Assembly: GCF_024721175.1 (NCBI RefSeq)
Contig: NZ_CP099399.1
Span: 186,001 to 250,000, forward strand
DNA length: 64,000 nt
Reading direction: 5' to 3'
Source: Rhizobium sp. Pop5
GTDB taxonomy: Bacteria > Pseudomonadota > Alphaproteobacteria > Rhizobiales > Rhizobiaceae
Under the pieces are notes generated by a model. The model did no database searches. It saw only the letters and a list, made by a program, of their open reading frames with translations, and was not told the DNA's origin. This document shows positions 1-64,000 of the stretch, in pieces. The translations under genes and the position numbers were made by a program. Numbering within the stretch: position 1 is the first letter of the stretch; the number at the start of each line of letters is the position of its first letter.

Positions 1-970
1 CGTTGGCCGCGGCCGCGCGTCCGCTGGCGGCGATCGCCCGGCTGATCTCGTCAAGCCGCATGTCCATGGCGGCGAACTGTTCGGACATGATCCGGTCGTG
101 CGGCTGGATGAGATTGCCGAACTGCTCCATCGCCGTGGCGATGGAAATGAGCTTGTCTTCCAGCGCCCGAACGGCCGGGCTTTCACCCATGCCGCCGATA
201 TGGCGCTTGATGTCGTCGAGCCGGTAGGCGAGCGAAACCAGCTCTTCCTGCAGCCCCTCGGTATCGAGCGCGGCAAGCCGGCTCTCGAAACCGTCCCATC
301 GATTTTCCATGTGGCGCAGCGAATCCTCGCGCGCCAGCCCATCCATCAGCGAACGCAGTTCCTCGAAATCCTGACGCAGGCCGGCGGCCTCCGGGCCATC
401 CGAGCGGCCGGTCAGCTGTGTGATGCTTTGGGCAAGGCGGCCCATGTCGGCGCGGATGTCGTCGGCGAAACGGCCGTCCCCGGCATTGGCCTTGATCTCG
501 CGCAGCTCTGCGCGCAGCGCGTTCATCTCGCGGGTGACGCCCTCGGAAATATCACGCTTCAGATCCTGTCTGAGGTTGACGAGCGCTTGGGCGATCTCCG
601 TCATCGTGTCGTCGCCGGCCCGAAAGCCTGGCGCCGGGGTGGGCGCTGTGGCGCGCGGCGCGGGTTCACGAAACTGGGGGGGCTGCTCGCGTGCCGCAAA
701 CGGCCGCTCGCGGCCTGCTTCCAGTGCCCGCTGGCGCTGCCGGATTTCGGCGAGCGGATCCGGCCGCGGCTCGATCGGCGCTCTTGCGGGACGTGGTGCA
801 TAGGAGCTCGTGTAAGGATCGCGCTCGGCCGTTGCAGCGCGCGGCCGCTGGTCGCGCCCGCTGCCCATCAGCCCTTCGATCCGCGCCTCCAGCCCTTCGA
901 TCGTGCGGTTCAGCGCATCGAGCGATGTCCTGTCGGACTGTCGGGAAGGATTTGATCGCGATCCGTTCAT
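1..970 (-). CDS. podJ: PodJ-like polar organelle development protein, N-terminal part (runs off the window)
   Basis: The minus frame is open from ATG at 970 to the window edge, giving the first 323 residues of a longer protein. It starts MNGSRSNPSRQSDRTSLDAL and continues with a heptad-like stretch, a Pro/Arg-rich linker (about residues 40-115) and a long, charged, coiled-coil-prone segment with repeated L/R/E patterns. This is the organisation of alphaproteobacterial PodJ, a cell-pole scaffold whose N-terminal half is cytoplasmic and coiled-coil. The transmembrane and periplasmic parts lie outside the window. All long plus-strand frames here are antisense to it. The assignment rests on the remembered rhizobial N-terminus; another polar coiled-coil protein is possible. 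Confidence 0.75.
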   Translation of the reverse strand, partial: MNGSRSNPSRQSDRTSLDALNRTIEGLEARIEGLMGSGRDQRPRAATAERDPYTSSYAPRPARAPIEPRPDPLAEIRQRQRALEAGRERPFAAREQPPQFREPAPRATAPTPAPGFRAGDDTMTEIAQALVNLRQDLKRDISEGVTREMNALRAELREIKANAGDGRFADDIRADMGRLAQSITQLTGRSDGPEAAGLRQDFEELRSLMDGLAREDSLRHMENRWDGFESRLAALDTEGLQEELVSLAYRLDDIKRHIGGMGESPAVRALEDKLISIATAMEQFGNLIQPHDRIMSEQFAAMDMRLDEISRAIAASGRAAAAN

Positions 971-1298
971 CTTTTTGCTCGCTTCGACTGCTCGACCTCT
1001 CGTCAGAGCTCGATCCGTGGCTTTTCCCTCTGCTGCCGCGTTTTCACGCGGACCGGAGCGCACCATTCACAAGACGTTAGTCAATTAGACTTTCCTCAAG
1101 CTGAACGATGTAGCGGCATTCTTAGAAACGCGAGACTGAGAAAAATGAATGCTGATCACTACTGCTCAATCCGCACCTTTCACGAAACGTGGTAAACAAG
1201 CCGTTAATGTCGATGAGAATTTTTTAACGTTTGCGTTCAATAGGCCGTTTTCGCCGGCAATTGCTGTCGAATTACTCGGATCGGACGGCAGGTAGCGC
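971..1298. promoter_or_regulatory. Intergenic region upstream of podJ-like gene
   Basis: This 328-base AT-richer gap lies between podJ (reading left) and the stop of the VOC gene, so it must hold the podJ promoter. I see no ORF or RNA gene. Read on the minus strand, 1207-1193 gives TTAA-N7-TTTA, one mismatch from the CtrA half-site pair TTAA-N7-TTAA. CtrA control of podJ is plausible for a cell-cycle gene but one degenerate match is weak evidence. Confidence 0.4.
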
Positions 1299-1664
1299 TC
1301 AGGTGGGCCGCGGATATTGCAGCTCGATTTTCACGCGCTCCGGCCCGTAGACAAAGATCTGGCCGAGATCGGTGTCGGGAATATCGTTATATTCGTAGCG
1401 ATAGCCGCTCGCCTTGATGCGCTCCAGCGCTGGCTCGAATTCGTAAAGGCTGAAGGCAACATGGTTGAAGATGCCGGGTGGAAAATCGGTGCCGCGTGAT
1501 GTCAGGAGGAGATGGATGACCGGGCGTTCATCCAGATAGAGCCAGTGGCCGCGCGAGGCGAAGGGTGGCCGATAGCCTTCTTTGACGCCGAGCAGTGTCT
1601 CCAGAAAGCTGATCATCCTGGGCGCATCGCGTGTTTCGATGGTGACGTGGTCCAATCGCGGCAT
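1299..1664 (-). CDS. VOC (glyoxalase/dioxygenase superfamily) protein
   Basis: A 121-residue single-module vicinal oxygen chelate protein. It begins MPRLDHVTIET, the usual first beta strand of the fold with a potential metal-ligand His, and carries FNHVAFSLYEFEPALERIK in the middle and a FVYGPERVKIELQY ending with a Glu where the third/fourth metal ligand normally sits. The frame extends upstream to 1715, but the family N-terminus fits the ATG at 1664. The substrate cannot be told from sequence. It lies 78 bases downstream of the SDR gene on the same strand and could be cotranscribed with it. Confidence 0.75.
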   Translation of the reverse strand: MPRLDHVTIETRDAPRMISFLETLLGVKEGYRPPFASRGHWLYLDERPVIHLLLTSRGTDFPPGIFNHVAFSLYEFEPALERIKASGYRYEYNDIPDTDLGQIFVYGPERVKIELQYPRPT

Positions 1665-1742
1665 CGGGTTCCTCACAGCCAGCTTCGGCGAGGAAACATA
1701 GCCCGTTCGACGCAACTGCGAAAGTTGCCTCTCGGCTGGGGC

Positions 1743-2444
1743 TCAGAAGTCCTCGGTCCATGGCCGGACCTCGACCTCCAGCGACCATGCGCTACGGTGC
1801 TGGCGAAGCACGTCGATATAGGTCTGGGCGATCGCATCCGGCGAGAGCGTGCCGTCAGGCTTGTCGGCGCGGTCGGGCCGGGTCAGCGAGCGCACCGCGC
1901 CATCGATGACGAAGTGCGCGACATGGATGCCCATCGGCCCGAGTTCGCGGGCAGCACTCTGGGCAAGGCCGCGCAGCGCGAACTTGCCCATCGCGAAGGG
2001 CGCCGATTGGGCAAAACCCTTCACGCTGGCCGATGCTCCGGTCAGCAGGATCGCGCCGCTGCGGCGTGGTATCATTCGCTGCGCCGCCTGCTGCACCACC
2101 AGAAAACCGCCGAAAGCGGAAGTCGCGATCGCCTTCTCGACGTCCGCGGGATCGAGTTCGGCGAGCGGGCCGCGGAGACGAGCGCTGGCATTGAAGATCA
2201 CCACGTCGGGCCCGCCGATTGCGCTCGCGGCCTCTTCGAACAGAGCCGCGACGCTCTCAGGCTCAGAAACATCTGACGTAAAGGTGCTGGCGCCGGTCTC
2301 CTCGGCCAAAGTCTGGAGCTTTTCGATATTGCGGGCGGCAAGCCCGACTTTGACGCCCTGCGCCGATAATTGCCTGGCGAGCGATGCGCTGATGCCGGAA
2401 CCTGCGCCGACGATGAGCGCGCTGCCATAGGGAAAGTCGGTCAT
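1743..2444 (-). CDS. SDR-family protein lacking the catalytic tyrosine (SDR_c10-like)
   Basis: A 233-residue Rossmann-fold protein of the short-chain dehydrogenase superfamily. The cofactor loop reads GAGSGIS rather than a full TGxxxGxG, the NASA and TGASAS (Ser) elements are present, but the expected YxxxK is FAMGK: Phe replaces the catalytic Tyr while Lys is kept. This matches what I know of the SDR_c10 subgroup, which has an incomplete glycine motif and Phe for Tyr. Classical dehydrogenase chemistry is therefore doubtful; a binding or atypical reductase role is possible. Start at ATG 2444 gives the standard SDR N-terminus. Neighbours (VOC protein downstream, glycosylase upstream) give no pathway. 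Confidence 0.8.
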   Translation of the reverse strand: MTDFPYGSALIVGAGSGISASLARQLSAQGVKVGLAARNIEKLQTLAEETGASTFTSDVSEPESVAALFEEAASAIGGPDVVIFNASARLRGPLAELDPADVEKAIATSAFGGFLVVQQAAQRMIPRRSGAILLTGASASVKGFAQSAPFAMGKFALRGLAQSAARELGPMGIHVAHFVIDGAVRSLTRPDRADKPDGTLSPDAIAQTYIDVLRQHRSAWSLEVEVRPWTEDF

Positions 2445-2516
2445 GATGTTTTCCTCGGTCGATCGTCCGAAAGACGTAGGAAGCCCGAACGGCTTGCGCC
2501 ACCTCCGCGTGGAATT

Positions 2517-3206
2517 TCAGTGCGGTTGCGCCGCATCGATCGAATAAGCGCTGATGCGCGAGAGATGGATGAAGGAAAGGCCCGTCTCATCGGCCCAATC
2601 GTTGAAGGCCTGCTGGATCAGCTGCTGATCCTTCTTCGTCGCGCCGGAGAGGGAAAGCGGCACGCCGGCCGATCTCAGGCAGGCGAGCACGTCGATCGTG
2701 GCGACAAAGCTGTCGCGGCCGATGCCACGCAGGAAATATTGTCCGGTCATGCCGCCGAGCCGGCTGCCGCGCTTGCTCAGCAGGTCTAGAAGGCCGATCT
2801 GATCCTCCCTTGGCCAGTCGGCGAAGAAGGCACCGGCGCTGCCATATTCCCTCGCCAGTTCTCTTATGAAGGCGGCATTGGCGCGAACCGACATGATCTT
2901 TGCGCCGTTGCGGATGATCCGTTCGTCCGATGTCAGCTCATGCCAATAGTCATCAGGCGCGATATTCAGCATGGCCGGATCGAAACCGGAAAACGCCGCT
3001 TCGAAGCCCGGCCATTTCGCATCGATCACCTTCTGGACGAAGCCGCTATAAAAGACGCGCCGCGTCATGTCCGCGAGGATGCGGTCGTCGGGTATGGCCC
3101 GCAGCCGGTCGTGATCCGGCCGGTGCTTATCGAGCATTGCCTGCAGCGCGGCCGCTCCGCCTTTACGCTCTTCCGCCCGCTGCCTTATCGCCTCGAAACT
3201 GATCAT
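2517..3206 (-). CDS. DNA-3-methyladenine glycosylase I family protein
   Basis: A 229-residue protein resembling the Tag-like HhH glycosylases of alphaproteobacteria, which excise 3-methyladenine from alkylated DNA. Visible family marks are FYSGFVQKVIDAKWPGFEAA, ERIIRNGAKIMSVRANAAF and the region GRDSFVATIDVLACL near the glycosylase core. The frame extends up to 3284, but the ATG at 3206 has AGGAGA eight bases upstream while the upstream one has no ribosome site, so 3206 is preferred. It is leftward and divergent from the acyl-CoA dehydrogenase operon. It ends 72 bases before the SDR gene. Confidence 0.75.
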   Translation of the reverse strand: MISFEAIRQRAEERKGGAAALQAMLDKHRPDHDRLRAIPDDRILADMTRRVFYSGFVQKVIDAKWPGFEAAFSGFDPAMLNIAPDDYWHELTSDERIIRNGAKIMSVRANAAFIRELAREYGSAGAFFADWPREDQIGLLDLLSKRGSRLGGMTGQYFLRGIGRDSFVATIDVLACLRSAGVPLSLSGATKKDQQLIQQAFNDWADETGLSFIHLSRISAYSIDAAQPH

Positions 3207-3377
3207 GCCGGCGGTCTCCTGAAGCGTTGCAGCCATTGCGGATAGAAAGACGTCTGCTCTTATACGACGCTCCACGATGGACAAGAAAGGGGAGATGGCG
3301 TCTCTTCCCTTCGATGTCTCATCGTCCGGATTCAGGCTCTGAGAAATTTTTCACAAAAGCTGGCAAAGATGCAGAAT

Positions 3378-3399
3378 TTGACGTTTACGCAAACGTCAA
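3378..3399. promoter_or_regulatory. Palindromic operator candidate (LiuR/MerR-like) before the beta-oxidation operon
   Basis: A 22-bp inverted repeat with arms TTGACGTTT and AAACGTCAA around ACGC; 20 of 22 positions are symmetric. Its left end doubles as a good -35 (TTGACG) with TATTTT 16 bases downstream at 3400-3405, so a bound protein would sit on the core promoter. The sequence resembles predicted operators for MerR-type LiuR regulators of acyl-CoA catabolism in proteobacteria; that match is from memory. The regulator is not encoded nearby. Confidence 0.55.
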
Positions 3400-3463
3400 T
3401 ATTTTGTAAGACAATGCCCAAGGCCGGCGCGATCCGGTCAGCCGAATGGGAGGAATTTGAGAG

Positions 3464-5260
3464 ATGCCAGTCTACAAGGCCCCGGTGAACGATACGCTCT
3501 TCGTCCTGAACGACGTGCTGGGCCTCGAACGCTACAACAATCTGCCGGGTTTTGCCGAGGCAACGCCCGATATGATCGAAGCGATCCTCGGCGAGGCCGG
3601 AAGGGTTGCCGAGGAGGCTCTCTTTCCGCTGAATTATTCCGGCGATCAGGAAGGCTGCACCCGCCACGAAGACGCCAGCGTCTCAACGCCGAAGGGCTTC
3701 AAGGAAGCTTACAAAGCCTATCGCGATGGCGGCTGGATCGGCCTTGCCGTGCCGGAGGAATTCGGCGGGCAGGGGCTTCCCTATACACTGCATACCGCCG
3801 TCGGCGAATATACTTCCGCCGCCAACATGTCGCTGATGATGTATCCCGGCCTGACGCAGGGCGCGATCGCCGCGATCCTCGTACACGGTACCGACGAGCA
3901 GAAGAAAACCTATCTGCCGAAGATGGTCGATGGCTCCTGGTCCGGCACCATGAACCTGACCGAGCCGCATTGCGGCACCGATCTCGGCATGCTGCGCACC
4001 AAGGCGGTGCCGCAGGCAGACGGCAGCTACAAGATATCAGGCCAAAAGATCTTCATCTCCGCCGGTGAGCACGACCTGACCGACAATATCGTGCATCTGG
4101 TGCTTGCCCGCATCGAGGGTGCGCCCGAGGGCACCAAGGGCATCTCGCTGTTCATCGTTCCGAAATTTCTGGTCGGCAAGGACGGCGAACCCGGCGCTCG
4201 CAATGCCGTCTCCTGTGGTGCGATCGAGCACAAGATGGGCATCCACGGCAACGCCACCTGCGTCATGAACTACGACGAGGCGACGGGCTTCCTGATCGGC
4301 GCCGAAAACCGCGGCCTCAATGCCATGTTCGTGATGATGAATGAGGCCCGCCTTATGGTTGGTCTGCAGGGCATTGCCATTTCCGAGATCGCCTATCAGA
4401 ACGCCGCCAGCTATGCCCGCGACCGTATCCAGGGCCGCGCGCTCTCCGGCGTTAAAGCACCGGACAAGAAGGCCGATCCGATCATCGTCCATCCGGATAT
4501 CCGCCGGTCGCTGATGATCATCCGCGCCTTCAACGAGGCCGGCCGCGCCTTCCTGCTCTGGACCGCGCTCAAGTCCGATATCGCCCACCGCGCCACCGAC
4601 GAGAAGGAGCGCCAGACGGCCGACGACATTCTCGGCCTCGTCACCCCGATCCTCAAGGGTGTGATGACCGACAAGGGCTTCGATCACACCGTCATGGCCC
4701 AGCAGGTCTTCGGCGGTCATGGCTATATCGAAGAACACGGCATGAGCCAGTATGTCCGTGATGCCCGCATCGCCATGATCTACGAAGGCGCCAACGGCAT
4801 TCAGGCGCTCGATCTCGTCGGCCGCAAGCTCGCCCTGAACGGCGGCCGCGCCGCCATGGCGCTGTTCAAGGAGATCGGCGATTTCTGCGAGGAGAACCGC
4901 AGCAACGAGAAACTCTCCTTCTTCACCAAGCACCTGAAGAAAGGCTTGAACGACGTCCAGGGCGCGACCATGTGGTTCATGCAGAATGCTATGGCCAAGC
5001 CCGACAATGCCGGCGCCGGCTCGACCGATTACATGCACCTCTTCGGCCTCGTCGTTCTCGGCTATATGTGGGCGAAAATGGCGAAAGCCGCCGAGGACGG
5101 GCTTGCTTCCGGTGGTGGAGACCGCGAGGATTATCTGAAGAACAAGCTGATCACGGCGAAATTTTTCATGGAGCGCATCATGCCGGAAACCGCGCTGCGC
5201 AAAGCCCGCATCGAAGCCGGTGCCGACACGATTATGGAACTGGCTGCGGAAGCGTTTTGA
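3464..5260 (+). CDS. Acyl-CoA dehydrogenase (FadE-type, long form)
   Basis: This 598-residue flavoenzyme carries out the first step of beta-oxidation, desaturating acyl-CoA to trans-2-enoyl-CoA. Domain order: N-terminal helical domain, beta domain (MNLTEPHCGTDLGM loop, FAD contact), C-terminal helical domain with the catalytic-base Glu in MIYEGANGIQ at about residue 441, then the extra C-terminal helical extension of about 120 residues typical of the ~600-residue bacterial class. GGGAGGA precedes the ATG. It is first in a rightward run with thiolase, cupin and FadB genes, just downstream of the palindrome at 3378-3399. Substrate chain length is unknown. Confidence 0.9.
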   Translation: MPVYKAPVNDTLFVLNDVLGLERYNNLPGFAEATPDMIEAILGEAGRVAEEALFPLNYSGDQEGCTRHEDASVSTPKGFKEAYKAYRDGGWIGLAVPEEFGGQGLPYTLHTAVGEYTSAANMSLMMYPGLTQGAIAAILVHGTDEQKKTYLPKMVDGSWSGTMNLTEPHCGTDLGMLRTKAVPQADGSYKISGQKIFISAGEHDLTDNIVHLVLARIEGAPEGTKGISLFIVPKFLVGKDGEPGARNAVSCGAIEHKMGIHGNATCVMNYDEATGFLIGAENRGLNAMFVMMNEARLMVGLQGIAISEIAYQNAASYARDRIQGRALSGVKAPDKKADPIIVHPDIRRSLMIIRAFNEAGRAFLLWTALKSDIAHRATDEKERQTADDILGLVTPILKGVMTDKGFDHTVMAQQVFGGHGYIEEHGMSQYVRDARIAMIYEGANGIQALDLVGRKLALNGGRAAMALFKEIGDFCEENRSNEKLSFFTKHLKKGLNDVQGATMWFMQNAMAKPDNAGAGSTDYMHLFGLVVLGYMWAKMAKAAEDGLASGGGDREDYLKNKLITAKFFMERIMPETALRKARIEAGADTIMELAAEAF

Positions 5261-5269
5261 GCCGGTTCT

Positions 5270-5290
5270 CCCTCCCCCTTGTGGGGAGGG
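5270..5290. repeat. Rhizobial intergenic hairpin repeat (CCCTCCCC type)
   Basis: A perfect 8-bp stem, CCCTCCCC (5270-5277) against GGGGAGGG (5283-5290), with loop CTTGT, followed by a GGGACGAGAAG stretch and a second small inverted repeat (GGTCGGCGCAGCCGAC). I recognise it as a short repeat scattered between genes in Rhizobium and relatives. It sits between the dehydrogenase and thiolase genes and may attenuate read-through or stabilise mRNA. Confidence 0.6.
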
Positions 5291-5431
5291 TGGGGACGAG
5301 AAGCGGTCGGCGCAGCCGACGAAACGATCCGGTGAATTGTTTCGAGCGCCGAACGCCCTGAGTTTACACGAAGGGCTATTTGGTCTTCGCAGATTTTGAA
5401 GGCGCGTCGGCGCCGCCAAGGAGACGAGACA

Positions 5432-6640
<1,209 letters not shown>

Positions 6641-6642
6641 CG

Positions 6643-7026
6643 ATGAGCTTCAACACCGGCACGATCGAAACCGAGTATGCCGAGGTCACCGAGCACTGGT
6701 CGCCCCGCGTCATCGCCGATCTCAATGGCCAGAGCGTCAAGCTCGCCAAGATCCAGGGCCAGCTCGCCTGGCATTCCCACCGCGACGAGGACGAGCTTTT
6801 CCTCATCTGGAAGGGAGCGCTTACCATCGAATATCGCGACCGCCCGCCTGTGCATCTGAAGGCCGGTGATTTTCATGTGGTACCGAAAGGCGTCGAGCAT
6901 AACCCGGTGGCGCAGCAGGAATGCTGGATTGTGCTTTTCGAGCCGTCGCAGACCAAACATACCGGCGATGTCGTTACAGAAAAGACGAAGACCGTCGACG
7001 CGCAGCGCAGCCATTTGCCGGCCTGA
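6643..7026 (+). CDS. Small cupin-domain protein
   Basis: A 127-residue single-cupin protein. The first cupin motif is seen in [16 protein letters not shown] (His, His, Glu metal-ligand pattern) and the second in [13 protein letters not shown] (His). It starts two bases after the thiolase stop and ends 15 bases before the FadB gene, so it is translated within the beta-oxidation operon. Its role is not known; a metal-dependent isomerase or small-molecule sensor tied to acyl-CoA metabolism would be consistent. The sequence looks intact. Confidence 0.8.
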
Positions 7027-7041
7027 TCGGGGAGGAACCCA

Positions 7042-9255
7042 ATGACCTACACCAATTTCACGCTCGAAACCGACGCCGACGGCATCGCTCTTGTCACCTG
7101 GGACATGCCCGGAAAATCGATGAACGTCTTCACCGCGGAGGTGATGGCCGAACTCAACGCCATCATCGACGCCACGACCGCTGACGCCGCCGTCAAGGGT
7201 GTCGTCTTCACGTCAGGCAAATCCTCTTTCTCCGGCGGCGCCGATCTCTCGATGATCAAATCGATGTTCAGCTCCTATCAGGAGGAGAAGGCAAAGAGCC
7301 CGGAGATGGCGGTGCAGACCCTCTTCGGTCTGGTCGGGCGCATGAGCGGCCTGTTCCGCAAGCTCGAAACCTCGGGCAAGCCCTGGGTGTCGGCGATCAA
7401 CGGCACTTGCATGGGCGGCGCCTTCGAACTGTCGCTCGCCTGCCACGGCCGCGTCGCCTCCAATGCCAAGAGCGTCAAGATCGCTCTGCCTGAGGTCAAG
7501 GTCGGCATCTTCCCCGGCGCCGGCGGCACCCAGCGCGTGCCGCGCCTCGCGAATGCCCAGGACGCCCTGCAGATGATGACGACGGGCCAGTCGCTGAGCG
7601 GCGCCCGCGCCAAGGCGATGAACCTCGTGCATCAGGTGGTCGAGCCGGATCAACTGATCCCCGCCGCCAAGCAGATGATCAAGGATGGCCTGAAGCCGGT
7701 TGCCCCCTGGGACGAGAAGGGCTACAAGGCGCCGGGCGGCGGCATCTGGACACCGGCTTCGGCCCAGCTCTGGCCGGCCGCCCCGGCGATCCTGCGCCGC
7801 GAGACCTCGGGCAATTATCCGGCAGCGCTCGCCATCCTGAAATGCGTCTATGAAGGCCTGCAGGTGCCGTTCGACACAGGGCTCAAGATCGAGCAGCGTT
7901 ATTTCACCGAGGTGCTGCAGACCCGCGAAGCCTTCTCGATGATCCGCTCGCTGTTCATCTCCATGCAGGAACTCGGCAAGGGCGCCCGTCGCCCGGCCGG
8001 CATCCCGAAGACCGAGCTGAAGCATGTCGGCGTCGTCGGCGCCGGCTTCATGGGCGCCTCGATCGCCTATGTCACGGCCGCCGCGGGCATTCCGGTGACG
8101 CTGATAGACCGCGACATCGAAGCGGCCGCCAAGGGCAAAGCCGTATCCGAAGGGCTCGTCAAGGATTCAATCAGTAAGGGGCGCCTTACGCATGATGAAG
8201 GAGCGGCCCTTCTCTCCCGCATCACGCCCTCGGCCGAATATGCCGATCTCGCCAATGCCAATCTCGTCATCGAGGCGGTGTTCGAGGATCGCGAGGTGAA
8301 GAAGGCTGTTGTCGAGGCAGTCGAAGCGGTGCTGCCGGAAGGGGCGATCTTCGCCTCCAACACATCGACCCTGCCGATCACGGGGCTTGCGAAGAATTCA
8401 AAACGGCCTACCGATTTCATCGGCATCCACTTCTTCTCGCCGGTCGAGAAGATGATGCTGACCGAGGTCATCCTCGGAGCCGAAACCGGCGACAAAGCGC
8501 TGGCTGTCGCTCTCGATTATGTCGCGGCCATCAAGAAGACACCGATCGTCGTCAACGACACCCGCGGCTTCTTCGTCAATCGCTGCGTGCTGCGCTACAT
8601 GTCGGAAAGCTACGACATGCTGATCGAGGGCGTGCCGCCTGCCATGATCGAGAATGCCGCCAAGATGGCCGGCATGCCCGTGGGGCCGCTGGCGCTCAAT
8701 GACGAGGTCGCCATCGATCTCTCGCTGAAGATCCTCAAGGCCACCGTCGCCGATCTCGGCGAGAAGGCCATCGACCCCAGGCACATGGACCTCATCTCCC
8801 GCATGGTGGAGAAGGAAGGCCGCTTCGGCCGCAAGAATTCCAAGGGCTTCTACGATTACCCGCCGAAACCGGCAAAGAAATCCCTCTGGCCCGACCTTAA
8901 GAGCTTCTACCCTCAGAAGAAGGCGGATGAGGTCGACATTGCTGTTCTGAAGCAACGCTTCCTCGTCACTATCGCGCTGGAAGCCGCCCGCACGATGGAA
9001 GAAGGCATCGTCACCGACCCGCGCGAGGCGGATGTCGGCTCGATCCTCGGCTTCGGCTTCGCGCCCTATACCGGCGGGGCGCTCTCTTATATCGACGGGA
9101 TGGGGGTGAAGGCTTTCGTGGAAGTGGCTGAAAAGTTAGCGGGGGCTTACGGAAGTCACTTCAAGCCGACGCCGCTCCTGAAGGAGATGGTCGCCAAGGG
9201 CGAGACGTTCTATGGGCGGTTCGATCCCTATGCGAAGATGGGGCAGGCGGCTTAG
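7042..9255 (+). CDS. fadB: FadB/FadJ-type enoyl-CoA hydratase/3-hydroxyacyl-CoA dehydrogenase
   Basis: A 737-residue bifunctional protein for the two middle steps of beta-oxidation. The N-terminal crotonase domain (about 1-200) has the oxyanion-hole segment [11 protein letters not shown] and the catalytic-Glu segment [19 protein letters not shown] linker is followed by the NAD-binding domain from about residue 327 ([14 protein letters not shown]) with the catalytic His in [11 protein letters not shown], and the two C-terminal helical domains. The ATG follows GGGGAGGAACCCA. It is the last gene of the operon; a long hairpin follows at 9271-9299. Length fits the family. Confidence 0.92.
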
Positions 9256-9270
9256 GCTGGCTATTTTGCC

Positions 9271-9299
9271 GTCGTGCCTGGGGGTACCCCAGGCACGAC
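9271..9299. terminator. Perfect 13-bp-stem hairpin between convergent genes
   Basis: Arms GTCGTGCCTGGGG (9271-9283) and CCCCAGGCACGAC (9287-9299) pair perfectly around the 3-base loop GTA. It lies 15 bases after the FadB stop and before the stop of the convergent MarR gene. No T-tract follows on the plus strand; on the minus strand an AT-rich AAAATAG follows. A bidirectional terminator or mRNA 3'-end stabiliser is likely. Confidence 0.6.
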
Positions 9300-9343
9300 C
9301 TCAAAGAGATTACTTCCGCCGCGGCGCATCGGCGAGCTCTTGC

Positions 9344-9787
9344 TCAACCGCTCGCCGCCTCGTCACCCTCCAGCATCTGCATCACCCGCATCATCACCGC
9401 GCATGCAGCGTCGAGCTCGGCTGTTGTAAACGCAGCGCCCAACTCGTTTGCCCATCCCGCTTGAGCGATCTCGATCGCCCCGAGCCGTGCACCCCCTTCC
9501 GCCGTCAGCCGCACCAGCTTGGCGCGCTGATGCTGAGGGTTGTCGGCATAGGCGATCAGCCCCTCACTCTCCAGGATGTCGGCAAGCCGCTGCACGCCTT
9601 GGCGGGCGAGGCCGAGTGCGCGGGCAATCTGGGCGACAGACATGTCGCCGCGCCTTGCCGCGGCCAGCACCTGCCAACGTGCGCTCGTTTGCCCCGCGGG
9701 CTTCGCGAGCCGGTCTCCGGCTGCCGTCAGATGACCGGCGAGGCGTAGCGCCGTGATCGCGAAAGTGGAAAAGACATCACCTTCCAT
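9344..9787 (-). CDS. MarR-family transcriptional regulator
   Basis: A 147-residue winged-helix regulator. The HTH is seen in [20 protein letters not shown] and the wing in [16 protein letters not shown], both flanked by helical dimerization segments. The frame is open to 9844, but with that start the operator-like palindrome 9812-9825 would be inside the gene, so ATG 9787 is chosen. It is divergent from the GFA-type gene and separated from it by two palindromes, suggesting it represses itself and that gene. The inducer is unknown. Confidence 0.85.
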
Positions 9788-9811
9788 TGTCCGTTCGGGT
9801 CGATTTGGTTT

Positions 9812-9825
9812 GACAACATGTTGTC
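9812..9825. promoter_or_regulatory. MarR operator candidate 1
   Basis: GACAACATGTTGTC is a perfect 14-bp palindrome just upstream of the chosen MarR start. A second near-copy lies with its centre 36 bp to the right. Paired palindromes between divergent marR and target gene are the usual arrangement of a MarR autoregulatory switch. Confidence 0.7.
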
Positions 9826-9846
9826 GATTATGTATCTCATCCATAA

Positions 9847-9862
9847 TGACAACATATTGTCA
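9847..9862. promoter_or_regulatory. MarR operator candidate 2
   Basis: TGACAACATATTGTCA repeats the box at 9812-9825 with one substitution and is symmetric at 14 of 16 positions. It lies 41 bases before the GFA-type start, where it would overlap that gene's promoter. Confidence 0.7.
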
Positions 9863-9902
9863 TATCCGGCAACCCGATGCAACGTCGAAGGAGGAAGGCG
9901 CG

Positions 9903-10307
9903 ATGAAGAAGACCTACAAGGGAAGCTGCCATTGCGGCAATGTTCGCTACGAAGTGGATATCGACCTTGAAGCAGGCACCGGCCGCTGCAATTGCTCGAT
10001 CTGCTCCAAGCGGCGTTATTGGGGCGCCAACGTCAAGCCGGAGGATTTCCGCCTGATGTGCGACGAGGCTGTCATGGCCGATTATCAGTTCAACACGAAG
10101 AGCGGCCATCACCGCTTTTGCCGCACCTGCGGCGTCCCCGCCTTTGGCGACGGTTATATCGAAGCGATCGGCGGCGCCTATGTCTCGATCAACGTCGCCT
10201 GCCTCGACGATATCACCCCTGAGGAACTGGCTGCCTTGCCCGTCCGTTATTTCGACGGCAGACACGATGCTTGGTGGAACGAGCCTGAAGTGACGAGTTA
10301 TCTCTGA
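9903..10307 (+). CDS. GFA-family (glutathione-dependent formaldehyde-activating-like) zinc protein
   Basis: A 134-residue protein of the GFA/CENP-V fold. Zinc ligands are evident: CHCG (about residues 9-12), CNCSICSK (about 28-35) and CRTCG (about 77-81). The frame extends to 9753, but the ATG at 9903 follows AAGGAGGAAGGCG and gives the family N-terminus [18 protein letters not shown]. Members bind glutathione or S-hydroxymethyl adducts, but most have no proven reaction. Divergence from the MarR gene with shared operators suggests it is the MarR target, so a detoxification role is likely. Confidence 0.85.
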
Positions 10308-10423
10308 AGCAATTCGGGCGAAGTGCGCAGTTTGCATCCGAATTTATGCAAAACGGAATGCATCATTGTCGGAATGTCCTCCTTCCGCTCGTCCTCTGTC
10401 CATAACGGAAAAGGAGAACGGCC

Positions 10424-10867
10424 ATGAAAGACAAAGCGAATGCCAGGCTCGAGGAAGAGGCGATCATCGCTATGCTGATGATGCGGGCCAAGGCGCTGGG
10501 GGAAAAGAACGCCGAGGATGCGCTTTCCTACGAAGCCGAGGATTCGGTCGAGTTTTCACTGGCGCCGCCGCTCGTCTACAAGGGCAAGGACAAGGCTGGG
10601 CTGCAGGCCTGGTTCGATACCTGGGAAGGCCCGATCGGCGGCGATGTGCGCGACGCAAAATTGACAGTCGGCGAGGACGTCGCTTTCTGGAGCGGCCTCA
10701 CGCGCATGACGGGGACCAAGACGGACGGCACAAAGGTCGATCTGTGGTTCCGCCAGACCCTTGGCCTGGTCAAGCAGGACGGCCGCTGGATGGTCGCCCA
10801 CCAGCATGCCTCCGTGCCTTTCGCGATGGATGGCAGCGGCCGCGCACTGGTCGACCTCCAGCCGTAA
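10424..10867 (+). CDS. SnoaL/NTF2-like protein
   Basis: A 147-residue protein with the NTF2-like cone-fold pattern: an N-terminal helix followed by YEAEDSVEFSLAPPLVYKGK, DVAFWSGLTRMTG and a C-terminal sheet ending WMVAHQHASVPFAM, typical of SnoaL-like DUF4440-type proteins. AAAGGAGAACGGCC precedes the ATG. Such proteins may be isomerases or ligand binders and the function here cannot be assigned. The gene is alone, 116 bases after the GFA gene and convergent with the MFS gene. Confidence 0.75.
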   Translation: MKDKANARLEEEAIIAMLMMRAKALGEKNAEDALSYEAEDSVEFSLAPPLVYKGKDKAGLQAWFDTWEGPIGGDVRDAKLTVGEDVAFWSGLTRMTGTKTDGTKVDLWFRQTLGLVKQDGRWMVAHQHASVPFAMDGSGRALVDLQP

Positions 10868-10880
10868 AACCCCTCTGATA

Positions 10881-12083
10881 TCAGGCGGCGTTTTCCGCCG
10901 TCTTTCCCTTGCCGGCGCGGACCGCCACGATCCCGATGCCCATCAGAAGCAGGATCGCGCTCGCATAAATATCCGTCGTCAGCGCATAACCGGCCGATTT
11001 CGCCAGGAACCCGGCAAGAATCGCCGGCAGGCTGAAGGCGAGGTAGCTCTGAATATAGAAGGCGGAAAGCAGCCCGGCCCGCTCGTCCGGCTTGGCAAGC
11101 GGCATGATCGTGCCGATCGATCCCAGGAAATTGGTGCCGAAGCCGGCGCCGGTGAAAACGGTGCCGATGAGAAGCAGCGGCACGTTGGCGAAATGAACAC
11201 CGGCAACGACCGTCAGAATGCCGAGCGTCTTGGCCGCTACGCCAAAGCTGAGATTGGCCGTTGCCGTCTTGTTGCGTCTGAAGCAGACGGCGATCGCCCC
11301 GCTCGCCGTCAGTGCTGCTACGACGGCTCCGCCCACCAGCGGCGCTCCGCTGCCGGTCGTTTTGGCGACCAATGAGGGGACCAGTGAAAGGTAGAACCCG
11401 CCGAGTGTCCAATTGGCGATATTGATCGGCGTCACCAGGGAGAGCGGCCGTTTCGCCTGCGGTGGAATGGCGACCCGCGGCACCAGCGAGCCGAGCGCTC
11501 CCGGCCGCCTGCCGCCGCTCTCACGCGTCAGCCAGATGGCGGCCGCCAGCAGCGCGAAGGCGACGAGCAGCAGCGCATAGACGAGATGCATCGGGAAGGG
11601 GCCATACTGGATCAACGCGCTGGTGCCGATCGCGCCGATCGCCATGCCGGAAAGCGGCGCGATCGAATTGACGATCTGTCCCTTCGCCCTGTCGATGTCG
11701 ACGAGGGCTGCTCCGAGCGAGGCGCCGGCGATCCCGGTAGCTAGGCCCTGGACGATCCGCGCCGCGATCAGCCAGCCGGGACCGCTGGCGACGACGAAGA
11801 GGGCCATGGCGACGATTTCGAGCAGGAGAGCGAAAAAGATCACCGGTTTGCGGCCGAGATGATCGGAGATCGAGCCCGCGGTCAGCAGCGCCGCCAGCAG
11901 CGCGAAGGCATAGACGGCAAAGATGACGGTGATCAGCACCGGCGAGATGGAGAAGTTCTCCTGGTAGATCCGGTAGAGCGGCGTCGGCACCGAGGAGGCT
12001 CCGAAGAAGGTGGCGAGCGTCAGCGCATGGAAGCCGATCGAGGAGCGCTGCGAATTCTCGGTGGATTTGGCTGCTGTGAACAT
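10881..12083 (-). CDS. MFS transporter
   Basis: A 400-residue major facilitator with about 12 hydrophobic segments. The loop between TM2 and TM3 reads GSISDHLGRKPV, the classic MFS signature, and TM4 onward has GLATGIAGASLGAALVD. Length and start (MFTAAKSTENSQRSS, with a short cytoplasmic N-terminus) fit an efflux-type sugar/drug permease. It is divergent from a TetR regulator with two inverted repeats in between, so it is most likely a TetR-controlled exporter. The substrate is unknown. Confidence 0.85.
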   Translation of the reverse strand: MFTAAKSTENSQRSSIGFHALTLATFFGASSVPTPLYRIYQENFSISPVLITVIFAVYAFALLAALLTAGSISDHLGRKPVIFFALLLEIVAMALFVVASGPGWLIAARIVQGLATGIAGASLGAALVDIDRAKGQIVNSIAPLSGMAIGAIGTSALIQYGPFPMHLVYALLLVAFALLAAAIWLTRESGGRRPGALGSLVPRVAIPPQAKRPLSLVTPINIANWTLGGFYLSLVPSLVAKTTGSGAPLVGGAVVAALTASGAIAVCFRRNKTATANLSFGVAAKTLGILTVVAGVHFANVPLLLIGTVFTGAGFGTNFLGSIGTIMPLAKPDERAGLLSAFYIQSYLAFSLPAILAGFLAKSAGYALTTDIYASAILLLMGIGIVAVRAGKGKTAENAA

Positions 12084-12102
12084 ATATAAAAGCTCTCTAA
12101 AA

Positions 12103-12121
12103 GCTAAGCCATTGCGTTAGC
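12103..12121. promoter_or_regulatory. TetR operator candidate A
   Basis: GCTAA and TTAGC form an inverted repeat with a 9-base spacer (12103-12107 and 12117-12121), placed 20 bases upstream of the MFS start and in its promoter region. The size suits a TetR dimer. A second palindrome lies at 12148-12160. Confidence 0.45.
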
Positions 12122-12147
12122 CTATGTAGAGCAGTCATTTTGTAAAA

Positions 12148-12160
12148 GCAAATTATTTGC
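12148..12160. promoter_or_regulatory. TetR operator candidate B
   Basis: GCAAATTATTTGC is a perfect 13-bp palindrome about a central T, midway between the divergent MFS and TetR genes. Which of the two repeats is the true operator cannot be decided from sequence. Confidence 0.45.
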
Positions 12161-12218
12161 ATTAATGGTTCTGTCAAAGATTTTGAACCATGAGGTCAGG
12201 GGGCGAAAGTCGGATTGC

Positions 12219-12776
12219 ATGGCAGCGAAAGAGAAACTCCGTCCGGGCGGCAGAAGTGCCCGGGTTCAGGCATCGGTGCACAAGGCCACTCGCGATTTGT
12301 TGACCGAGATGAACCGTGCCGAGGTGACGATCCCGCTGATCGCCGGCAAGGCGGGGGTGACGCCATCGACAATCTATCGCCGTTGGGGTGACCTGCAGGA
12401 GCTTCTGGCCGACGTCGCCGTCGAGCGGTTGCGGCCGGATATGCAGCCGATCGATGCCGGCAGCGGCAAGGCCGATCTCGAAGCCTGGGCGGAGCAATAT
12501 GCCGAGGAAATGTCCTCGGGGCCGGGACGCGAAATGATTCGCGACGTGCTGGCGGCGCAAACCGGTGCAAATGCCTGCAAATGCTGCGAATATACGCGCC
12601 AGCAGATCGTTGTCATCGCCGACCGGGCGAAGGCTCGCGGCACGACCTTTCCGGACGTTGATCTCGTGATGGACCAGGTCGTGGCGCCGATCATGTACCG
12701 TATCCTATTCGGAGACGTGCCCGATGCAGCGCGCGTGCGCGATCTCGTCTCGCGCGTCATGAACCTCACAGACTGA
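12219..12776 (+). CDS. TetR/AcrR-family regulator
   Basis: A 185-residue protein with an N-terminal TetR HTH (IPLIAGKAGVTPSTIYRRWG) and a helical ligand domain that resembles the TetR C-terminal family seen in small efflux repressors. A Cys-rich turn, NACKCCEYTRQ, sits mid-domain and could sense metal or thiol stress, which is inference. ATG 12219 is preferred over 12165 because the upstream part lies in the promoter region and has no family similarity. It is divergent from the MFS gene it probably represses and convergent with the hybrid kinase gene. Confidence 0.85.
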   Translation: MAAKEKLRPGGRSARVQASVHKATRDLLTEMNRAEVTIPLIAGKAGVTPSTIYRRWGDLQELLADVAVERLRPDMQPIDAGSGKADLEAWAEQYAEEMSSGPGREMIRDVLAAQTGANACKCCEYTRQQIVVIADRAKARGTTFPDVDLVMDQVVAPIMYRILFGDVPDAARVRDLVSRVMNLTD

Positions 12777-12786
12777 GGCTGGCCTC

Positions 12787-15700
12787 CTATTCCGCAGCCG
12801 CACGCTTGAGGCCGGAAATCTGGGTGATGTAGGCGCGCAGCGCCGCCGGCCGCACCGGCTTGTGCTGAACGGCGATGCCGTGCCGCTCGGCCTCGCTGCG
12901 CACCTCGGGCGTGCGGTCGGCGGTGACCAGCAGGGCAGGGATATCGGCGCCGAACTGCCGGCGCAGATGCAGGATCGCCGCAATGCCGGTGCCGTCGCCG
13001 AGATGATAGTCGGCGATGGCGAGATCCGGCGGCCCGCCGCGCCCGTCGATAGCCATGACGTCGGCGAGGCAATCCAGCGCCTCGACCTCGCAGCCCCAGC
13101 CGCTGATCAAGAGCCGCATGCCTTCGAGGATATTCGGCTCGTTGTCGACGCAGAGGATCTTCAGCCCTTTCAGCGGCTGTCCCGGCCGTTCGGCGGGCGC
13201 GACAGTCACCGCCGCTCCGGCGGGGCGTGAAACGTCGAGCGGCATCGCGATGCGGAATTCCGTGCCCTTGCCATGCGTCGAGTGCAGTTCGACCGGATGG
13301 TTGAGCACGCGGGCAATGCGGTCGACGATCGACAGGCCGAGTCCGAGACCGGAAGCGGTTTTCGCTCCTTCGTCCAGACGCGCGAATTCCTTGAAAACGG
13401 TGCGGAATTTCGAGGGTGGAATGCCGATGCCGGAATCGATCACCTGGATGATCACCTGATTGCCGCGCCGCCGCGCGCCGACGAGCACCTTGCCGGTGAT
13501 CGTATATTTGATGGCGTTGGAAACGAGGTTCTGCACCAGCCTCCGCAGAAGGTTCGGGTCTGAGCGCACACGCAGCGACGTCGGCATAACCACGAGCTTC
13601 AGCTGTTTCTCGCGGGCGATCGGGGCGAAATCGGTCTTGATGCGCTCCAACAGGTCGGAGAGCGCGACGGCGGCAAGCCGCGGCCGCATCGCGCCTGTAT
13701 CCAGCCTCGAAATATCGAGCACCGCGCCAAGAATGGTTTCGACCGATTCAAGCGCGGAATCGATGTTGCGCACGATCGGGCTGTTGTCGGATTGCGCCAT
13801 GCGCTCGACCAGTGCGGAGGAGTAAAGCCTGGCTGCGTTGAGCGGCTGCAGGATGTCGTGGCCGGCGGCTGCGAAAAAGCGCGTCTTGCCGATATTCGCC
13901 TCGTCGGCGGCAGCGCGCGCTTCGGCAAGCTCATGGTTGACGCGGGTAAGCTCGGCGGTGCGCTCGGCCACACGCTGCTCCAGCGTCTCGTTCGCCTGTT
14001 TCAGCGCCTGGTCGGCGCTCACGCGCTGCGTAATGTCGGTGAAGGTCGCGACGATACCCTTGTCGGGCATGGCGTTGGAGCGTACTTCGATGATCCGCTC
14101 ACCGCCGCCGAGTACCAGCGCGAAAGGTTTGTCGAGGGTCAGGAAATGCCGCACCGTCTGATTGAGGTCGCCGGGCGCAATATCTCCGCGCCGGCTGAGG
14201 ATGGTGACGATGTCGGAAAGCGGAAAACCGACCTGGCCGGCATTTTCCGGCAGATCAAGTAATTGCCGGAAGCGCCGATTCCAGATCGTTAGCCGGTTGG
14301 AACTGTCGAAGACGGCAATGCCCTGGTCCATTTGCGAAAGGGCGGTCTGCAGCATGTCCTGGTTATATTGCAGCGCTTCGCTTGCCTGGTCGAGCAGCCA
14401 GGCGGTGTCTGACGAGGCGTCCTCGATCTTCTGAAGGATCAGGGACAACACGAGGCGGGCCGAGGATGAGCCGATGGCGCTGCCGAGCAACTGTTCGCTG
14501 AAGTGGATGAGCGCCATGTCGGCCGGCTGCTCGTCCTCCAGCTTGCGGCCGGAACTTTGCTCGTAGGTCGTCAGCGAGCGCTGCATGCGTTCTTCGCCGA
14601 GATAGCGCGAGATCGCCGCCTTGAGATCGCCGACGCTGATGCGGGTCTTCCAGCCGCGCGTGGCGAATTGCGAGCGCGAGTGCCGCTTGACGAAAATGCC
14701 GGCCTGGATGCGTTCCAGCGGTCTGGCATTGCGGGTGAGCGAGCCGACGATGAAGAAGGCTGTGTTGACGAGCAGGCTCATGACCGTCGCATTGACCAAC
14801 GGATCGGCGTCGGGGGCGGTGAACAGCGTCGAGCCCGGGAGGATGAAGCCGAGCACGGCGCTTGCAACATGCGAGTAATCGGGACCTCCGAGCGAGGGCA
14901 GGAACAGCAGATAGATCCAGGTGACGAAGCCGGAGGTCAGCCCGAGGATCGCGCCGCGCGCATTCGCCCGCCGCCAGATCAGGCCGCCGATGAGCGCAGG
15001 GGCGATCTGCGCGATCGCGGCGAATGACAGAAGACCGATCGAGGCAAGGCCGGCGGTGCTGTCTGTCGAGCGGTAATAGGCATAGCCGAAAAGCAGCACG
15101 GCGAAGATGGCGCTGCGGCGGATGTTGAGCAGGGTTTTGGCGAAATCATCGCGCTGGCTGGCGCGGCCGGCGAGTTTGCGCCTGAGGAAGATCGGCATGA
15201 TGATGTCGTTCGACACCATGATCGACAGAGCCACGGAATCGACGATGACCATTGCCGTGGCGGCGGAAAAGCCGCCGATGAAGGTGATCAGGGAAACCAC
15301 GGGCATCTGACCGGCCAGCGGCAGCGACAGCATGTAGAAATCGGCATTGCCGGTGCCCCCGAAGGTGAGGAGACCGCCGATCGCCACCGGCAGTACGAAA
15401 AGATTGATGGCGACGAGATAGGTGGGAAAGAGAAAGCCCGCGAGCTTCAGCTGTTTCGGCGTCCGGTTTTCGACGACGGTTACGTGGAATTGCCGCGGCA
15501 GCATGATGATTGCGAAGGCCGACAGGATGATCAGGGTAATCCAGCGGCTGATCGGCGTATGGTAATTGAGCGCCGACATAACAAGCGCGTTGTCGACCGT
15601 CTTCTGCCAAAGGTCGGTCGGCCCGTCGAAGAGAAACCAGATGACGCAGACGCCGGCCGTCAGGAAGGCGACGAGCTTGACCACGGACTCCATCGAGACC

Positions 15701-16290
15701 GCGAGAATGAGTCCGTCCTGATGTTCCGTCGCATCCGTATGCCGCGTCCCGAACATGATGGCAAAGCAGGCGAGCACCAGCGTCGCGATGAGCGGCAGGT
15801 CGAGGAAGTAGAGGTTGCCGCTGCCGATGCCGTAGTCGGATGGGTTGACCATGGCGCTGACGGTGCTCGAGATCGCCTTCAGCTGGAGCGCGATATAGGG
15901 GATGGTGCCGATCAGCGAGATCAGTGCCACGATCGTCGCAACCGTCGGGTTCTTGCCATAGCGCGCGGCGACGAAATCGGCGACCGAAGTCAGTTTCTCC
16001 GCCTTGGCAAGCTCTATGATGCGGCGAAGCAGCGGCATGCCGAGCGTGAAAACGAGGATGGGGCCGATATAGATGCCGGCAAATTCCAGTCCGCGTTGTG
16101 CGGCAAGGCCGACGCTGCCGAAATAGGTCCAGGACGTGCAGTAGATCGCGAGGCTGAGCGCATAGACCACGGGCCATCCGCCTTGCAGCGCACCGGGGCT
16201 GCGGTTCTTGCGATCGCCATAGCTTGCCACGGCGAAAAGCAAGAGCAGATAGCCGAAGGCAGACGCGAATATGACCCAGCCTGGAAGCAT
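12787..16290 (-). CDS. Hybrid sensor histidine kinase with N-terminal sodium/solute symporter domain
   Basis: A 1167-residue membrane kinase. Residues 1 to about 520 form a PutP-like symporter module with about 13 TM segments (YALSLAIYCTSWTYFGSVG near the start). Then come a PAS domain (about 655-760, FDSSNRLTIWNRRFRQLLDL), a coiled coil, a HisKA domain with His811 in FFAAAGHDILQPL, a HATPase with LVQNLVSNAIKYT and SGLGLGLSIVDR, and a C-terminal receiver with Asp1094 in IADYHLGDG and the Lys in HKPV. The receiver's first acidic pair is DN rather than DD/DE. The layout is that of CbrA-like sensors, which link nutrient uptake to gene control. No separate response regulator gene is adjacent. Confidence 0.88.
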   Translation of the reverse strand: MLPGWVIFASAFGYLLLLFAVASYGDRKNRSPGALQGGWPVVYALSLAIYCTSWTYFGSVGLAAQRGLEFAGIYIGPILVFTLGMPLLRRIIELAKAEKLTSVADFVAARYGKNPTVATIVALISLIGTIPYIALQLKAISSTVSAMVNPSDYGIGSGNLYFLDLPLIATLVLACFAIMFGTRHTDATEHQDGLILAVSMESVVKLVAFLTAGVCVIWFLFDGPTDLWQKTVDNALVMSALNYHTPISRWITLIILSAFAIIMLPRQFHVTVVENRTPKQLKLAGFLFPTYLVAINLFVLPVAIGGLLTFGGTGNADFYMLSLPLAGQMPVVSLITFIGGFSAATAMVIVDSVALSIMVSNDIIMPIFLRRKLAGRASQRDDFAKTLLNIRRSAIFAVLLFGYAYYRSTDSTAGLASIGLLSFAAIAQIAPALIGGLIWRRANARGAILGLTSGFVTWIYLLFLPSLGGPDYSHVASAVLGFILPGSTLFTAPDADPLVNATVMSLLVNTAFFIVGSLTRNARPLERIQAGIFVKRHSRSQFATRGWKTRISVGDLKAAISRYLGEERMQRSLTTYEQSSGRKLEDEQPADMALIHFSEQLLGSAIGSSSARLVLSLILQKIEDASSDTAWLLDQASEALQYNQDMLQTALSQMDQGIAVFDSSNRLTIWNRRFRQLLDLPENAGQVGFPLSDIVTILSRRGDIAPGDLNQTVRHFLTLDKPFALVLGGGERIIEVRSNAMPDKGIVATFTDITQRVSADQALKQANETLEQRVAERTAELTRVNHELAEARAAADEANIGKTRFFAAAGHDILQPLNAARLYSSALVERMAQSDNSPIVRNIDSALESVETILGAVLDISRLDTGAMRPRLAAVALSDLLERIKTDFAPIAREKQLKLVVMPTSLRVRSDPNLLRRLVQNLVSNAIKYTITGKVLVGARRRGNQVIIQVIDSGIGIPPSKFRTVFKEFARLDEGAKTASGLGLGLSIVDRIARVLNHPVELHSTHGKGTEFRIAMPLDVSRPAGAAVTVAPAERPGQPLKGLKILCVDNEPNILEGMRLLISGWGCEVEALDCLADVMAIDGRGGPPDLAIADYHLGDGTGIAAILHLRRQFGADIPALLVTADRTPEVRSEAERHGIAVQHKPVRPAALRAYITQISGLKRAAAE

Positions 16291-16508
16291 TGACCCTCCG
16301 CCAGCGGAAATCCGCCGGGACCTCCCGCAACATGGCCGAGCTTAAGTCATTTCAGGGACGTTGAAAATTCCTGGCCGTCTAGGCATTAAGTCAAAGACGC
16401 CGAAGACCGCGGCGGATAATTGCGATTTCCGATTGATTAAATGCGGTGAAGATGTAGCTAATAAAAACAATTGCATATCTTTGAATGTATCGAAGGGAGA
16501 CGGATCCG

Positions 16509-16946
16509 ATGCTCAATGAGTTCAAGGCCTTTATCGCCCGCGGCAATGTCATGGATCTTGCAGTCGGCGTCATCATTGGCGGCGCCTTTGGCGGCATCGT
16601 CAAGTCGCTTGTCGACGATATCATCATGCCGATCGTCGGCGCCGTTTTCGGCGGCTTCGATTTTTCCAATTATTTCATTCCGCTTTCTTCGAAGGTCACC
16701 GAGCCGAGCCTTGCTGCCGCCCGCGCCCAGGGAGCGGTTTTTGCCTATGGCAGCTTCTTCACCGTTCTCATCAATTTCCTGATTCTTGCCTGGATCATCT
16801 TCCTGATGGTCAAGGGCGTGAACACCTTGCGTGCCCAAGTCGAGCGTCAGGAAAAGGCCGCACCGGAAGAGCTGCCCCCACCGCCCGCAGACGTTCAACT
16901 CTTGACGGAGATCCGCGATCTCCTGGCGAAGCGCCCGGTCGTCTGA
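16509..16946 (+). CDS. mscL: Large-conductance mechanosensitive channel
   Basis: A 145-residue channel subunit. The N-terminal helix and TM1 read [20 protein letters not shown] followed by the glycine-rich gate [22 protein letters not shown]2 is [22 protein letters not shown], preceded by a periplasmic loop, and the C-terminal helix ends [13 protein letters not shown]. The pentamer opens under membrane tension to release solutes on osmotic downshock. ATG 16509 follows GGGAGACGGATCC and gives the standard MscL start; the frame upstream is not conserved. It is a single gene. Confidence 0.95.
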
Positions 16947-17016
16947 GCGGGCTTTGGCCCGCTGTCGGGCGGGCTCATTCATCACGAAAATCGATATGCC
17001 ATCACTTGTTATCATG

Positions 17017-17036
17017 GGATTTGCGCGCGCAAATCC
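17017..17036. promoter_or_regulatory. Perfect 20-bp palindrome upstream of the aminotransferase
   Basis: GGATTTGCGC and GCGCAAATCC abut as a perfect 20-bp palindrome, ending 28 bases before the aminotransferase ATG and 70 bases after the MscL stop. There is no T-tract, so an operator for an Lrp/AsnC- or MarR-sized dimer is more likely than a terminator, though as RNA it could also form a hairpin in the leader. The regulator is unknown. Confidence 0.5.
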
Positions 17037-17064
17037 TCTATGAAGACGGAAACCGGAGATATGC

Positions 17065-18231
17065 ATGTCGATCGTAAGCAGCCTCAGCCCGCGCGCCATA
17101 GCGGCGCCCGAAAGCGGGATCGTCGAAGTCGTCAATTATGCCCGCGGCCGCGAAGGTCTGCTGCCGCTCTGGGTCGGCGAAGGCGATCTGCCCACGCCGG
17201 ATTTCATCAGCAAGGCGGCGATGGATGCGCTTGCCGCCGGTGAGACCTTCTATACATGGCAGCGCGGCATTCCGGAGCTGCGCCGAGCGCTTTCCGATTA
17301 TTACCACAGGCATTTCGCCGTCCGGCTGCCGGTCGAGCATTTCTACGTCACCGGCTCCGGCATGCAGGCGATCCAGATCGCCGTGCAGACGCTGACCTCG
17401 CCGGGCGATGAATTCGTCTATCTCACGCCGGCCTGGCCGAATATCGCCGCCGCTCTCGAAATATCGGGTGCGCGCTCCGTCGGCGTTAAGCTGGAGTTCG
17501 AAGGCGGTAAGTGGGCGGTCGATCTCGACCGTATCGAAGCCGCGATCACGCCGAAGACCAAGGGCATTTTCATCAACACGCCGTCGAACCCGACAGGCTG
17601 GACAGCGACAAGACAGGATCTCGAGGCCATCCTGGCACTCGCCCGTAAACATGATCTCTGGATCATGGCGGATGAAATCTACGCCCTCTATTTTTTTGCC
17701 GGCGGCCGCGCGCCCTCCTTCCTCGACGTCATGGAGTCTGACGACAAGATCATCTTCGTCAATTCCTTCTCGAAGAACTGGTCGATGACCGGCTGGCGCA
17801 TCGGCTGGATCGTAGCACCCCCTGCGATGGGGCAGGTGCTCGAAAACCTCGTCCAGTATTCGACATCCGGAGTGGCGCAGTTCATGCAGAAGGGCGCCGT
17901 CGCAGCCCTCGATGACGGCGACGATTTCGTGCGGGCCAATATCGCCAAGGCCGCCCGCTCCCGCGATATTCTCTGCGATGCGCTTGTTGCCACCAATCGC
18001 GTCGAGACGCTGAAGCCGGACGGCGCGCTCTATGCCTTCCTGAAGATCGACGGCGTCACCGATAGCCGTAGCGCCGCCATCGACATCGTCGACAAGACAG
18101 GCGTTGGACTTGCTCCCGGAACCGCCTTTGGCGCCGGCGGCGAACTCTTCCTGCGCGCCTGTTTTCTGCGCGATCCCGCGCAGGTGGCCATCGCCGCCGA
18201 GCGTCTCTGCGACTATATCCTCAAGCGCTGA
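17065..18231 (+). CDS. PLP-dependent aminotransferase, class I/II
   Basis: A 388-residue fold-type I aminotransferase. The substrate and cofactor elements include TWQRGIPELRRAL, NTPSNPTGW, the DEIYALYFF Asp region and Schiff-base Lys237 in SFSKNWSMTGWRIGW, with a C-terminal Arg in FLRACFLRDPA. CCGGAGATATGC precedes the ATG. Relatives act on aromatic or branched amino acids or aspartate; the specific substrate is not evident. The gene stands alone behind the palindrome at 17017-17036. Confidence 0.85.
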   Translation: MSIVSSLSPRAIAAPESGIVEVVNYARGREGLLPLWVGEGDLPTPDFISKAAMDALAAGETFYTWQRGIPELRRALSDYYHRHFAVRLPVEHFYVTGSGMQAIQIAVQTLTSPGDEFVYLTPAWPNIAAALEISGARSVGVKLEFEGGKWAVDLDRIEAAITPKTKGIFINTPSNPTGWTATRQDLEAILALARKHDLWIMADEIYALYFFAGGRAPSFLDVMESDDKIIFVNSFSKNWSMTGWRIGWIVAPPAMGQVLENLVQYSTSGVAQFMQKGAVAALDDGDDFVRANIAKAARSRDILCDALVATNRVETLKPDGALYAFLKIDGVTDSRSAAIDIVDKTGVGLAPGTAFGAGGELFLRACFLRDPAQVAIAAERLCDYILKR

Positions 18232-18451
18232 GAAACATTGGCCCCAGGACCTGTCGTGGTCGCCGGAACGTCGATTTCGTGCCGGAATCGTAAGATCGAT
18301 AAAACTCTAGCAAAGGCCGAAATCAGCCTCTAACCACGACTCCAAACATACTCGTTCAAAGGCTCCCAAACGGCCATCCGATAAGAAGATTGGAAAGAAA
18401 AACCGGCGCCTGATGCCCCTGCCTATAAAAACGAAAGCAGGGATGCGTGAC

Positions 18452-19486
18452 ATGGCGGTTTTGGTGACGGGCGGAGCCGGATATATCGGCAGTCACATGG
18501 TTTGGTCATTGCTCGATGCGGGCGAGGACGTGGTCGTGCTCGATCGCCTCTCCACGGGCTTTCGCTGGGCGGTGGCGCCGGCAGCACGTTTTTATCTCGG
18601 CGACATTGCCGATCCCGACATCCTGAAGAAGATCTTCATCGAAAACGACATCGAGGCGATCATCCATTTCGCCGGGTCCGCCGTCGTCCCGGTCTCGGTG
18701 GCCGATCCGCTTTCCTATTACGACAACAACTCAGGCAAGACCCGGGCACTTCTGAGCGCTTCGATCAAGGCTGGCATCCGCAACTTCGTCTTCTCCTCGA
18801 CCGCGGCCGTCTATGGCCAGCAGAAGTCGGACCTGCCGGTGAAGGAGACGGCCTCCCTCAATCCCGAAAACCCTTACGGTCAATCGAAGCTGATGACCGA
18901 ATTCATGCTGCGCGACGCCGCCGCCGCCTATGACTTCAACTATGTTGCGCTTCGTTACTTCAACGTCGCCGGCGCCGATCCGCATCACCGTACCGGCCAG
19001 TCGACTTCGGGCGCCACGCATCTCATCAAGGTTGCCTGCGAGGCCGCGCTCGGCACGCGCGACAGTGTCCATGTTTATGGCATCGACTATCCCACGCATG
19101 ACGGCACCGGCGTGCGCGACTACATCCATGTCACCGATCTTGTCGATGCACATCTGAAAGCGCTTCAGCACCTGCGTAGAAACGAGGGCTCGCTCGTTGC
19201 CAATTGCGGCTATGGCAGCGGCTATTCCGTGCTCGATGTGCTGAACATGGTCACGCGCCTGCACGGGCATTCCTTCAAGATCCACATGGCGCCACGCCGC
19301 GCCGGCGATTCGGCAAGCGTCGTTGCGGACGCTTCGCTCGCCCGGCAGGTGCTCGACTGGAAACCCCGTTACGATTCGCTGGAAACCATCGTCCAGAGCT
19401 CGCTCGATTGGGAACTGCTCCTGTCGAACAGGAATGTCGACGATCTGCACAGCATCCATCGGGCGCTCGCCGCCGCTTCCTTCTGA
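18452..19486 (+). CDS. galE: UDP-glucose 4-epimerase
   Basis: A 344-residue extended SDR that interconverts UDP-glucose and UDP-galactose. The NAD motif TGGAGYIGSH starts at residue 5, the catalytic Ser/Thr region is FSSTAAVYG and the YxxxK is NPYGQSK; YFNVAGADP and the C-terminal DWKPRYDSLE are family marks. ATG 18452 has AGGG about nine bases upstream; earlier in-frame starts at 18413 and 18443 would add residues ahead of the Rossmann strand. It probably supplies UDP-galactose for exopolysaccharide or lipopolysaccharide. A diguanylate cyclase/phosphodiesterase gene follows. Confidence 0.88.
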   Translation: MAVLVTGGAGYIGSHMVWSLLDAGEDVVVLDRLSTGFRWAVAPAARFYLGDIADPDILKKIFIENDIEAIIHFAGSAVVPVSVADPLSYYDNNSGKTRALLSASIKAGIRNFVFSSTAAVYGQQKSDLPVKETASLNPENPYGQSKLMTEFMLRDAAAAYDFNYVALRYFNVAGADPHHRTGQSTSGATHLIKVACEAALGTRDSVHVYGIDYPTHDGTGVRDYIHVTDLVDAHLKALQHLRRNEGSLVANCGYGSGYSVLDVLNMVTRLHGHSFKIHMAPRRAGDSASVVADASLARQVLDWKPRYDSLETIVQSSLDWELLLSNRNVDDLHSIHRALAAASF

Positions 19487-19607
19487 ACGGCGTTCCGGCG
19501 CATCGGTGCATTTTTCATTCCCGCTTCGGCGGGGTCCGCATGACATGACGTGAACAAGGAAACATCAGGCTTTCCCTGGCTGGCTCTGGGCCGACGGAAA
19601 AGAGAAC

Positions 19608-21569
19608 ATGAAGAACTTCCTGGCCGCACTGCGGCTGCAAAAGGACAATCCGACGTTTCTGGTGGCGCAGTTCCAGGCCCTGTCGTCCCAGATTCCCATT
19701 CTTTATGTCCTGCTGGTCATCAACGCCCTTGCGGTGGCGGTTACCCACCTCAGATCCGCTCCTCTCTGGCTCTCGCTCTATATCCCTGTCGGCCTCAGCA
19801 TCGTCTGCGTTTTCCGTCTCTGCTGGTGGGAAATCAGAGGCAAGGAAAACGTCACCGCCGAGCGGGCCTACAGGCTGATGAAAGTCACCATATCTGGCGC
19901 CTGCATGCTGGCCGCCGCCTTCGGTGGCTGGGCCATCGCGCTTTACCAATATGGCGATGCTTCTCAGCAAGGTCAGATTGCCTATTTCCTTGTCGTGACG
20001 GGCATTTCCTGCATCTTCTGCCTGATGCATCTGCCGATGGCGGCGGCGATCACCACCGTCATCACCTTTTCGGCCATGATCGCGACCTTCATGTTCTCGG
20101 GCAATCCCGTTTTCGTGGCGACCGCCGTCAGCGGGGCTTTCCTGATCCTGCCCTTTCTCAGGGTGATCAACAGCTATTTCCAGAATTTCGTCGGGCTCGT
20201 GCAATTGACCGAGGAGCTCGAACAGAAGCGCGCGGAAGCCGAAGAGCTGAACCTCGTCAACAGCCGCAACGCGCTGCAGGATCAGTTGACCGGCCTTGCC
20301 AATCGCCGCAGCTTCTTTCTCTCGCTGGAGAAACGGCTGGAGAAGAACCCGTCCGTGCCACCCGTCATCGGCATTATCGATCTCGACGGCTTCAAGCCCG
20401 TCAACGACGTCTTCGGTCATGCCGCTGGCGATCTCGTGCTCAAGGAGACGGCTCGCCGGTTCACCGCGCTGGTCGGCGAGGAGGGCGTCGTTTCCCGCCT
20501 CGGCGGCGATGAATTCGGTATCATCTTCCCTTGTTCGATGACGCGCAACGCGATTGCCGATCTCGGCCAGGCGCTCTGCGCCGCTGTCCGCGATCCCTAC
20601 GAGATCCCCGACGGCTCGGTTCGCGTTTTCGGTTCCTGCGGCATCGTCTATCCCGACATTGGCAAATACACGGCCGAAGACCTCTACGAGAAGGCGGATT
20701 TCGCCCTCTACCAGGTCAAGAGCAAGCGCAGCAGTGGCGTCGAGTTTTTCTCAGCCGATCACGAGAAGATCCTGACGCAGCGCCATCTGATCGAACTCGA
20801 ACTCCAGGCGAACGACTTCGCCAGTGAATTGAAGCTCGATTATCAGCCGATCGTCGAGTTGCAGAGCGGCCGCGTCGTCGGTTACGAGGCGCTGGCCCGC
20901 TGGGACAGCGCCCGCTTCGGCCGCATCAGCCCTGAAGCCTTCATTCCCGCCGCCGAACGCACGGCCGTCATCGGCCGAATGACGCGCATTCTGTTCGCCC
21001 AGGCGCTCGAAGCGCTGTCGATCATGCCGAAACATCTCAGGCTGTCCTTCAACCTTTCGGCGCGCGATATCTGCGATCATGAGACCTCGATGGCTCTGCT
21101 CGCCATGATCACCCGCTCGGGCGTCGATCCCAGGCGCATCGAATTCGAGATTACCGAAACGGCGCTGCTTTCCGATTTCGACACCGCCGACCGGGTCATC
21201 ACCATGTTGCGCGCTGCGGGGATTTCGATTGCGCTCGACGATTTCGGCACCGGCTTTTCAAGTCTCAGCCATATCCATCGTCTCGACTTCGACAAGCTGA
21301 AGATCGACAAGGGTTTCGTGATGAATTTCGATCGCGACGCCCGTTGCATGAACATCACTCGCTCCGTCGCCAGTCTCTGTCAGAATCTCGGCATCGCATC
21401 CGTCGCCGAGGGCGTCGAAAGCGAGGAGATCGCCGAGGGATTGAAGGCGATGGGCGTTCGTCTGGCGCAAGGCTATCATTTCTCCCGGCCGCTGCCGCTG
21501 GAACTCGCCATCGAATATGCGGCCAGATGCGATGGCGCCGCTTCCGCCCGCAATCCGCGCTCTGCCTGA
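19608..21569 (+). CDS. Membrane GGDEF-EAL protein (c-di-GMP turnover)
   Basis: A 653-residue protein. The first about 200 residues hold 5-6 TM segments of the MHYT/7TM-like unclassified kind. A GGDEF domain (about 225-385) has an intact RLGGDEFG at about 299, and an EAL domain (about 400-640) has EALARW at 427, NLSARD, EITETALL, ALDDFGTGFSSL, KIDKGF and AEGVES, so all usual phosphodiesterase ligands are present. Both synthesis and hydrolysis of c-di-GMP are possible. It follows galE by 121 bases, which would fit control of surface polysaccharide or motility. Confidence 0.9.
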   Translation: MKNFLAALRLQKDNPTFLVAQFQALSSQIPILYVLLVINALAVAVTHLRSAPLWLSLYIPVGLSIVCVFRLCWWEIRGKENVTAERAYRLMKVTISGACMLAAAFGGWAIALYQYGDASQQGQIAYFLVVTGISCIFCLMHLPMAAAITTVITFSAMIATFMFSGNPVFVATAVSGAFLILPFLRVINSYFQNFVGLVQLTEELEQKRAEAEELNLVNSRNALQDQLTGLANRRSFFLSLEKRLEKNPSVPPVIGIIDLDGFKPVNDVFGHAAGDLVLKETARRFTALVGEEGVVSRLGGDEFGIIFPCSMTRNAIADLGQALCAAVRDPYEIPDGSVRVFGSCGIVYPDIGKYTAEDLYEKADFALYQVKSKRSSGVEFFSADHEKILTQRHLIELELQANDFASELKLDYQPIVELQSGRVVGYEALARWDSARFGRISPEAFIPAAERTAVIGRMTRILFAQALEALSIMPKHLRLSFNLSARDICDHETSMALLAMITRSGVDPRRIEFEITETALLSDFDTADRVITMLRAAGISIALDDFGTGFSSLSHIHRLDFDKLKIDKGFVMNFDRDARCMNITRSVASLCQNLGIASVAEGVESEEIAEGLKAMGVRLAQGYHFSRPLPLELAIEYAARCDGAASARNPRSA

Positions 21570-21651
21570 CAATCGGTCTTGGCCTACCGCAAATCGACTG
21601 GAGCGGCGGTGCGTCCTCGTCTATTCATGGTCGCAACAGCGGAGGTGAACC

Positions 21652-22716
21652 ATGCAGGACGGCGAACGGCCAAGCGAAGTCATCATCGAGCGGCGGGGCA
21701 CCGCCGGCATCATCCGGCTCAACCGGCCGCGGGCGCTGAACAGCCTGACGCTGCCGATGATCGGCGCGATCGCCGAGGCCCTTGACGCTTTCGCCGATGA
21801 CCCCGAGATGGCGAGCGTCGTGATGACGGGAGAGGGCGAACGCGGCCTCTGCGCCGGCGGCGACATCCGCGCCCTGCATGAGAGCGCGCGCGCAGGCGAT
21901 GGCCTTGCCGGAACCTTCTGGCGTGAGGAATTTCGCCTCAACCATATGATTGCCCTCTATCCCAAACCCTACGTCGCGCTGATGGATGGAATCACCATGG
22001 GCGGCGGTGTCGGCCTCTCGTCGCACGGCCGCCACCGCATCGTCACCGAACGAACGCGCCTTGCCATGCCCGAAACCGGCATCGGCTATGTCCCCGATAT
22101 CGGCGCCACCTGGCTGCTGCCGCGCGCCCCCGGCGAGGCCGGAACATGGCTCGGTCTGACCGGGCTCGATATTGGCGCGGCCGACGCGATCCACGCCCGC
22201 CTGGCCGACCTTCGGATCGCTTCGTCGCGGCTGGATGAAGTGATCCATACACTATCAACCTTGCCGCTCGGCAGCGCGTCGAGCGATGTCGATGCCGTGT
22301 TGCGGGCATTTTCCGAGCCCGACGGAGAAAGCCGGCTGCGGCAGAACGCGGCGACGATCGACCGCGCATTTCGTTTCGACAGCGTTGAGGAGATCCTGAC
22401 TGCGCTGGCGGCGGAGGAGGGCGAATTCGCCGCCGAGACACGCCGGGTGCTGCTGACGCGTTCGCCGACCAGCCTGAAGCTCGCTTTGCGGCTGCTGAGA
22501 GCCGGCAGACGCAGCGCCTCGCTTGCCGAATGTCTCGATCGCGAACTCGGCGCCTGCCTGCAGATGCTCGATAATCCGGATTTTTTCGAGGGCATCCGCG
22601 CCGCCGTCATCGACAAGGATCGCAATCCGAAATGGTTGCCCTCGTCAGTCGAAGCCGTGCAGGCGGCAACGGTCGAACGTTTCCTGAAACCGGCTGAGCC
22701 GCCGCTTTCACTCTGA
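21652..22716 (+). CDS. 3-hydroxyisobutyryl-CoA hydrolase (crotonase superfamily)
   Basis: A 354-residue crotonase-fold protein with the long C-terminal part typical of the valine-pathway hydrolase. Marks are GLCAGGDIRALHE (oxyanion hole), DGITMGGGVGLSSHGRHRIV, MPETGIGYVPDIGATWLLPR with the catalytic Glu/Asp, and SPTSLKLALRLLRAGR in the C-terminal domain. Simple enoyl-CoA hydratases are about 100 residues shorter. CGGAGGTGAACC precedes the ATG. Other valine-degradation genes are not adjacent. It is convergent with the helicase gene. Confidence 0.87.
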   Translation: MQDGERPSEVIIERRGTAGIIRLNRPRALNSLTLPMIGAIAEALDAFADDPEMASVVMTGEGERGLCAGGDIRALHESARAGDGLAGTFWREEFRLNHMIALYPKPYVALMDGITMGGGVGLSSHGRHRIVTERTRLAMPETGIGYVPDIGATWLLPRAPGEAGTWLGLTGLDIGAADAIHARLADLRIASSRLDEVIHTLSTLPLGSASSDVDAVLRAFSEPDGESRLRQNAATIDRAFRFDSVEEILTALAAEEGEFAAETRRVLLTRSPTSLKLALRLLRAGRRSASLAECLDRELGACLQMLDNPDFFEGIRAAVIDKDRNPKWLPSSVEAVQAATVERFLKPAEPPLSL

Positions 22717-22730
22717 GGCGCTGCTGTAAG

Positions 22731-24791
22731 CTATCGCCACATACCGCGCATGCGGGCGCCGACATCGATGCGCACCTGCCGGGCCTGCGCCTGAGCGGCG
22801 GTCTCCGACTTAGCCTGCGGCCAACTGCAGGCCTCAAAGAACTGTAAGAGCGTCGCGGGAATGAAGCGGCTTCGTGAGGCATAGACGTGCCGATCGCCCT
22901 GCGAATTCTGGCCATAGGTGAAGAAGCGCTGTGGCACGACGAGGTCGAGACCGTCCCTGGCGCGCGTCATCGCCACATAGAGCAGGCGGCGCTCCTCCTC
23001 GATCTCGGCGGTGGTGCCGACGGCGAGATCATTTGGAATGCAGCCGTCGACGACGTTCAGCATGAAGACCCGCGTCCACTCCTGGCCCTTGGCCGAGTGG
23101 ATGGTCGACAGAATGAGATAGTCTTCGTCGAGCAGCGGCACACCCGCCTGGTCGCTCGTGGCATCCGGCGGATCGAGGGTGAGTTCGGTGAGGAAACGCT
23201 CGCGCGAGGAATACCCGCCGGCAATCTGCTCGAGCTGTAAGAGATCGGCCTGCCGTGTCGACGCATCCTCATGCAGCCGTTCCAGATGCGGCGCGTACCA
23301 TTCTCGCGCCAGGCCGATTTCCGCCGGCCAGCCTGCCTTGCCTGCCTTCATCTCCTGCAGCATCGAAACGAACGCGGTCCAGTCCTCGCCCGAGCGCGGC
23401 GGCGCCGGCATGGCGGCAAGAGCCGAAAGCGGGCTCGCATCCTCGGCCATCAGGTCGAGCGCCTTCTGCGCCGTCGACGGCCCGACGCCCGGCAGGATCT
23501 GCATCAGCCGGAAGCCCGCCACCCGGTCGCGCGGGTTCTGCGCGAAACGCAGAGCGGCCAGCATGTCTTTCACATGCGCGCTGTCGAGAAACTTCAGTCC
23601 GCCGAATTTGACGAACGGAATGTTGCGCCGGGTCAGCTCCACTTCCAGCGGCCCGCTGTGATGCGAGGCGCGGAAGAGCACGGCCTGCTGCTTGAGCTTG
23701 AGGCCTTCCTCGCGATTGTCGAGCACTTTGTCGGCGACATAGCGCGCCTGCTCGGCCTCGTCCCGCACCGTGACGAGGCGCGGCCGCTCGGACGATTGTC
23801 GCTCGGTCCAGAGGTTTTTGGTGAAGCGCTCCGAGGCGAGATCGATAACCGCATTGGCCGCCGCCAGGATCGGCTGCGTCGAGCGATAATTGCGGTCGAG
23901 CGTGACGATATTGGCTGCCGGGCTGAAGGCGGCGGGAAAGTCGAGAATATTCCGCACCGTCGCGGCGCGGAACGAGTAGATCGACTGCGCGTCGTCGCCG
24001 ACGACGGTCAGCCCCCGGCCTTCGGGCTTCAGCGCCAGCAGGATCGAGGCCTGCAGCCGGTTGGTGTCCTGGTATTCGTCGACGAGCACGTGATCGAAGC
24101 GGCTGCCGATATCCTCGGCAATGACAGTCTCGCCGACCATCTGCGCCCAGTAGAGCAGCAGATCGTCATAATCGAGCACGTTCTGGCTCTGCTTCGCCTC
24201 GACGTAACACGCGAAAAGCTCGCGCAGCTGTGTCTCCCAGGCCGCGCACCAGGGAAAGGCGTCGCGCAGCACGAGATCCAGCGCAGTCTCGGAGTTCACC
24301 GCCCTGGAATAAATGGCAAGGCAGGTGCCCTTGGCCGGAAAGCGGCTTTCCGTCTTGGAGAAGCCGAGGTCGTGCCGGATGAGGTTCATCAGGTCGGCGC
24401 TGTCTTCCCGGTCATGAATGGTGAAATCGGGATCGAGGCCGATTTGTTGAGCATAATCACGCAGCAGCCGCGCGCCGATGCCGTGGAAGGTGCCCGACCA
24501 GGAAAGCGCGTCCGCCATGACGCCGGCATTGGTACCGAGAACGTCGCGGCAAATGCGCTCGACACGCCGCGCCATCTCGGCCGCCGCCCGGCGTGAGAAG
24601 GTCATCAGCAGGATGCGGCGCGGATCGGCGCCCTTGACGATGAGATGGGCGACCCGATGCGCTAAGGTATTCGTCTTGCCCGAGCCGGCCCCGGCAATGA
24701 CCAGCAGCGGCCCGGCAATATGGCTGCCGTCGGTGAGCGTGCCGTGCTCGACGGCCATGCGCTGCTGGGGATTGAGCTTTTCGAGATACAT
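22731..24791 (-). CDS. UvrD/Rep-type ATP-dependent DNA helicase
   Basis: A 686-residue superfamily 1 helicase. Motifs in order are Q motif LNPQQRMAVEH, Walker A GAGSGKT, Ia TFSRRAAAEM, II LVDEYQDTN, III VGDDAQSIYSFRAA, IV LDRNYRST, V TIHSAKGQEW and VI VAMTRARDGL. It is 3'-5' helicase-like and shorter than canonical UvrD, ending without the Tudor-like C-terminus, so it may be one of the UvrD paralogues common in rhizobia. Start is ATG 24791 (MYLEKLNPQQ). It acts in DNA repair or recombination in the cytosol. Confidence 0.9.
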   Translation of the reverse strand: MYLEKLNPQQRMAVEHGTLTDGSHIAGPLLVIAGAGSGKTNTLAHRVAHLIVKGADPRRILLMTFSRRAAAEMARRVERICRDVLGTNAGVMADALSWSGTFHGIGARLLRDYAQQIGLDPDFTIHDREDSADLMNLIRHDLGFSKTESRFPAKGTCLAIYSRAVNSETALDLVLRDAFPWCAAWETQLRELFACYVEAKQSQNVLDYDDLLLYWAQMVGETVIAEDIGSRFDHVLVDEYQDTNRLQASILLALKPEGRGLTVVGDDAQSIYSFRAATVRNILDFPAAFSPAANIVTLDRNYRSTQPILAAANAVIDLASERFTKNLWTERQSSERPRLVTVRDEAEQARYVADKVLDNREEGLKLKQQAVLFRASHHSGPLEVELTRRNIPFVKFGGLKFLDSAHVKDMLAALRFAQNPRDRVAGFRLMQILPGVGPSTAQKALDLMAEDASPLSALAAMPAPPRSGEDWTAFVSMLQEMKAGKAGWPAEIGLAREWYAPHLERLHEDASTRQADLLQLEQIAGGYSSRERFLTELTLDPPDATSDQAGVPLLDEDYLILSTIHSAKGQEWTRVFMLNVVDGCIPNDLAVGTTAEIEEERRLLYVAMTRARDGLDLVVPQRFFTYGQNSQGDRHVYASRSRFIPATLLQFFEACSWPQAKSETAAQAQARQVRIDVGARMRGMWR

Positions 24792-24888
24792 CCAGCCGTC
24801 CGGTCGGGCTCCCGCAGAATCACTGCGGAAAAATTAGATGTTCCTTGAATGTTCGCGATCGCTGCTGCTGTCAAGCGATACGAGAACC

Positions 24889-25155
24889 TCAATTGGGAAA
24901 ATCCGGACCGACCACGCGCCGCACCAGTTTCAGGCTGCGATCCGGCTGAAGGATATAGGTTTCCTCCACACGCTGGCCTGTCTCGTTGTAGAATTGGTGG
25001 TGGACGGCGCTGCCGATCGGCGACTTGGTGAGCTTCGTGCGCGGCTGGCCGCCATAGGTGATGCTGCCGGGAATGGGCTCTAAGGGCGGCGTATCGGCCG
25101 AGGAGCAGGCGGCGAGCAACGCTCCGGCAAACAGGGCGGGCAGAAACGCTTTCAT
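24889..25155 (-). CDS. Small lipoprotein
   Basis: An 88-residue lipoprotein. The signal peptide MKAFLPALFAGALLAACSS has the lipobox LAAC with Cys18. The mature part carries YGGQPRTKLTKSPIGSAVHH and ends in a short basic domain with no recognised family name. ATG 25155 follows AGAGGATAACGACG and is preferred to the upstream frame to 25326, which has no signal peptide. It is probably an outer-membrane or periplasmic lipoprotein of unknown function and is single in its transcription unit. Confidence 0.75.
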   Translation of the reverse strand: MKAFLPALFAGALLAACSSADTPPLEPIPGSITYGGQPRTKLTKSPIGSAVHHQFYNETGQRVEETYILQPDRSLKLVRRVVGPDFPN

Positions 25156-25324
25156 CGTCGTTATCCTCTTTCGACTGCTACCAAATATGGAAACTGCCGG
25201 GGCTTCCGCCAAGAGCGTTGACCTCGGTCTTCGGCGATATCGCTCACACATTCCTGCGCCGGAGCAAGGGAACCAAAGTGCGGCCTGGGTGTTGACATGC
25301 CGGATCGAAACGCTGGAGACCGTC

Positions 25325-25591
25325 ATGCAGTGGCTTCTTCGCCTCCGGGCAACGACCCTGATATTGGGTTGCGGCGTCTTTGCCGGCGCCGCCTATGCCT
25401 CGCTGGAAACGACCGGCACGGATTATTCGGCCTTGCCGAAGGACCAGATCGCCCTCAACGAATATACCGGGACCGCCGCCTGCACGCCGGCAGAGCCCCA
25501 GTATTTGCCGTCCTTCATCCGAGCGGCTGATGGTACGATCATCGGTGTCGGTTATATCGAGGTGGAAAGTGAGGAGGCGTCAGCCTGCTGA
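25325..25591 (+). CDS. Small exported protein of unknown function
   Basis: An 88-residue protein with a clear N-terminal signal peptide (LRATTLILGCGVFAGAAYAS) and two Cys residues in the mature part (TAACTPAE and the penultimate position). It starts at ATG 25325, with GGAGA six bases upstream. The longer frame from 25058 lacks a signal and is antisense to the lipoprotein gene. I do not recognise a family. A large hairpin at 25614-25650 follows. Confidence 0.6.
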   Translation: MQWLLRLRATTLILGCGVFAGAAYASLETTGTDYSALPKDQIALNEYTGTAACTPAEPQYLPSFIRAADGTIIGVGYIEVESEEASAC

Positions 25592-25613
25592 AAATATCCG
25601 GGCTTGCTCGGAC

Positions 25614-25650
25614 GAGGCTCGCCTGCGTTCCCGCAGAGGTGACGAGCCTC
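25614..25650. terminator. Hairpin after the small exported protein gene
   Basis: GAGGCTCG (25614-25621) pairs with CGAGCCTC (25643-25650), with an inner stem CTGCG/CGCAG, 23 bases after the stop codon at 25591. There is no T-run, so a rho-independent terminator is only probable. The rest of the gap up to 25803 shows nothing. Confidence 0.4.
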
Positions 25651-25802
25651 TGACCATCATCATGATGGCTGGACGTCTTCTATTGATGCCGTTCCACCGG
25701 GCGCAACGCCTCTTGCGCCAAAACCCCGCACGAATTCATTGCAGGGTTAAGTGAAAATCAACGCATCGTATCGTTCCGGCACGCGCTATCGGCAGGAAGG
25801 CA

Positions 25803-26045
25803 CTAATGCAGCCTCAGCTTCGCCTCTTCGGCCGCCGCCAGGAATTCGGCTCTCGCCTCTTCCACGCTCTTGCGCCCGTCGAGCGCTGCCCGGCAGGTAC
25901 TGCGGGCCTTGATGTAACGAAGCCCGCGCGAACTCGGCCAGAGATCTGCCAGGCATTTCAGCGCATCGAACGGCCCATTGACCGTTCGCGCATCGGCGCC
26001 TTCGAAACCGACCGTGACAGGGCTGTTCCATCGTTCAGTTGCCAT
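25803..26045 (-). CDS. DUF982 protein
   Basis: An 80-residue protein with the DUF982 pattern: WNSPVTVGFE near the start, a central NGPFDALKCLADLWPSSRG, then YIKARSTCRAALDGRKSVEEAR and a final AEFLAAAEEA. The family is greatly expanded in Rhizobium and has no known role. The ATG at 26045 has a GGAGGAGTATC site upstream. The gene stands alone. Confidence 0.85.
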   Translation of the reverse strand: MATERWNSPVTVGFEGADARTVNGPFDALKCLADLWPSSRGLRYIKARSTCRAALDGRKSVEEARAEFLAAAEEAKLRLH

Positions 26046-26402
26046 CGATACTCCTCCAAGATTGTCGACAGAAACACGGGGTGCGGCACCTCCCTGTTAT
26101 TGGGGGAGTCCCCGCCATAATAGGCATTCTAGCGTGATTTTTGCCGTCAACAATGGTGAATCGATTATTGCTGATGGAGCGAAATGCCAATTTCCGAAAA
26201 AAGGGCAAAGCGGACCACCATCACTCTGATCGGCATTTTGGGATCACGATGCAAGAGCCGACTGAGTCGTCGTCCGCTACTCATTGGCGCGCTGTGATTG
26301 CTGCAGGGCGTTCGCTGCCGCCGGTCTTTCAATCTGGAATGACTGCAATTTCAAAGATGAATGCGATGACGACGGTTCTGCTGCAGCTAAATCAGCGGGA
26401 TT
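26046..26402. other. Intergenic region, nothing recognised
   Basis: This 357-base, AT-richer gap separates the DUF982 gene from the end of the acyltransferase gene. It contains the DUF982 promoter and a CTCCCTGTTATTGGGGGAG-like imperfect hairpin near 26090-26112. The short frames inside it have no ribosome sites or recognisable sequence. Confidence 0.4.
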
Positions 26403-27500
26403 TCATTCAGCTGCTTGGGGCCGCGTCGCGAGATTTCGGCCCAGCCGCTGAAATGGGACTTCGATGAAGTTATAGGAGGCGATCGATATGATGAGGGTGC
26501 CGGCCAACGTGATGATCAACAACAGGGCAGCATGAAGATAGGTCGATGTGATCCCGGCCTTTTCAAGAACGAGCATTGCCAAGACGAGCACAGCCATGTG
26601 CGAGAGGTAAACGGAATAGGACATCTGCCCCAAAGCCTGAACGGGTTTCCATCTGAGGAGCCCGGCTATCGCGGAAAGGCCAAACTGGCTTGGGACCAGA
26701 ACGGAAGCGGTAGCGACGATCCAGATCGAAACCGGCAGTACGGACGGCAATTGAAGCAATATCAATGCCGTGACTATGAGCATCGCAATTGGCGCTATGA
26801 CGATCCTGCGCTGGGTTAGGAAGGGGATGCCGACATTCACCAGGAAATATGTCGCAATGCCGATGGCAAAGAACGCGGAATATCGGCCGATGAAACTATA
26901 CGGAAACCGGGGGCTGATATACGAAAGCACAAACAGCCCGAGAACGAGGACCAGGCCGGCTTTGAAACTGCTTGCGGCGCGCACGCCCAAGGCGATCACC
27001 AAAGGCGCAATCAGATAAAACTGCCATTCGAGCGAAATGCTCCATGCCTGCCCGAGAAAAGCATACTCTCCATTCGGCACCATGTTTCTGGGGACGGCGC
27101 CATGCAGGGCGACGACGTGGCTGATGACGTTTGGCCAGAAATTGTCAAGCGCGGCAATTGAGATCTGCAATCGATTGGAGGTCGCCTCGCCGCCTGCGGC
27201 ATTGGTCCACATGTCGACGCTGACCCACGCCAAGGCTATGGAGATAGCCAGATAGAACCAATAGACAGGAAATATCCGCAATACTCGGCGAGTGATATAA
27301 ATTCCGTAGGTCTCTCGCTTCCGCTCGACCAGCGTTGCAATGGCAAATCCGCTCAGGATCACGAAAACATCTACCGCGTATGCATTTCCCAAGTTTGCCG
27401 GCCACGGAAACTGAATATAGATCGTCGCCGCCCAATGTCCGACAAGCACCCAAAGGGCCATCAGTCCTCGCAAGCCGTCATATTCCTTGATGTGGCGCAA
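26403..27500 (-). CDS. Acyltransferase-3 family membrane protein
   Basis: A 365-residue protein with about 10 TM segments. The N-terminal signature YDGLRGLMALWVLVGH contains the catalytic-type His of the OafA/NodX/ExoZ superfamily, and the second conserved stretch is SISLEWQFYLIAPLV. Members O-acetylate or O-acylate surface polysaccharides at the inner membrane. There is no SGNH domain. It is a single gene with no polysaccharide cluster around it. The target sugar is unknown. Confidence 0.87.
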   Translation of the reverse strand: MRHIKEYDGLRGLMALWVLVGHWAATIYIQFPWPANLGNAYAVDVFVILSGFAIATLVERKRETYGIYITRRVLRIFPVYWFYLAISIALAWVSVDMWTNAAGGEATSNRLQISIAALDNFWPNVISHVVALHGAVPRNMVPNGEYAFLGQAWSISLEWQFYLIAPLVIALGVRAASSFKAGLVLVLGLFVLSYISPRFPYSFIGRYSAFFAIGIATYFLVNVGIPFLTQRRIVIAPIAMLIVTALILLQLPSVLPVSIWIVATASVLVPSQFGLSAIAGLLRWKPVQALGQMSYSVYLSHMAVLVLAMLVLEKAGITSTYLHAALLLIITLAGTLIISIASYNFIEVPFQRLGRNLATRPQAAE

Positions 27501-27720
27501 AGATCTGTTCCCCGGCTGGAATGAGGTCTCAATATCACTATCTATCGGGGGTTGTAAGTTAGGGGGCGGCTCAGGTCAACTTCCGCGACAGGGAAACCTG
27601 CGCCGATGAACGATCCCAGGGCGGCGTCTTCTCACGGACGATCGGAGAAGCCAACGGATCATTCCCGTGGCTGGGGTGGCGGAACGTTCCTGGAATAGAT
27701 TGCTTCCTAGAGAAAACTGG

Positions 27721-27792
27721 TGCTGCCGAGTGGGATTGAACCACCGACCTCACCCTTACCAAGGGTGTGCTCTACCACTGAGCTACGGCAGC
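27721..27792 (-). tRNA. tRNA-Thr (GGT anticodon)
   Basis: The minus strand folds as a cloverleaf: acceptor GCTGCCG/CGGCAGC, D stem GCTC/GAGC, anticodon stem CACCC/GGGTG with loop TTGGTAA (anticodon GGT), T arm with TTCAATC, and discriminator A. The 3' CCA is not encoded. It lies between the acyltransferase and murA regions. Confidence 0.95.
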
Positions 27793-27947
27793 AGGACCAG
27801 ATCCGCGCTGAGCGGGGCGGCTCAATTGCGGGAACGGGGCGGCTATTGCCACAGCTTGACGACAAGCGCAAGCCGCAAATTCCAACTTCGCGTGGATTGA
27901 GAGCCAAGGGACTTTTGGATCGGCGCGAATTCGGTTAATCCTGGCGT

Positions 27948-28142
27948 ATGAACGAAAAGACCGAAACCGGCCAGAAGAGCCGCAAAGAGGCGATCGAGGC
28001 ACAGGCGAAACTGCGCCGCGAGCGCGCCGCCGAAAAGCTCAGGGAAAATCTGGGGCGACGCAAACAGCAGGTGCGCGCCCGCCGTTCCGGCCAGGCCGAC
28101 GAGACAAATGGGCTGCCCGCCGCAAAAATGGACGAATCGTAA
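27948..28142 (+). CDS. Conserved small basic protein upstream of murA
   Basis: A 64-residue, highly charged, helix-prone protein (AKLRRERAAEKLRENLGRRK in the middle; Arg/Lys rich). I recall the same small gene before murA in related rhizobia. No family function is known; the composition suggests nucleic-acid or protein binding. It begins 155 bases after tRNA-Thr and ends 92 bases before murA. Confidence 0.7.
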   Translation: MNEKTETGQKSRKEAIEAQAKLRRERAAEKLRENLGRRKQQVRARRSGQADETNGLPAAKMDES

Positions 28143-28234
28143 TGTTCCGTCCGGGACGAATTGAAGCGTCTCGAAATTTCCCCTAAACACTCCACTCCTT
28201 CTTTCAAGGCAGAACTTTCAGGAAGTAAGCGCAC

Positions 28235-29527
28235 ATGGATCGTATCAGAATTGTCGGCGGTAATGAGCTGAATGGCATCATTCCGATTTCCGGCGCCAAG
28301 AATGCCGCACTGCCGCTGATGATCGCCTCGCTTCTGACCAGCGATACGCTGACGCTCGAAAACGTCCCGCATCTGGCTGATGTCGAGCTCCTGATGCGCA
28401 TCCTCGGCAATCACGGCGTCGACGTTGCCGTCAACGGCCGCCGTGAACGCCAGGAAGATTCCTATGCGCGCACGATCCATTTCACCTGCCGCACCATCGT
28501 CGATACGACTGCTTCTTATGAGCTGGTCTCGAAGATGCGCGCCTCCTTCTGGGTCATCGGCCCGCTTCTGGCGCGCGAGGGCCATTGCCGCGTATCGCTG
28601 CCGGGCGGCTGCGCCATCGGCACGCGTCCGGTCGATCTCTTCATCGAGGGCCTGACCGCGCTCGGCGCGACGATGGAAATTGATGCAGGTTACATCAATG
28701 CCAAGGCGCCTGACGGCGGCCTGATCGGCGCACGCTACACCTTCCCGAAGGTGTCCGTCGGCGCGACCCACGTGCTGATGATGGCCGCGACCCTTGCCCG
28801 CGGCACGACTGTTATCGGCAATGCCGCCCGCGAGCCCGAAGTCGTCGATCTCGCCAACTGCCTGAACGCCATGGGCGCCAAGATCACCGGCGCCGGCACG
28901 GCGACCATCACCATCGAAGGCGTCACCTCGCTCTCCGGCGCCCGTCACCGCGTCCTGCCGGATCGTATCGAGACCGGCACCTACGCCATGGCGGTCGCCA
29001 TGGCCGGCGGCGACGTCGTGCTCGAAAATACCGATGTGGCGCTGCTCGACACAGCATTGGAAACACTTCGCCGCGCCGGCGCCGACATTTCCGCCACCAA
29101 CAACGGCATGCGCGTCAGGCGCAATGGCGCCGGCATCAAGCCGGTCGATATCGTCACCGATCCCTTCCCCGGTTTCCCGACTGACCTGCAGGCGCAGTTC
29201 ATGGCGCTGATGACCCGCTCTTCCGGCATTTCGCATGTCACCGAGACCATCTTCGAAAACCGTTTCATGCACGTGCAGGAGCTGGCCCGCCTTGGCGCCA
29301 GGATCTCGCTCTCCGGCCAGACGGCGAAGATCGAGGGTGTCGAGCGCCTGCGCGGCGCACCCGTCATGGCGACCGATCTGCGCGCCTCCGTTTCGCTCGT
29401 CATCGCCGGCCTTGCGGCCGAGGGCGAAACCACGGTCTCCCGCGTTTACCACCTCGACCGCGGTTTCGAGCGGCTCGAGGAAAAGCTGACCCGTTGCGGT
29501 GCGGTCGTCGAGCGCATCAGCGAGTAA
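28235..29527 (+). CDS. murA: UDP-N-acetylglucosamine 1-carboxyvinyltransferase
   Basis: A 430-residue enzyme of the EPSP-synthase fold that transfers enolpyruvate from PEP to UDP-GlcNAc, the first committed step of peptidoglycan synthesis in the cytoplasm. The start [20 protein letters not shown] with [10 protein letters not shown] is typical. The PEP-binding loop [12 protein letters not shown] holds active Cys126, the fosfomycin target. The C-terminal [12 protein letters not shown] is standard. A GCACCGCC hairpin follows the gene. Confidence 0.97.
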
Positions 29528-29583
29528 GCTCTGCTCATCCCGGTTGCGTAATTGCGCGCAGCATCTTATTTCCCTTCTCTGAC

Positions 29584-29604
29584 GCACCGCCAATCCGGCG
29601 GTGC
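29584..29604. terminator. Hairpin between murA and the DUF2948 gene
   Basis: GCACCGCC (29584-29591) pairs with GGCGGTGC (29597-29604) around a 5-base loop, 57 bases after the murA stop and 19 before the next ATG. It has no T-run. It could be a partial terminator or a leader hairpin. Confidence 0.35.
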
Positions 29605-29622
29605 CCGCTGGGATGAGATTAA

Positions 29623-30054
29623 ATGACCGATCTGAAGCTTGTTGCACTCGATGACGAGGATCTTGCGATCATTTCGGCGCATATGCAGGACAGCGTCTTC
29701 AAGGTCGGCGATATCGATTGGTCGCCGCGCGACGCTCAGTTCGCCCTTGCCGTCAATCGTTTCGTCTGGGAAAGTGCCGCGCGCAAGCGCAGAGGTTTCG
29801 AGCGTCGCCGTGCGGCCCTTGTCTTCAAGCGTGTGCTTGCCGTCCGCTCGCTCGGTATCGACCGCGGCAAGCGCGACGAGGTTCTGTCGCTGCTGGCCGT
29901 GCGTTTCGAGAAGAAGGGCGAGGGGCCGGAGGGGACGATCGAGCTGTCGCTGTCGGGCACAGCCTCGATTGCGCTCGATGTCGAGTGCATCGAGATCCAG
30001 ATGGCTGATATCGGCGGCGCCTGGGCGGCGACATCAAAGCCTCGCCATCCCTGA
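29623..30054 (+). CDS. DUF2948 protein
   Basis: A 143-residue protein of the alphaproteobacterial DUF2948 family, with the typical opening LVALDDEDLAIISAHMQDSV and the motif SPRDAQFALAVNRFVWE. It lies between murA and hisD, its usual position in Rhizobiales. The sequence is predicted cytosolic with no signal or membrane segment, and no function is known. Confidence 0.85.
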   Translation: MTDLKLVALDDEDLAIISAHMQDSVFKVGDIDWSPRDAQFALAVNRFVWESAARKRRGFERRRAALVFKRVLAVRSLGIDRGKRDEVLSLLAVRFEKKGEGPEGTIELSLSGTASIALDVECIEIQMADIGGAWAATSKPRHP

Positions 30055-30112
30055 CGCGCTTACTGCCTGAAGGTTGAACGTCGCGGTTTCGAGTTGAGAA
30101 GGAATATCGGTC

Positions 30113-31411
30113 TTGGCAATCTGGTTGGATCAGGCATCGGAAGGTTTCGAGCAGCATTTCGCAGCCTTTCTGACGACGAAGCGCGAAGTCTCCGAGGACG
30201 TGAACTCGGTCGTTCGCGCCATCATCAATGACGTCAGAGCCCGTGGCGATGCGGCGCTGGCCGAATATTCGCTGAAATTCGACGGCATTGATTTCGCAAC
30301 CGTGCCGATGCGCGTCACGCCTGAGGAGATCGACGCCGCCGTCGAGGCGGTGCCTGCGGAAGTGCTGGGCGCATTGAAGCTCGCGGCACTCCGCATCGAG
30401 TCCCACCATCGCCGGCAAATGCCGAAGGACGATATCTACGAGGACGCCATGGGCGTCGGCCTCGGCTCGCGCTGGACGGCGATCGAGGCAGTCGGCCTCT
30501 ACGTTCCGGGCGGCACCGCGAGTTACCCGAGCTCTGTGTTGATGAATGCTGTTCCGGCCAAGGTCGCCGGCGTCGAACGCATCGTCATCGCCGTTCCCGC
30601 CACCGGCGGCGCGGTCAATCCGGCAGTGCTCGCTGCCGCCAGGCTCGTCGGCGTCACCGAGATCTATCGGGTCGGCGGCGCCCAGGCGATCGCCGCTCTC
30701 GCCTATGGCACCGAGACGATCGCGCCTGTCGCCAAGATCACCGGCCCCGGCAATGCGTATGTCGCCGCCGCCAAGCGCCATGTGTTCGGCACCGTCGGCA
30801 TCGACATGATCGCCGGCCCCTCGGAGGTGCTCGTCATTGCGGACAAGGACAACAATCCCGATTGGATCGCCGCCGACCTTCTGGCGCAGGCCGAACACGA
30901 TGTCAGCGCCCAGGCGATCCTGATCACCGACGATGCTGCATTCGGCAAGGCGGTGGAGCAGGCGGTCGAACGCCAGCTGAAGACGCTGAACCGCGCCGAG
31001 ACGGCGGCGGCAAGCTGGCGCGATTTCGGCGCAGTCATCCTGGTTTCCGATCTGAAACAGGCCATTCCGCTCGCCAATCGCATCGCCGCCGAGCATCTCG
31101 AACTTGCCGTCGCCGATCCGGATCGTCTGCTCGACGGCATCCGCAATGCCGGCGCGATCTTCATCGGCGCCCATACGCCCGAGGTGATCGGCGATTATGT
31201 CGGCGGTTCGAACCATGTGCTGCCGACGGCGCGCTCGGCGCGCTTCTCGTCCGGCCTTTCCGTCCTGGATTTCGTGAAGCGCACCTCGATCCTGCGCCTC
31301 GGCCCGCAGCAATTGCGCAGCCTCGGACCGGCGGCGATCGCGCTCGCAGTTTCCGAAGGCCTGGATGCCCATGCGCGATCGGTCGCGATCCGCCTCAACC
31401 TCGAAAGGTGA
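30113..31411 (+). CDS. hisD: Histidinol dehydrogenase
   Basis: A 432-residue zinc enzyme that oxidises L-histidinol to L-histidine in two NAD-dependent steps, the end of histidine biosynthesis. Marks are [17 protein letters not shown], the catalytic Glu/His segments [12 protein letters not shown] and [10 protein letters not shown], and [20 protein letters not shown]. The start is TTG at 30113 ([11 protein letters not shown]) with AGAAGGAATATCGG upstream. It ends 4 bases before the UPF0262 gene, forming the unit hisD-UPF0262-phosphatase. Confidence 0.96.
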
Positions 31412-31415
31412 GGGC

Positions 31416-31889
31416 ATGGCGAAGGGCGATTTCCGGCTTTGCGACGTCGTTCTCGACGATACGATCGGCCGTTCGACGCCCGATGTCGAGCACGAACGCG
31501 CCGTCGCCATCTTCGATCTGATCGAGGAAAACAGCTTCGAGCCGCTCGGCCATGCCGGCGGACCTTACCGGCTGAGCATCTCGCTGGTCGATTCGAAGCT
31601 GGTTTTCGGTATCACCACGGAGGAGGGGGGCGATGTCGCCACCCATATCCTGTCGCTCACGCCCTTCCGGCGGATCGTGAAAGACTATTTCATGATCTGC
31701 GAGAGCTATTACGAAGCGATCCGTTCGGCGACGCCGAGCCGCATCGAGGCGATTGATATGGGCCGGCGCGGCATCCACAATGAAGGTTCGCAGACGCTGA
31801 AAGACCGGCTGGCCGGTAAGATCGAGATCGATTTCGACACCGCCCGGCGCCTTTTTACGCTGGTCTGCGTGCTCCACTGGCGCGGGTGA
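31416..31889 (+). CDS. UPF0262 family protein
   Basis: A 157-residue protein of UPF0262, found next to hisD in Rhizobiales. Recognisable parts are [37 protein letters not shown] and [19 protein letters not shown] 31416 lies 4 bases after the hisD stop. The frame continues upstream into hisD but without a plausible start. It overlaps the next gene by 4 bases if that one starts at GTG 31886. Function unknown. Confidence 0.9.
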
Positions 31890-32371
31890 CGGCCATGGAG
31901 CTCGCCGTCGATGTCGAGGATGGAAAAAGGCCGGGAGCCATTCTCTTCATGTGTGGGCTGAATGCCATCCGCTCACCGATGGCCGAAGCGATCGCCCGTA
32001 GCATTCTGCCGGCCAATACCTATATACGCTCCGCCGGCGTTCGCGCCGGCGAGCGCGATCCCTTCGTGGATGTCGTGCTCGAGGAGATAGGACTTTCCCT
32101 CGGGCGACGCCAGCCGCAGACGCTGGACGATCTCGAGGATGATTATTTCGACTTGATCATCACGCTTTCGCCGCAGGCCCACCATGCAGCACTCGAGCTG
32201 ACCCGGTCGAATGCGGTCGATGTCGTCTATTGGCCGACGATGGATCCGACCGTCGTCAGCGGAACGCGCGAGCAGATTCTGGAGAGCTACCGCGAGGTCC
32301 GCAATCACCTGATTGGCCTCATCGAAAGCCGGCTACTCAAAAGGAAAGGCATCGCCGCGCAATCGGCGTGA
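31886..32371 (+). CDS. Low-molecular-weight phosphatase family protein
   Basis: A 161-residue protein of the LMW tyrosine phosphatase/arsenate reductase fold. The P-loop reads [14 protein letters not shown]: the CX5R core is intact but the usual CTGNTCRSP is altered. The catalytic Asp is likely in [13 protein letters not shown] 31886 overlaps the previous stop in GTGA; ATG 31895 is the alternative and neither has a strong ribosome site. It is located in the conserved hisD-infA block and probably acts on phosphoproteins; the substrate is unknown. Confidence 0.85.
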
Positions 32372-32494
32372 AAACAAATAAAGGAAAGCCTGATCAACAA
32401 GGTTCACAAACCCGCCTTGATTGTGTAGTTTCCGCGCAAATTTTGAAGGCGCGCGCTGCGCTGCCTGTTCAACCCACAGGAAGAAAACCACTAT

Positions 32495-32713
32495 ATGCCG
32501 AAAGAAGAAGTCCTCGAATTCCCGGGAATCGTCACCGAACTTCTGCCGAATGCGACGTTCCGCGTGAAGCTTGAAAACGAGCATGAGATCATCGCTCATA
32601 CCGCCGGCCGCATGCGCAAGAATCGCATCCGCGTTCTCGCCGGCGACAAGGTGCTTGTGGAAATGACGCCCTATGACCTGACCAAGGGCCGCATCACCTA
32701 CCGTTTCAAGTAA
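32495..32713 (+). CDS. infA: Translation initiation factor IF-1
   Basis: A 72-residue S1/OB-fold protein that binds the 30S A site during initiation. The sequence [20 protein letters not shown] and the following [22 protein letters not shown] are those of alphaproteobacterial IF-1, and the length matches. A 123-base leader after the phosphatase gene holds its promoter or 5'UTR. The maf gene follows after 55 bases. Confidence 0.97.
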
Positions 32714-32768
32714 GCTTGCCTAAGGTCCTGCAAGGGGTTTTCTCCCGTCTGCCGATGGTCGAGGTTTC

Positions 32769-33389
32769 ATGGCGCTGAAATACAAGCTCATTCTGGCCTC
32801 GGGCTCGCCCCGTCGCGTCGACCTGCTCAACCAGGCCGGCATCGAGCCTTCACGCCTGATGCCGATGGATATCGACGAGACGCCGAAGAAGTCGGAGCAT
32901 CCGCGCTCGCTCGCCCGACGGCTTTCTGCCGAGAAGGCCGAGGCCGCCCTTGCCGCGATCAAGGGCGATATCACCTGGAAGGGCAGCTATATTCTCTCGG
33001 CCGACACCGTGGTGGCGGTCGGCCGGCGCATTCTCGGCAAGGCGGAATTCGCCGATGAGGCCTTGAGTTCGCTGCATCTCCTGTCGGGACGCAACCATCT
33101 GGTCTACACCGGCGTTTGCCTGGTGACGCCGGATCGCAAGATTCGCCAGAAGATCGTCGAGACCAAAGTGCGCTTCAAGCGGCTCTCCGGCTTCGAGATC
33201 GAGAACTACCTGGCCTCCGGCCAGTGGCGCGGCAAGGCAGGCGCCTATGGCATCCAGGGTCTCGCCGGCACTTTCGTGCAGAAGATGGTGGGTTCCTACA
33301 CCAATGTCGTCGGCCTGCCGCTTTATGAAACCATTCTCCTTCTGACCGGCGAAGGCTTCGATGTGCATAGCCGGTGGGCCGAGGGCTGA
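32769..33389 (+). CDS. maf: Maf-like nucleotide pyrophosphatase
   Basis: A 206-residue Maf/YhdE-fold protein that hydrolyses non-canonical or damaged NTPs. Signatures are [38 protein letters not shown] (catalytic Asp), [13 protein letters not shown] and [16 protein letters not shown]. It sits between infA and yacG, as in other Rhizobiales. Cytosolic. Start ATG 32769. Confidence 0.93.
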
Positions 33390-33421
33390 GCTCGACGGCC
33401 GATTCCATAGGACGGACCGAT

Positions 33422-33634
33422 ATGCCTGAAGACAAGAAAGCAGCCGCCAAGGTCGAGCCGCTGCGCAAGACGCGCCCATGCCCCGAATGCGGCAAACCCT
33501 CCAGCCGGGAACACTACCCCTTCTGCTCCAATCGCTGCCGCGAGGTCGATCTCTCCCGCTGGCTGACCGGTTCCTACGCCATTCCCGTTGCCGACGACGA
33601 GACCAAGGCCGATTTTCCGGACGAAGAAAACTAG
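33422..33634 (+). CDS. yacG: Zinc-binding DNA gyrase inhibitor YacG
   Basis: A 70-residue protein with the four zinc Cys in CPECGKPSS and FCSNRCREVDLSRWLTGSY. YacG binds GyrB and inhibits gyrase. The frame is open from 33374, but the Maf stop is at 33389 and ATG 33422 gives the family length. It ends the block just before tRNA-Phe. Confidence 0.93.
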   Translation: MPEDKKAAAKVEPLRKTRPCPECGKPSSREHYPFCSNRCREVDLSRWLTGSYAIPVADDETKADFPDEEN

Positions 33635-33813
33635 GGCGTCCCGCCCGCGAAGCTCTTATTTTTCCTCATGAATCCGTAAAACTGGCGAGACCGTCAAAAA
33701 AGAGTCATTTGACGCTTGCCATGAGCGAACAAGATGCTATAACCCCGCTCGCTTCCGGGGCGAACCAAGGCCCCGCGGTACTTTCCTTAAAAGCACCTTC
33801 GCGAAGCAGGTTA

Positions 33814-33889
33814 GCCCAGGTAGCTCAGTTGGTAGAGCAGCGGATTGAAAATCCGCGTGTCACTGGTTCGATTCCGGTCCTGGGCACCA
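33814..33889 (+). tRNA. tRNA-Phe (GAA anticodon), host of attL
   Basis: A complete cloverleaf with encoded CCA: acceptor GCCCAGG/CCTGGGC, D arm GCTC AGTTGGTA GAGC, anticodon stem GCGGA/TCCGC with loop TTGAAAA (GAA), T arm ACTGG TTCGATT CCGGT. Its last 50 bases are duplicated at 45628-45677, so the integrated element restores the 3' half of the gene. Confidence 0.97.
33840..33889. other. attL core (50-bp tRNA-Phe 3' half)
   Basis: Identical over 50 bases to 45628-45677; the sequences differ immediately on both sides (A/T before, T/C after). It covers the anticodon arm, T arm and acceptor end of the tRNA, the usual attachment site of tyrosine integrases. Confidence 0.93.
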
Positions 33890-34116
33890 TTAAAATCTCA
33901 AGCAAATTCAGGTAGTTGTTCGATAGCCCTAAACCGATTTCTTCGGTTTTCATGTCGCATCGTGTTGCAACTGATTTCCTAGCAATTTCAGTGGATACAA
34001 AAGGCTAACCGCAAATCCACGCGACATGAAATGCGACATGCTTCCGGCGACTTCTTGCCGCCAGCTCAAAGCCCTGCTTACTATCTGCAGTCGAAATTCG
34101 GCTGGGGGATAACGCC
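33890..34116. other. Left-end non-coding region with TGCGACAT-type boxes
   Basis: No gene is seen in these 227 bases. The octamer TGCGACAT is found reversed at 33952-33959 and direct at 34032-34039, with a CGCGACAT variant at 34020-34027. Matching boxes lie near the integrase gene and attR, so these are candidate integrase or excisionase arm sites. Confidence 0.5.
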
Positions 34117-34422
34117 GTGGCATTCAATTTCATACCGAACCCTCAGGGTAACGGCCTAAGCGACGAGGAATTCATTGCCAGCGCAATGCAGATGCAGAAG
34201 CATCATGAAGAGATGCTGCAGCAGCGGATCGAATTCGCCGTTATCGGGATCGTCGTCCTTTTTGCGTTGATATTCGTCTGCTCGAAATACAGGAAGATCA
34301 GTCGCGCGGCGTCAGAGGGATTCCTGAATTCTGCAGCTGCGATTGTCCGAGCCAAGAGGAACGCGGCACAAGCGATCAGCGAGGCGAAGGCTAAAATCCA
34401 GGAGCGTGCCGACGGCGATTAG
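34117..34422 (+). CDS. Small membrane protein at the left end of the element
   Basis: A 101-residue protein with one TM segment (FAVIGIVVLFALIFVCSK, about residues 48-66), a hydrophilic N-terminus and a basic, Ala-rich helical C-terminus. It starts with GTG 34117 after GGGGGATAACGCC. It is the only plus-strand gene in the left part and sits closest to attL, the usual position for a conversion or cargo gene. I do not recognise a family. Confidence 0.6.
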   Translation: MAFNFIPNPQGNGLSDEEFIASAMQMQKHHEEMLQQRIEFAVIGIVVLFALIFVCSKYRKISRAASEGFLNSAAAIVRAKRNAAQAISEAKAKIQERADGD

Positions 34423-34681
34423 TTCCCTTCGGCGGGGCCTGAAGAACGATCGGCGCGTCCAGGCTGATCTGAGGGGCAACGGTGAAGGTATTCCTGCCTT
34501 CTTCTAATTGGCGCTGTCTCCGGAGCCGGTCTGCCATGATTGCGGCTGATCTGATCTCGTCCCGAGATGCCCCGTGCTGCCGTCGAAGGCCGCCTATCTG
34601 GAGATCTGTCAGGAAGCGGAAGCGGCTTGATGCCAGGTGCTCGGTGATCGCGCGAAGGTCTGCCACGGTGTGTGTCCTCAT
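34391..34681 (-). CDS. Small hypothetical protein at the end of the late operon
   Basis: A 96-residue basic protein (LRAITEHLASSRFRFLTDLQ, then IGGLRRQHGASRDEIRSAAI). The ATG at 34681 has no clear ribosome site and its 3' end overlaps the convergent gene by 32 bases, so the call is uncertain. If real, it would be the last gene of the leftward late operon. The 137 bases before the next gene hold GGCCG/CGGCC repeats that could form a hairpin. Confidence 0.35.
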   Translation of the reverse strand: MRTHTVADLRAITEHLASSRFRFLTDLQIGGLRRQHGASRDEIRSAAIMADRLRRQRQLEEGRNTFTVAPQISLDAPIVLQAPPKGTNRRRHAPGF

Positions 34682-34824
34682 GGGCAAAAGAAAGGCCGAA
34701 CCTCGTAAGGCCGGCCGATCCCTTCGCGCCAGTTCATCCGTGGTCGCGAAAGAACATATAACAGAAATCGATTAGTCGGCGCCAGCCCATCTATTCTTGT
34801 CATCTGTGGGAGGACTGGAAGCGA

Positions 34825-35169
34825 TCATGACAGCAGCTTCTCTATCCCTCGATATACGGGTAGCACCGAACGCTGCCCATATTTCTTAAGCCTGTCCCTT
34901 TGCTGCCGGTGGAGGTAGCCAGGGCTCGCCCAGTTGCGCAGTGAGCTGATGAATAGGATGTCGAGCGCCGGCCGGACATAGGCCAGGTTGATGTATGGCG
35001 TGTTGTTCAAAAGGAGGTTCAGCAGATCGCCGGCTGTCTGTGGGACCTCGCCTTCCATGGCTGCATCTCGAGCCTTGAGCGGAAGGTTGATGATGTCGCT
35101 CAGAGTGGCGATTGCTGGCCCTGAGAACGTCTCCAGAGCGCCGCAATGGAATGTGGGAAGCTTATGCAT
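34825..35169 (-). CDS. Phage-type protein with NTPYINLAYVRPALD motif
   Basis: A 114-residue protein. The segment NTPYINLAYVRPALDILFIS followed by SPGYLHRQQRDRLKKYGQ resembles the C-terminal end of large internal virion proteins of podophages (pattern NxPFxNLxYxRxALD...SPGYLRRxE); that recollection is not verified. The protein would then be a short stand-alone tail piece. ATG 35169 has GGAG eight bases upstream and overlaps the previous gene by 8 bases, showing translational coupling. Confidence 0.65.
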   Translation of the reverse strand: MHKLPTFHCGALETFSGPAIATLSDIINLPLKARDAAMEGEVPQTAGDLLNLLLNNTPYINLAYVRPALDILFISSLRNWASPGYLHRQQRDRLKKYGQRSVLPVYRGIEKLLS

Positions 35170-35671
35170 CGACTTGCTCCAGTCGTTCTGTGCTTCGGAT
35201 AAGGGCATCGAGATCGACGGGGCGCCAGTCCGGTCCAACGGGCGCCACCGGTTCGGATTCGCAGAGAAATGGCGACATCAGGTCGAGCTGGGCGGCGAGG
35301 ACCGCCTTTGCCTCTTCCGTCTCATCTTCTGGCGGCGGTTCTTCGCAGACCCGGGCGACGATGCGGTGCATTGCCAGCAGGCTCGCCATCGGAACCGCGA
35401 ACACAAGCGGCGGGTTCAATTGGCCGAGCAGGAAAACCTCCTCGCCGGCAGCGGTCTCGGTTTTGCCGAGGTAGAGTTTGATCACGCCGATGGAGCCGTG
35501 CGTGTCAAGCATGCCGCGCAGCTCTTGAAATGGGCCGCGCGCATCGAGCACGACCGCAACGATATTGCCCGGCAGAATTTCGGCTGTCGCATCGGCCTGC
35601 AGTGTCGTGCTCTCCGGAACAAGGCCGCCCATGCATCGGCCTACGGCAAAGATTTCATAGGTTCCGGCCAT
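35162..35671 (-). CDS. Late-operon protein of unknown function
   Basis: A 169-residue protein (MAGTYEIFAVGRCMGGLVPE) with a beta-rich N-terminal half and an acidic C-terminus rich in Glu/Pro. I recognise no family. It lies four bases after the previous late gene and overlaps the next by 8 bases, so it belongs to the same translated unit. A minor virion role is a guess from position. Confidence 0.6.
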   Translation of the reverse strand: MAGTYEIFAVGRCMGGLVPESTTLQADATAEILPGNIVAVVLDARGPFQELRGMLDTHGSIGVIKLYLGKTETAAGEEVFLLGQLNPPLVFAVPMASLLAMHRIVARVCEEPPPEDETEEAKAVLAAQLDLMSPFLCESEPVAPVGPDWRPVDLDALIRSTERLEQVDA

Positions 35672-35675
35672 AGCC

Positions 35676-36068
35676 CTATGCCTTCACGATGAGATAGCCG
35701 ATCACCAACGTGCCATTGAAAGCCGCTGAAGGATGGATGTTCTGGATGGTAATGACCACAGAGCCGGCGCCAGGCGTGACGTCGGCGACCTTTGGCGTGC
35801 CAGTAGTGGCCGTACCCTTGCCGACGGTGACGAGAACCGTATCGCCGGCGGCGATCTTGGAATTGGTCAGGGTCAGGACATGGGTTGCGCCCGCTGCGGT
35901 GGTGAGCGCCGCAGTAGTGACCTTGCCCTGTGTCTTGCTCAGAGTCGCGGTGCTGGTGCCGCCGGTTCCCGATGCAGTCGCCGTCTTGGTGCCGTCGTCG
36001 GAGACAAGGCCACCGGTCGAGGGCTCGACGCCGAACTTGCGGCCGTAGAGAGAGTGATATGCGGGCAT
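35676..36068 (-). CDS. Virion decoration/spike-like structural protein
   Basis: A 130-residue Thr/Ala/Gly-rich, beta-strand-rich protein. The pattern TTAALTTAAGATHVLTLTNS, then VTPGAGSVVITIQN and AAFNGTLVIGYLIV, recurs in phage head-decoration or spike proteins as I remember them. ATG 36068 lies one base after the fibre gene stop; the longer frame to 36152 overlaps that gene and is rejected. It is probably on the outside of a capsid or baseplate. Confidence 0.65.
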   Translation of the reverse strand: MPAYHSLYGRKFGVEPSTGGLVSDDGTKTATASGTGGTSTATLSKTQGKVTTAALTTAAGATHVLTLTNSKIAAGDTVLVTVGKGTATTGTPKVADVTPGAGSVVITIQNIHPSAAFNGTLVIGYLIVKA

Positions 36069-36069
36069 G

Positions 36070-36984
36070 TTATTTGGTCCCTGTCTCGGCGGCGCCGCTG
36101 TATGAGAAGAAGTCGTTATCGGCCGCTTTGCGCGTGGCCAGCGTTGCGCCATCCCATTGAATGCCGGTGACGTAAGCGATGCCTGGGCTGTTCAGGGCAC
36201 GTCGGCCGATATTCCCGATGAGGTGGCACATGCCTTGGCCGATGCGGATAAGCGAGCCGCCAAGAGGTGCCGCGCCGCCAAGCATGGCGCAGCTATTGAT
36301 GAGGTTATCGTTGGCGAATAGCTCGCCGTTTGGCGCGTAGATCGCGCAGTCCGAAAGCCCGTTGAAGATGAAGCGAATGTTTGTGACGCCGAGGATGTCA
36401 ACCAGCACATAGGTCGACTTCATCTGCAGGATGCCGTCGAAATTGACGATGGTGTTGGCGACAGTGCCGGGGTTTGCCGCAAGCGGGATATCGGTGATGA
36501 TCCCGTTGCCGGCCCCGGCGATATGCCCCCAGTTATTCAGCGCCAGATTGGCGGCTGCTTCTGCCCGGTCGGCTTGGTCAGATGCTTCCTGTGCGAAAGC
36601 CGCTGCCGCCGCAACGCTCGTCGCGACATCAAACACGATCGACGTCACCCCGACGACGATCGGGTTGTCCGTCATCAGGGAATAGATATAGCCGCCGCTG
36701 ACGGTGCCATCCGTGATGGCGACCTGCGTGCCCTTCACGACGTCATTGGTTCTTGAGAAGTCCTTCGACCGGCGCCACGGCCCGGTATCGCAGACCCATA
36801 TGCCGTTTTCAGATGCCGCTGTCTGATTCTTCACAAGCACGCGGTCGCCAGTGACGACTGCTACCCCGTCAATTGTCTGCTGTGCGTATAGCGATATGTT
36901 CGCCGTCGTCGCTACTCGACATGGCCCTTTGATGGCGGCAGCAGAGGAAAGGCCATCAATTCGATCAACTTGGACGCTTCCCAT
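36070..36984 (-). CDS. Tail-fibre-type protein
   Basis: A 304-residue protein. Its first 120 residues match the common tail-fibre N-terminal module: CRVATTANISLYAQQTIDGV, GDRVLVKNQTAASENGIWV and WRRSKDFSRTND. An Ala-rich coiled coil (AAAAAFAQEASDQADRAEAA) is followed by a beta-rich, likely receptor-binding C-terminus. It would bind the host surface. It starts six bases after the upstream gene stop. This is the clearest virion structural gene of the element. Confidence 0.8.
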   Translation of the reverse strand: MGSVQVDRIDGLSSAAAIKGPCRVATTANISLYAQQTIDGVAVVTGDRVLVKNQTAASENGIWVCDTGPWRRSKDFSRTNDVVKGTQVAITDGTVSGGYIYSLMTDNPIVVGVTSIVFDVATSVAAAAAFAQEASDQADRAEAAANLALNNWGHIAGAGNGIITDIPLAANPGTVANTIVNFDGILQMKSTYVLVDILGVTNIRFIFNGLSDCAIYAPNGELFANDNLINSCAMLGGAAPLGGSLIRIGQGMCHLIGNIGRRALNSPGIAYVTGIQWDGATLATRKAADNDFFSYSGAAETGTK

Positions 36985-36990
36985 AAGCCC

Positions 36991-37704
36991 TTACCTTCCC
37001 GTCGCAATGAACTGGAGAACCCGTTTCATGTGCGGGATTTCCAGGCTGTTGAACCAATCCTTGAAGACTTCCATACCGGCCGCGCCAATGGCGGCCTTGA
37101 GATTGTCGACCCGCTTCCAGATCGTGGCGATCGTCTCCGGCGCATCGGAACCCCACTCCCGCACCAACTCGCGCCCAGGATCGCCCACGGCAAATTCCTT
37201 CACCTTGTCGGCGGTAACTGGAACGACGAAGGAAGGCGGTCCCATAACCAGCTGGCTATAAATCTGGTAGCGAAGAGGTTCGGGAAACGAACGATCGAAG
37301 CGCTCCATAAAGACTCGCTGGGCGCGCGCATCGCCCAGATCCCGCACCATGCCACCAACGGCCCCCTGAAGCCGATGTAGTTGCGTTTTGAAGCCGCCAA
37401 GGCGCTCCATATCCATCACGAACCTTGCGCCCTCTGGCGTTTCCATCATTTGATTGCGACTTACCTCGACCGCCATTGGATCGGTAGGACCGGCTTCACC
37501 GGTATCCTCCCGCATCATGGCGAGGAGTTCTCGATCCAGGCCTTCCGCAAAATATCGATCGATGTCGGTATCGCGGATGCGCTCGATCTCGGCCTTACGA
37601 GCCGGGGAATAGGTGCGGAAACGATCCTCCGCGATGGGCATAGAAACGCCAGCGTCTGCCACCGGGCTGGAGCTGCTTTCGGACCTTACCAGTTCGTTCG
37701 ACAT
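36991..37704 (-). CDS. Late-operon protein of unknown function (237 aa)
   Basis: A helical, acidic protein with no TM segment (ARKAEIERIRDTDIDRYFAE near residue 35). The N-terminal 30 residues are Ser/Val rich and probably disordered. No family is recognised; its place between terminase-linked genes and the fibre would allow a scaffold, head-tail connector or internal virion role. A 61-base gap precedes it. Confidence 0.6.
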   Translation of the reverse strand: MSNELVRSESSSSPVADAGVSMPIAEDRFRTYSPARKAEIERIRDTDIDRYFAEGLDRELLAMMREDTGEAGPTDPMAVEVSRNQMMETPEGARFVMDMERLGGFKTQLHRLQGAVGGMVRDLGDARAQRVFMERFDRSFPEPLRYQIYSQLVMGPPSFVVPVTADKVKEFAVGDPGRELVREWGSDAPETIATIWKRVDNLKAAIGAAGMEVFKDWFNSLEIPHMKRVLQFIATGR

Positions 37705-37764
37705 TCACGGGCTCCGGATAAGAGGTGGGCCATCCCTATGAGGCTTCGGGACGGCCCATGGCGG

Positions 37765-38241
37765 TTAGACGCGGCGCGGATAAAGGTTCGCGAGCGCCCT
37801 TTCGGCCAATGGTGAATTTGCAAAGGTGTCGGTCATCTTCGCTTCGTCGCGAAGGCGGATGACGTCATAGCCTGCGCCAGTCCAGCGCACGGAATAGGTG
37901 CCATCGGAGAACAGCTTTTCCGTTCGTTCGGAGAAACTGACGATGCGGGGTTTCGCCAGCAGGGCCATTTCGCTGTCGGCATTCTCGACGTAGGCTTCCG
38001 CCAGCCAGCTTTCATCGAAGGAGACGACGATAACCCGGTCGAACTTCCGCAGCGCCTTGTTGCTCAGCTGCACGTTCTTCCAGATCTCCGGTTCCTTCAG
38101 ATCGTCCGCAATCACGCCGGAAGGCAGGCGGGCGAAAATCTCCCGGAAGCTGAACCCCTGAGAATTGATGGTGACGGCGTTCGGATCGACACGCAGGCGC
38201 TTGCGCAAATCCGAGCTGGAAAGAGCGACGGTATCATTCAT
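37765..38241 (-). CDS. Late-operon protein of unknown function (158 aa)
   Basis: A 158-residue mixed alpha/beta protein (SSSDLRKRLRVDPNAVTINS at the start). It overlaps the upstream gene by 8 bases, so it is coupled to it. I recognise no domain. Confidence 0.6.
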   Translation of the reverse strand: MNDTVALSSSDLRKRLRVDPNAVTINSQGFSFREIFARLPSGVIADDLKEPEIWKNVQLSNKALRKFDRVIVVSFDESWLAEAYVENADSEMALLAKPRIVSFSERTEKLFSDGTYSVRWTGAGYDVIRLRDEAKMTDTFANSPLAERALANLYPRRV

Positions 38242-38866
38242 GGTTGTTCTCCGGAGTGATGACCTTCGAAATGTCGGAGGCGATTTTCAGGGCGTCGGAA
38301 TCGTGCCAGCTATCCAGAAGGCTCGTTCCGTCTGCCAGGTGAGGGCCGCGCGCGACCGGAAAGGAGATCCGGCCGAAGGAACTGCCGCAAACGGGACCGA
38401 GGATGGCCGCCATCCGCAGGCTTGCACGCAGTTTGACGCCGTTCTCATCCATGCTCATCGGCGCGTTGAGCCCGAGGGCCTGCATGGTGCGGGAAACGTC
38501 CTTGCTGGTGGCAAGCAACTGCTCCAGGGCGGACGCAAGCTTATAGACGGCTAGCTCTGCCTCTGTGATGGCCTTGGAGCGCGCATCAAGGACTTCGATG
38601 ATGTGTGCCCTCAGTTCGACCCTTCTCGCCCGTGCAGTCGCTTCTTGCTCTTCACGTCGACGACGCTCGGCCTCGACCTGTGCCGCGGCAATGGCGTCCA
38701 GATCCGCTTCCGCCTCGACGATCTGCCGGCTGTCGAAGGCTTTCCCCTCCAGCTTGGCAACGCCGCGCTCTCTGCGAAGCTCATCAAGGCGATCAGCGGC
38801 AATGCGCTGTCTGCCTTCCCAGTCTGGCACCACAGGCGCCGCGTCAGTGGTCAAAGCTTCTGTCAA
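38234..38866 (-). CDS. Coiled-coil late-operon protein (210 aa)
   Basis: Residues about 20-115 form a long, charged helix with repeated Ala/Glu/Arg heptads (AAAQVEAERRRREEQEATAR), followed by a compact C-terminal part. It starts within the terminase large subunit stop (4-base ATGA overlap). A scaffold-like or head-packaging accessory role would suit its shape and position, but this is inference. Confidence 0.6.
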   Translation of the reverse strand: MTEALTTDAAPVVPDWEGRQRIAADRLDELRRERGVAKLEGKAFDSRQIVEAEADLDAIAAAQVEAERRRREEQEATARARRVELRAHIIEVLDARSKAITEAELAVYKLASALEQLLATSKDVSRTMQALGLNAPMSMDENGVKLRASLRMAAILGPVCGSSFGRISFPVARGPHLADGTSLLDSWHDSDALKIASDISKVITPENNHE

Positions 38867-40350
38867 CGGCGACCTCCATTGCTGACGCGTCGGTTTTTCA
38901 TGTTCTCATGGCCCAAATTGACGACTGGATTCGAAAACCCGCGCCCGAGTTGTTCGGCCCTGCGCGTGGACGGCACATGCACCAGAGCACCAAGCGCGGC
39001 GTTCGCCACGTCGTCAGAGGCGCCGCGCATGTGATCGACGGAATCCTTGCCGTTGCGGGTTGTCCTGCGCTCGAGCTGTGAGATCTGGCCGACCAACCGT
39101 GGCAGATCGAGCAGCATGGCCGTCCCCGCCATCATCGAGGGCAGGGCATCGAGGTAGATTTCAGAGCGCGACCGTTCGGCAGGCACATATCGGATGCCGT
39201 GCAGCCGGAAGGCGTCAGAAACCCAGGTTCCGGCATACCTGTCGCCGGTCACGCTCGTGATCCGGTAAACGCCCAGCAGCTTGACGAACTCGCCAACAAC
39301 ATCGGCCGGCGCGAACGGGGGCTTCACTTCGCGCACGCAGTCCAAAACCTGCATGTCGCCCTCCCTGTGAGCCACAGACAGCGTCATGGAGTCGTGCACG
39401 CCGCCCGATGGGTCACAGAAAGCCACATACTTGAAGGTCTTGACGTAGGGGCGCTCTTTCACGCCAGGATCGACGCAGCGCTCTACCACCGCCCGATCAA
39501 TGAACGTCGACAAGTCGCCGCGGAACTGAGCATCCCACTCCGCCATCGCCGATTCCGGATCGTCACGGCGGGCATCCTCGATCACGGTGGCGTCGATCGT
39601 CGGATTGAAAACCTGTGTGCCGGCCTGCACCACCAGCACCGCGCCATCGTTGATCCCGAAGCTGCTCTGATGCTTGGTGAAGAGCAAGCCACGCTGCGCA
39701 TAGGGTGAACTGATCCCGATCAGCATCCCGTTCGTGGTGGCCAGGGCAGGCAAGACCGCTCGATAGGTCTCCACGTCAGGCAGTGACGTCGTCTCGTCCC
39801 GCCAGAAGCCTACCTCGTCGAAGATGGCAGCAAGCAGGGTGCGACCGCGCACGGTCCTGTAGTTGTTCGTATGGACCGAGATGGCGATGTTGCCCTGCAG
39901 CCGGATCTCGTCATTGGAGACGTTCTCCACCATGTTCCGGAGGATGGGGCTCTGGTCGAAGAATGCCCGGATGTAGTTGAACACGGACGCCGCCTGAATG
40001 CGGGAGGCAGCAAGCACAAGGATCGTGCCGACCTCACCCGGCGCCAGGCGGGAACTATGATCGGTGAAGGCCGCGATGTAGGAGGCCAGAGCAGCCGCTA
40101 CGCGCGACTTGCCGGAACGACGCCCGATGATGGCCCAAAGCTCTCTGACGCGCTGGTGAGGAACGTCACGCCCCCCGGCCACCCTTCCGAATGCCTCTAG
40201 CTCCTCTGCGCTCAGATCGAGCCCGAAGGCCGCACGAAGGATCGCAATCCATGTGTCCCAACTGGGGGAAGCACCAAGCGCAGCGCCGAGAAGCTTCTGG
40301 TCGCGCAGCGCCTTGTCGATGGTGATGGAAAGCAGCTTGGATGAGGTCAC
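38863..40350 (-). CDS. Terminase large subunit
   Basis: A 495-residue DNA-packaging motor. The ATPase has a Walker A-type IIGRRSGKSRVA (about 76-82) and Walker B LLAAIFDEVGF (Asp-Glu about 178-179), then SSPYAQRG. The nuclease half has acidic residues in FCDPSGGVHDS, TGDRYAG and DDVANAALGAL. It pumps DNA into preformed proheads, yet no portal or capsid gene is present in the element. It overlaps the small-subunit gene by 4 bases. Confidence 0.85.
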   Translation of the reverse strand: MTSSKLLSITIDKALRDQKLLGAALGASPSWDTWIAILRAAFGLDLSAEELEAFGRVAGGRDVPHQRVRELWAIIGRRSGKSRVAAALASYIAAFTDHSSRLAPGEVGTILVLAASRIQAASVFNYIRAFFDQSPILRNMVENVSNDEIRLQGNIAISVHTNNYRTVRGRTLLAAIFDEVGFWRDETTSLPDVETYRAVLPALATTNGMLIGISSPYAQRGLLFTKHQSSFGINDGAVLVVQAGTQVFNPTIDATVIEDARRDDPESAMAEWDAQFRGDLSTFIDRAVVERCVDPGVKERPYVKTFKYVAFCDPSGGVHDSMTLSVAHREGDMQVLDCVREVKPPFAPADVVGEFVKLLGVYRITSVTGDRYAGTWVSDAFRLHGIRYVPAERSRSEIYLDALPSMMAGTAMLLDLPRLVGQISQLERRTTRNGKDSVDHMRGASDDVANAALGALVHVPSTRRAEQLGRGFSNPVVNLGHENMKNRRVSNGGRR

Positions 40351-40739
40351 GCCGCTTCCCCGCTATACGTATCGGCAAGGTAGCTCTTGAGCGTTGGTGT
40401 GATGTCCTTGGCCTTGCGCTGCAAGCCGATGTCGCTCAGCAGCCGACGCAGCGCGTTGACGGTAGAGGTGAACTCGCCGATGGAGATATCCTCACCCTTC
40501 GCGAGCTTTGCCTCCTCTCCCTCGCACCACACCGCGAGGGTCGTGGCACGGCGCAGGAGCATCATCATGGCTTCAGAAGGGCTGTCGCCTAGGTCGGCTT
40601 TAAGCTGCGCCAAGATCTCACGGTAGCGCCGCATTGTGGCCGATCGCCCGTCGACGCCGTCGAGCAGCGCCTTACCGTTGCCAATGCGCGACTGAGCTTG
40701 CGGCTTTGCCTTGGCTACTGCTGGGCTTCCTTCGGCCAT
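40347..40739 (-). CDS. Terminase small subunit candidate
   Basis: A 130-residue, mostly helical protein immediately upstream of and overlapping the large terminase subunit, the standard position of the DNA-recognition subunit. The middle reads RSATMRRYREILAQLKADLG and the end LLSDIGLQRKAKDITPTLKS. ATG 40739 has GGAAGA upstream; ATG 40787 is an alternative with a poorer site. The family match is by position and helical pattern only. Confidence 0.6.
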   Translation of the reverse strand: MAEGSPAVAKAKPQAQSRIGNGKALLDGVDGRSATMRRYREILAQLKADLGDSPSEAMMMLLRRATTLAVWCEGEEAKLAKGEDISIGEFTSTVNALRRLLSDIGLQRKAKDITPTLKSYLADTYSGEAA

Positions 40740-40801
40740 GTCTGAGTGTCTTCCGTCGAACCATTCACTTCGCTCGGAAGCTATCATGCAGCACGCCTAT
40801 T

Positions 40802-40816
40802 CGCAACATTGTTGCG
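40802..40816. promoter_or_regulatory. Operator-like palindrome 1 in the late/right promoter region
   Basis: CGCAACATTGTTGCG is a 15-bp palindrome about a central T, in the 270-base gap between the leftward late operon and the rightward small genes. It is well placed to control the late operon. Confidence 0.45.
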
Positions 40817-40863
40817 ACACGCGTAAAATTATTCAACAATAACAGCATGATACAGAACGACAA

Positions 40864-40880
40864 GCGGATAAATTATCCGC
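40864..40880. promoter_or_regulatory. Operator-like palindrome 2 in the late/right promoter region
   Basis: GCGGATAAATTATCCGC is a perfect 17-bp palindrome about a central A. It lies 62 bp (centre to centre about 63) right of the first palindrome. It differs in sequence, so it may serve another regulator. Confidence 0.45.
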
Positions 40881-41061
40881 GCGTCACGGCGATTTGTGGA
40901 AGCAAATGAGTAAACCTCGATCAGCATAAACCCGGCGACGCAAAAATATCGGCGTAGGCTGGGGAAATTGGGTGAGGAGACCGCGAGTCTTTCTTGGTTG
41001 CTCTTGTCAGTCGAAATACAACCCAATACCGTCGACGCCTCAACGTGGAGGGATTCGGAAA

Positions 41062-41238
41062 ATGGCATTCAAAATTGGTGACATCGTCGTACTGAAATCT
41101 GGGGGGCCCAAGATGACTGTGGTCTCTGAGGAAGAACGTGGCCGTGTTTATTGCTCTTGGTTCGCCGGGGCTAAGGCAGAGAAATCTCAGTACCCTGTCG
41201 AAGCGCTTGAGGCCCCGAAGGAAGAGCCGAAGAAATGA
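41062..41238 (+). CDS. Small YodC/DUF2158-like protein
   Basis: A 58-residue protein, MAFKIGDIVVLKSGGPKMTV..., followed by YCSWFAGAKAEKSQYP. The pattern (IGDxVxLKSGGPxMTV...CxWF) is that of the DUF2158/YodC small SH3-like proteins, often carried by phages. GGAGGGATTCGGAAA precedes the ATG. The next gene begins 4 bases before its stop, so they are coupled. Confidence 0.8.
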   Translation: MAFKIGDIVVLKSGGPKMTVVSEEERGRVYCSWFAGAKAEKSQYPVEALEAPKEEPKK

Positions 41239-41504
41239 CGGCTACCGCGGCTGACGTTGCCGCATGGATGATGGAGCGTCTCAGCGCCGACGGGGCTCTC
41301 TATCAAGACGTGGCGGCATCAGAGATCGCCTCGAAGTTCGGAGAGGACTTCGTCACGATCAACGCAGCCGGCAATGTCGGCATCGCTAAGCCGGTGCTCA
41401 CTGCGTTTAACAAGCTTTCGGGCGATGATGTTGTCTGGAGCAGGGGCAATCGCTATTGGCGCAAGCGCGAGGACTACGACCTTCCTGGCCGGCAGCAGCC
41501 TTAG
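41235..41504 (+). CDS. DUF6953-like protein
   Basis: An 89-residue protein. The N-terminus reads TAADVAAWMMERLSADGALY with SKFGEDFVTINAAGNVGIAK and ends WRKREDYDLPGRQQ, matching what I recall of DUF6953: a small winged-helix-like fold with no known role. It overlaps the upstream gene in ATGA and is followed by a terminator-like hairpin at 41531-41553. Confidence 0.75.
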   Translation: MTATAADVAAWMMERLSADGALYQDVAASEIASKFGEDFVTINAAGNVGIAKPVLTAFNKLSGDDVVWSRGNRYWRKREDYDLPGRQQP

Positions 41505-41530
41505 CGCATTGCCTACCGCGAGAAAAAGAA

Positions 41531-41559
41531 GGCCTCGGTTTTGATCCGAGGCCGTTTTG
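41531..41559 (+). terminator. Rho-independent terminator
   Basis: GGCCTCGG (41531-41538) pairs with CCGAGGCC (41546-41553) over a 7-base loop, followed by GTTTTG. It lies 27 bases after the DUF6953-like stop and closes the two-gene rightward unit. Confidence 0.7.
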
Positions 41560-41575
41560 AATATTTGAGGAATGT

Positions 41576-41770
41576 ATGAGCATCCAAGATAGCCTGCTGG
41601 ATCCGCGATATTCGCTTTGGAAAGAAAAGAATGACCGCTGGACCATCATGGATAACTTCGAAGGCAAACCGGCGTGGGTCGATATGGCGAGAATGTTCTC
41701 TGTCGGCGAGGACGACGCGATTGCAGCGATCCGCCGCCTCAACCATCTTTATTCTACCCGAAACGATTGA
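41576..41770 (+). CDS. Small hypothetical protein
   Basis: A 64-residue soluble protein (PRYSLWKEKNDRWTIMDNFE, then MFSVGEDDAIAAIRRLNHLY). TGAGGAATGT precedes its ATG. Its stop directly abuts the stop of the convergent DUF6074-like gene. Function unknown. Confidence 0.55.
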   Translation: MSIQDSLLDPRYSLWKEKNDRWTIMDNFEGKPAWVDMARMFSVGEDDAIAAIRRLNHLYSTRND

Positions 41771-42076
41771 TCAGGCTGCTCCCCTCGGATTATTGCCGGT
41801 GCCACGACAGGAGAGCCTTGCCACTTCCTGATTGACGGCCGACCAGAAAGCGCCGATCTGCTCATCCTGGTCGTGCTCGGGAATGCCGACCTTGCTCAAC
41901 TGGATCTGCAGCCCCTCTGTGATGAGAGAGACGTAGTGATCCGCATGCCTGTCTGTGGTTTTGCTGGCGAGCTTTCGGGCGACATCCCGGATCTTGCCTA
42001 CGCGAGCAGTCATCGGGAAGGCTACGATCTTACAAGGTGGCTGCCAGGCGAAGAGGGGAAGGTTGATGTCACGCAT
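41771..42076 (-). CDS. DUF6074-like protein
   Basis: A 101-residue protein with LPLFAWQPPCKIVAFPMTAR and VGKIRDVARKLASKTTDRHA near the start, as in DUF6074 proteins common beside replication genes of rhizobial prophages. CATGGAGGCATCGA precedes the ATG. It is the last gene of the leftward early operon and is separated from the replication gene by an iteron (42105-42120). Confidence 0.75.
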   Translation of the reverse strand: MRDINLPLFAWQPPCKIVAFPMTARVGKIRDVARKLASKTTDRHADHYVSLITEGLQIQLSKVGIPEHDQDEQIGAFWSAVNQEVARLSCRGTGNNPRGAA

Positions 42077-42104
42077 TCGATGCCTCCATGGTAATACTAT
42101 ATGT

Positions 42105-42120
42105 GTCCCTCAGGTGGGAC
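42105..42120. repeat. Iteron copy 1
   Basis: GTCCCTCAGGTGGGAC, an inverted repeat (GTCCC/GGGAC). The same 16-mer recurs at 42201 and 42222. It lies in the non-coding gap after the replication-type gene. Confidence 0.75.
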
Positions 42121-42165
42121 TGTGAGAGGTTGAAAATCAGCCTGACGGTATCTGACATGGGACTG

Positions 42166-42624
42166 TCAGCCATATTTCACCTTCCTTTGGGGTCTCTTCT
42201 GTCCCTCAGGTGGGACTGTGCGTCCCTCAGGTGGGACCGTAGATTCTTCATCGGGTGCCCACTTCATGAATTCTTTGGTCGGCAATTCGCCGGTGACACC
42301 ACAAGGGTACTCGGTTAACCGCCACTCTGTGGCTACCCTGTTTTTGATGTTGAATCCGCTCAACTTGGTTCTGGCAATGAAGCCTTTGCCCTCTAGATTG
42401 TCGAGGCTGCGGTTCGCCGTGTTCTTGCTGACATGTATGCCGGCGGCCAGCTCTCGACAACCGAGGGCCAGCCGGCCGTTGTTCAAGCCGTCGAACTTCC
42501 ACTTGAAGAACAAGTAGGCAGCTCGATCGACGGGCGTAAGGGCATCCCATGCGGCGGAGCGCATGATGTAGCCGTCGATCATGACGAACTTCGCCTTACC
42601 CTTACGCTTGAACCTGCTGCTCAT
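42166..42624 (-). CDS. Replication-type winged-helix protein
   Basis: A 152-residue basic protein. The middle has an HTH: YLFFKWKFDGLNNGRLALGC followed by RELAAGIHVSKNTANRSLDN, and it resembles the N-terminal DNA-binding half of phage replication initiators and DnaD-like proteins. ATG 42624 overlaps the upstream stop (ATGA) and has AAAGG upstream. The C-terminal coding DNA contains two copies of a 16-bp iteron, encoding TVPPEG twice, like lambda O with its origin inside the gene. Confidence 0.7.
   Translation of the reverse strand: MSSRFKRKGKAKFVMIDGYIMRSAAWDALTPVDRAAYLFFKWKFDGLNNGRLALGCRELAAGIHVSKNTANRSLDNLEGKGFIARTKLSGFNIKNRVATEWRLTEYPCGVTGELPTKEFMKWAPDEESTVPPEGRTVPPEGQKRPQRKVKYG
42201..42216. 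repeat. Iteron copy 2
   Basis: Identical to copy 1; inside the 3' end of the replication-type gene. Start-to-start distance to copy 3 is 21 bp, two helical turns. Confidence 0.75.
42222..42237. repeat. Iteron copy 3
   Basis: Identical 16-mer GTCCCTCAGGTGGGAC, in-phase with copy 2. The three copies together are the best origin candidate of the element. Confidence 0.75.
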
Positions 42625-42815
42625 CCGTGCGCCTTTCGATAGATGCGGAACTTGTTGGAGAGTGCCGCCGCTTCGCATGCCTCCAATGCTGAGAGGCCGA
42701 AGCGCTCTCGAATGGCGGGAATGATCGGCTGCGGCGCCGGAGCCTGCTCAGCCAGCCACTGGGCCGCCTGGACGACGGCCTCGGAGTGCTGATGCTCGGG
42801 AGGGGTTAATGCCAT
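42621..42815 (-). CDS. Small phage-type protein with C-terminal HTH-like helix
   Basis: A 64-residue protein (RFGLSALEACEAAALSNKFR towards the C-terminus). The form 'RFGLSAxEACEAxxLAxKxR' recurs in small early genes of rhizobial prophages as I recall. It overlaps both neighbours (10 and 4 bases) and so is translationally coupled in the early operon. Confidence 0.7.
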   Translation of the reverse strand: MALTPPEHQHSEAVVQAAQWLAEQAPAPQPIIPAIRERFGLSALEACEAAALSNKFRIYRKAHG

Positions 42816-43102
42816 GTGTAGCCTCCTTCATCTGCTGTGTAGTTGGTATCGAGCTCATCCCCGTTCGGTTCAGTGTCGCCGCCGTCCTCGTAGTGCTCGT
42901 TTTCCAGTTCGGTGTCGCACGCTTCGGCCGAGATAGGCAGGTACCAGTCCGACTGTGATATGTTTTCAGTAGCCCCAAGCGAGGGCTCATTGTCATTGTC
43001 GGGCTCGAGATCGGGATCGCCGTCGAGGAGGTCGAGGAGATCTATAAGCTCCTCTATTTTCGCCTCCAGGCGTTCGCGAGACTGCAGAAGTTGCTTGCTC
43101 AT
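42806..43102 (-). CDS. Acidic phage-type protein
   Basis: A 98-residue, strongly acidic protein. A predicted N-terminal coiled coil (SRERLEAKIEELIDLLDLLD) precedes DGDPDLEPDNDNEPSLGATE and an Asp/Glu-rich tail. Similar GDPDLExDxxEPSLG proteins are common next to early phage genes in rhizobia. It is coupled to the upstream gene by ATGA. A DNA-mimic or regulatory role is speculative. Confidence 0.7.
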   Translation of the reverse strand: MSKQLLQSRERLEAKIEELIDLLDLLDGDPDLEPDNDNEPSLGATENISQSDWYLPISAEACDTELENEHYEDGGDTEPNGDELDTNYTADEGGYTWH

Positions 43103-43509
43103 GCCAACTCCTCCCGAGCCGCTTGGGATGCCGGCCGTTCGTCGCCCACGACGAGAACGAAGCGAACCTTATGGTCGATGACATGGCGCCACGACAGATC
43201 CGGATGCGCCTTTGCCATCGCCTCGGTGAGAGCCTTTGCGTGGAAGCTGGCAAGTTCGGCCGGGGTTGCCTGGTCGAAGAAGGCATTCCAGTCGAATGCC
43301 TTGGCCTCCACCACAACAGCAGTTGATGGGACGGCGGCCGCGGTCAGAACTCCGAGAAACCCGCGGCGTGAGAGGGCTGGCGTTGACACCACGCCGGTGC
43401 TATCGTGACATGTGTTCATTTTCTTTTCCTTTGTCGGAATGATTGAACCATGGTCCGGAGAGGTTGCCGCCTCTGCCGGGCCTTTTGCTTTCTGAAGGGC
43501 CGTGCTCAT
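43099..43509 (-). CDS. Element protein with twin-arginine-like signal
   Basis: A 137-residue protein. An SRRGFLGVLTAAAVPST twin-arginine-like export sequence appears at about residues 49-65, followed by a short soluble part. ATG 43509 has GGAGG and an ATGA overlap with the HTH gene; the internal ATG 43419 (AAGGA site) would put the twin Arg nearer the N-terminus and could be the real start. A Tat substrate in an early phage operon is unusual; function unknown. Confidence 0.6.
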   Translation of the reverse strand: MSTALQKAKGPAEAATSPDHGSIIPTKEKKMNTCHDSTGVVSTPALSRRGFLGVLTAAAVPSTAVVVEAKAFDWNAFFDQATPAELASFHAKALTEAMAKAHPDLSWRHVIDHKVRFVLVVGDERPASQAAREELA

Positions 43510-43694
43510 GCGGCCTCCGTGAAAAATGCGATGAGCTTGCTGCGGTCGGCGACCCATCGATCACCAACCTTTTTGGCAGGCAATTGGCCGGTCTCCAGCA
43601 TGTGAAATGTCTGGCGACGGCTCCGTCCAATGATCTGTGCAATCTCAGCGCCGCCCCAGACTAGATCCAGTTTCTTTTCAGATTTCTCTTCCAT
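43506..43694 (-). CDS. Small helix-turn-helix (excisionase/AlpA-like) protein
   Basis: A 62-residue MerR-like/HTH17 protein: WGGAEIAQIIGRSRRQTFHM followed by LETGQLPAKKVGDRWVADR. This is the size and pattern of excisionases and AlpA-type regulators. ATG 43694 follows AAGGAAG. It is the first gene of the leftward early operon, divergent from the Arc-like and integrase genes, and so is a candidate excisionase or early activator. Confidence 0.8.
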   Translation of the reverse strand: MEEKSEKKLDLVWGGAEIAQIIGRSRRQTFHMLETGQLPAKKVGDRWVADRSKLIAFFTEAA

Positions 43695-43713
43695 TCGGCT
43701 TCCTTTCGAAGAA

Positions 43714-43728
43714 CCACGGTTGCACCAC
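43714..43728. promoter_or_regulatory. Divergent-switch box, left copy
   Basis: CCACGGTTGCACCAC lies 20 bases upstream of the HTH start. An inverted near-copy lies at 43783-43797 on the Arc-like side, and the palindrome GGTGATCACC at 43740-43749 sits in between. This arrangement suggests a repressor switch. Confidence 0.5.
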
Positions 43729-43782
43729 ACGTTAACCACGGTGATCACCTAACGCCAGTGGGTACTTGATGTCAAGACCTCG

Positions 43783-43797
43783 GTGGTGCATACGTGG
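43783..43797. promoter_or_regulatory. Divergent-switch box, right copy
   Basis: GTGGTGCATACGTGG is the inverted counterpart of 43714-43728 with two mismatches. It lies 27 bases upstream of the Arc-like ATG. Confidence 0.5.
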
Positions 43798-43823
43798 TCC
43801 ACTAACAGAAAAAGGATAGCGTG

Positions 43824-44267
43824 ATGGGCCGAGCCGACCCGCAATTAAAGCTCCGACTAACCGAGGAGATGAAAGAGATCATATCGGCTGCAGCCAAGGC
43901 CAACGGGCGATCGGTGAACTCCGAAATTGTTGCGAGGCTTGAGGCCTCCGAGGCCGGTGACGGCGCGCAGGTCGCGGAACTGAAGAGGCAACTCCACTCG
44001 GAACATGAGGCGTACTTGCGCCTAGAGAGCGTTTTCGATTCCCAAATGAACCTAATCGAGGATTTCAGGCGAGTTATTAGGCGGGCAACAGAGGAGGGCA
44101 TTGGCCAGGCGAAGACCATTGAAGCACTGTGCAATATACTGATTTCCCTCGATGCCGCGCCGTCGGCCGAAGTTGTCGACATGGCGAAGCGTCTGCTCGA
44201 GGTAGCCATTGCGCAGAGAAACGACCTCACAGAGACCGTAGAACGCCAGAAGCAGAGAGCGACTTGA
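43824..44267 (+). CDS. Arc-family (ribbon-helix-helix) repressor-like protein
   Basis: A 147-residue protein. The N-terminal ribbon-helix-helix reads PQLKLRLTEEMKEIISAAAK then ANGRSVNSEIVARLE, the Arc/Mnt pattern. The C-terminal 90 residues are helical and may oligomerise. ATG 43824 (AAGGA seven bases before) is chosen over GTG 43821. It is divergent from the HTH gene and upstream of integrase, so it is probably the element's repressor. Confidence 0.85.
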   Translation: MGRADPQLKLRLTEEMKEIISAAAKANGRSVNSEIVARLEASEAGDGAQVAELKRQLHSEHEAYLRLESVFDSQMNLIEDFRRVIRRATEEGIGQAKTIEALCNILISLDAAPSAEVVDMAKRLLEVAIAQRNDLTETVERQKQRAT

Positions 44268-44280
44268 CAAGCGGATTTAT

Positions 44281-44298
44281 TGCGACATAGTGCGACAT
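44281..44298. repeat. Paired TGCGACAT boxes upstream of int
   Basis: TGCGACAT occurs at 44281-44288 and 44291-44298, ten bp apart (one turn). The same octamer lies at 45585-45592, 36 bases from attR, and at 34032-34039 on the attL side. These are candidate integrase arm sites or excisionase sites. Confidence 0.5.
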
Positions 44299-44341
44299 AT
44301 TCCCGGTGAGTTACACCGAATGACATGTGAGAGGCACGGCA

Positions 44342-45571
44342 ATGTCGATCCGCAAGCGCAAATGGACCACTGCATCCGGCGAGCAAAAAGAGGCCTGGGT
44401 TGCTGACTACGTCGACGGGCAAGGCACTCGCCGCCTCAAGACATTCGATCGCAAGAAGGATGCAGACGCCTTCCTTTCCACGGCAAAGGTAGAGGTTCGC
44501 GACGGGACTCACGTTGCCGAGGCGGCAAGCATCACGGTCAAGGCGGCCGGCGATTTGTGGCTGAAGAGCGCTGAAGCTGCCGGCCTCGAGCGCTCCACCC
44601 TAGACCAATACCGGCAGCACTTGACGCTCCATATCGTTCCCTTCATCGGCGCGACGAAGCTCTCTGCGCTGAACATTCCGACTGTGCGCGAATTTGAGGA
44701 CAAGCTTCGCCATGAGGATCGATCGCCGGCAATGGTGAAGAAGATCCTCGTTAGCCTTGGATCGCTTCTGGCTGACGCCCAGGAGCGCGGTAAGGTGGCT
44801 CGCAACGTCGTGCGCGACATGCGTGGCGTCCGCCGTAAAGGCAAGGAGCGCCAGCAGGAGAAGCGCCAGAAGGGGAAACTCAAGATCGGCGTGGATATCC
44901 CGACCCGGCAGGAAGTAAAGGCCATTGTAGGGGCCATGGAAGGCCGCTGGCGGCCGTTGCTGCTTACGGCGGTGTTCTGTGGCCTCAGAGCCTCCGAGCT
45001 GCGTGGGCTGCGCTGGAGCGACGTCGATTTCGAGAAGCGCCAGATCCGTGTGCATCAGCGCGCTGACCGGTTCAACGAGATCGGCCGGCCGAAGTCGGAA
45101 GCCGGCGAGCGCATGATTCCGGCGCCGCCGATGGTCATCAACACCCTGAAGGAATGGAAGCTCTCCTATCCCAGGCCGCTCACCGGCAGCCTCGATGATG
45201 AAGACAACCCGATCCGCGAGGAGGCGAGAGACACACACCTCGTATTCCCGAACGGACTGGGCAACGTCGAGTCCTTGGCCAACATCATCAACCGCGGGCT
45301 CATCCCCACGCAACTCCGGGCAGGGGTGACGGTTGGCACTGGCGACGAGGTTCAGGCCAAGTACACAGGCATGCATTGCCTTCGGCACTTCTACGCTTCG
45401 TGGTGCATCAACCGGACTGAGGAAGGCGGACTGGGCTTGCCGCCGAAGGTCGTGCAGGAGCGCCTCGGTCACTCCTCGATCGTGATGACGATGGACACCT
45501 ATGGGCACCTCTTCCCGCGTGGAGACGATGCCGACGAGCTTGCTGCAGCCGAGCGTTCGCTATTGGCATGA
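44342..45571 (+). CDS. int: Tyrosine-family site-specific integrase
   Basis: A 409-residue recombinase. The N-terminal arm-binding region (MSIRKRKWTTASGEQKEAWV) is followed by a SAM-like core-binding domain and a catalytic domain with Arg215 in GLRASELRGLRW, His345/Arg348 in HCLRHFYA, His in RLGHSS and nucleophile Tyr387 in DTYGHLF. All catalytic residues are present. ATG 44342 is preferred to 44327. TGCGACAT boxes precede it at 44281 and 44291. The gene lies next to attR and inserts the element in tRNA-Phe. Confidence 0.95.
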   Translation: MSIRKRKWTTASGEQKEAWVADYVDGQGTRRLKTFDRKKDADAFLSTAKVEVRDGTHVAEAASITVKAAGDLWLKSAEAAGLERSTLDQYRQHLTLHIVPFIGATKLSALNIPTVREFEDKLRHEDRSPAMVKKILVSLGSLLADAQERGKVARNVVRDMRGVRRKGKERQQEKRQKGKLKIGVDIPTRQEVKAIVGAMEGRWRPLLLTAVFCGLRASELRGLRWSDVDFEKRQIRVHQRADRFNEIGRPKSEAGERMIPAPPMVINTLKEWKLSYPRPLTGSLDDEDNPIREEARDTHLVFPNGLGNVESLANIINRGLIPTQLRAGVTVGTGDEVQAKYTGMHCLRHFYASWCINRTEEGGLGLPPKVVQERLGHSSIVMTMDTYGHLFPRGDDADELAAAERSLLA

Positions 45572-45584
45572 CTTGCAACATGGA

Positions 45585-45592
45585 TGCGACAT
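45585..45592. repeat. TGCGACAT box near attR
   Basis: Another copy of the octamer, between the integrase stop and attR. TTGCAACATG at 45573-45582 is a weaker relative. Suggested arm-type site. Confidence 0.45.
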
Positions 45593-45627
45593 GAGCGGAA
45601 AAACGCTATAGAAAACAACGGACGACT

Positions 45628-45677
45628 GCGGATTGAAAATCCGCGTGTCACTGGTTCGATTCCGGTCCTGGGCACCA
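45628..45677. other. attR core (50-bp duplicate of tRNA-Phe 3' half)
   Basis: Perfect 50-base copy of 33840-33889. It does not form a full tRNA, so it is the right junction left by integration. Confidence 0.93.
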
Positions 45678-46466
45678 CATTGATTTCATTGCATAATTTG
45701 TTGATTTTTCGCCTGCTCGGAAGCCTGGTATTTTTGCTGCCATGGCGGCACGCTGGTAGCAGCAAAAACATGTTGGCGGGGCCTGAAAGCAGTTCGGCCC
45801 GCTCGATGCCGGGCCGTACAGGGTCTCGATGCTAGGACATGGCGCCCGAAGCAGCGGAATGACTGGTGCGACTAGCGGAATATATCCTCTGTGCAACACC
45901 GTACCGGAACCTCGCCGATCCCTCGTGCGTTAAAGAGGCAGGAAAGCACGGGTGTTCCTCCTGTGCGATCCGTCGTTACAGAACTTGCCCCGTTTCGGCG
46001 GGGCTTTTTTTGAGCGCCGCAGCCAAGCCACAGAGCCGTCACTCGTCCATGTCACGTTAGCGCCGATCATCAACTGAAGCTGCATCTCCGCTATTCGCCA
46101 GGCATAGCCGGTTGGCGATGATGTCCAGATGTCCAAGGCCATGATGGGACAGTACACGGTGGATGAAGCGGCCAATGCCATCGCTGACGACTGCGACGTG
46201 GATCAAGTTTGCCTCGCACCAGCCTACGAAGTCACTAAATCCGGGATCGATCTCGATGGTGTCGAGAAATCTGTCGATTTCTTCGACATCAGCCCGAATG
46301 AGCGGTACCTGAAGGCAACGGGACGTGGAATGTCTCCAGTCCTACTCCTATCGAGAGACCACTTCTGGTAGTCTGTCTGAGGAAAGGGACGGCGAAATAG
46401 TGCGCGGCCGCCCTTTGAACATTGATTCAGCGACCCTGAGGAGGCGCCGCTTGGAAAACTTCCACT
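45678..46466. other. Non-coding gap right of attR
   Basis: These 789 bases separate the element from the copper region. They contain a long A/T-flanked hairpin (TTTTTGCTGC at 45731 with GCAGCAAAAA at 45759) and the terminator at 45987. A short frame at 46129-46371 has no ribosome site or family and is not called. Ancient decayed sequence is possible. Confidence 0.4.
45987..46011 (+). terminator. Rho-independent terminator
   Basis: GCCCCG (45987-45992) pairs with CGGGGC (45999-46004), then TTTTTTT. It is a strong intrinsic terminator reading rightward; in the chromosome before integration it would have stopped transcription from tRNA-Phe. Confidence 0.85.
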
Positions 46467-47354
46467 CTACTGGATGTTCGCCATAACCTCTGAAATAACG
46501 GAGAATTTCGAGGCCTGCCAGCGTCTGTAGTCGAGGGCAAATTGCGCGGAAATCCAACAATCTCCACTCATTTGGGTAGCCTTCCATCCCAGTAGGCCTC
46601 GATTTTGCGCGGCCGCAAGCAATCTCCCGGCATGACTGCGGGAAATTACATATTCGGCCGCCATAAGTCGTGCAGAGACATCGCCCACCCAGGTGCGCTC
46701 ACCTAAGACCGGTGCCAGGGGCACACGCGACATGAGGTCATGCAATATATTGCTTCCGGATTCGGACCTCACGAACAGCGCAATGCTTTCGGGCGGATTA
46801 TACCAAGCAGAATCGTGAAACAGCCGACGTGCGATATGCGGCTGGGCGCGATATAAAATCGTCTCGTCCGCCTCCGACCGCCGACACCGATCTCCCGTGT
46901 CCATCCGGTCCAGAGAACGAAGATGCCCTTCAAACCATTGCCGAATTAGGGTTTCAGCGTAAGCAGTCGCTTGTAACGGGATAGCGCGTCGATCGGTCGT
47001 CTCCACCGGCTCGAATAATTTGTAATACGCCATCTCCTTCAGATGTGCGACTGCAGTGTTATGGCTAGCAATGCGGTTCTCAATCAGAAACTTTGCGAGG
47101 TTGGAAGCGGTCAACGGCGGGCGGGATGGGTTGAGCTTCCGCTCAAAATGTAATGCCAACGCCGACTGGCTGAGCAGCCACTTCTGCAAGTCAGCAACAT
47201 AACGCACTATTCTGGGCGCTCTGCGGTGTATTGCCAGTAACTCGGATGCGGCTTCGCGGAGAATTGCAGGGAAGGAGGCGTCCGCCATGAGATCTTCAAC
47301 ACTGTATTTGCGGAATTTACTCTGTAGTGAGACTGTATTTAAAGATATCGACAT
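46467..47354 (-). CDS. Probable winged-helix regulator of unknown role
   Basis: A 295-residue soluble protein that reads MSISLNTVSLQSKFRKYS at ATG 47354. The middle TASNLAKFLIENRIASHNTA followed by VAHLKEMAYYKLFEPVETTD looks like a MarR-like winged helix, and a second such unit may follow (LMAAEYVISRSHAGRLLAAA). The frame upstream to 47450 is not favoured. I recognise no named family. It lies next to the copper operon end but is a separate gene of unknown control. Confidence 0.6.
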   Translation of the reverse strand: MSISLNTVSLQSKFRKYSVEDLMADASFPAILREAASELLAIHRRAPRIVRYVADLQKWLLSQSALALHFERKLNPSRPPLTASNLAKFLIENRIASHNTAVAHLKEMAYYKLFEPVETTDRRAIPLQATAYAETLIRQWFEGHLRSLDRMDTGDRCRRSEADETILYRAQPHIARRLFHDSAWYNPPESIALFVRSESGSNILHDLMSRVPLAPVLGERTWVGDVSARLMAAEYVISRSHAGRLLAAAQNRGLLGWKATQMSGDCWISAQFALDYRRWQASKFSVISEVMANIQ

Positions 47355-47553
47355 TGAAAACCGAAGTGTAAGCGATGCTGGCGGGACAAAGAAAAAACAC
47401 CGAATGGACAAAGTCACTGCCGAAGCAAGTGACTGCCCGATCTTATCCAAAACTTGCGCACGATTCGAGAAGCCTCGATTCGATCGGTTCAGACAGGTTG
47501 GTCGTCGTCGACATGGTCTCCATTGCCCGAAACGATGGAGACCGACGCTGCCC

Positions 47554-47670
47554 TCAGCAACCGCAGTTCGGGTCCTTGTAGACTGTCATCTTCGCCGGCG
47601 CGGCGAAGGCCCCTTGGCCAGGGAATACCAGCGCGGATGCCGTCATTGCGATGAAGCTTCTCCAGTGCAT
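47554..47670 (-). pseudogene. Truncated DUF411 (CopG-like metal-binding) gene
   Basis: Minus strand from ATG 47670 (GAGGAG site eight bases upstream) encodes 38 residues: a signal-like N-terminus, then KMTVYKDPNCGC and TGA. The start of DUF411 proteins reads TVYKxPxCGCC, so the gene stops just before the second CC cysteine and its roughly 100-residue remainder. The following bases read LRAASVSIVSG in another frame, somewhat like the lost part. It lies 57 bases after CusF in the copper operon, a usual DUF411 context. Confidence 0.65.
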
Positions 47671-47727
47671 CGTCTCTACTCCTCGTTCGCCGCCGCCCGG
47701 ACGTGGATCCGGGCGGCAGGAGTTCAG

Positions 47728-48021
47728 CTACTTGACTTCGGTGACCGTCAGCTTGCCGTTCACGCGTTCGGCGACGAACTCGATGCTCGAACCTTCCTTC
47801 AGCTTTTCGAGCAGAGCCGGATCTTCGACCCGGAAGACCATCGTCATCGCGGGCATGTCGAGGTTCTTCAAGTCCTCGTGCTTGATGGTGACCTTCTGCG
47901 CCTTGGCGTCGACCTTGTTGACGACGCCCTTGGTGAGTTCCTGGGCAAACGCTCCAAAGGCCGCGCTGACGGAGAGCAAGGCGGCGACACCGATTTTGAT
48001 TATTACGTTTTTCATCTTCAT
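47728..48021 (-). CDS. CusF-like periplasmic copper-binding protein
   Basis: A 97-residue protein with a signal peptide (about residues 1-27, cleaved after AFGAFAQ) and the CusF OB-fold: HEDLKNLDMPAMTMVFRVED, with the His and two Met copper ligands, and a C-terminal FVAERVNGKLTVTEV. CusF hands Cu(I) to the CusCBA efflux pump; no CusA or CusB is in this window. It is 18 bases after the cupredoxin gene. Confidence 0.88.
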   Translation of the reverse strand: MKMKNVIIKIGVAALLSVSAAFGAFAQELTKGVVNKVDAKAQKVTIKHEDLKNLDMPAMTMVFRVEDPALLEKLKEGSSIEFVAERVNGKLTVTEVK

Positions 48022-48038
48022 GGCTCCTTTATCGAGGG

Positions 48039-48518
48039 TTACTTCCCGGCGACGCTGACATCGCCGTGCATGCCGGCTTCATAATGGCCGGGGATCAGGC
48101 AGGCGAATTTGAACTCGCCGTCGGTGGTGAACTTCCAGACGATCTCGCCGGACTGACCGGCCGGAAGGCGGATCGAATTGGCGTCGGCATGTTCCATTTC
48201 CGGGAACTTCTCCATCACCTTCTTGTGCTCCAGGATCTTGTCTTCCTGATCGAGCACGAATTCGTGGTCGACGGTGCCGGCATTCTTGATCGCGATCTTG
48301 ACCGTCTGGCCCTTGCGGACGTTGAAGACGGCCGGGATGAACAGCATCTTGCCGTCGTCTGTCTCCTTCATCGTGACGCGGATCGTCTGTGTTGCCTTCG
48401 TTTTGTCGCCGGGCTCGCCGATCGCAATTTTTTCGCCGTGACCGCCGGCGTGGTTGCCGGAGGCGAGGGCGGGAGTTGCGAGCGCCGCGAGTGCCAGTGC
48501 CAATATATAATTCTTCAT
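48039..48518 (-). CDS. Cupredoxin (type 1 copper) protein
   Basis: A 159-residue periplasmic protein with signal peptide ALALAALATPALA. The type 1 copper set is DHEFVL (His) and FACLIPGHYEAGMHG (Cys, His, Met). A His/Gly-rich start after the signal (GNHAGGHGEK) may also bind copper. It lies between CusF and the multicopper oxidase and probably carries electrons or copper for it. Confidence 0.88.
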   Translation of the reverse strand: MKNYILALALAALATPALASGNHAGGHGEKIAIGEPGDKTKATQTIRVTMKETDDGKMLFIPAVFNVRKGQTVKIAIKNAGTVDHEFVLDQEDKILEHKKVMEKFPEMEHADANSIRLPAGQSGEIVWKFTTDGEFKFACLIPGHYEAGMHGDVSVAGK

Positions 48519-48552
48519 GCTTAGATCCTTTTTTGATGTTGGATGTTGAGCT

Positions 48553-49899
48553 TCAGCCGTTCGTCGGCTTCAGCGTGATTTGCGTCTTCGCGTCGTTGGC
48601 CTTGGTCGCGTCCGGCAACTCGCCGGTCCACTCCCAGGCCTGCGTTCCGGGCGGGTTTTCGTACCAGCCGGGATCGGAGTAATCGTCCGCCGAGATGCCC
48701 TCGCGGACCTTCACGACCGAGAACATGCCGCCCATCTCGATCGGGCCGTGCGGCCCCCAGCCGGTCATCATCGGGACGGTGTTCTCGGGAATGGGCATTT
48801 CCATTTCGCCCATGTCGGCCATGCCCTTGGTGCCCATGGGCATGTATTCCGGCTGAAGCTTTCTGATCTTCTCGGCGAGCTTCGACTTATCAGCGCCGAT
48901 GAAGGTCGGGATGTCGTGGCCCATCGCGTTCATCGTGTGATGCGACTTGTGGCAGTGGATCGCCCAGTCGCCGAGATATTTGGCGTCGAACTCATAGGCG
49001 CGCATGGCACCGACGGGGATATCGATGCTCACCTCCGGCCACCGTGCTTCGGGCCGCACCCATCCGCCATCCGTGCATGTCACCTCGAAGTCATAGCCAT
49101 GCATGTGAACCGGATGGTTGGTCATGGTCAGGTTGCCGACCCGCACCCGCACGCGGTCGTTCCTGGAAACGACCAGCGGGCTGATGTCCGGAAACACGCG
49201 GCTGTTCCAGCACCACATGTTGAAATCGGTCATCTCCATGATCCTCGGCACGTAGGAGCCGGGATCGATGTCGTACGCGTTGAGCAGGAAGACGAAGTCG
49301 CGGTCGACGCGCATGAACGTCGGGTCTTTGGGATGGACGACGAAGAATCCCATCATGCCCATGGCCATCTGCACCATCTCGTCGGAATGCGGGTGGTACA
49401 TGAAGGTGCCCGATTTCAAGAGGTCGAACTCGTAGACATAGGTCTTGCCGACTGGGATATGCGGCTGCGTCAGCCCGCCGACGCCGTCCATGCCCGACGG
49501 CAGGATCATGCCGTGCCAGTGGATCGTGGTATGCTCGGGCAGCTTGTTGGTGACGAAGATGCGCACCCGGTCGCCTTCGACCGCCTCGATGGTCGGACCC
49601 GGAGACTGGCCGTTGTAGCCCCAGAGATAGGCGGTCATACCGTCGGCCATCTCGCGTTCGACCGGCTCGGCGACGAGGTGGAACTCCTTGACGCCATTGT
49701 TCATCCGGTGGGGCAGGGTCCAGCCGTTGAGGGTGACGACCGGCTGATAATCCGGGCCGGAGGTCGGGTGGAGCGGCGGCTGCATGTCCGCCGATTCCAT
49801 TGTCGGGGCGTCGGGCAGACCCATCGCCGAGGTCTTCGTCCAGGCGCCGGCCGCCAGCAGGGCAGCACTCGCACCGAACAGTTGTCGTCTGTTGAACAT
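48553..49899 (-). CDS. Multicopper oxidase with Tat signal
   Basis: A 448-residue oxidase. The Tat signal NRRQLFGASAALLAAGAW is followed by three cupredoxin domains with HWHG, HPHSDE, HPVHMHG and HCHKSHHTMNAMGH, the complete T1/T2/T3 copper ligand set. The last part is Met-rich (MADMGEMEM), as in CopA/PcoA Cu(I) oxidases. ATG 49899 has AAAGGA eight bases upstream; TTG 49917 is rejected. It probably oxidises Cu(I) to Cu(II) in the periplasm. It ends 34 bases before the cupredoxin gene. Confidence 0.9.
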   Translation of the reverse strand: MFNRRQLFGASAALLAAGAWTKTSAMGLPDAPTMESADMQPPLHPTSGPDYQPVVTLNGWTLPHRMNNGVKEFHLVAEPVEREMADGMTAYLWGYNGQSPGPTIEAVEGDRVRIFVTNKLPEHTTIHWHGMILPSGMDGVGGLTQPHIPVGKTYVYEFDLLKSGTFMYHPHSDEMVQMAMGMMGFFVVHPKDPTFMRVDRDFVFLLNAYDIDPGSYVPRIMEMTDFNMWCWNSRVFPDISPLVVSRNDRVRVRVGNLTMTNHPVHMHGYDFEVTCTDGGWVRPEARWPEVSIDIPVGAMRAYEFDAKYLGDWAIHCHKSHHTMNAMGHDIPTFIGADKSKLAEKIRKLQPEYMPMGTKGMADMGEMEMPIPENTVPMMTGWGPHGPIEMGGMFSVVKVREGISADDYSDPGWYENPPGTQAWEWTGELPDATKANDAKTQITLKPTNG

Positions 49900-49913
49900 G
49901 ATGGGTTCCTTTC

Positions 49914-51377
49914 TCAATGGCCGCCGCCGCTGCTGCCGGAGGCAGCGGCGACTTCTGTCTCTGCCGACGCGGTGGTCGCGCCGCCGCCGTAGATCACAGG
50001 CGCGAGATTGGCTTCGGCGAGCCAGAAATCGCGCTTGGCGTTGACGGAGAGCAGGATGGAGTTGATCTTGTCGCGCGTGTCGGTGAGCAGCTCGAAGGTG
50101 TTCGAGATCATGCCGTTATAGGTCAGCAGGGATTCCTCCTCGACCTTGCTGCGCAACGGTACGACATTGTTGCGATAGTGCCGCGCGATGTCGTAGTTCG
50201 AGCGGTAGGCTTCATATGCGGAGCGTGCTTCCGAACGGACGTTGACGGCCTTTTCCGCCAGCTGGTTCGCCGCGCGCATGTATGCCACTTCGGCCTTGCG
50301 CATCCGGGCCTTGCCGGTATCGAAGATCGGGATCGCGAATTCCAGCTCGACCTGGCCGGTCGTTCTGGTGGTCTTTTCGTCGTCCTCGATTTCTCGTTCC
50401 GTTTCGAAGCCAGTCCGGATTTGGAGATCGGTGACGTAGCGCATCGCTTCAGTGAGCCCGTAGGATTTGGCTGTCGCCTCCAGTTCGAGCTTCGCCACCT
50501 GAAGGTCGAAGCGGTTCCTCAGAGCCTCGGCCTCGATGGTATCGCGTTTGACGACGGACTTGGGCAGTGGCGGCAGGCTGTTCGGGACCTGGTAGTCCAG
50601 GTCGGATCCCCAGAGACCCATCAGTCGCGTCAGTTCCTCCTTAGCAAGACGTGCCGCCAGGCGGGCCTTTGCGGTCTCTCCGGCGAGCTCGGCGACGAAC
50701 ACATGCTCGCGTGCCTGCGCGCCTTTGGTCATCGCACCGGTCTCGCCAAGTTTTTCCGCAAGTTCGGAAGCGGCGTCCGCTGTCGCCTGGGCGCGCTGCA
50801 GCTGCCCGACATTCTCCCAGGCCGCCACCGCTCCGATCCAGGCGCGCCGCGTATCGGCGGCGACCCCAAGCGTTTTCACGGCGGCGGTCAGTTGCGCTTG
50901 CCGGAAACGGGTGTCCGCGATCGCCACGTCCCGGTTCCGCGTCGCAAGCGCCAGGATGTTCGTCGTGATCATCCCTTCGATGGTCTTGAACGCCTCCAGT
51001 TCCGGCGTGCCCATACCTGTCGTACCGATGGAAACGGTCGGGTTGATGAGCATCGTCGACTGCCAGGCATCGGCCGCACTGTCGCCGAGATCGGCATAGG
51101 CGGCCTGGAGACCCCTGTTATTGAGCAGGGCGATCTGGACGGCCGTCTCGGCGTCGAGGACCTTCTTTCGTGCGAGCAGGCCTTTGACCTCAGCGGCAGC
51201 CGACCGTGCCTGGTTTTGGTTCTGGATCCAGACCGTCTGCTTCGCGGTCGCGATGGCGGTCTTGTCGGCAACGGAAGCGAAGCCTGCTTGCTTGCTGGAA
51301 TATTCGGCGCCGGTGACACAGCCGCTCAGCGCCAGCGGGAACGCCAGAACGACGGTAAATTTTCTAAGGCTGATCAT
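49914..51377 (-). CDS. TolC-family outer-membrane lipoprotein
   Basis: A 487-residue outer-membrane efflux channel protein. A lipoprotein signal (FPLALSGC) precedes two long helical/coiled TolC repeats, such as ALLNNRGLQAAYADLGDS and AYEAYRSNYDIARHYRNN. Its C-terminus is GGGH, His/Gly-rich. It overlaps the small lipoprotein gene by 4 bases (ATGA). It resembles CusC-type factors, but the inner-membrane RND pump and adaptor are not encoded here. Confidence 0.85.
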   Translation of the reverse strand: MISLRKFTVVLAFPLALSGCVTGAEYSSKQAGFASVADKTAIATAKQTVWIQNQNQARSAAAEVKGLLARKKVLDAETAVQIALLNNRGLQAAYADLGDSAADAWQSTMLINPTVSIGTTGMGTPELEAFKTIEGMITTNILALATRNRDVAIADTRFRQAQLTAAVKTLGVAADTRRAWIGAVAAWENVGQLQRAQATADAASELAEKLGETGAMTKGAQAREHVFVAELAGETAKARLAARLAKEELTRLMGLWGSDLDYQVPNSLPPLPKSVVKRDTIEAEALRNRFDLQVAKLELEATAKSYGLTEAMRYVTDLQIRTGFETEREIEDDEKTTRTTGQVELEFAIPIFDTGKARMRKAEVAYMRAANQLAEKAVNVRSEARSAYEAYRSNYDIARHYRNNVVPLRSKVEEESLLTYNGMISNTFELLTDTRDKINSILLSVNAKRDFWLAEANLAPVIYGGGATTASAETEVAAASGSSGGGH

Positions 51378-51601
51378 GAGGCGTCTCCTTTTGCGGGAGA
51401 CTGCAGATCGTTTTGTCTACGCCACGGCTTGGGATCGACGGGCTGCCTTGCGACATAGCCCGACACGGGCGAGCGGTAGATGACCGGGCGCGGCGTCGGC
51501 TGTTCGACCGCGGCGGAAGATGCCACCACGTCGGGAGGAAGCGTGGATGCGCAGCCGCCGATGACGAGCGGCAGCCCCACCACGAAAAGCGAGGGTTTCA
51601 T
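51374..51601 (-). CDS. Small lipoprotein of the copper cluster
   Basis: A 75-residue lipoprotein with signal VGLPLVIGGCASTLPP (lipobox IGGC) and a Pro-rich, basic mature part. It is coupled to the TolC gene (ATGA). Such a small lipoprotein before a TolC-like gene recurs in rhizobial copper clusters as I recall; its function is unknown. Confidence 0.7.
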   Translation of the reverse strand: MKPSLFVVGLPLVIGGCASTLPPDVVASSAAVEQPTPRPVIYRSPVSGYVARQPVDPKPWRRQNDLQSPAKGDAS

Positions 51602-51692
51602 TATGAATTTTCCGAATAAGAGATAGCCTAGGGGCGTCCACCTGGATGCAGGCGGCGACCGACTGGACCCGATCGAGCGGGTGCGTCTCTAT

Positions 51693-52094
51693 TCAGATAT
51701 TCGGAGGGCGGTGGAGCGGCGGCAGCTCGCCAAAGGCCGTTCGGTCGTCCACGAACTGTCGGATCGAGGTTACGATGGGCCCGCCGACGTCGGGGCTTTC
51801 ACAGATGATGCCGAACCCGCCGCAGAAATCCTTGCAGCATTCCTGCTTGACGAGCTTGGCGTCGCCGTCATCGGTTGAAGCGTCAAGGTGATGGCTGTGC
51901 TCCGATGGCTCAACCATGTGATGGTCGCCGGCGCCAGAGACCGCTACGGAGGCGGTCTTCTCTAGTTCAGGGAAGGCCGAGCCGTGCATGGCGGCGCTGG
52001 CGCTGGACATGTTGTATCCGACCAGCGATATCACAATCGCCAGCCGCACGACGAGCAACAGGCTGCTCAGTGCGATTCGGTACATTCTGTCCAT
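51693..52094 (-). CDS. Exported Cys/His-rich protein of the copper cluster
   Basis: A 133-residue protein. A hydrophobic N-terminal signal or anchor (LLLVVRLAIVISLVGYN) is followed by HHMVEPSEHSHHLDAST and ECCKDFCGGFGIIC, a likely soft-metal site. The ATG at 52094 is preferred (GCAGG upstream); ATG 52085 is close. It resembles small periplasmic copper-tolerance proteins, but I cannot name a family. Confidence 0.65.
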   Translation of the reverse strand: MDRMYRIALSSLLLVVRLAIVISLVGYNMSSASAAMHGSAFPELEKTASVAVSGAGDHHMVEPSEHSHHLDASTDDGDAKLVKQECCKDFCGGFGIICESPDVGGPIVTSIRQFVDDRTAFGELPPLHRPPNI

Positions 52095-52284
52095 GCGGCC
52101 TGCGTACAGTTCCAACGACCTGCTTTCAATGGAAGAAACAGGTGCCGGCGATTCGCGTCGTTTCTGTGGCCATGACGCAACGAACCCGTTCACGCCGCCA
52201 TGCGGCAGATGCGTTTGTCGACCGGATCTCCCGCGTTCCGGATTGAATCAGCGGCAGGAGATAAAATGCTCGCAGCTGTTTCGA

Positions 52285-52914
52285 CTATGACACGCCCGTG
52301 TCTGGTAGACTTCGCGGCCGCGACGATATTTCCCGTTGCTGCCGGGGTTGCGCGAACCGCTGCTGCCGTTCTTTCTTCTCGTGCTTGTCGCCCTCGCGCT
52401 GGCCGTCCTCGGCGTTGTCGATTGATGGCGGTCTTCGAGCGATGACCATGCGATCGATGGTCTCGTCGCGCAGAACAAGAGTGTGCCAGGCCGCGGCCGC
52501 GACATGAAGCGCCACCATCGCTAGGATGATCCTGGAGCCAATGACGTGATAAGGCGCGATACCGAACCAGATGTAGCTCGCCACCAACCCAATTGCCGCT
52601 TGTCCGATAATGGCGGCGTAGAAGGCATGATGTAGCGCTCGGGAAAGTGCCTGCGCCGCCGAGGCCGGTCTCCCGTCAGGCAGGGGTGGCCACAGGAGCC
52701 GGACCACAAGCCGCAAACCCATCAGAACGCCGATGCCGATCCCCAGGTAATTATGGAGGTGGTGCTGGACGAGATCCCAGCGGTCGGGTGTCATTCCCAT
52801 GTGGACGGCGTGATGGGTCCGCTCGATACTGCCGCCGGTCAGGTACTGGGTCGGGACGAGAAGGGCAATCAGCCAATGAAGCCAGATCTGGATGCGGAAA
52901 TATCCTGGTCTCAT
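52285..52914 (-). CDS. Cytochrome b561-like membrane protein
   Basis: A 209-residue integral membrane protein with four TM segments and heme-type His: IQIWLHWLIALLVPTQYLTG, HHLHNYLGIGIGVLMGLRLV, ALHHAFYAAIIGQAAIGLV and MVALHVAAAAWHTLVLRDE. The C-terminal 40 residues are charged and low-complexity. ATG 52914 is chosen; the longer frame to 53025 does not look coding. It would transfer electrons to or from the periplasm, perhaps for the copper redox proteins downstream. Confidence 0.85.
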   Translation of the reverse strand: MRPGYFRIQIWLHWLIALLVPTQYLTGGSIERTHHAVHMGMTPDRWDLVQHHLHNYLGIGIGVLMGLRLVVRLLWPPLPDGRPASAAQALSRALHHAFYAAIIGQAAIGLVASYIWFGIAPYHVIGSRIILAMVALHVAAAAWHTLVLRDETIDRMVIARRPPSIDNAEDGQREGDKHEKKERQQRFAQPRQQREISSRPRSLPDTGVS

Positions 52915-53053
52915 GATGCGGCCGTTGTTGCAATGGTTGGCAAGAGTTAGCAGTCCCCGGTTAAGACATCGCTGACATGCCGCGTGGGCTTTGAAATAAC
53001 GCGCGGTCCTGGCCAATTGGAACATTCCCCAGCCGCGCAGTCTCGGTGGCAGG

Positions 53054-53398
53054 TCACTCTTCCAGTATTTTCACTGGCCGGTCCCATTGGATGAGCACGA
53101 CACAGCCCGTATCGCTCCAGACCGAATGTTCGGTGCCGGGCGCATTGACGATATAGCTGCCGCGGCCGTAGTCGCCTGCCTCGTCGGATTGGACGCCGTC
53201 GAGCACGAGAATGGTTTCCAGCCCCTCATGCCGATGGCGGGGAACGCCGGCGCCGGCTTCGTATTTCAGGAGCGCCACGCCTGGCTGGTCGCCCTCGAAG
53301 GGCCGGATCCAGTGGATCGTGACCTGATCGCGGAACGGTCCGAATTCCAGATCCTTCCAGCCGCCCGAGGTTAGCAGTTCGCGGGTGGTTTCAGGCAT
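53054..53398 (-). CDS. Cupin-domain protein at the end of the importer operon
   Basis: A 114-residue ChrR-like single cupin: GAGVPRHRHEGLETILVLDG holds His, His and Glu ligands, and VNAPGTEHSVWSD the fourth. ATG 53398 overlaps the preceding hydrolase stop by 8 bases (GGAAAG site). It could sense or bind a metal or metabolite of the pathway; an enzyme role is not excluded. Confidence 0.75.
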   Translation of the reverse strand: MPETTRELLTSGGWKDLEFGPFRDQVTIHWIRPFEGDQPGVALLKYEAGAGVPRHRHEGLETILVLDGVQSDEAGDYGRGSYIVNAPGTEHSVWSDTGCVVLIQWDRPVKILEE

Positions 53399-54059
53399 GG
53401 GCGATGCTTTCCAATATGTCGTCGACATGCGCCGTCCAGCCGACGATCGCGCCTTGGGCGCGGATCATCGCAATGGCTGCGGCCTTGAACTCCGGAAAAT
53501 AGCTTTCCGTCGCCTCCTCGGCGAGCAGGCACTCATAGCCGCGGTCATTCGCCTCGCGCATGGTTGTCTGCACGCAGACTTCGGTCGTCACGCCTGCGAA
53601 AACCAGCTGTTTGATGCCCTTCTGCTGCAGGACCTCGCCGAGTTCGGTCGCATAGAAGGCGCCCTTGCCGGGTTTTTCAATAACCACTTCGCCTCTGACC
53701 GGAGCGAGCTCCGGCAAGATCGCCGTGCCGGGCTCGCCTGCGACGAGGATACGGCCCATCGGGCCTTCGTCGCCGATCCTGAGCGAGGGGTTGCCTCGGT
53801 TGCGTTTTGCCGGCGGCAGATCCGAAAGATCGGGCTTGTGGCATTCCATCGTGTGGATAACTGGCAGCCCGGCGTAGCGAAAGCCGTGGATGAGGCGTTT
53901 GACATCGGGCACGATCCTCGTGATGCGGCTGACATCATTGCCGAGGCTGGCGCCGAAGCCGCCGGGTTCGGCGAAATCGCGCTGCATGTCGATGACGATG
54001 AGGGCGAGCTGGTCGTGCTTCACCGGGAAGGCGAAAGGTTCTGCGTTGATCTCCGCCAT
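53391..54059 (-). CDS. Isochorismatase-fold amidohydrolase, candidate triuret hydrolase
   Basis: A 222-residue cysteine hydrolase. The Asp-Lys-Cys triad is Asp24 in IVIDMQRDF, Lys129 in IEKPGKGAF and Cys162 in [20 protein letters not shown]. It is a close paralogue of the biuret hydrolase of the same operon, with a different substrate-contact segment. A TrtA-type triuret hydrolase, acting before biuret hydrolase, is the most economical reading given what is known of the family, but carboxybiuret, ureidoacrylate or another amide is possible. It starts inside the ABC ATPase stop (TGATG). Confidence 0.75.
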   Translation of the reverse strand: MAEINAEPFAFPVKHDQLALIVIDMQRDFAEPGGFGASLGNDVSRITRIVPDVKRLIHGFRYAGLPVIHTMECHKPDLSDLPPAKRNRGNPSLRIGDEGPMGRILVAGEPGTAILPELAPVRGEVVIEKPGKGAFYATELGEVLQQKGIKQLVFAGVTTEVCVQTTMREANDRGYECLLAEEATESYFPEFKAAAIAMIRAQGAIVGWTAHVDDILESIAHA

Positions 54060-55609
54060 CAGTGATGCCCCGCCATATGGGCGCCGATCACGCCGATGTC
54101 GGCCGAGCGCGCCGGCGTCTCGTAGACCAGCCTGCCTTCGGAAATGACCATGATGCGATCGGACATCTCAAGCAGCTCGTCGAGGTCCTCGGAAAGCAGC
54201 AAAACCGCAGTTCCAGAATTGCGCGCCTTCATGATACGGGCTCGGATCTCGGCAACGGCGGAGAAATCGAGGCCGAAACATGGGTTCGAGACGATCAGCA
54301 GATCCACCTTGCCTGTGAGTTCGCGGGCAAGCACGGCGCGCTGCACGTTGCCGCCGGAAAGCGCGGCAATCGGCGAGGAAGACGAGGCGGTCTTCACCTT
54401 GAAGTCGGAAATCAACGCCGTGGCGCGCTTCCTCATCTTGCCCTTGTTCAGCCAGATCGCGTCCTTGCCGTCCACCTTGAGATCGAAGGTCCGAAAGGCG
54501 AGATTTTCGCTGACCGTCATGCGCGGGGCGCAGGCATTCTGCAGCGGTTCTTCGGGGATGAAGCGGACATTGTTCTTGCGGGTCTCGCGGCGGGTCGCGC
54601 CGTAGGCCTTACCTTTGACGCTGACGCGACCGGCATTGGTCGGCCGCTGGCCGGCAAGAATTTCCGTCAGCTCCTTCTGGCCATTGCCGGAGATGCCGGC
54701 AATGCCGACGATCTCGCCGGAGCGGACCATGAGATCGTCGATCTCGATGGTTTTGAGCCCGGAGCGATCCGGCGCCTTCACCTGTTCGACCTTAAGCACC
54801 GGCCCGGCGCTCTCGGAGACGGGAACACGGGTATCAAGTTCGGCGAGCTTGACGTCCCCGATCATCATCGCCGCCATATCTGCGGTGGAGAGCTCGCCGA
54901 CCTTGCCCGTGCCGACCAGCTTGCCGCGCCGGAGAATCGAGACGGCATCGGCGAATTTCGTCACCTCGTGGAACTTGTGGGAGATCATCAGCACGGTCAG
55001 TTCGCCACGCTCGGTCATTCCGCGCACGAGGCCGAGCATCTCGTCGGCTTCCGCGGGCGTCAGCACCGAGGTCGGCTCATCGAGGACGAGAAAGGAGCGG
55101 CCGAGATAGAGCTGCTTGACGATCTCCAGCTTCTGCTTCTCGCCGGCGGCAAGCTCGCTCACCGGCCGGTCGAGCGGAATCTTGAAGGGCATGCGCTCCA
55201 TGAAGGCGGAAAGATCCTTCCGCTCTTTGGCCCAGTTGATGATGGCGGGGACTTCCGCGCGGCTGATGACGAGGTTTTCGGCACCGGTCAACGAAGGAAC
55301 CAGCGTGAAGTGCTGATAGACCATGCCGAGGCCGTAGCTCGCCGCATCCTTGGGCGAGGCAATCGCCACTTCGCGGCCATCGACGGAGAGAGAACCTGAC
55401 GTGGCGTGATAGAAGCCCATGATGCATTTGACCAGCGTCGACTTGCCGGCGCCATTCTCGCCGAGCAGGGCGTGGAAGCTGCCGGGGGGCACTTTGATCG
55501 AGACATGGTCGAGTGCGGTGAAACCGCCAAAACGCATCGTCATGTCGATCGTGTCGATGCCGACGGCCTTGCCGGGTTGTGGGAGCGGGGTGTCGCGGAT
55601 CGTGCTCAT
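54059..55609 (-). CDS. ABC transporter ATPase, two-domain (Nup/Bmp-type)
   Basis: A 516-residue protein with two ABC domains, as in nucleoside and sugar importers. Domain 1 has [16 protein letters not shown], a degenerate signature [13 protein letters not shown] and [11 protein letters not shown]; domain 2 has [16 protein letters not shown] and signature [17 protein letters not shown] with NPCFGLDF for its Walker B. ATG 55609 overlaps the biuret hydrolase stop (ATGA). It powers the importer formed with the two permeases. Confidence 0.9.
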
Positions 55610-56307
55610 GGCAGCTGGCTCACGAGCGTTTTGGAATTGGAAACGGAGCCGAAGACGCCACCCTGCATTTTCACCATCTTGATCGCAGCGAGATGGTTCC
55701 CGTAATCGGTCGCGCCGCAGCAGTCCTCCAGAAGCAGGCATTCGAAGCCGCGATCATTCGCCTCGCGCATGGTGGTGGACACGCAGACATCAGTCGTGAT
55801 GCCGGTCAGGATGATGTTCTCGATACGCTTCTGGTTGAGGATCAGTTCCAGATCGGTGGCGCAGAAAGAGCCCTTGCCGGGCTTGTCGATGATGGTCTCG
55901 CCCTCGATCGGATAAAGCTCCGGAATGATGTCCCACCCCGGTTCGCCGCGAGTGAGGATGCGCCCGCAGGGGCCAGGATCGCCGATGCCTGCGCCGATAC
56001 GCTGCGAACGCCAGCGCTTATTGGCCGGCAGGTCGGCAAGATCGGGTCGATGACCCTCGCGGGTGTGGATGATGTGATAGCCCTTGGCGCGCATGGCGGT
56101 CAGAACGTTCTTGATCGGCTCGATGGGCGCCTGGACCAGCGAGAGGTCGTATCCCATGTGGTCGACATAGCCGCCCTTGCCGCAGAAATCCGTCTGCATA
56201 TCGATGATGATGAGAGCGGTATTGTCCGGACGCAGGGCGCCGTTATAAGGCCAGGCATAGGGATCGGCGTCGATATAGTGTCCTTTGGTTTCGACCATGG
56301 CGTCCAT
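55606..56307 (-). CDS. biuH: Biuret hydrolase
   Basis: A 233-residue isochorismatase-fold amidohydrolase ([17 protein letters not shown] start). Counting from the start, Asp36 (IIIDMQTDF), Lys142 (DKPGKGSF), Cys175 (GITTDVCV) and Gln215 (KMQGGVFG) fall on the active-site positions I recall for BiuH of R. leguminosarum bv. viciae 3841, which splits biuret to allophanate and ammonia. No allophanate hydrolase or cyanuric acid hydrolase is in the window. It lies between a permease and the ATPase gene of a Bmp-type importer, indicating uptake-linked use of biuret nitrogen. Confidence 0.85.
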
Positions 56308-56397
56308 CGTCTTCTTCTCCTATTCACCCGCGGGTTTGAATGTTGTTCCGTCGGTTCGACCGCTTCAGTGCGAGGCTGGACAGCAGTTGCCACCTCC

Positions 56398-57324
56398 TCA
56401 TTTCGTCAGCGACAGCGCGCCCGGCGCACCGGCGAGCGAACGTGTCGGCGACGAGGTCGCGATCATGATGATGAGGGTGAGCACATAAGGGGCCGCATAG
56501 AAGAGGTAGTAGCCCTGGGTCACGCCGACCGATTGCAGCGCCGGCCCGAGCGCGCCGGCACCGCCGAAGAGCAGGGCGGCGAGGAAGCAGCCAACCGGGT
56601 TCCAGCGGGCGAAGATGACGAGTGCGACGGCCATCAGGCCTTGCCCGGAAGAAATGCCCTCGTTCCACGATCCCGGATAGTAAAGTGAGAGATAGGCGCC
56701 GCCGATTGCCGCCAGCGACCCGCCGACGGCCGTGGCAAGCAGACGCACCCGATCCGGGTTGATGCCCATGGCGCGGGCGGCATCCGTGCTGTCGCCGACC
56801 ACGCGCAGCATGAGACCCACCCGCGTATTCCCGAAGGCCCACCGGAGGGCGAAGGCAAACAGGGCGCCGAGGATGAAGAGCACATTGATGTTCAGCGCCG
56901 CCTGGATTTGCGGCATGCTCGACCAGAAACCGAAGGGGATCGCAGGCAGATGCGGCGCGGCCGGCTGAATGAAGGACTTGCCGAGGAAGAAGGCGAGGCC
57001 CAGGCCGAACTGCATCATCGCAATGCCGATCGCAATGTCGTTCACCTTCGGCCATTTGCAGATCCAGCCGTGAACGAGACCGAAGATGGCGCCGGTCGCC
57101 ATGGCGGCAAGCACGCCGAGCCAGGGCGAGTTGGTCATGACGGCAACGGCATAGGCCGTCATGGCGCCGAAGACGAGCGTGCCCTCCAGGCCGAGATTGA
57201 TGCGGCCGGAGCGTTCGGTGATCGTCTCGCCGAGGCTGACGAAGATGAAAGGGGTGGAGACGCGGATGGCGCCCGCCAGGATCGCGAGCGGCACGCCCCA
57301 GATGCCGATGCCCGTCTCTTCCAT
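56398..57324 (-). CDS. ABC transporter permease (NupC-like)
   Basis: A 308-residue inner-membrane permease with about 8-9 TM segments (STPFIFVSLGETITERSGRI, then INLGLEGTLVFGAMTAYAVA). The E-x-x-G-x-x-NLGLEG pattern is typical of the BmpA/nucleoside-type permeases. Its ATG overlaps the other permease's stop by one base (TGATG). The biuret hydrolase gene follows after 90 bases. Confidence 0.88.
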   Translation of the reverse strand: MEETGIGIWGVPLAILAGAIRVSTPFIFVSLGETITERSGRINLGLEGTLVFGAMTAYAVAVMTNSPWLGVLAAMATGAIFGLVHGWICKWPKVNDIAIGIAMMQFGLGLAFFLGKSFIQPAAPHLPAIPFGFWSSMPQIQAALNINVLFILGALFAFALRWAFGNTRVGLMLRVVGDSTDAARAMGINPDRVRLLATAVGGSLAAIGGAYLSLYYPGSWNEGISSGQGLMAVALVIFARWNPVGCFLAALLFGGAGALGPALQSVGVTQGYYLFYAAPYVLTLIIMIATSSPTRSLAGAPGALSLTK

Positions 57325-58454
57325 CAGAGGCTCCTTTTCCAGAGGTCGGGATTGAAGATCTTGAAGCGGCCGTAGAAGGTCTCGCAGAAGAGGATGACGA
57401 TGAAGAGCGTGCCCTGCAGCACCAGTACGGTAGCATCGGGCAGCCCCATGCGGCGCTGGATGAGGCCGCCGGAAGCATCGATGCCACCGAGCAGGATCGC
57501 GACCGGAATGATCGCCAGCGGATTGTGGCGGGCAAGGAAGGCGACGAGGATGCCGGTATAGCCATAACCCGCGGCGAGCGAGGCATTGGCGCTCCCCTGG
57601 ACGGCGACGACCTCGATCATGCCGGCAAGCCCGGCGAAGCTGCCGGCGATCGCGGTGAAGCCGGCGATCAGCCTGCCGACCGGCAAACCTTGGATCTGGG
57701 CGGCGCGCACATTGCCGCCGGCGATCCGTGCCGCAAAACCATAGCTCGTCACTTCGATCAGGATCCAGGAGAGGATGCAGGCGAGGATGCCGATCACAAG
57801 GCCCCAATGCACATCCATGCCGGGGATATTGCCGAGCATATAGTCGGCCGGCAGCGGCTTGGTCGAGGGTTTGTTGAGGCTGGCGGGATCGCGCAGCGGC
57901 CCCTCGACGAATTGGTTCATCAGGGCAATGGCGATATAGGAGAGCAGCAACGAAGAAATGGTCTCGTTGACACCGCGGTAGTGGCGCAGGAAGCCGGCAA
58001 GGCCGATCCAGGCGCCGCCGATCACCATGGCGGCGATCGCCATAAGAACAAGAGAGGGCAGAGCAGGCACCATTCCCACGAGCGGCATGGCCATGGCTGC
58101 GGCGGCAACGCCGCCCAGCACGACTGCTCCTTCCCCGCCGATGATGACGAGGCCGAGGCGGGCGGGCAGGGCGACGCAGAGCGCCGTCAGGAGAAGGGGT
58201 GCGGCGCGGCTTAAGCTGTTCTGTACGGAAAACCAGCTGCCGAAGCCGCCGGTGTACATGAGCTGGAAGAGCATGGCCGGCGATTTGCCGACAGCCAGGA
58301 TGAAGAGAGAGAAGAGCCCGAGACCGATCAGGATGGCCGCAAGGCCGATAACGATAGGTTCGGCCCTGCGCGCGGCCCATTCGAGCAGGGGACGCGGCGA
58401 GGCTGATTTGCCGGAAGCGACTGTTATTGCGGGATCATTGGCCTGAACGGACAT
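57324..58454 (-). CDS. ABC transporter permease (NupB-like)
   Basis: A 376-residue inner-membrane permease with about 9 TM segments. Family marks are PLLLTALCVALPARLGLVII (then GGEGA), VNETISSLLLSYIA, GNVRAAQIQGLP and AGYGYTGILVAFLARHNP. It pairs with the NupC-like permease; the pair and ATPase match the nucleoside-type importer NupABC. It starts 21 bases after the substrate-binding protein gene. Confidence 0.88.
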   Translation of the reverse strand: MSVQANDPAITVASGKSASPRPLLEWAARRAEPIVIGLAAILIGLGLFSLFILAVGKSPAMLFQLMYTGGFGSWFSVQNSLSRAAPLLLTALCVALPARLGLVIIGGEGAVVLGGVAAAAMAMPLVGMVPALPSLVLMAIAAMVIGGAWIGLAGFLRHYRGVNETISSLLLSYIAIALMNQFVEGPLRDPASLNKPSTKPLPADYMLGNIPGMDVHWGLVIGILACILSWILIEVTSYGFAARIAGGNVRAAQIQGLPVGRLIAGFTAIAGSFAGLAGMIEVVAVQGSANASLAAGYGYTGILVAFLARHNPLAIIPVAILLGGIDASGGLIQRRMGLPDATVLVLQGTLFIVILFCETFYGRFKIFNPDLWKRSL

Positions 58455-58475
58455 GGCGCCTCTCCCTGTTGTGGT

Positions 58476-59603
58476 TTACGCCGTGGATCCGACGACGCCC
58501 TCGACCAGATAGTTCATGCTTTCGAGCTCGATCGCGTCTTCGGCGTAGCTCTTGTCGGCCGCGACGACGGTGTTGCCCTTGTTGTCCTTTAGTGGCCCCT
58601 TGAAGACCGAGAAGCCGCCCTTCATCATCTCGGCATGTGTCGTTTCGAATGCCTTGCGGCCCGCCTCGGAAACGCCAGGGCCGAGTGCGCTCATCTTGAC
58701 GAAACCGTCCTTGAGGCCGCCGCGCACGAAGTTGCCGAGCTTTTCGCCGGCCTGGGCCTTTTTGACGAAGTCGCTATAGACGTTGCCCCAGGCCCATTCG
58801 GCGCCGGTGAGGTATTTCTCGGGCGCAAGCGGGCTCTGATTGGCGTGATAACCGCAGACGAAGGCACCGCGGCCGGCGGCCGTTTCGACCACCACCTTCG
58901 GGCTGTCGACATGGCAGGTGATGACGTCTGCACCCTGGTCGACCAGCGCGTTGGTGGCTTCCGCTTCCTTGACGGCAAGCGACCATTCGCCGGTGAAGAT
59001 CACCTGACAGGTGATGGTCGGATCGACGCTGCGCGCGCCGAGCAGGAAGGCATTGATGTTCTGCAGCACCTGCGGGATCGGCTTGGCGGCGACGAAACCT
59101 ATCTTCTTGCTCTTCGTCGCGTGACCGGCAGCGATGCCGTTCAGATATTGGCCCTGGAAAATATAGCCGAAATAGGAGCCGGTATTGGCCGGATGCTTGC
59201 CCTCCTGCCAGAGCCCGCCGCAATGGCGGAACTGGATGTCCGGATGTTTGGCGGCCATGGCCAGCATGTGCGGATCGAAATAGCCGAAGGAGGTCGGGAA
59301 GAGCAGCGTGGCGCCATCGAGATTGATCATCGATTCCATCGTCTTCTCAACATCGACCGTCTCGGGAACGTTCTCCTCTTCGACGACGGTAATCCCCGGC
59401 ATCGCCTTGACGGCAGCGGCGCCCTCGGCGTGCGCCTGGTTGTAGCCATAGTCGTCCTTGGGGCCGACATAGATGAAGCCGACGGTCAGAGCCGTCTGCG
59501 CAAGCGCGCGCGAGGAGAGGAGCCCAGGCGCCGCGCCGGCGAGAGCGGCAGCGGCAGAAGCCTGAAGGAAGTGGCGGCGTTTCATGGAAAGGAGTCTGGT
59601 CAT
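58476..59603 (-). CDS. BMP-family periplasmic substrate-binding protein
   Basis: A 375-residue binding protein. A Tat-type signal (MKRRHFLQASAAAALAGAA) is followed by GFIYVGPKDDYGYNQAHAEG, AKHPDIQFRHCGG and GYIFQGQYLNGIAAGHATKS, the pattern of the BMP/Med lipoprotein-like family that binds nucleosides and similar small ligands. GGGAG is eight bases before ATG 59603. It is the first gene of the importer-hydrolase operon and faces the GntR gene; its ligand may be biuret or triuret. Confidence 0.88.
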   Translation of the reverse strand: MTRLLSMKRRHFLQASAAAALAGAAPGLLSSRALAQTALTVGFIYVGPKDDYGYNQAHAEGAAAVKAMPGITVVEEENVPETVDVEKTMESMINLDGATLLFPTSFGYFDPHMLAMAAKHPDIQFRHCGGLWQEGKHPANTGSYFGYIFQGQYLNGIAAGHATKSKKIGFVAAKPIPQVLQNINAFLLGARSVDPTITCQVIFTGEWSLAVKEAEATNALVDQGADVITCHVDSPKVVVETAAGRGAFVCGYHANQSPLAPEKYLTGAEWAWGNVYSDFVKKAQAGEKLGNFVRGGLKDGFVKMSALGPGVSEAGRKAFETTHAEMMKGGFSVFKGPLKDNKGNTVVAADKSYAEDAIELESMNYLVEGVVGSTA

Positions 59604-59655
59604 CGGAATGCTCCCTTTACGGCGGTTTTAGCCGTTTTCAATTGGTTACAGAAAA

Positions 59656-59666
59656 GTGTATGCAAT
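59656..59666. promoter_or_regulatory. GntR box 1
   Basis: GTGTATGCAAT (reverse ATTGCATACAC) lies 53 bases upstream of the importer start. It fits FCD-GntR operators of type ATTGnATnCAA. Near-copies lie at 59735 and 59908. Confidence 0.6.
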
Positions 59667-59734
59667 GGTTATGCCAGATTTTAGCGTATTGATTCTATGA
59701 GATAAAATTACGATCCTTGATCGGATGATGAAAG

Positions 59735-59745
59735 GTGCATGCAAT
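59735..59745. promoter_or_regulatory. GntR box 2
   Basis: GTGCATGCAAT, one base different from box 1, in the middle of the divergent region. Confidence 0.55.
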
Positions 59746-59907
59746 TTCATCTCGGAATTAGATCAAAAATTATGCATCGCCTACAAAACCATCTTATATT
59801 TGCGTTATAAGCTGGAGATGCAATATAAGGCGTCATTGAAATTGCATTTTTGCTAACTATATCAATTATATATACTGATATTTGACTTCGCTCAGCCGAA
59901 CGTGCAT

Positions 59908-59918
59908 GTGTATGCAAT
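59908..59918. promoter_or_regulatory. GntR box 3 at the regulator start
   Basis: GTGTATGCAAT, identical to box 1, overlapping the ATG chosen for the GntR gene. This suggests autoregulation by blocking initiation of transcription or translation. Confidence 0.6.
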
Positions 59919-60634
59919 CGAAACGACGTAGAATCATCCCCTTGAAGCAGGTCAGGCGCAGAGAGCTCATCAGGGCAGGAACCACCGTCGAACAGATGGT
60001 ACGGGCGATTGCCGATATGATCGTCACAGGGCAGACGCTGCCGGGCGAGAAGCTTGACGAAGTCTCGCTGGCCGCCCGCTTCGACGTGTCGCGCACACCC
60101 GTGCGTGAGGCCCTTCGTGAACTCGGGGCGATGGGGCTTGTCGACCGAGAGCCAAACCGCAGCGCCGTCGTCACCAACGTGACCGAAACCTATCTGCATT
60201 CGATGTTCGAGGCGATGGCGGAACTCGAAGCGATCTGCGCTAGGCTCTCTGCCGAGCGCATGACAGTCGATGAGCGGCGCACGCTGGAGCTGGAGCACAA
60301 GGCATCGATGAGGCTCGTGCATACCGGCGCGGAAGAGGAATATGCCGCGCACAATACCGAATTTCACACCCGCCTTTATCGCGGCGCGCACAACGATCAT
60401 GTTTTCGAGATGGTGACCCAGACGCGGGCGCGGCTGGCGCCCTTTCGGCGGGCGCAGTTCCGTCTGCCCGGACGCCTGGCAAAATCCTATGAGGAACACG
60501 ACCGGATCGTGACCGCGATCATGCGGGCGGATGGCGCCGCCGCTGCTCAGGCGGCTTATTCCCATGTGGAGATGGTCAGCGACGCCAGCGCGGTGTTTGC
60601 AGCCGCCGGGGAGCCGGGCGCGCACGATGCCTGA
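59912..60634 (+). CDS. GntR-family regulator, FCD class
   Basis: A 240-residue regulator. The N-terminal winged helix reads LPGEKLDEVSLAARFDVSRT then PVREALRELGAMGLV; the all-helical FCD domain follows with the metal-ligand-type pattern HNTEFHTRLYRGAHN and a His in AAYSHVEMV. No start has a clear ribosome site; ATG 59912 (or 59906) is chosen, with TTG 59882 upstream. It is divergent from the importer-hydrolase operon and upstream of ridA, and three similar boxes flank it, so it likely controls the cluster. Confidence 0.87.
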   Translation: MQSKRRRIIPLKQVRRRELIRAGTTVEQMVRAIADMIVTGQTLPGEKLDEVSLAARFDVSRTPVREALRELGAMGLVDREPNRSAVVTNVTETYLHSMFEAMAELEAICARLSAERMTVDERRTLELEHKASMRLVHTGAEEEYAAHNTEFHTRLYRGAHNDHVFEMVTQTRARLAPFRRAQFRLPGRLAKSYEEHDRIVTAIMRADGAAAAQAAYSHVEMVSDASAVFAAAGEPGAHDA

Positions 60635-60759
60635 AATCCGGCGCCTCGGGTCCGCTGGAAGAAAGCCACGACGAAGAAACTGCTATCCACCCATTTCCGC
60701 TCTTGTTATCCAACAGGATGGAATGACGCGTCGTGTTCCGCTTAGAGTAGGAAATGCCG

Positions 60760-61149
60760 ATGAAGAAGATTTTCAATCCGCCCTCAGTCCGCCGTCCGTT
60801 CGGAAATTATAATCATGGGTTGCTGGTGCCGCCGGGCGCTTCGCTGCTCGTCACCTCAGGTCAGCTCGGCATTGGTCTCGACGACGAGGTGCCGGAGGAT
60901 GTTGGCAAGCAGGCCGAGCTATGCTTCGAAGCGATCAAAGCCATTCTTGCCGATGCGGAGATGAGTTTTGCGGACGTCATCCGCATTTCCGGCTTCGTCA
61001 CGAAACGGGAGGATTTCCCATCCTACATGGCGGTGCGCGATCGGTATACGCTGGACCCCAAGCCCGTCTCGACGTTGATCATCGTCGGCGGTTTCACCCG
61101 GCCGGAATTCCTCGTCGAGGTCGAAGTCACGGCCGCCAAAGTATTGTGA
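60760..61149 (+). CDS. RidA/YjgF-family protein
   Basis: A 129-residue protein of the RidA fold: LVTSGQLGIGLDDEVPEDVG, then RISGFVTKREDFPSYMAVRD and the conserved Arg and Glu in TRPEFLVEVEVTAA. ATG 60760 has AGGA seven bases upstream; ATG 60754 is too close to it. Members deaminate reactive enamines/imines or hydrolyse aminoacrylate peracid (RutC). It follows GntR by 125 bases. The role in this cluster is not settled. Confidence 0.85.
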   Translation: MKKIFNPPSVRRPFGNYNHGLLVPPGASLLVTSGQLGIGLDDEVPEDVGKQAELCFEAIKAILADAEMSFADVIRISGFVTKREDFPSYMAVRDRYTLDPKPVSTLIIVGGFTRPEFLVEVEVTAAKVL

Positions 61150-61170
61150 TGTCCGGTGGCGCGATGCGCT

Positions 61171-61752
61171 TCAGAAATTTTCCATCGATGTCTTCACCTT
61201 CGCCAGAAAACGCGCTCGCGTTTCGGGCGTACAGCTGTTCATGTCGTAATGAGCAAGGAAGGTGACCGGGCGCAGCGGATTGATCTGCGCCCTCAAAACC
61301 CGCTTGACGATCTTCTTTGGCGGGTTGCCGGCCGCGAAGGCGCGGAATGGCGTTGCTCCATAAGTCAGCACGGCCGCGAGCTTCCTGATATGGCGTAGCC
61401 GCGATTCCACCTTGCCGTCGACGAGTTCGAAGGAGACGCCCGGAAGCCAGACGCGGTCGAAATAGCCCTTCAATATAGCCGGGAAACCGAAATTCCAGAT
61501 CGGCGTGACGAGCACCAGCCCTTCGGCCCGCTTCAGCCGCTCGACATACGATGTCACCAGTTCGGTGTTGCCGGGATAGTCATGATAGGCGAGCCGGTCG
61601 CGCCGGGAGAGTATGGGGTCGAAATCTTCGGCATAGAGATCGCATGCATCTACCTCGTGGCCGGCCCTTTGCAGGCTTTCCAGCGTCTGTCTGTAGAGCG
61701 CCTTGCCGTAGCTTTCCTCCACCGGATGCGAATGCAGCACGAGAACTCTCAT
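61171..61752 (-). CDS. Flavodoxin-fold NAD(P)H oxidoreductase
   Basis: A 193-residue protein of the NQO1/KefF/MdaB family: LVLHSHPVEESYGKALYRQT, with FMN-binding TPIWNFGFPAILKGYFDRVW and a C-terminal helix. It starts within the FAD oxidase stop (ATGA overlap), so the two are coupled. It may regenerate reduced flavin or detoxify quinones or electrophiles of the pathway. Substrate unknown. Confidence 0.83.
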   Translation of the reverse strand: MRVLVLHSHPVEESYGKALYRQTLESLQRAGHEVDACDLYAEDFDPILSRRDRLAYHDYPGNTELVTSYVERLKRAEGLVLVTPIWNFGFPAILKGYFDRVWLPGVSFELVDGKVESRLRHIRKLAAVLTYGATPFRAFAAGNPPKKIVKRVLRAQINPLRPVTFLAHYDMNSCTPETRARFLAKVKTSMENF

Positions 61753-63158
61753 GAGGCCTCCATGACGCTCGCAAGGCCGGGGAAGAGATAGTTCTTGCCG
61801 GCATTGAAATCGAAGTCGGGGTTCTCCCAGGCGATCATCTTGCCCGGGTTCAGAAGCCCCTTCGGGTCAGTTTCGTGCTTGAAGGCGAGCTGCACCTTGT
61901 CGGTGCGCTTCATGCCGCCTTCCTCCAGCGTATAGCGATGCGGATTGAAGATCGGGCAGCCATGATCCTGGTGGATCCGGATGATCTCTTCGAGACGCTC
62001 CTCCGTGGTATAGCGCACCAGCGGCAGGCCGGAGCACTGGATCTGCCCGTCGAACTTGATGAATTCGAGATGCCCTGGCACCTCTTCGCCGAAGATCTCC
62101 ACCATCTTGGCGACCTTGGCCACGTGATCCGGGCCTGGATACTGGACCTGCAAATAGGTGAAGCCCGGATCGACTTTCAACGCGCGCAGCGTCGTGTGAT
62201 TCCAGGCAAGTTCATAGGCATGAGGGATGCCCTTCATGCTCTCGACCCTGTCGGAGCGGAAGATCACTTCGCCCTTGTGGGCTGAGGTGAAGGCGAGGAA
62301 GGCATCCATCGCATGCGGCGCGATCATCAGCACCACAACAGACTGTCCCTTGCGAATATAGGGCTTATGGCGGGTGAAATAGTCGTGCGGGATCGGCGCT
62401 GCGATCGGTGCGATCTCCTTGACGAGGATGCCGTTGCACTTGGCAAGCGCATCCGAAAAGCGCACGCAGGCCATGAAATCGTCGTAACCGACGAGAACAT
62501 CGACCCAGTCATAGGCAGGCGCCAGCGGCATTTCGATCTCGGTGATGACGCCGTTGGTGCCGTAGGCATGGCTCACCTTCTGCAGATCCCAGCCGGTGAG
62601 ATCGAGCACGCGCGGCTCGGCCTCCATGGTGACGACGCGAAGGCGCAGAATATTGCCGAGATCGCGCAAGCCACCCCAGGTGATCGAGCCGACGCCGCCG
62701 GAGCCGCCGGCAATGAAGCCGCCGACGGTCGCCATCTGCGCCGTCGAGGGATGGAACCGAAGCTCCTGGCCGGAATGAGCCTTGGTCTGCTTGTCGAGCT
62801 GGGCAATGATGATACCCGGCTCGCAGACCACCCGGCCGGGATGGATTTCCTTGATCTTATCCATGGCTGCAAGGTTCAGCACGATCCCGCCGGAAAGCGG
62901 CATCGCCTGACCGTAATTGCCGGTGCCGCCGCCGCGCGGCGTGACCGGCACGCCATGCGCGAAGGCGACCTTTAGCGTCCGGATGACCTCTTCTTCGTTT
63001 GTCGGCGTGACGACGAGATCGGCCGTCACATTGTCGAGCTGCGCCTTCAGTATCGGCGAATACCAGTAGAAATCGCGGCTCTTCTGGCGCACCAGCGCCG
63101 GATTATCCTCGATGGCGATGCCTTCGAGTTCTTTCTTGATCGTCTGATAATTCGGCAT
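61749..63158 (-). CDS. FAD-linked oxidase (GlcD/D-lactate dehydrogenase-like)
   Basis: A 469-residue enzyme of the VAO/PCMH flavoprotein fold. The FAD-binding part reads VTPRGGGTGNYGQAMPLSGG and AQMATVGGFIAGGSGGVGS; the C-terminal cap has the histidine-containing FNPHRYTLEEGGMKRTD. ATG 63158 (GGAG upstream) follows the amidohydrolase stop by one base; the frame to 63188 is within the upstream gene. It probably oxidises a hydroxy or amino compound, but the substrate is unknown. Confidence 0.83.
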   Translation of the reverse strand: MPNYQTIKKELEGIAIEDNPALVRQKSRDFYWYSPILKAQLDNVTADLVVTPTNEEEVIRTLKVAFAHGVPVTPRGGGTGNYGQAMPLSGGIVLNLAAMDKIKEIHPGRVVCEPGIIIAQLDKQTKAHSGQELRFHPSTAQMATVGGFIAGGSGGVGSITWGGLRDLGNILRLRVVTMEAEPRVLDLTGWDLQKVSHAYGTNGVITEIEMPLAPAYDWVDVLVGYDDFMACVRFSDALAKCNGILVKEIAPIAAPIPHDYFTRHKPYIRKGQSVVVLMIAPHAMDAFLAFTSAHKGEVIFRSDRVESMKGIPHAYELAWNHTTLRALKVDPGFTYLQVQYPGPDHVAKVAKMVEIFGEEVPGHLEFIKFDGQIQCSGLPLVRYTTEERLEEIIRIHQDHGCPIFNPHRYTLEEGGMKRTDKVQLAFKHETDPKGLLNPGKMIAWENPDFDFNAGKNYLFPGLASVMEAS

Positions 63159-63159
63159 G

Positions 63160-64000
63160 TCAGGCTCCAACGACGCTGTCGAGTTCACGATAGTCCGGTA
63201 GGCTGCGGTCGATTACCTTGCCGCGGCGAAGGACGACGCGGTCGGACTGCGGACGGGAAAGAAATTCGCTCCAGCGCCTGGCGCTGAAGAGCACGAGATC
63301 GGCAGCAGTGCCGACGGCGATGCGCCCCATATCCGGCCGGCCGAGAATATCGGCGGGCGAGGTGGTGACGACACGCGCGGCCGCATCCAGAGGGTGATCG
63401 AGATGCAGGATGCGGACCGCCTCGCGGAACACCTCCACCGGGTCGAGGTCACCATAGGCATAGAAGGGATCGCGGGTATTGTCGGAGGCGACGGCGGTGG
63501 CGACGCCGGCCGCCGCCAATTCCTTGAACAGGGTGACGCCGCGCCAGCGCGGTGTGCGGCCGGGATAGCGGTCCTGCAGATACATGTTGCACATCGGCAG
63601 CGAGACGATGGCGAGACCGGCCTGCGCGACGAGTTCGACCGTGCGTTTGGCCGTTTCCTCGTCCTGGCGGGCGAGCGAGCAGCAATGGCCGGCTGTCACC
63701 TTGCCGCCGAAGCGATTGCGCAGCACCGCTTGCGCGATCGCCCTCAGGGTTTCCGCAGCCGGATCGTCGGTCTCGTCGACATGAAGATCGACATCGAGGC
63801 CGTTATCGGCCGCGGCGCTGAACAGCCTGTCGAGCTGGCTGTCTAGATCGGCGCTCATCCGGGTGACGCCGCCGATCAGCCCGCCCTTTTCGCGGACCAC
63901 GGTGACGAGATCGGCGAAATAGGCCGCGTCCGCCATGTCTTCCATCGGAAACAGCGCCACCGCCTGCAAGGCGATCCTGTCCTTCCAGACATCGCGCATC
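63160..64000 (-). CDS. Cytosine-deaminase-like amidohydrolase (runs off the window)
   Basis: The visible 279 residues are the C-terminal part of a metal-dependent amidohydrolase like CodA/isocytosine deaminase. VDLHVDETDDPAAET carries the metal His and catalytic Glu, KVTAGHCCSL the next His, and ASDNTRDPFYAYGDLD the Asp. The N-terminal HxH is outside the window. It is followed at one base by the FAD oxidase gene. Deamination of a pyrimidine-like or other cyclic nitrogen compound is likely; the exact substrate is open. Confidence 0.83.
   Translation of the reverse strand, partial: MRDVWKDRIALQAVALFPMEDMADAAYFADLVTVVREKGGLIGGVTRMSADLDSQLDRLFSAAADNGLDVDLHVDETDDPAAETLRAIAQAVLRNRFGGKVTAGHCCSLARQDEETAKRTVELVAQAGLAIVSLPMCNMYLQDRYPGRTPRWRGVTLFKELAAAGVATAVASDNTRDPFYAYGDLDPVEVFREAVRILHLDHPLDAAARVVTTSPADILGRPDMGRIAVGTAADLVLFSARRWSEFLSRPQSDRVVLRRGKVIDRSLPDYRELDSVVGA

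What the first reader, a model, noticed from the sequence alone, without database searches (positions are those of the whole stretch)
33840..45677. Compact 11.8-kb tRNA-Phe element with terminase and virion-type genes but no capsid or portal: satellite candidate
A perfect 50-bp att duplication, complete integrase, replication-type gene with iterons, TerS/TerL and fibre-like genes are present, yet no portal, major capsid, protease or lysis gene is recognisable. Almost all neighbouring genes overlap by 1-10 bases, which decayed prophages rarely keep. A satellite that brings its own terminase and fibre and borrows a helper capsid would look like this. A deleted prophage, or a virion with unrecognised capsid proteins among the 158-237 aa unknowns, are the alternatives.
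Basis: partly seen in the sequence, partly recalled or inferred. Interest (0 to 1): 0.75.

Follow-up and report, generated by a model that had tools for sequence, protein, structure and literature searches.

The report
Phage satellite with borrowed virion parts
An 11.8-kb piece of mobile DNA in a soil bacterium's chromosome looks like a parasite of bacterial viruses: it carries its own DNA-packaging motor and pieces related to one kind of virus's shell-building, DNA-injection and tail-fibre proteins, but no recognisable gene for the shell or its gate, and relatives seem to follow the same plan with other viruses.

Summary
In detail: an 11.8-kb element at tRNA-Phe with a perfect 50-bp att repeat, integrase, rep-like gene, TerS/TerL, and no recognisable portal or capsid. 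It does not look like a trimmed prophage.

Of 33 bacterial-genome loci read around related TerLs, 0 have a recognised portal, 31 have the same TerS, 31 an integrase gene, and 18 are bounded by att repeats at tRNA genes (9.9-16.9 kb). Two closed 9.3-9.7-kb metagenome circles show the same plan. Downstream of TerL many relatives carry isolated virion parts: tape measure, baseplate hub, ejection protein, fibre, sometimes protease and capsid protein.

For the window element a likely helper type was found: podophage-like prophages in two genomes of the same genus. Five window genes match them in pieces: the scaffold's C-terminal motif, the fibre N-terminus, the last 98 residues of an 861-aa internal virion protein, a whole 130-aa protein, and (weakly) a 24-residue N-terminus.

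Best reading: an undescribed family of phage satellites that package with their own terminase into helper-built, chimeric virions. V. cholerae PLEs were shown in 2026 to use their own tape measure and hub. Transfer and helper dependence are untested here.

The parts
33814..33889 (+). tRNA-Phe; its last 50 bp (33840-33889) are one att copy
   Evidence: ARAGORN; repeat; core at two places only
45628..45677 (+). second att copy, 50 of 50 identical
44342..45571 (+). tyrosine integrase, 409 aa
   Evidence: PF00589 8.6e-15, phrog_1 1.1e-62; 57-61% to L017, L019, L021 copies
43824..44267 (+). Arc-like DNA-binding regulator
   Evidence: PF03869 2.3e-12
43506..43694 (-). small HTH protein, excisionase-like
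   Evidence: HTH_17 9.7e-4, below cut-off; phrog_1840 excisionase 0.003; 69% to L017 and L019 copies
42166..42624 (-). winged-helix rep-like protein, 152 aa
   Evidence: weak phrog_8102 replication initiation 0.003; 38%, 6e-34 to a protein of the closed circle L074
42104..42241 (+). three 21-nt repeats, possible origin
   Evidence: family D3; sequence read
40347..40739 (-). TerS, 130 aa (by family and position)
   Evidence: same family beside TerL in 31 of 33 genome loci; no Pfam/PHROG match
38863..40350 (-). TerL, 495 aa
   Evidence: phrog_2 8.6e-27; invariant columns; alignment
38234..38866 (-). 210-aa protein of unknown role
   Evidence: 18 homologues, 58-97%, the named ones in Rhizobium; none in viral contigs; no family match
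37765..38241 (-). 158-aa protein of unknown role
   Evidence: phrog_26742 (unknown function) 1.7e-6; 49% to L014
36991..37704 (-). 237-aa protein; residues 31-71 match the last 41 residues of the podophage scaffold
   Evidence: hhalign 98.1%, E 6.8e-14; blastp about 1e-7 to 1e-3 to scaffolds in viral contigs and G383; 30 listed homologues incl. the query
36070..36984 (-). 304-aa fibre: N-terminus shared with the prophage fibres, C-terminus different
   Evidence: 64% over 1-116 to H386_52, 51% over 1-205 to H383_49; phrog_11518
35676..36068 (-). 130-aa protein, full-length relative of a prophage protein encoded upstream of the prophage TerL
   Evidence: 81-82% over 129 residues; dN 0.12, dS 0.8; phrog_18251, unknown function
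35162..35671 (-). 169-aa protein of unknown role
   Evidence: 22 listed homologues incl. the query; 34% to L018, beside its ejection-protein gene; none in viral contigs
34825..35169 (-). 114-aa protein matching the last 98 residues of an 861-aa internal virion (ejection) protein
   Evidence: 71%, 3e-45; phrog_684 729-820/840; dN 0.23, dS 1.55
34117..34422 (+). 101-aa protein: first 24 residues resemble the N-terminus of a prophage internal virion protein (weak), then a hydrophobic stretch
   Evidence: 54% over 24 aa, E 1.5e-5 to H386_49; 0.003 to H383_46; hydropathy peak at 38-56

Best explanation
33840-45677 is an integrated phage satellite, one member of a family of tRNA-integrated elements in rhizobia and relatives that have their own small and large terminase and no recognised portal. 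Proposed cycle. (1) The integrase, with the small HTH protein, excises the element; anatomy only. (2) The rep-like protein and 21-nt repeats amplify it; inferred. (3) When a podophage of the type seen in G383/G386 grows in the cell, that helper supplies portal, capsid protein, scaffold and tail; inferred. (4) The 237-aa protein, which holds the C-terminal motif of the helper scaffold on another body, competes with the scaffold and redirects capsid assembly; inferred from the motif and from CpmB of SaPI1. (5) The satellite's own TerS and TerL recognise its DNA and fill the heads through the helper portal; inferred from intact motifs and conservation. (6) The fibre, 130-aa protein and ejection-protein pieces replace or join helper counterparts, so the particle is chimeric and may bind or enter different cells; inferred.
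For: TerL relatives: 12 of 297 family genomes incl. own; 22 of 148 genus genomes at E<=0.001, 10 of them strong incl. own; 29 of 397 order genomes, 10 strong and near full-length incl. own, plus one split copy. Of 33 genome loci read, 0 have a portal among up to 11 genes downstream, 31 have the same TerS, 31 an integrase gene in the locus. The local portal HMM found portals in 30 of 79 viral-contig loci, but it was seeded from 4 of those, so this is a weak positive control. 18 of 33 have att repeats, 9.9-16.9 kb. All 19 unassigned genes of 300 aa or more inside those 18 elements were scanned, 10 in PHROGs and 9 in Pfam: no portal. Closed circles L072 (9,705 b) and L074 (9,338 b): integrase, TerS, TerL, tape measure, no portal. 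Helper type. The closest relative, L014, has a 615-aa relative of the prophage's 618-aa internal virion protein and a fibre with the same N-terminus. dN/dS of the 114- and 130-aa pieces against G383 is about 0.15, against 0.08-0.16 in four prophage-versus-prophage controls. Homologues of the 210-, 237- and 169-aa proteins occur in several Rhizobium strains, with locus tags a few genes apart in some. Precedents: PLE tape measure and hub in virions (PMC12987554 section 8); CpmB shares the scaffold C-terminal motif (PMC5644958 passages).
Against: No excision, induction, packaging or transfer was seen. The own genome's only match to the 861-aa ejection protein is the element itself, so no G383-type helper is resident. 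How one TerL family would serve unrelated portals is unexplained. The scaffold-like motif is 41 residues and lies near the N-terminus of the 237-aa protein, not at its end as in CpmB. The ejection-protein piece is 98 of 861 residues and might be an inhibitor or remnant; dS for it is near or past saturation (infinite against G386). In 27 of 60 TerS-positive portal-less loci no virion part was recognised, and some loci are cut by contig ends. The two matching prophages differ from each other in TerL too, so a different TerL alone does not exclude descent from such a phage. An empty site could not be shown: right of attR the window does not match the 29 other genus loci compared beyond short stretches.
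Confidence: 0.75

Rival explanations
1. A prophage that lost its head and most tail genes by deletion and is now decaying.
For: It carries pieces of virion proteins; one is only the last 98 residues of an 861-aa protein. The matching prophages differ in TerL among themselves, so terminase exchange happens in that group. One relative, L128, has a TerL in two pieces.
Against: Perfect att, full-length integrase and TerL, tight gene spacing. 33 genome loci with this TerL and none with a recognised portal. Against the prophages the pieces are re-ordered and set on new bodies: the scaffold C-terminus lies near the N-terminus of the 237-aa protein, and the 130-aa gene is upstream of TerL there and downstream here. 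The 114- and 130-aa pieces show low dN/dS.
Confidence: 0.09
2. A phage-defence island that blocks helper assembly with decoy virion pieces and is not itself packaged.
For: Scaffold-like and ejection-protein pieces could act as dominant inhibitors; tail-assembly interference by prophages and satellites is published (PMC11364771, passages incl. part of the abstract).
Against: A conserved TerS/TerL pair with intact motifs has no evident use in a pure decoy. Similar elements at many tRNA genes and closed circles point to active spread. Interference may be a by-product of packaging.
Confidence: 0.13
3. A complete small phage whose portal and capsid are too divergent to recognise.
For: Several unknowns of 114-237 aa; no fold prediction was possible.
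Against: No unassigned gene reaches 300 aa; coding is 91%. Pieces of another phage's scaffold, fibre and ejection proteins suggest a borrowed head. Bounded relatives down to 9.9 kb also lack a recognised portal.
Confidence: 0.03

Closest known systems
V. cholerae PLE satellites (PMC12987554: section 8 and passages read)
   Same: Satellite-encoded tape measure and baseplate hub enter chimeric tails; deleting tmp cut transduction by 96-99.9% in three PLEs. In this family L112 has tape measure and hub (PHROGs), L115 and L117 a hub (local HMM).
   Different: The words terminase, TerL and portal do not occur in that paper's main text, so the terminase cannot be compared from it; this family has TerS and TerL. 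The window element has scaffold, fibre and ejection pieces of a podophage-like prophage, not a tape measure.
Capsid-forming PICIs (as described in PMC10690885 passages; Alqurainy 2023 not read)
   Same: Own TerS and TerL; some relatives here add protease and major capsid protein; some cf-PICIs carry putative tmp genes (PMC12987554 figure legend).
   Different: cf-PICIs are described as encoding portal, head-tail connectors and HNH; none of the 33 genome loci here has a recognised portal.
SaPI1 CpmB capsid-size redirection (PMC5644958, passages read)
   Same: A satellite protein shares the scaffold's C-terminal coat-binding motif on a different body.
   Different: Here the motif is residues 31-71 of 237 and the helper is podophage-like; binding is untested.
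MulchRoom/MiniFlayer Streptomyces satellites (PMC10690885, passages read)
   Same: Own small and large terminase.
   Different: They also encode portal, capsid, scaffold and adapter, and parasitise virulent phages.
Virus Rctr16k (KX853514)
   Same: 16.7-kb partial record with a distant TerL (28%), integrase and replication gene.
   Different: Its place in the TerL tree is unsure (long branch); incomplete record.

Membership tests
Phage satellite (general) | Small integrative element with integrase and att, lacking a full virion gene set | tested here: met
   (virion gene absence by sequence only)
Phage satellite (general) | Needs a helper phage for transfer | not testable with these tools
   Helper type inferred only
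cf-PICI | Own TerS and TerL | tested here: met
   TerL by profile; TerS by family and position
cf-PICI | Own portal, major capsid protein, protease, connectors | tested here: not met
   No match; three genes of 300 aa or more, all assigned; folds not tested
PLE-like chimeric tail satellite | Own tape measure protein | tested here: not met
   None in the window element; in relatives, 21 of 60 TerS-positive portal-less loci by local HMM
PLE-like chimeric tail satellite | Own versions of helper virion proteins inside its particles | tested here: inconclusive
   Genes present; particles not seen
PICI / SaPI (classical) | Uses the helper's large terminase (passages) | tested here: inconclusive
   An own TerL is present, which argues against; its use was not tested
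P4-like satellite | Packaged by the helper terminase at cos (passage) | tested here: inconclusive
   Own TerS and TerL present, which argues against; cos sites not tested
Defective prophage | Collinear with a larger prophage minus a deletion | tested here: not met
   Against the two matching prophages, in G383 and G386, order and domain make-up differ

The most novel reading that the evidence does not exclude
A previously undescribed, widespread satellite family combines its own terminase with interchangeable helper-matched virion modules: scaffold decoy, fibre and DNA-ejection pieces for podophages; tape measure and hub for myophages; protease, capsid protein and tape measure for siphophages. 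It docks one TerL family on many unrelated helper portals and tailors the DNA-ejection step, perhaps to enter helper lysogens that exclude the helper itself.
Probability: 0.35. Interest if true: 0.88.

Novelty: new variant of a known kind. Interest (0 to 1): 0.78.

Why it matters
The satellites in the papers seen here use helper terminase subunits or, like cf-PICIs and MulchRoom, bring terminase together with portal and capsid. This family brings the motor but no recognised gate (portal) to dock on, so it would make the rules of terminase-portal fit testable. It extends the 2026 finding of satellite tape measures in V. cholerae to another group of bacteria and, in the window element, to podophage scaffold, fibre and ejection proteins. 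It also gives rhizobia, where the paper searches made here found no described satellite family, a candidate family with a likely helper type.

Tried and rejected
Simple deletion of a prophage: disfavoured after comparison with the prophages in G383 and G386. Resident helper in the own genome: a stretch with a portal-like gene exists (23% to the G383 portal), but no window protein matches that 40-kb stretch at 1e-3 and the ejection protein has no other copy. Capsid or portal among the unknowns: the 210- and 237-aa families were compared by hhalign with capsid, protease, portal, adaptor, scaffold and unknown satellite families; of the best 25 pairs printed only 237 vs scaffold (90.7%) and, in relatives, a ~128-aa family vs protease (74.7%) stood out. 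Fold prediction: tool off. Empty site: tRNA-Phe with its upstream flank gives a match in 148 of 148 genus genomes, some partial, but the right flank is not shared with the 29 others compared. Relatives of the 210- and 169-aa proteins in viral contigs: none found. Plasmid records: no near match to 35162-40787. The TerL tree shows portal-bearing rows clustered but not as one clade, so no single origin is claimed. For L014 I took the 66-bp repeat at tRNA-Asn as att although a 91-bp and a 61-bp repeat pair lie nearby. That superinfection exclusion drives the swapping was not tested.
Full report
What is there. The element spans 33840-45677, between two identical 50-bp copies of the tRNA-Phe 3' end. 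It has an integrase, Arc-like and HTH regulators, a rep-like gene with three 21-nt repeats, TerS, TerL, eight called genes beyond TerL on the minus strand, and a 101-aa gene on the plus strand near tRNA-Phe. Coding is 91%, and only TerL, integrase and a 304-aa fibre reach 300 aa. TerS is named by position and family, not by a library match.

A family. TerL was searched in 297 genomes of the family (12 with a match, own included), 148 of the genus (22 at E<=0.001, of which 10 strong, own included) and 397 of the order (29, of which 10 strong and near full-length, own included, plus one split copy). The sets partly overlap. One more close relative came from a Mesorhizobium assembly (75% identity). 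In all 33 genome loci were read with my own gene caller and local HMMs: portal among up to 11 genes downstream in 0, same TerS close upstream in 31, an integrase gene in the locus in 31. Some loci are cut by contig ends (L023, L027, L116). Of the two without TerS close upstream, L027 is cut there and L023 has it further away. In viral contigs (80 loci kept of 111) 79 gave a TerL by my call; 30 of these have a portal downstream. Of 61 TerS-positive loci in both sets one (L039) has a portal; of 52 others 29 do. The portal HMM was seeded from four of the viral-contig loci, confirmed in PHROGs, so its 30 finds are only a weak control. The tree of 111 TerL rows clusters portal-bearing rows (7 changes against 26 in shuffles) but needs more than one switch.

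Boundaries and circles. 18 of the 33 genome loci have direct repeats that bracket the element at a tRNA gene (Phe, Asn, Ser, Thr, Cys, Arg, Glu, Met, Ala or Gln). Lengths are 9.9-16.9 kb; L111 has an interrupted repeat, and L128's TerL is in two pieces. In 15 loci no such pair was found in the stretch held. Of 80 viral-contig stretches, not all whole contigs, four whole ones end in direct terminal repeats of 60-123 bp. Two, L072 and L074, close into 9.7- and 9.3-kb circles with integrase, TerS, TerL, a 245-aa gene and a tape measure, and no portal. L068 (9.4 kb) has TerS, TerL, protease, capsid protein and tape measure but no recognised integrase; L076 (8.1 kb) has TerL and a capsid protein and fits less well.

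What follows TerL. Single-protein PHROG scans gave tape measures of 571-934 aa (L017, L021, L022, L041, L111, L112, L127), a baseplate hub (L045, L112), head protease (L040, L041), major capsid protein (L022, L023, L041), internal virion proteins (L014, L018) and a fibre (L016). By local HMM, 33 of 60 TerS-positive portal-less loci carry at least one such part; in 27 none was recognised. Some elements carry only small genes after TerL (for example L025, L026, L113, L114, L118). All 19 unassigned genes of 300 aa or more inside the 18 bounded elements were scanned: 10 in PHROGs gave a transposase, a weak tape measure, unknowns or nothing; 9 in Pfam gave mostly primase or helicase-type domains. 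A 206-297-aa family of unknown role follows TerL in 17 loci. The tape measure of L112 matches, at both ends, one in a phage-like gene cluster of G316 that also holds a relative of its hub; that cluster was not annotated further.

The helper type of the window element. A genus search with the 237-aa protein met a short match in G383 (E 2.2e-4), and viral contigs gave 18 loci. I looked at nine loci: eight gave a host gene of 308-330 aa, which in seven lies directly before a 278-280-aa gene; in the eighth (G383) the next stretch has a 280-aa gene. In all eight a gene of 546-573 aa lies a little upstream. In G383 these neighbours are a podophage-type head-tail adaptor (phrog_332) and a major head protein (phrog_3437), so the middle gene is the scaffold by position; PHROGs lists it as unknown. 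Profile comparison aligns residues 31-71 of the 237-aa protein with the scaffold's last 41 residues (98.1%, E 6.8e-14). The G383 prophage and one in G386 (portals 79% identical) match four more window proteins: 114 aa to the last 98 residues of the 861/864-aa internal virion protein (70-71%), 130 aa full length (81-82%), the fibre N-terminus (64% over 116 in G386, 51% over 205 in G383), and, weakly, 24 residues of a second internal virion protein (54%). The relative L014 has a 615-aa protein related to that second protein and the same fibre N-terminus. dN/dS of the 114- and 130-aa pieces against G383 is about 0.15, against 0.08-0.16 in four prophage-versus-prophage controls; dS is high, and infinite for one pair, and the test does not say on which branch selection acted. 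Relatives of the 861-aa protein are called putative internal virion proteins in Pelagibacter phage records.

Interpretation. A plain deletion does not readily make this: the 130-aa gene lies upstream of TerL in the prophages but downstream here, the scaffold's C-terminal motif sits near the N-terminus of another protein, and the fibre has another C-terminus. The window TerL is only distantly related to that of G383 (34% over 71 residues; both match phrog_2); since the two prophages also differ in TerL, that point alone is weak. A satellite that supplies its own motor and swaps chosen parts of the helper particle explains the anatomy. Published tests on PLE (own tape measure and hub in virions, PMC12987554 section 8) and on CpmB (scaffold-like C-terminus contacting coat, PMC5644958 passages) show that such steps can happen; neither was tested here. 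Searches for a published description (listings, with passages of five papers) showed no rhizobial or alphaproteobacterial family of this kind; subscription papers and preprints are mostly not held.

Limits. Gene calls are mine; local HMM counts are lower bounds; no fold prediction was possible; the genus name is not given to me (named homologues are mostly Rhizobium). Excision, particles, transfer and helper dependence are inferred.

Noticed in passing
window 47728-51377: Genes right of attR look like a copper/metal resistance cluster (named from the translations by eye). Sequence right of attR does not match the 29 genus loci compared at tRNA-Phe beyond short stretches, so tRNA-Phe may be a hotspot.
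   Followed up: partly
L216-L217 (G349:C7), joined positions ~12.1-21.5 kb: An integrase, a 311-aa member of the unknown family and a tape measure 92% identical to that of satellite L111, with no TerL of this family called beside them (the only TerL match of G349 is weak and elsewhere): the terminase may be optional.
   Followed up: partly
L017, L019, L024, L038, L050, L072, L074, L110, L111, L120, L122-L128, shortly after TerL: A 206-297-aa protein family of unknown role in 17 loci; a candidate terminase-portal adaptor or capsid-size factor (a guess).
   Followed up: partly
L023 (G131:C4) 3997-12223: A head protein, a PAPS-reductase-like gene and a transglycosylase-like gene lie between TerS and TerL.
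   Followed up: no
L163-L164 (G000:C2 2150001-2189800): The own genome has a portal-like gene distantly related (23%) to the G383 podophage portal, in a phage-like stretch.
   Followed up: partly
L128 (G670), from 8845 on: TerL in two pieces with other genes called between: a visibly interrupted family member.
   Followed up: no
window 34117-34422: 101-aa gene at the tRNA end: helper-like N-terminal 24 residues followed by a hydrophobic stretch.
   Followed up: partly
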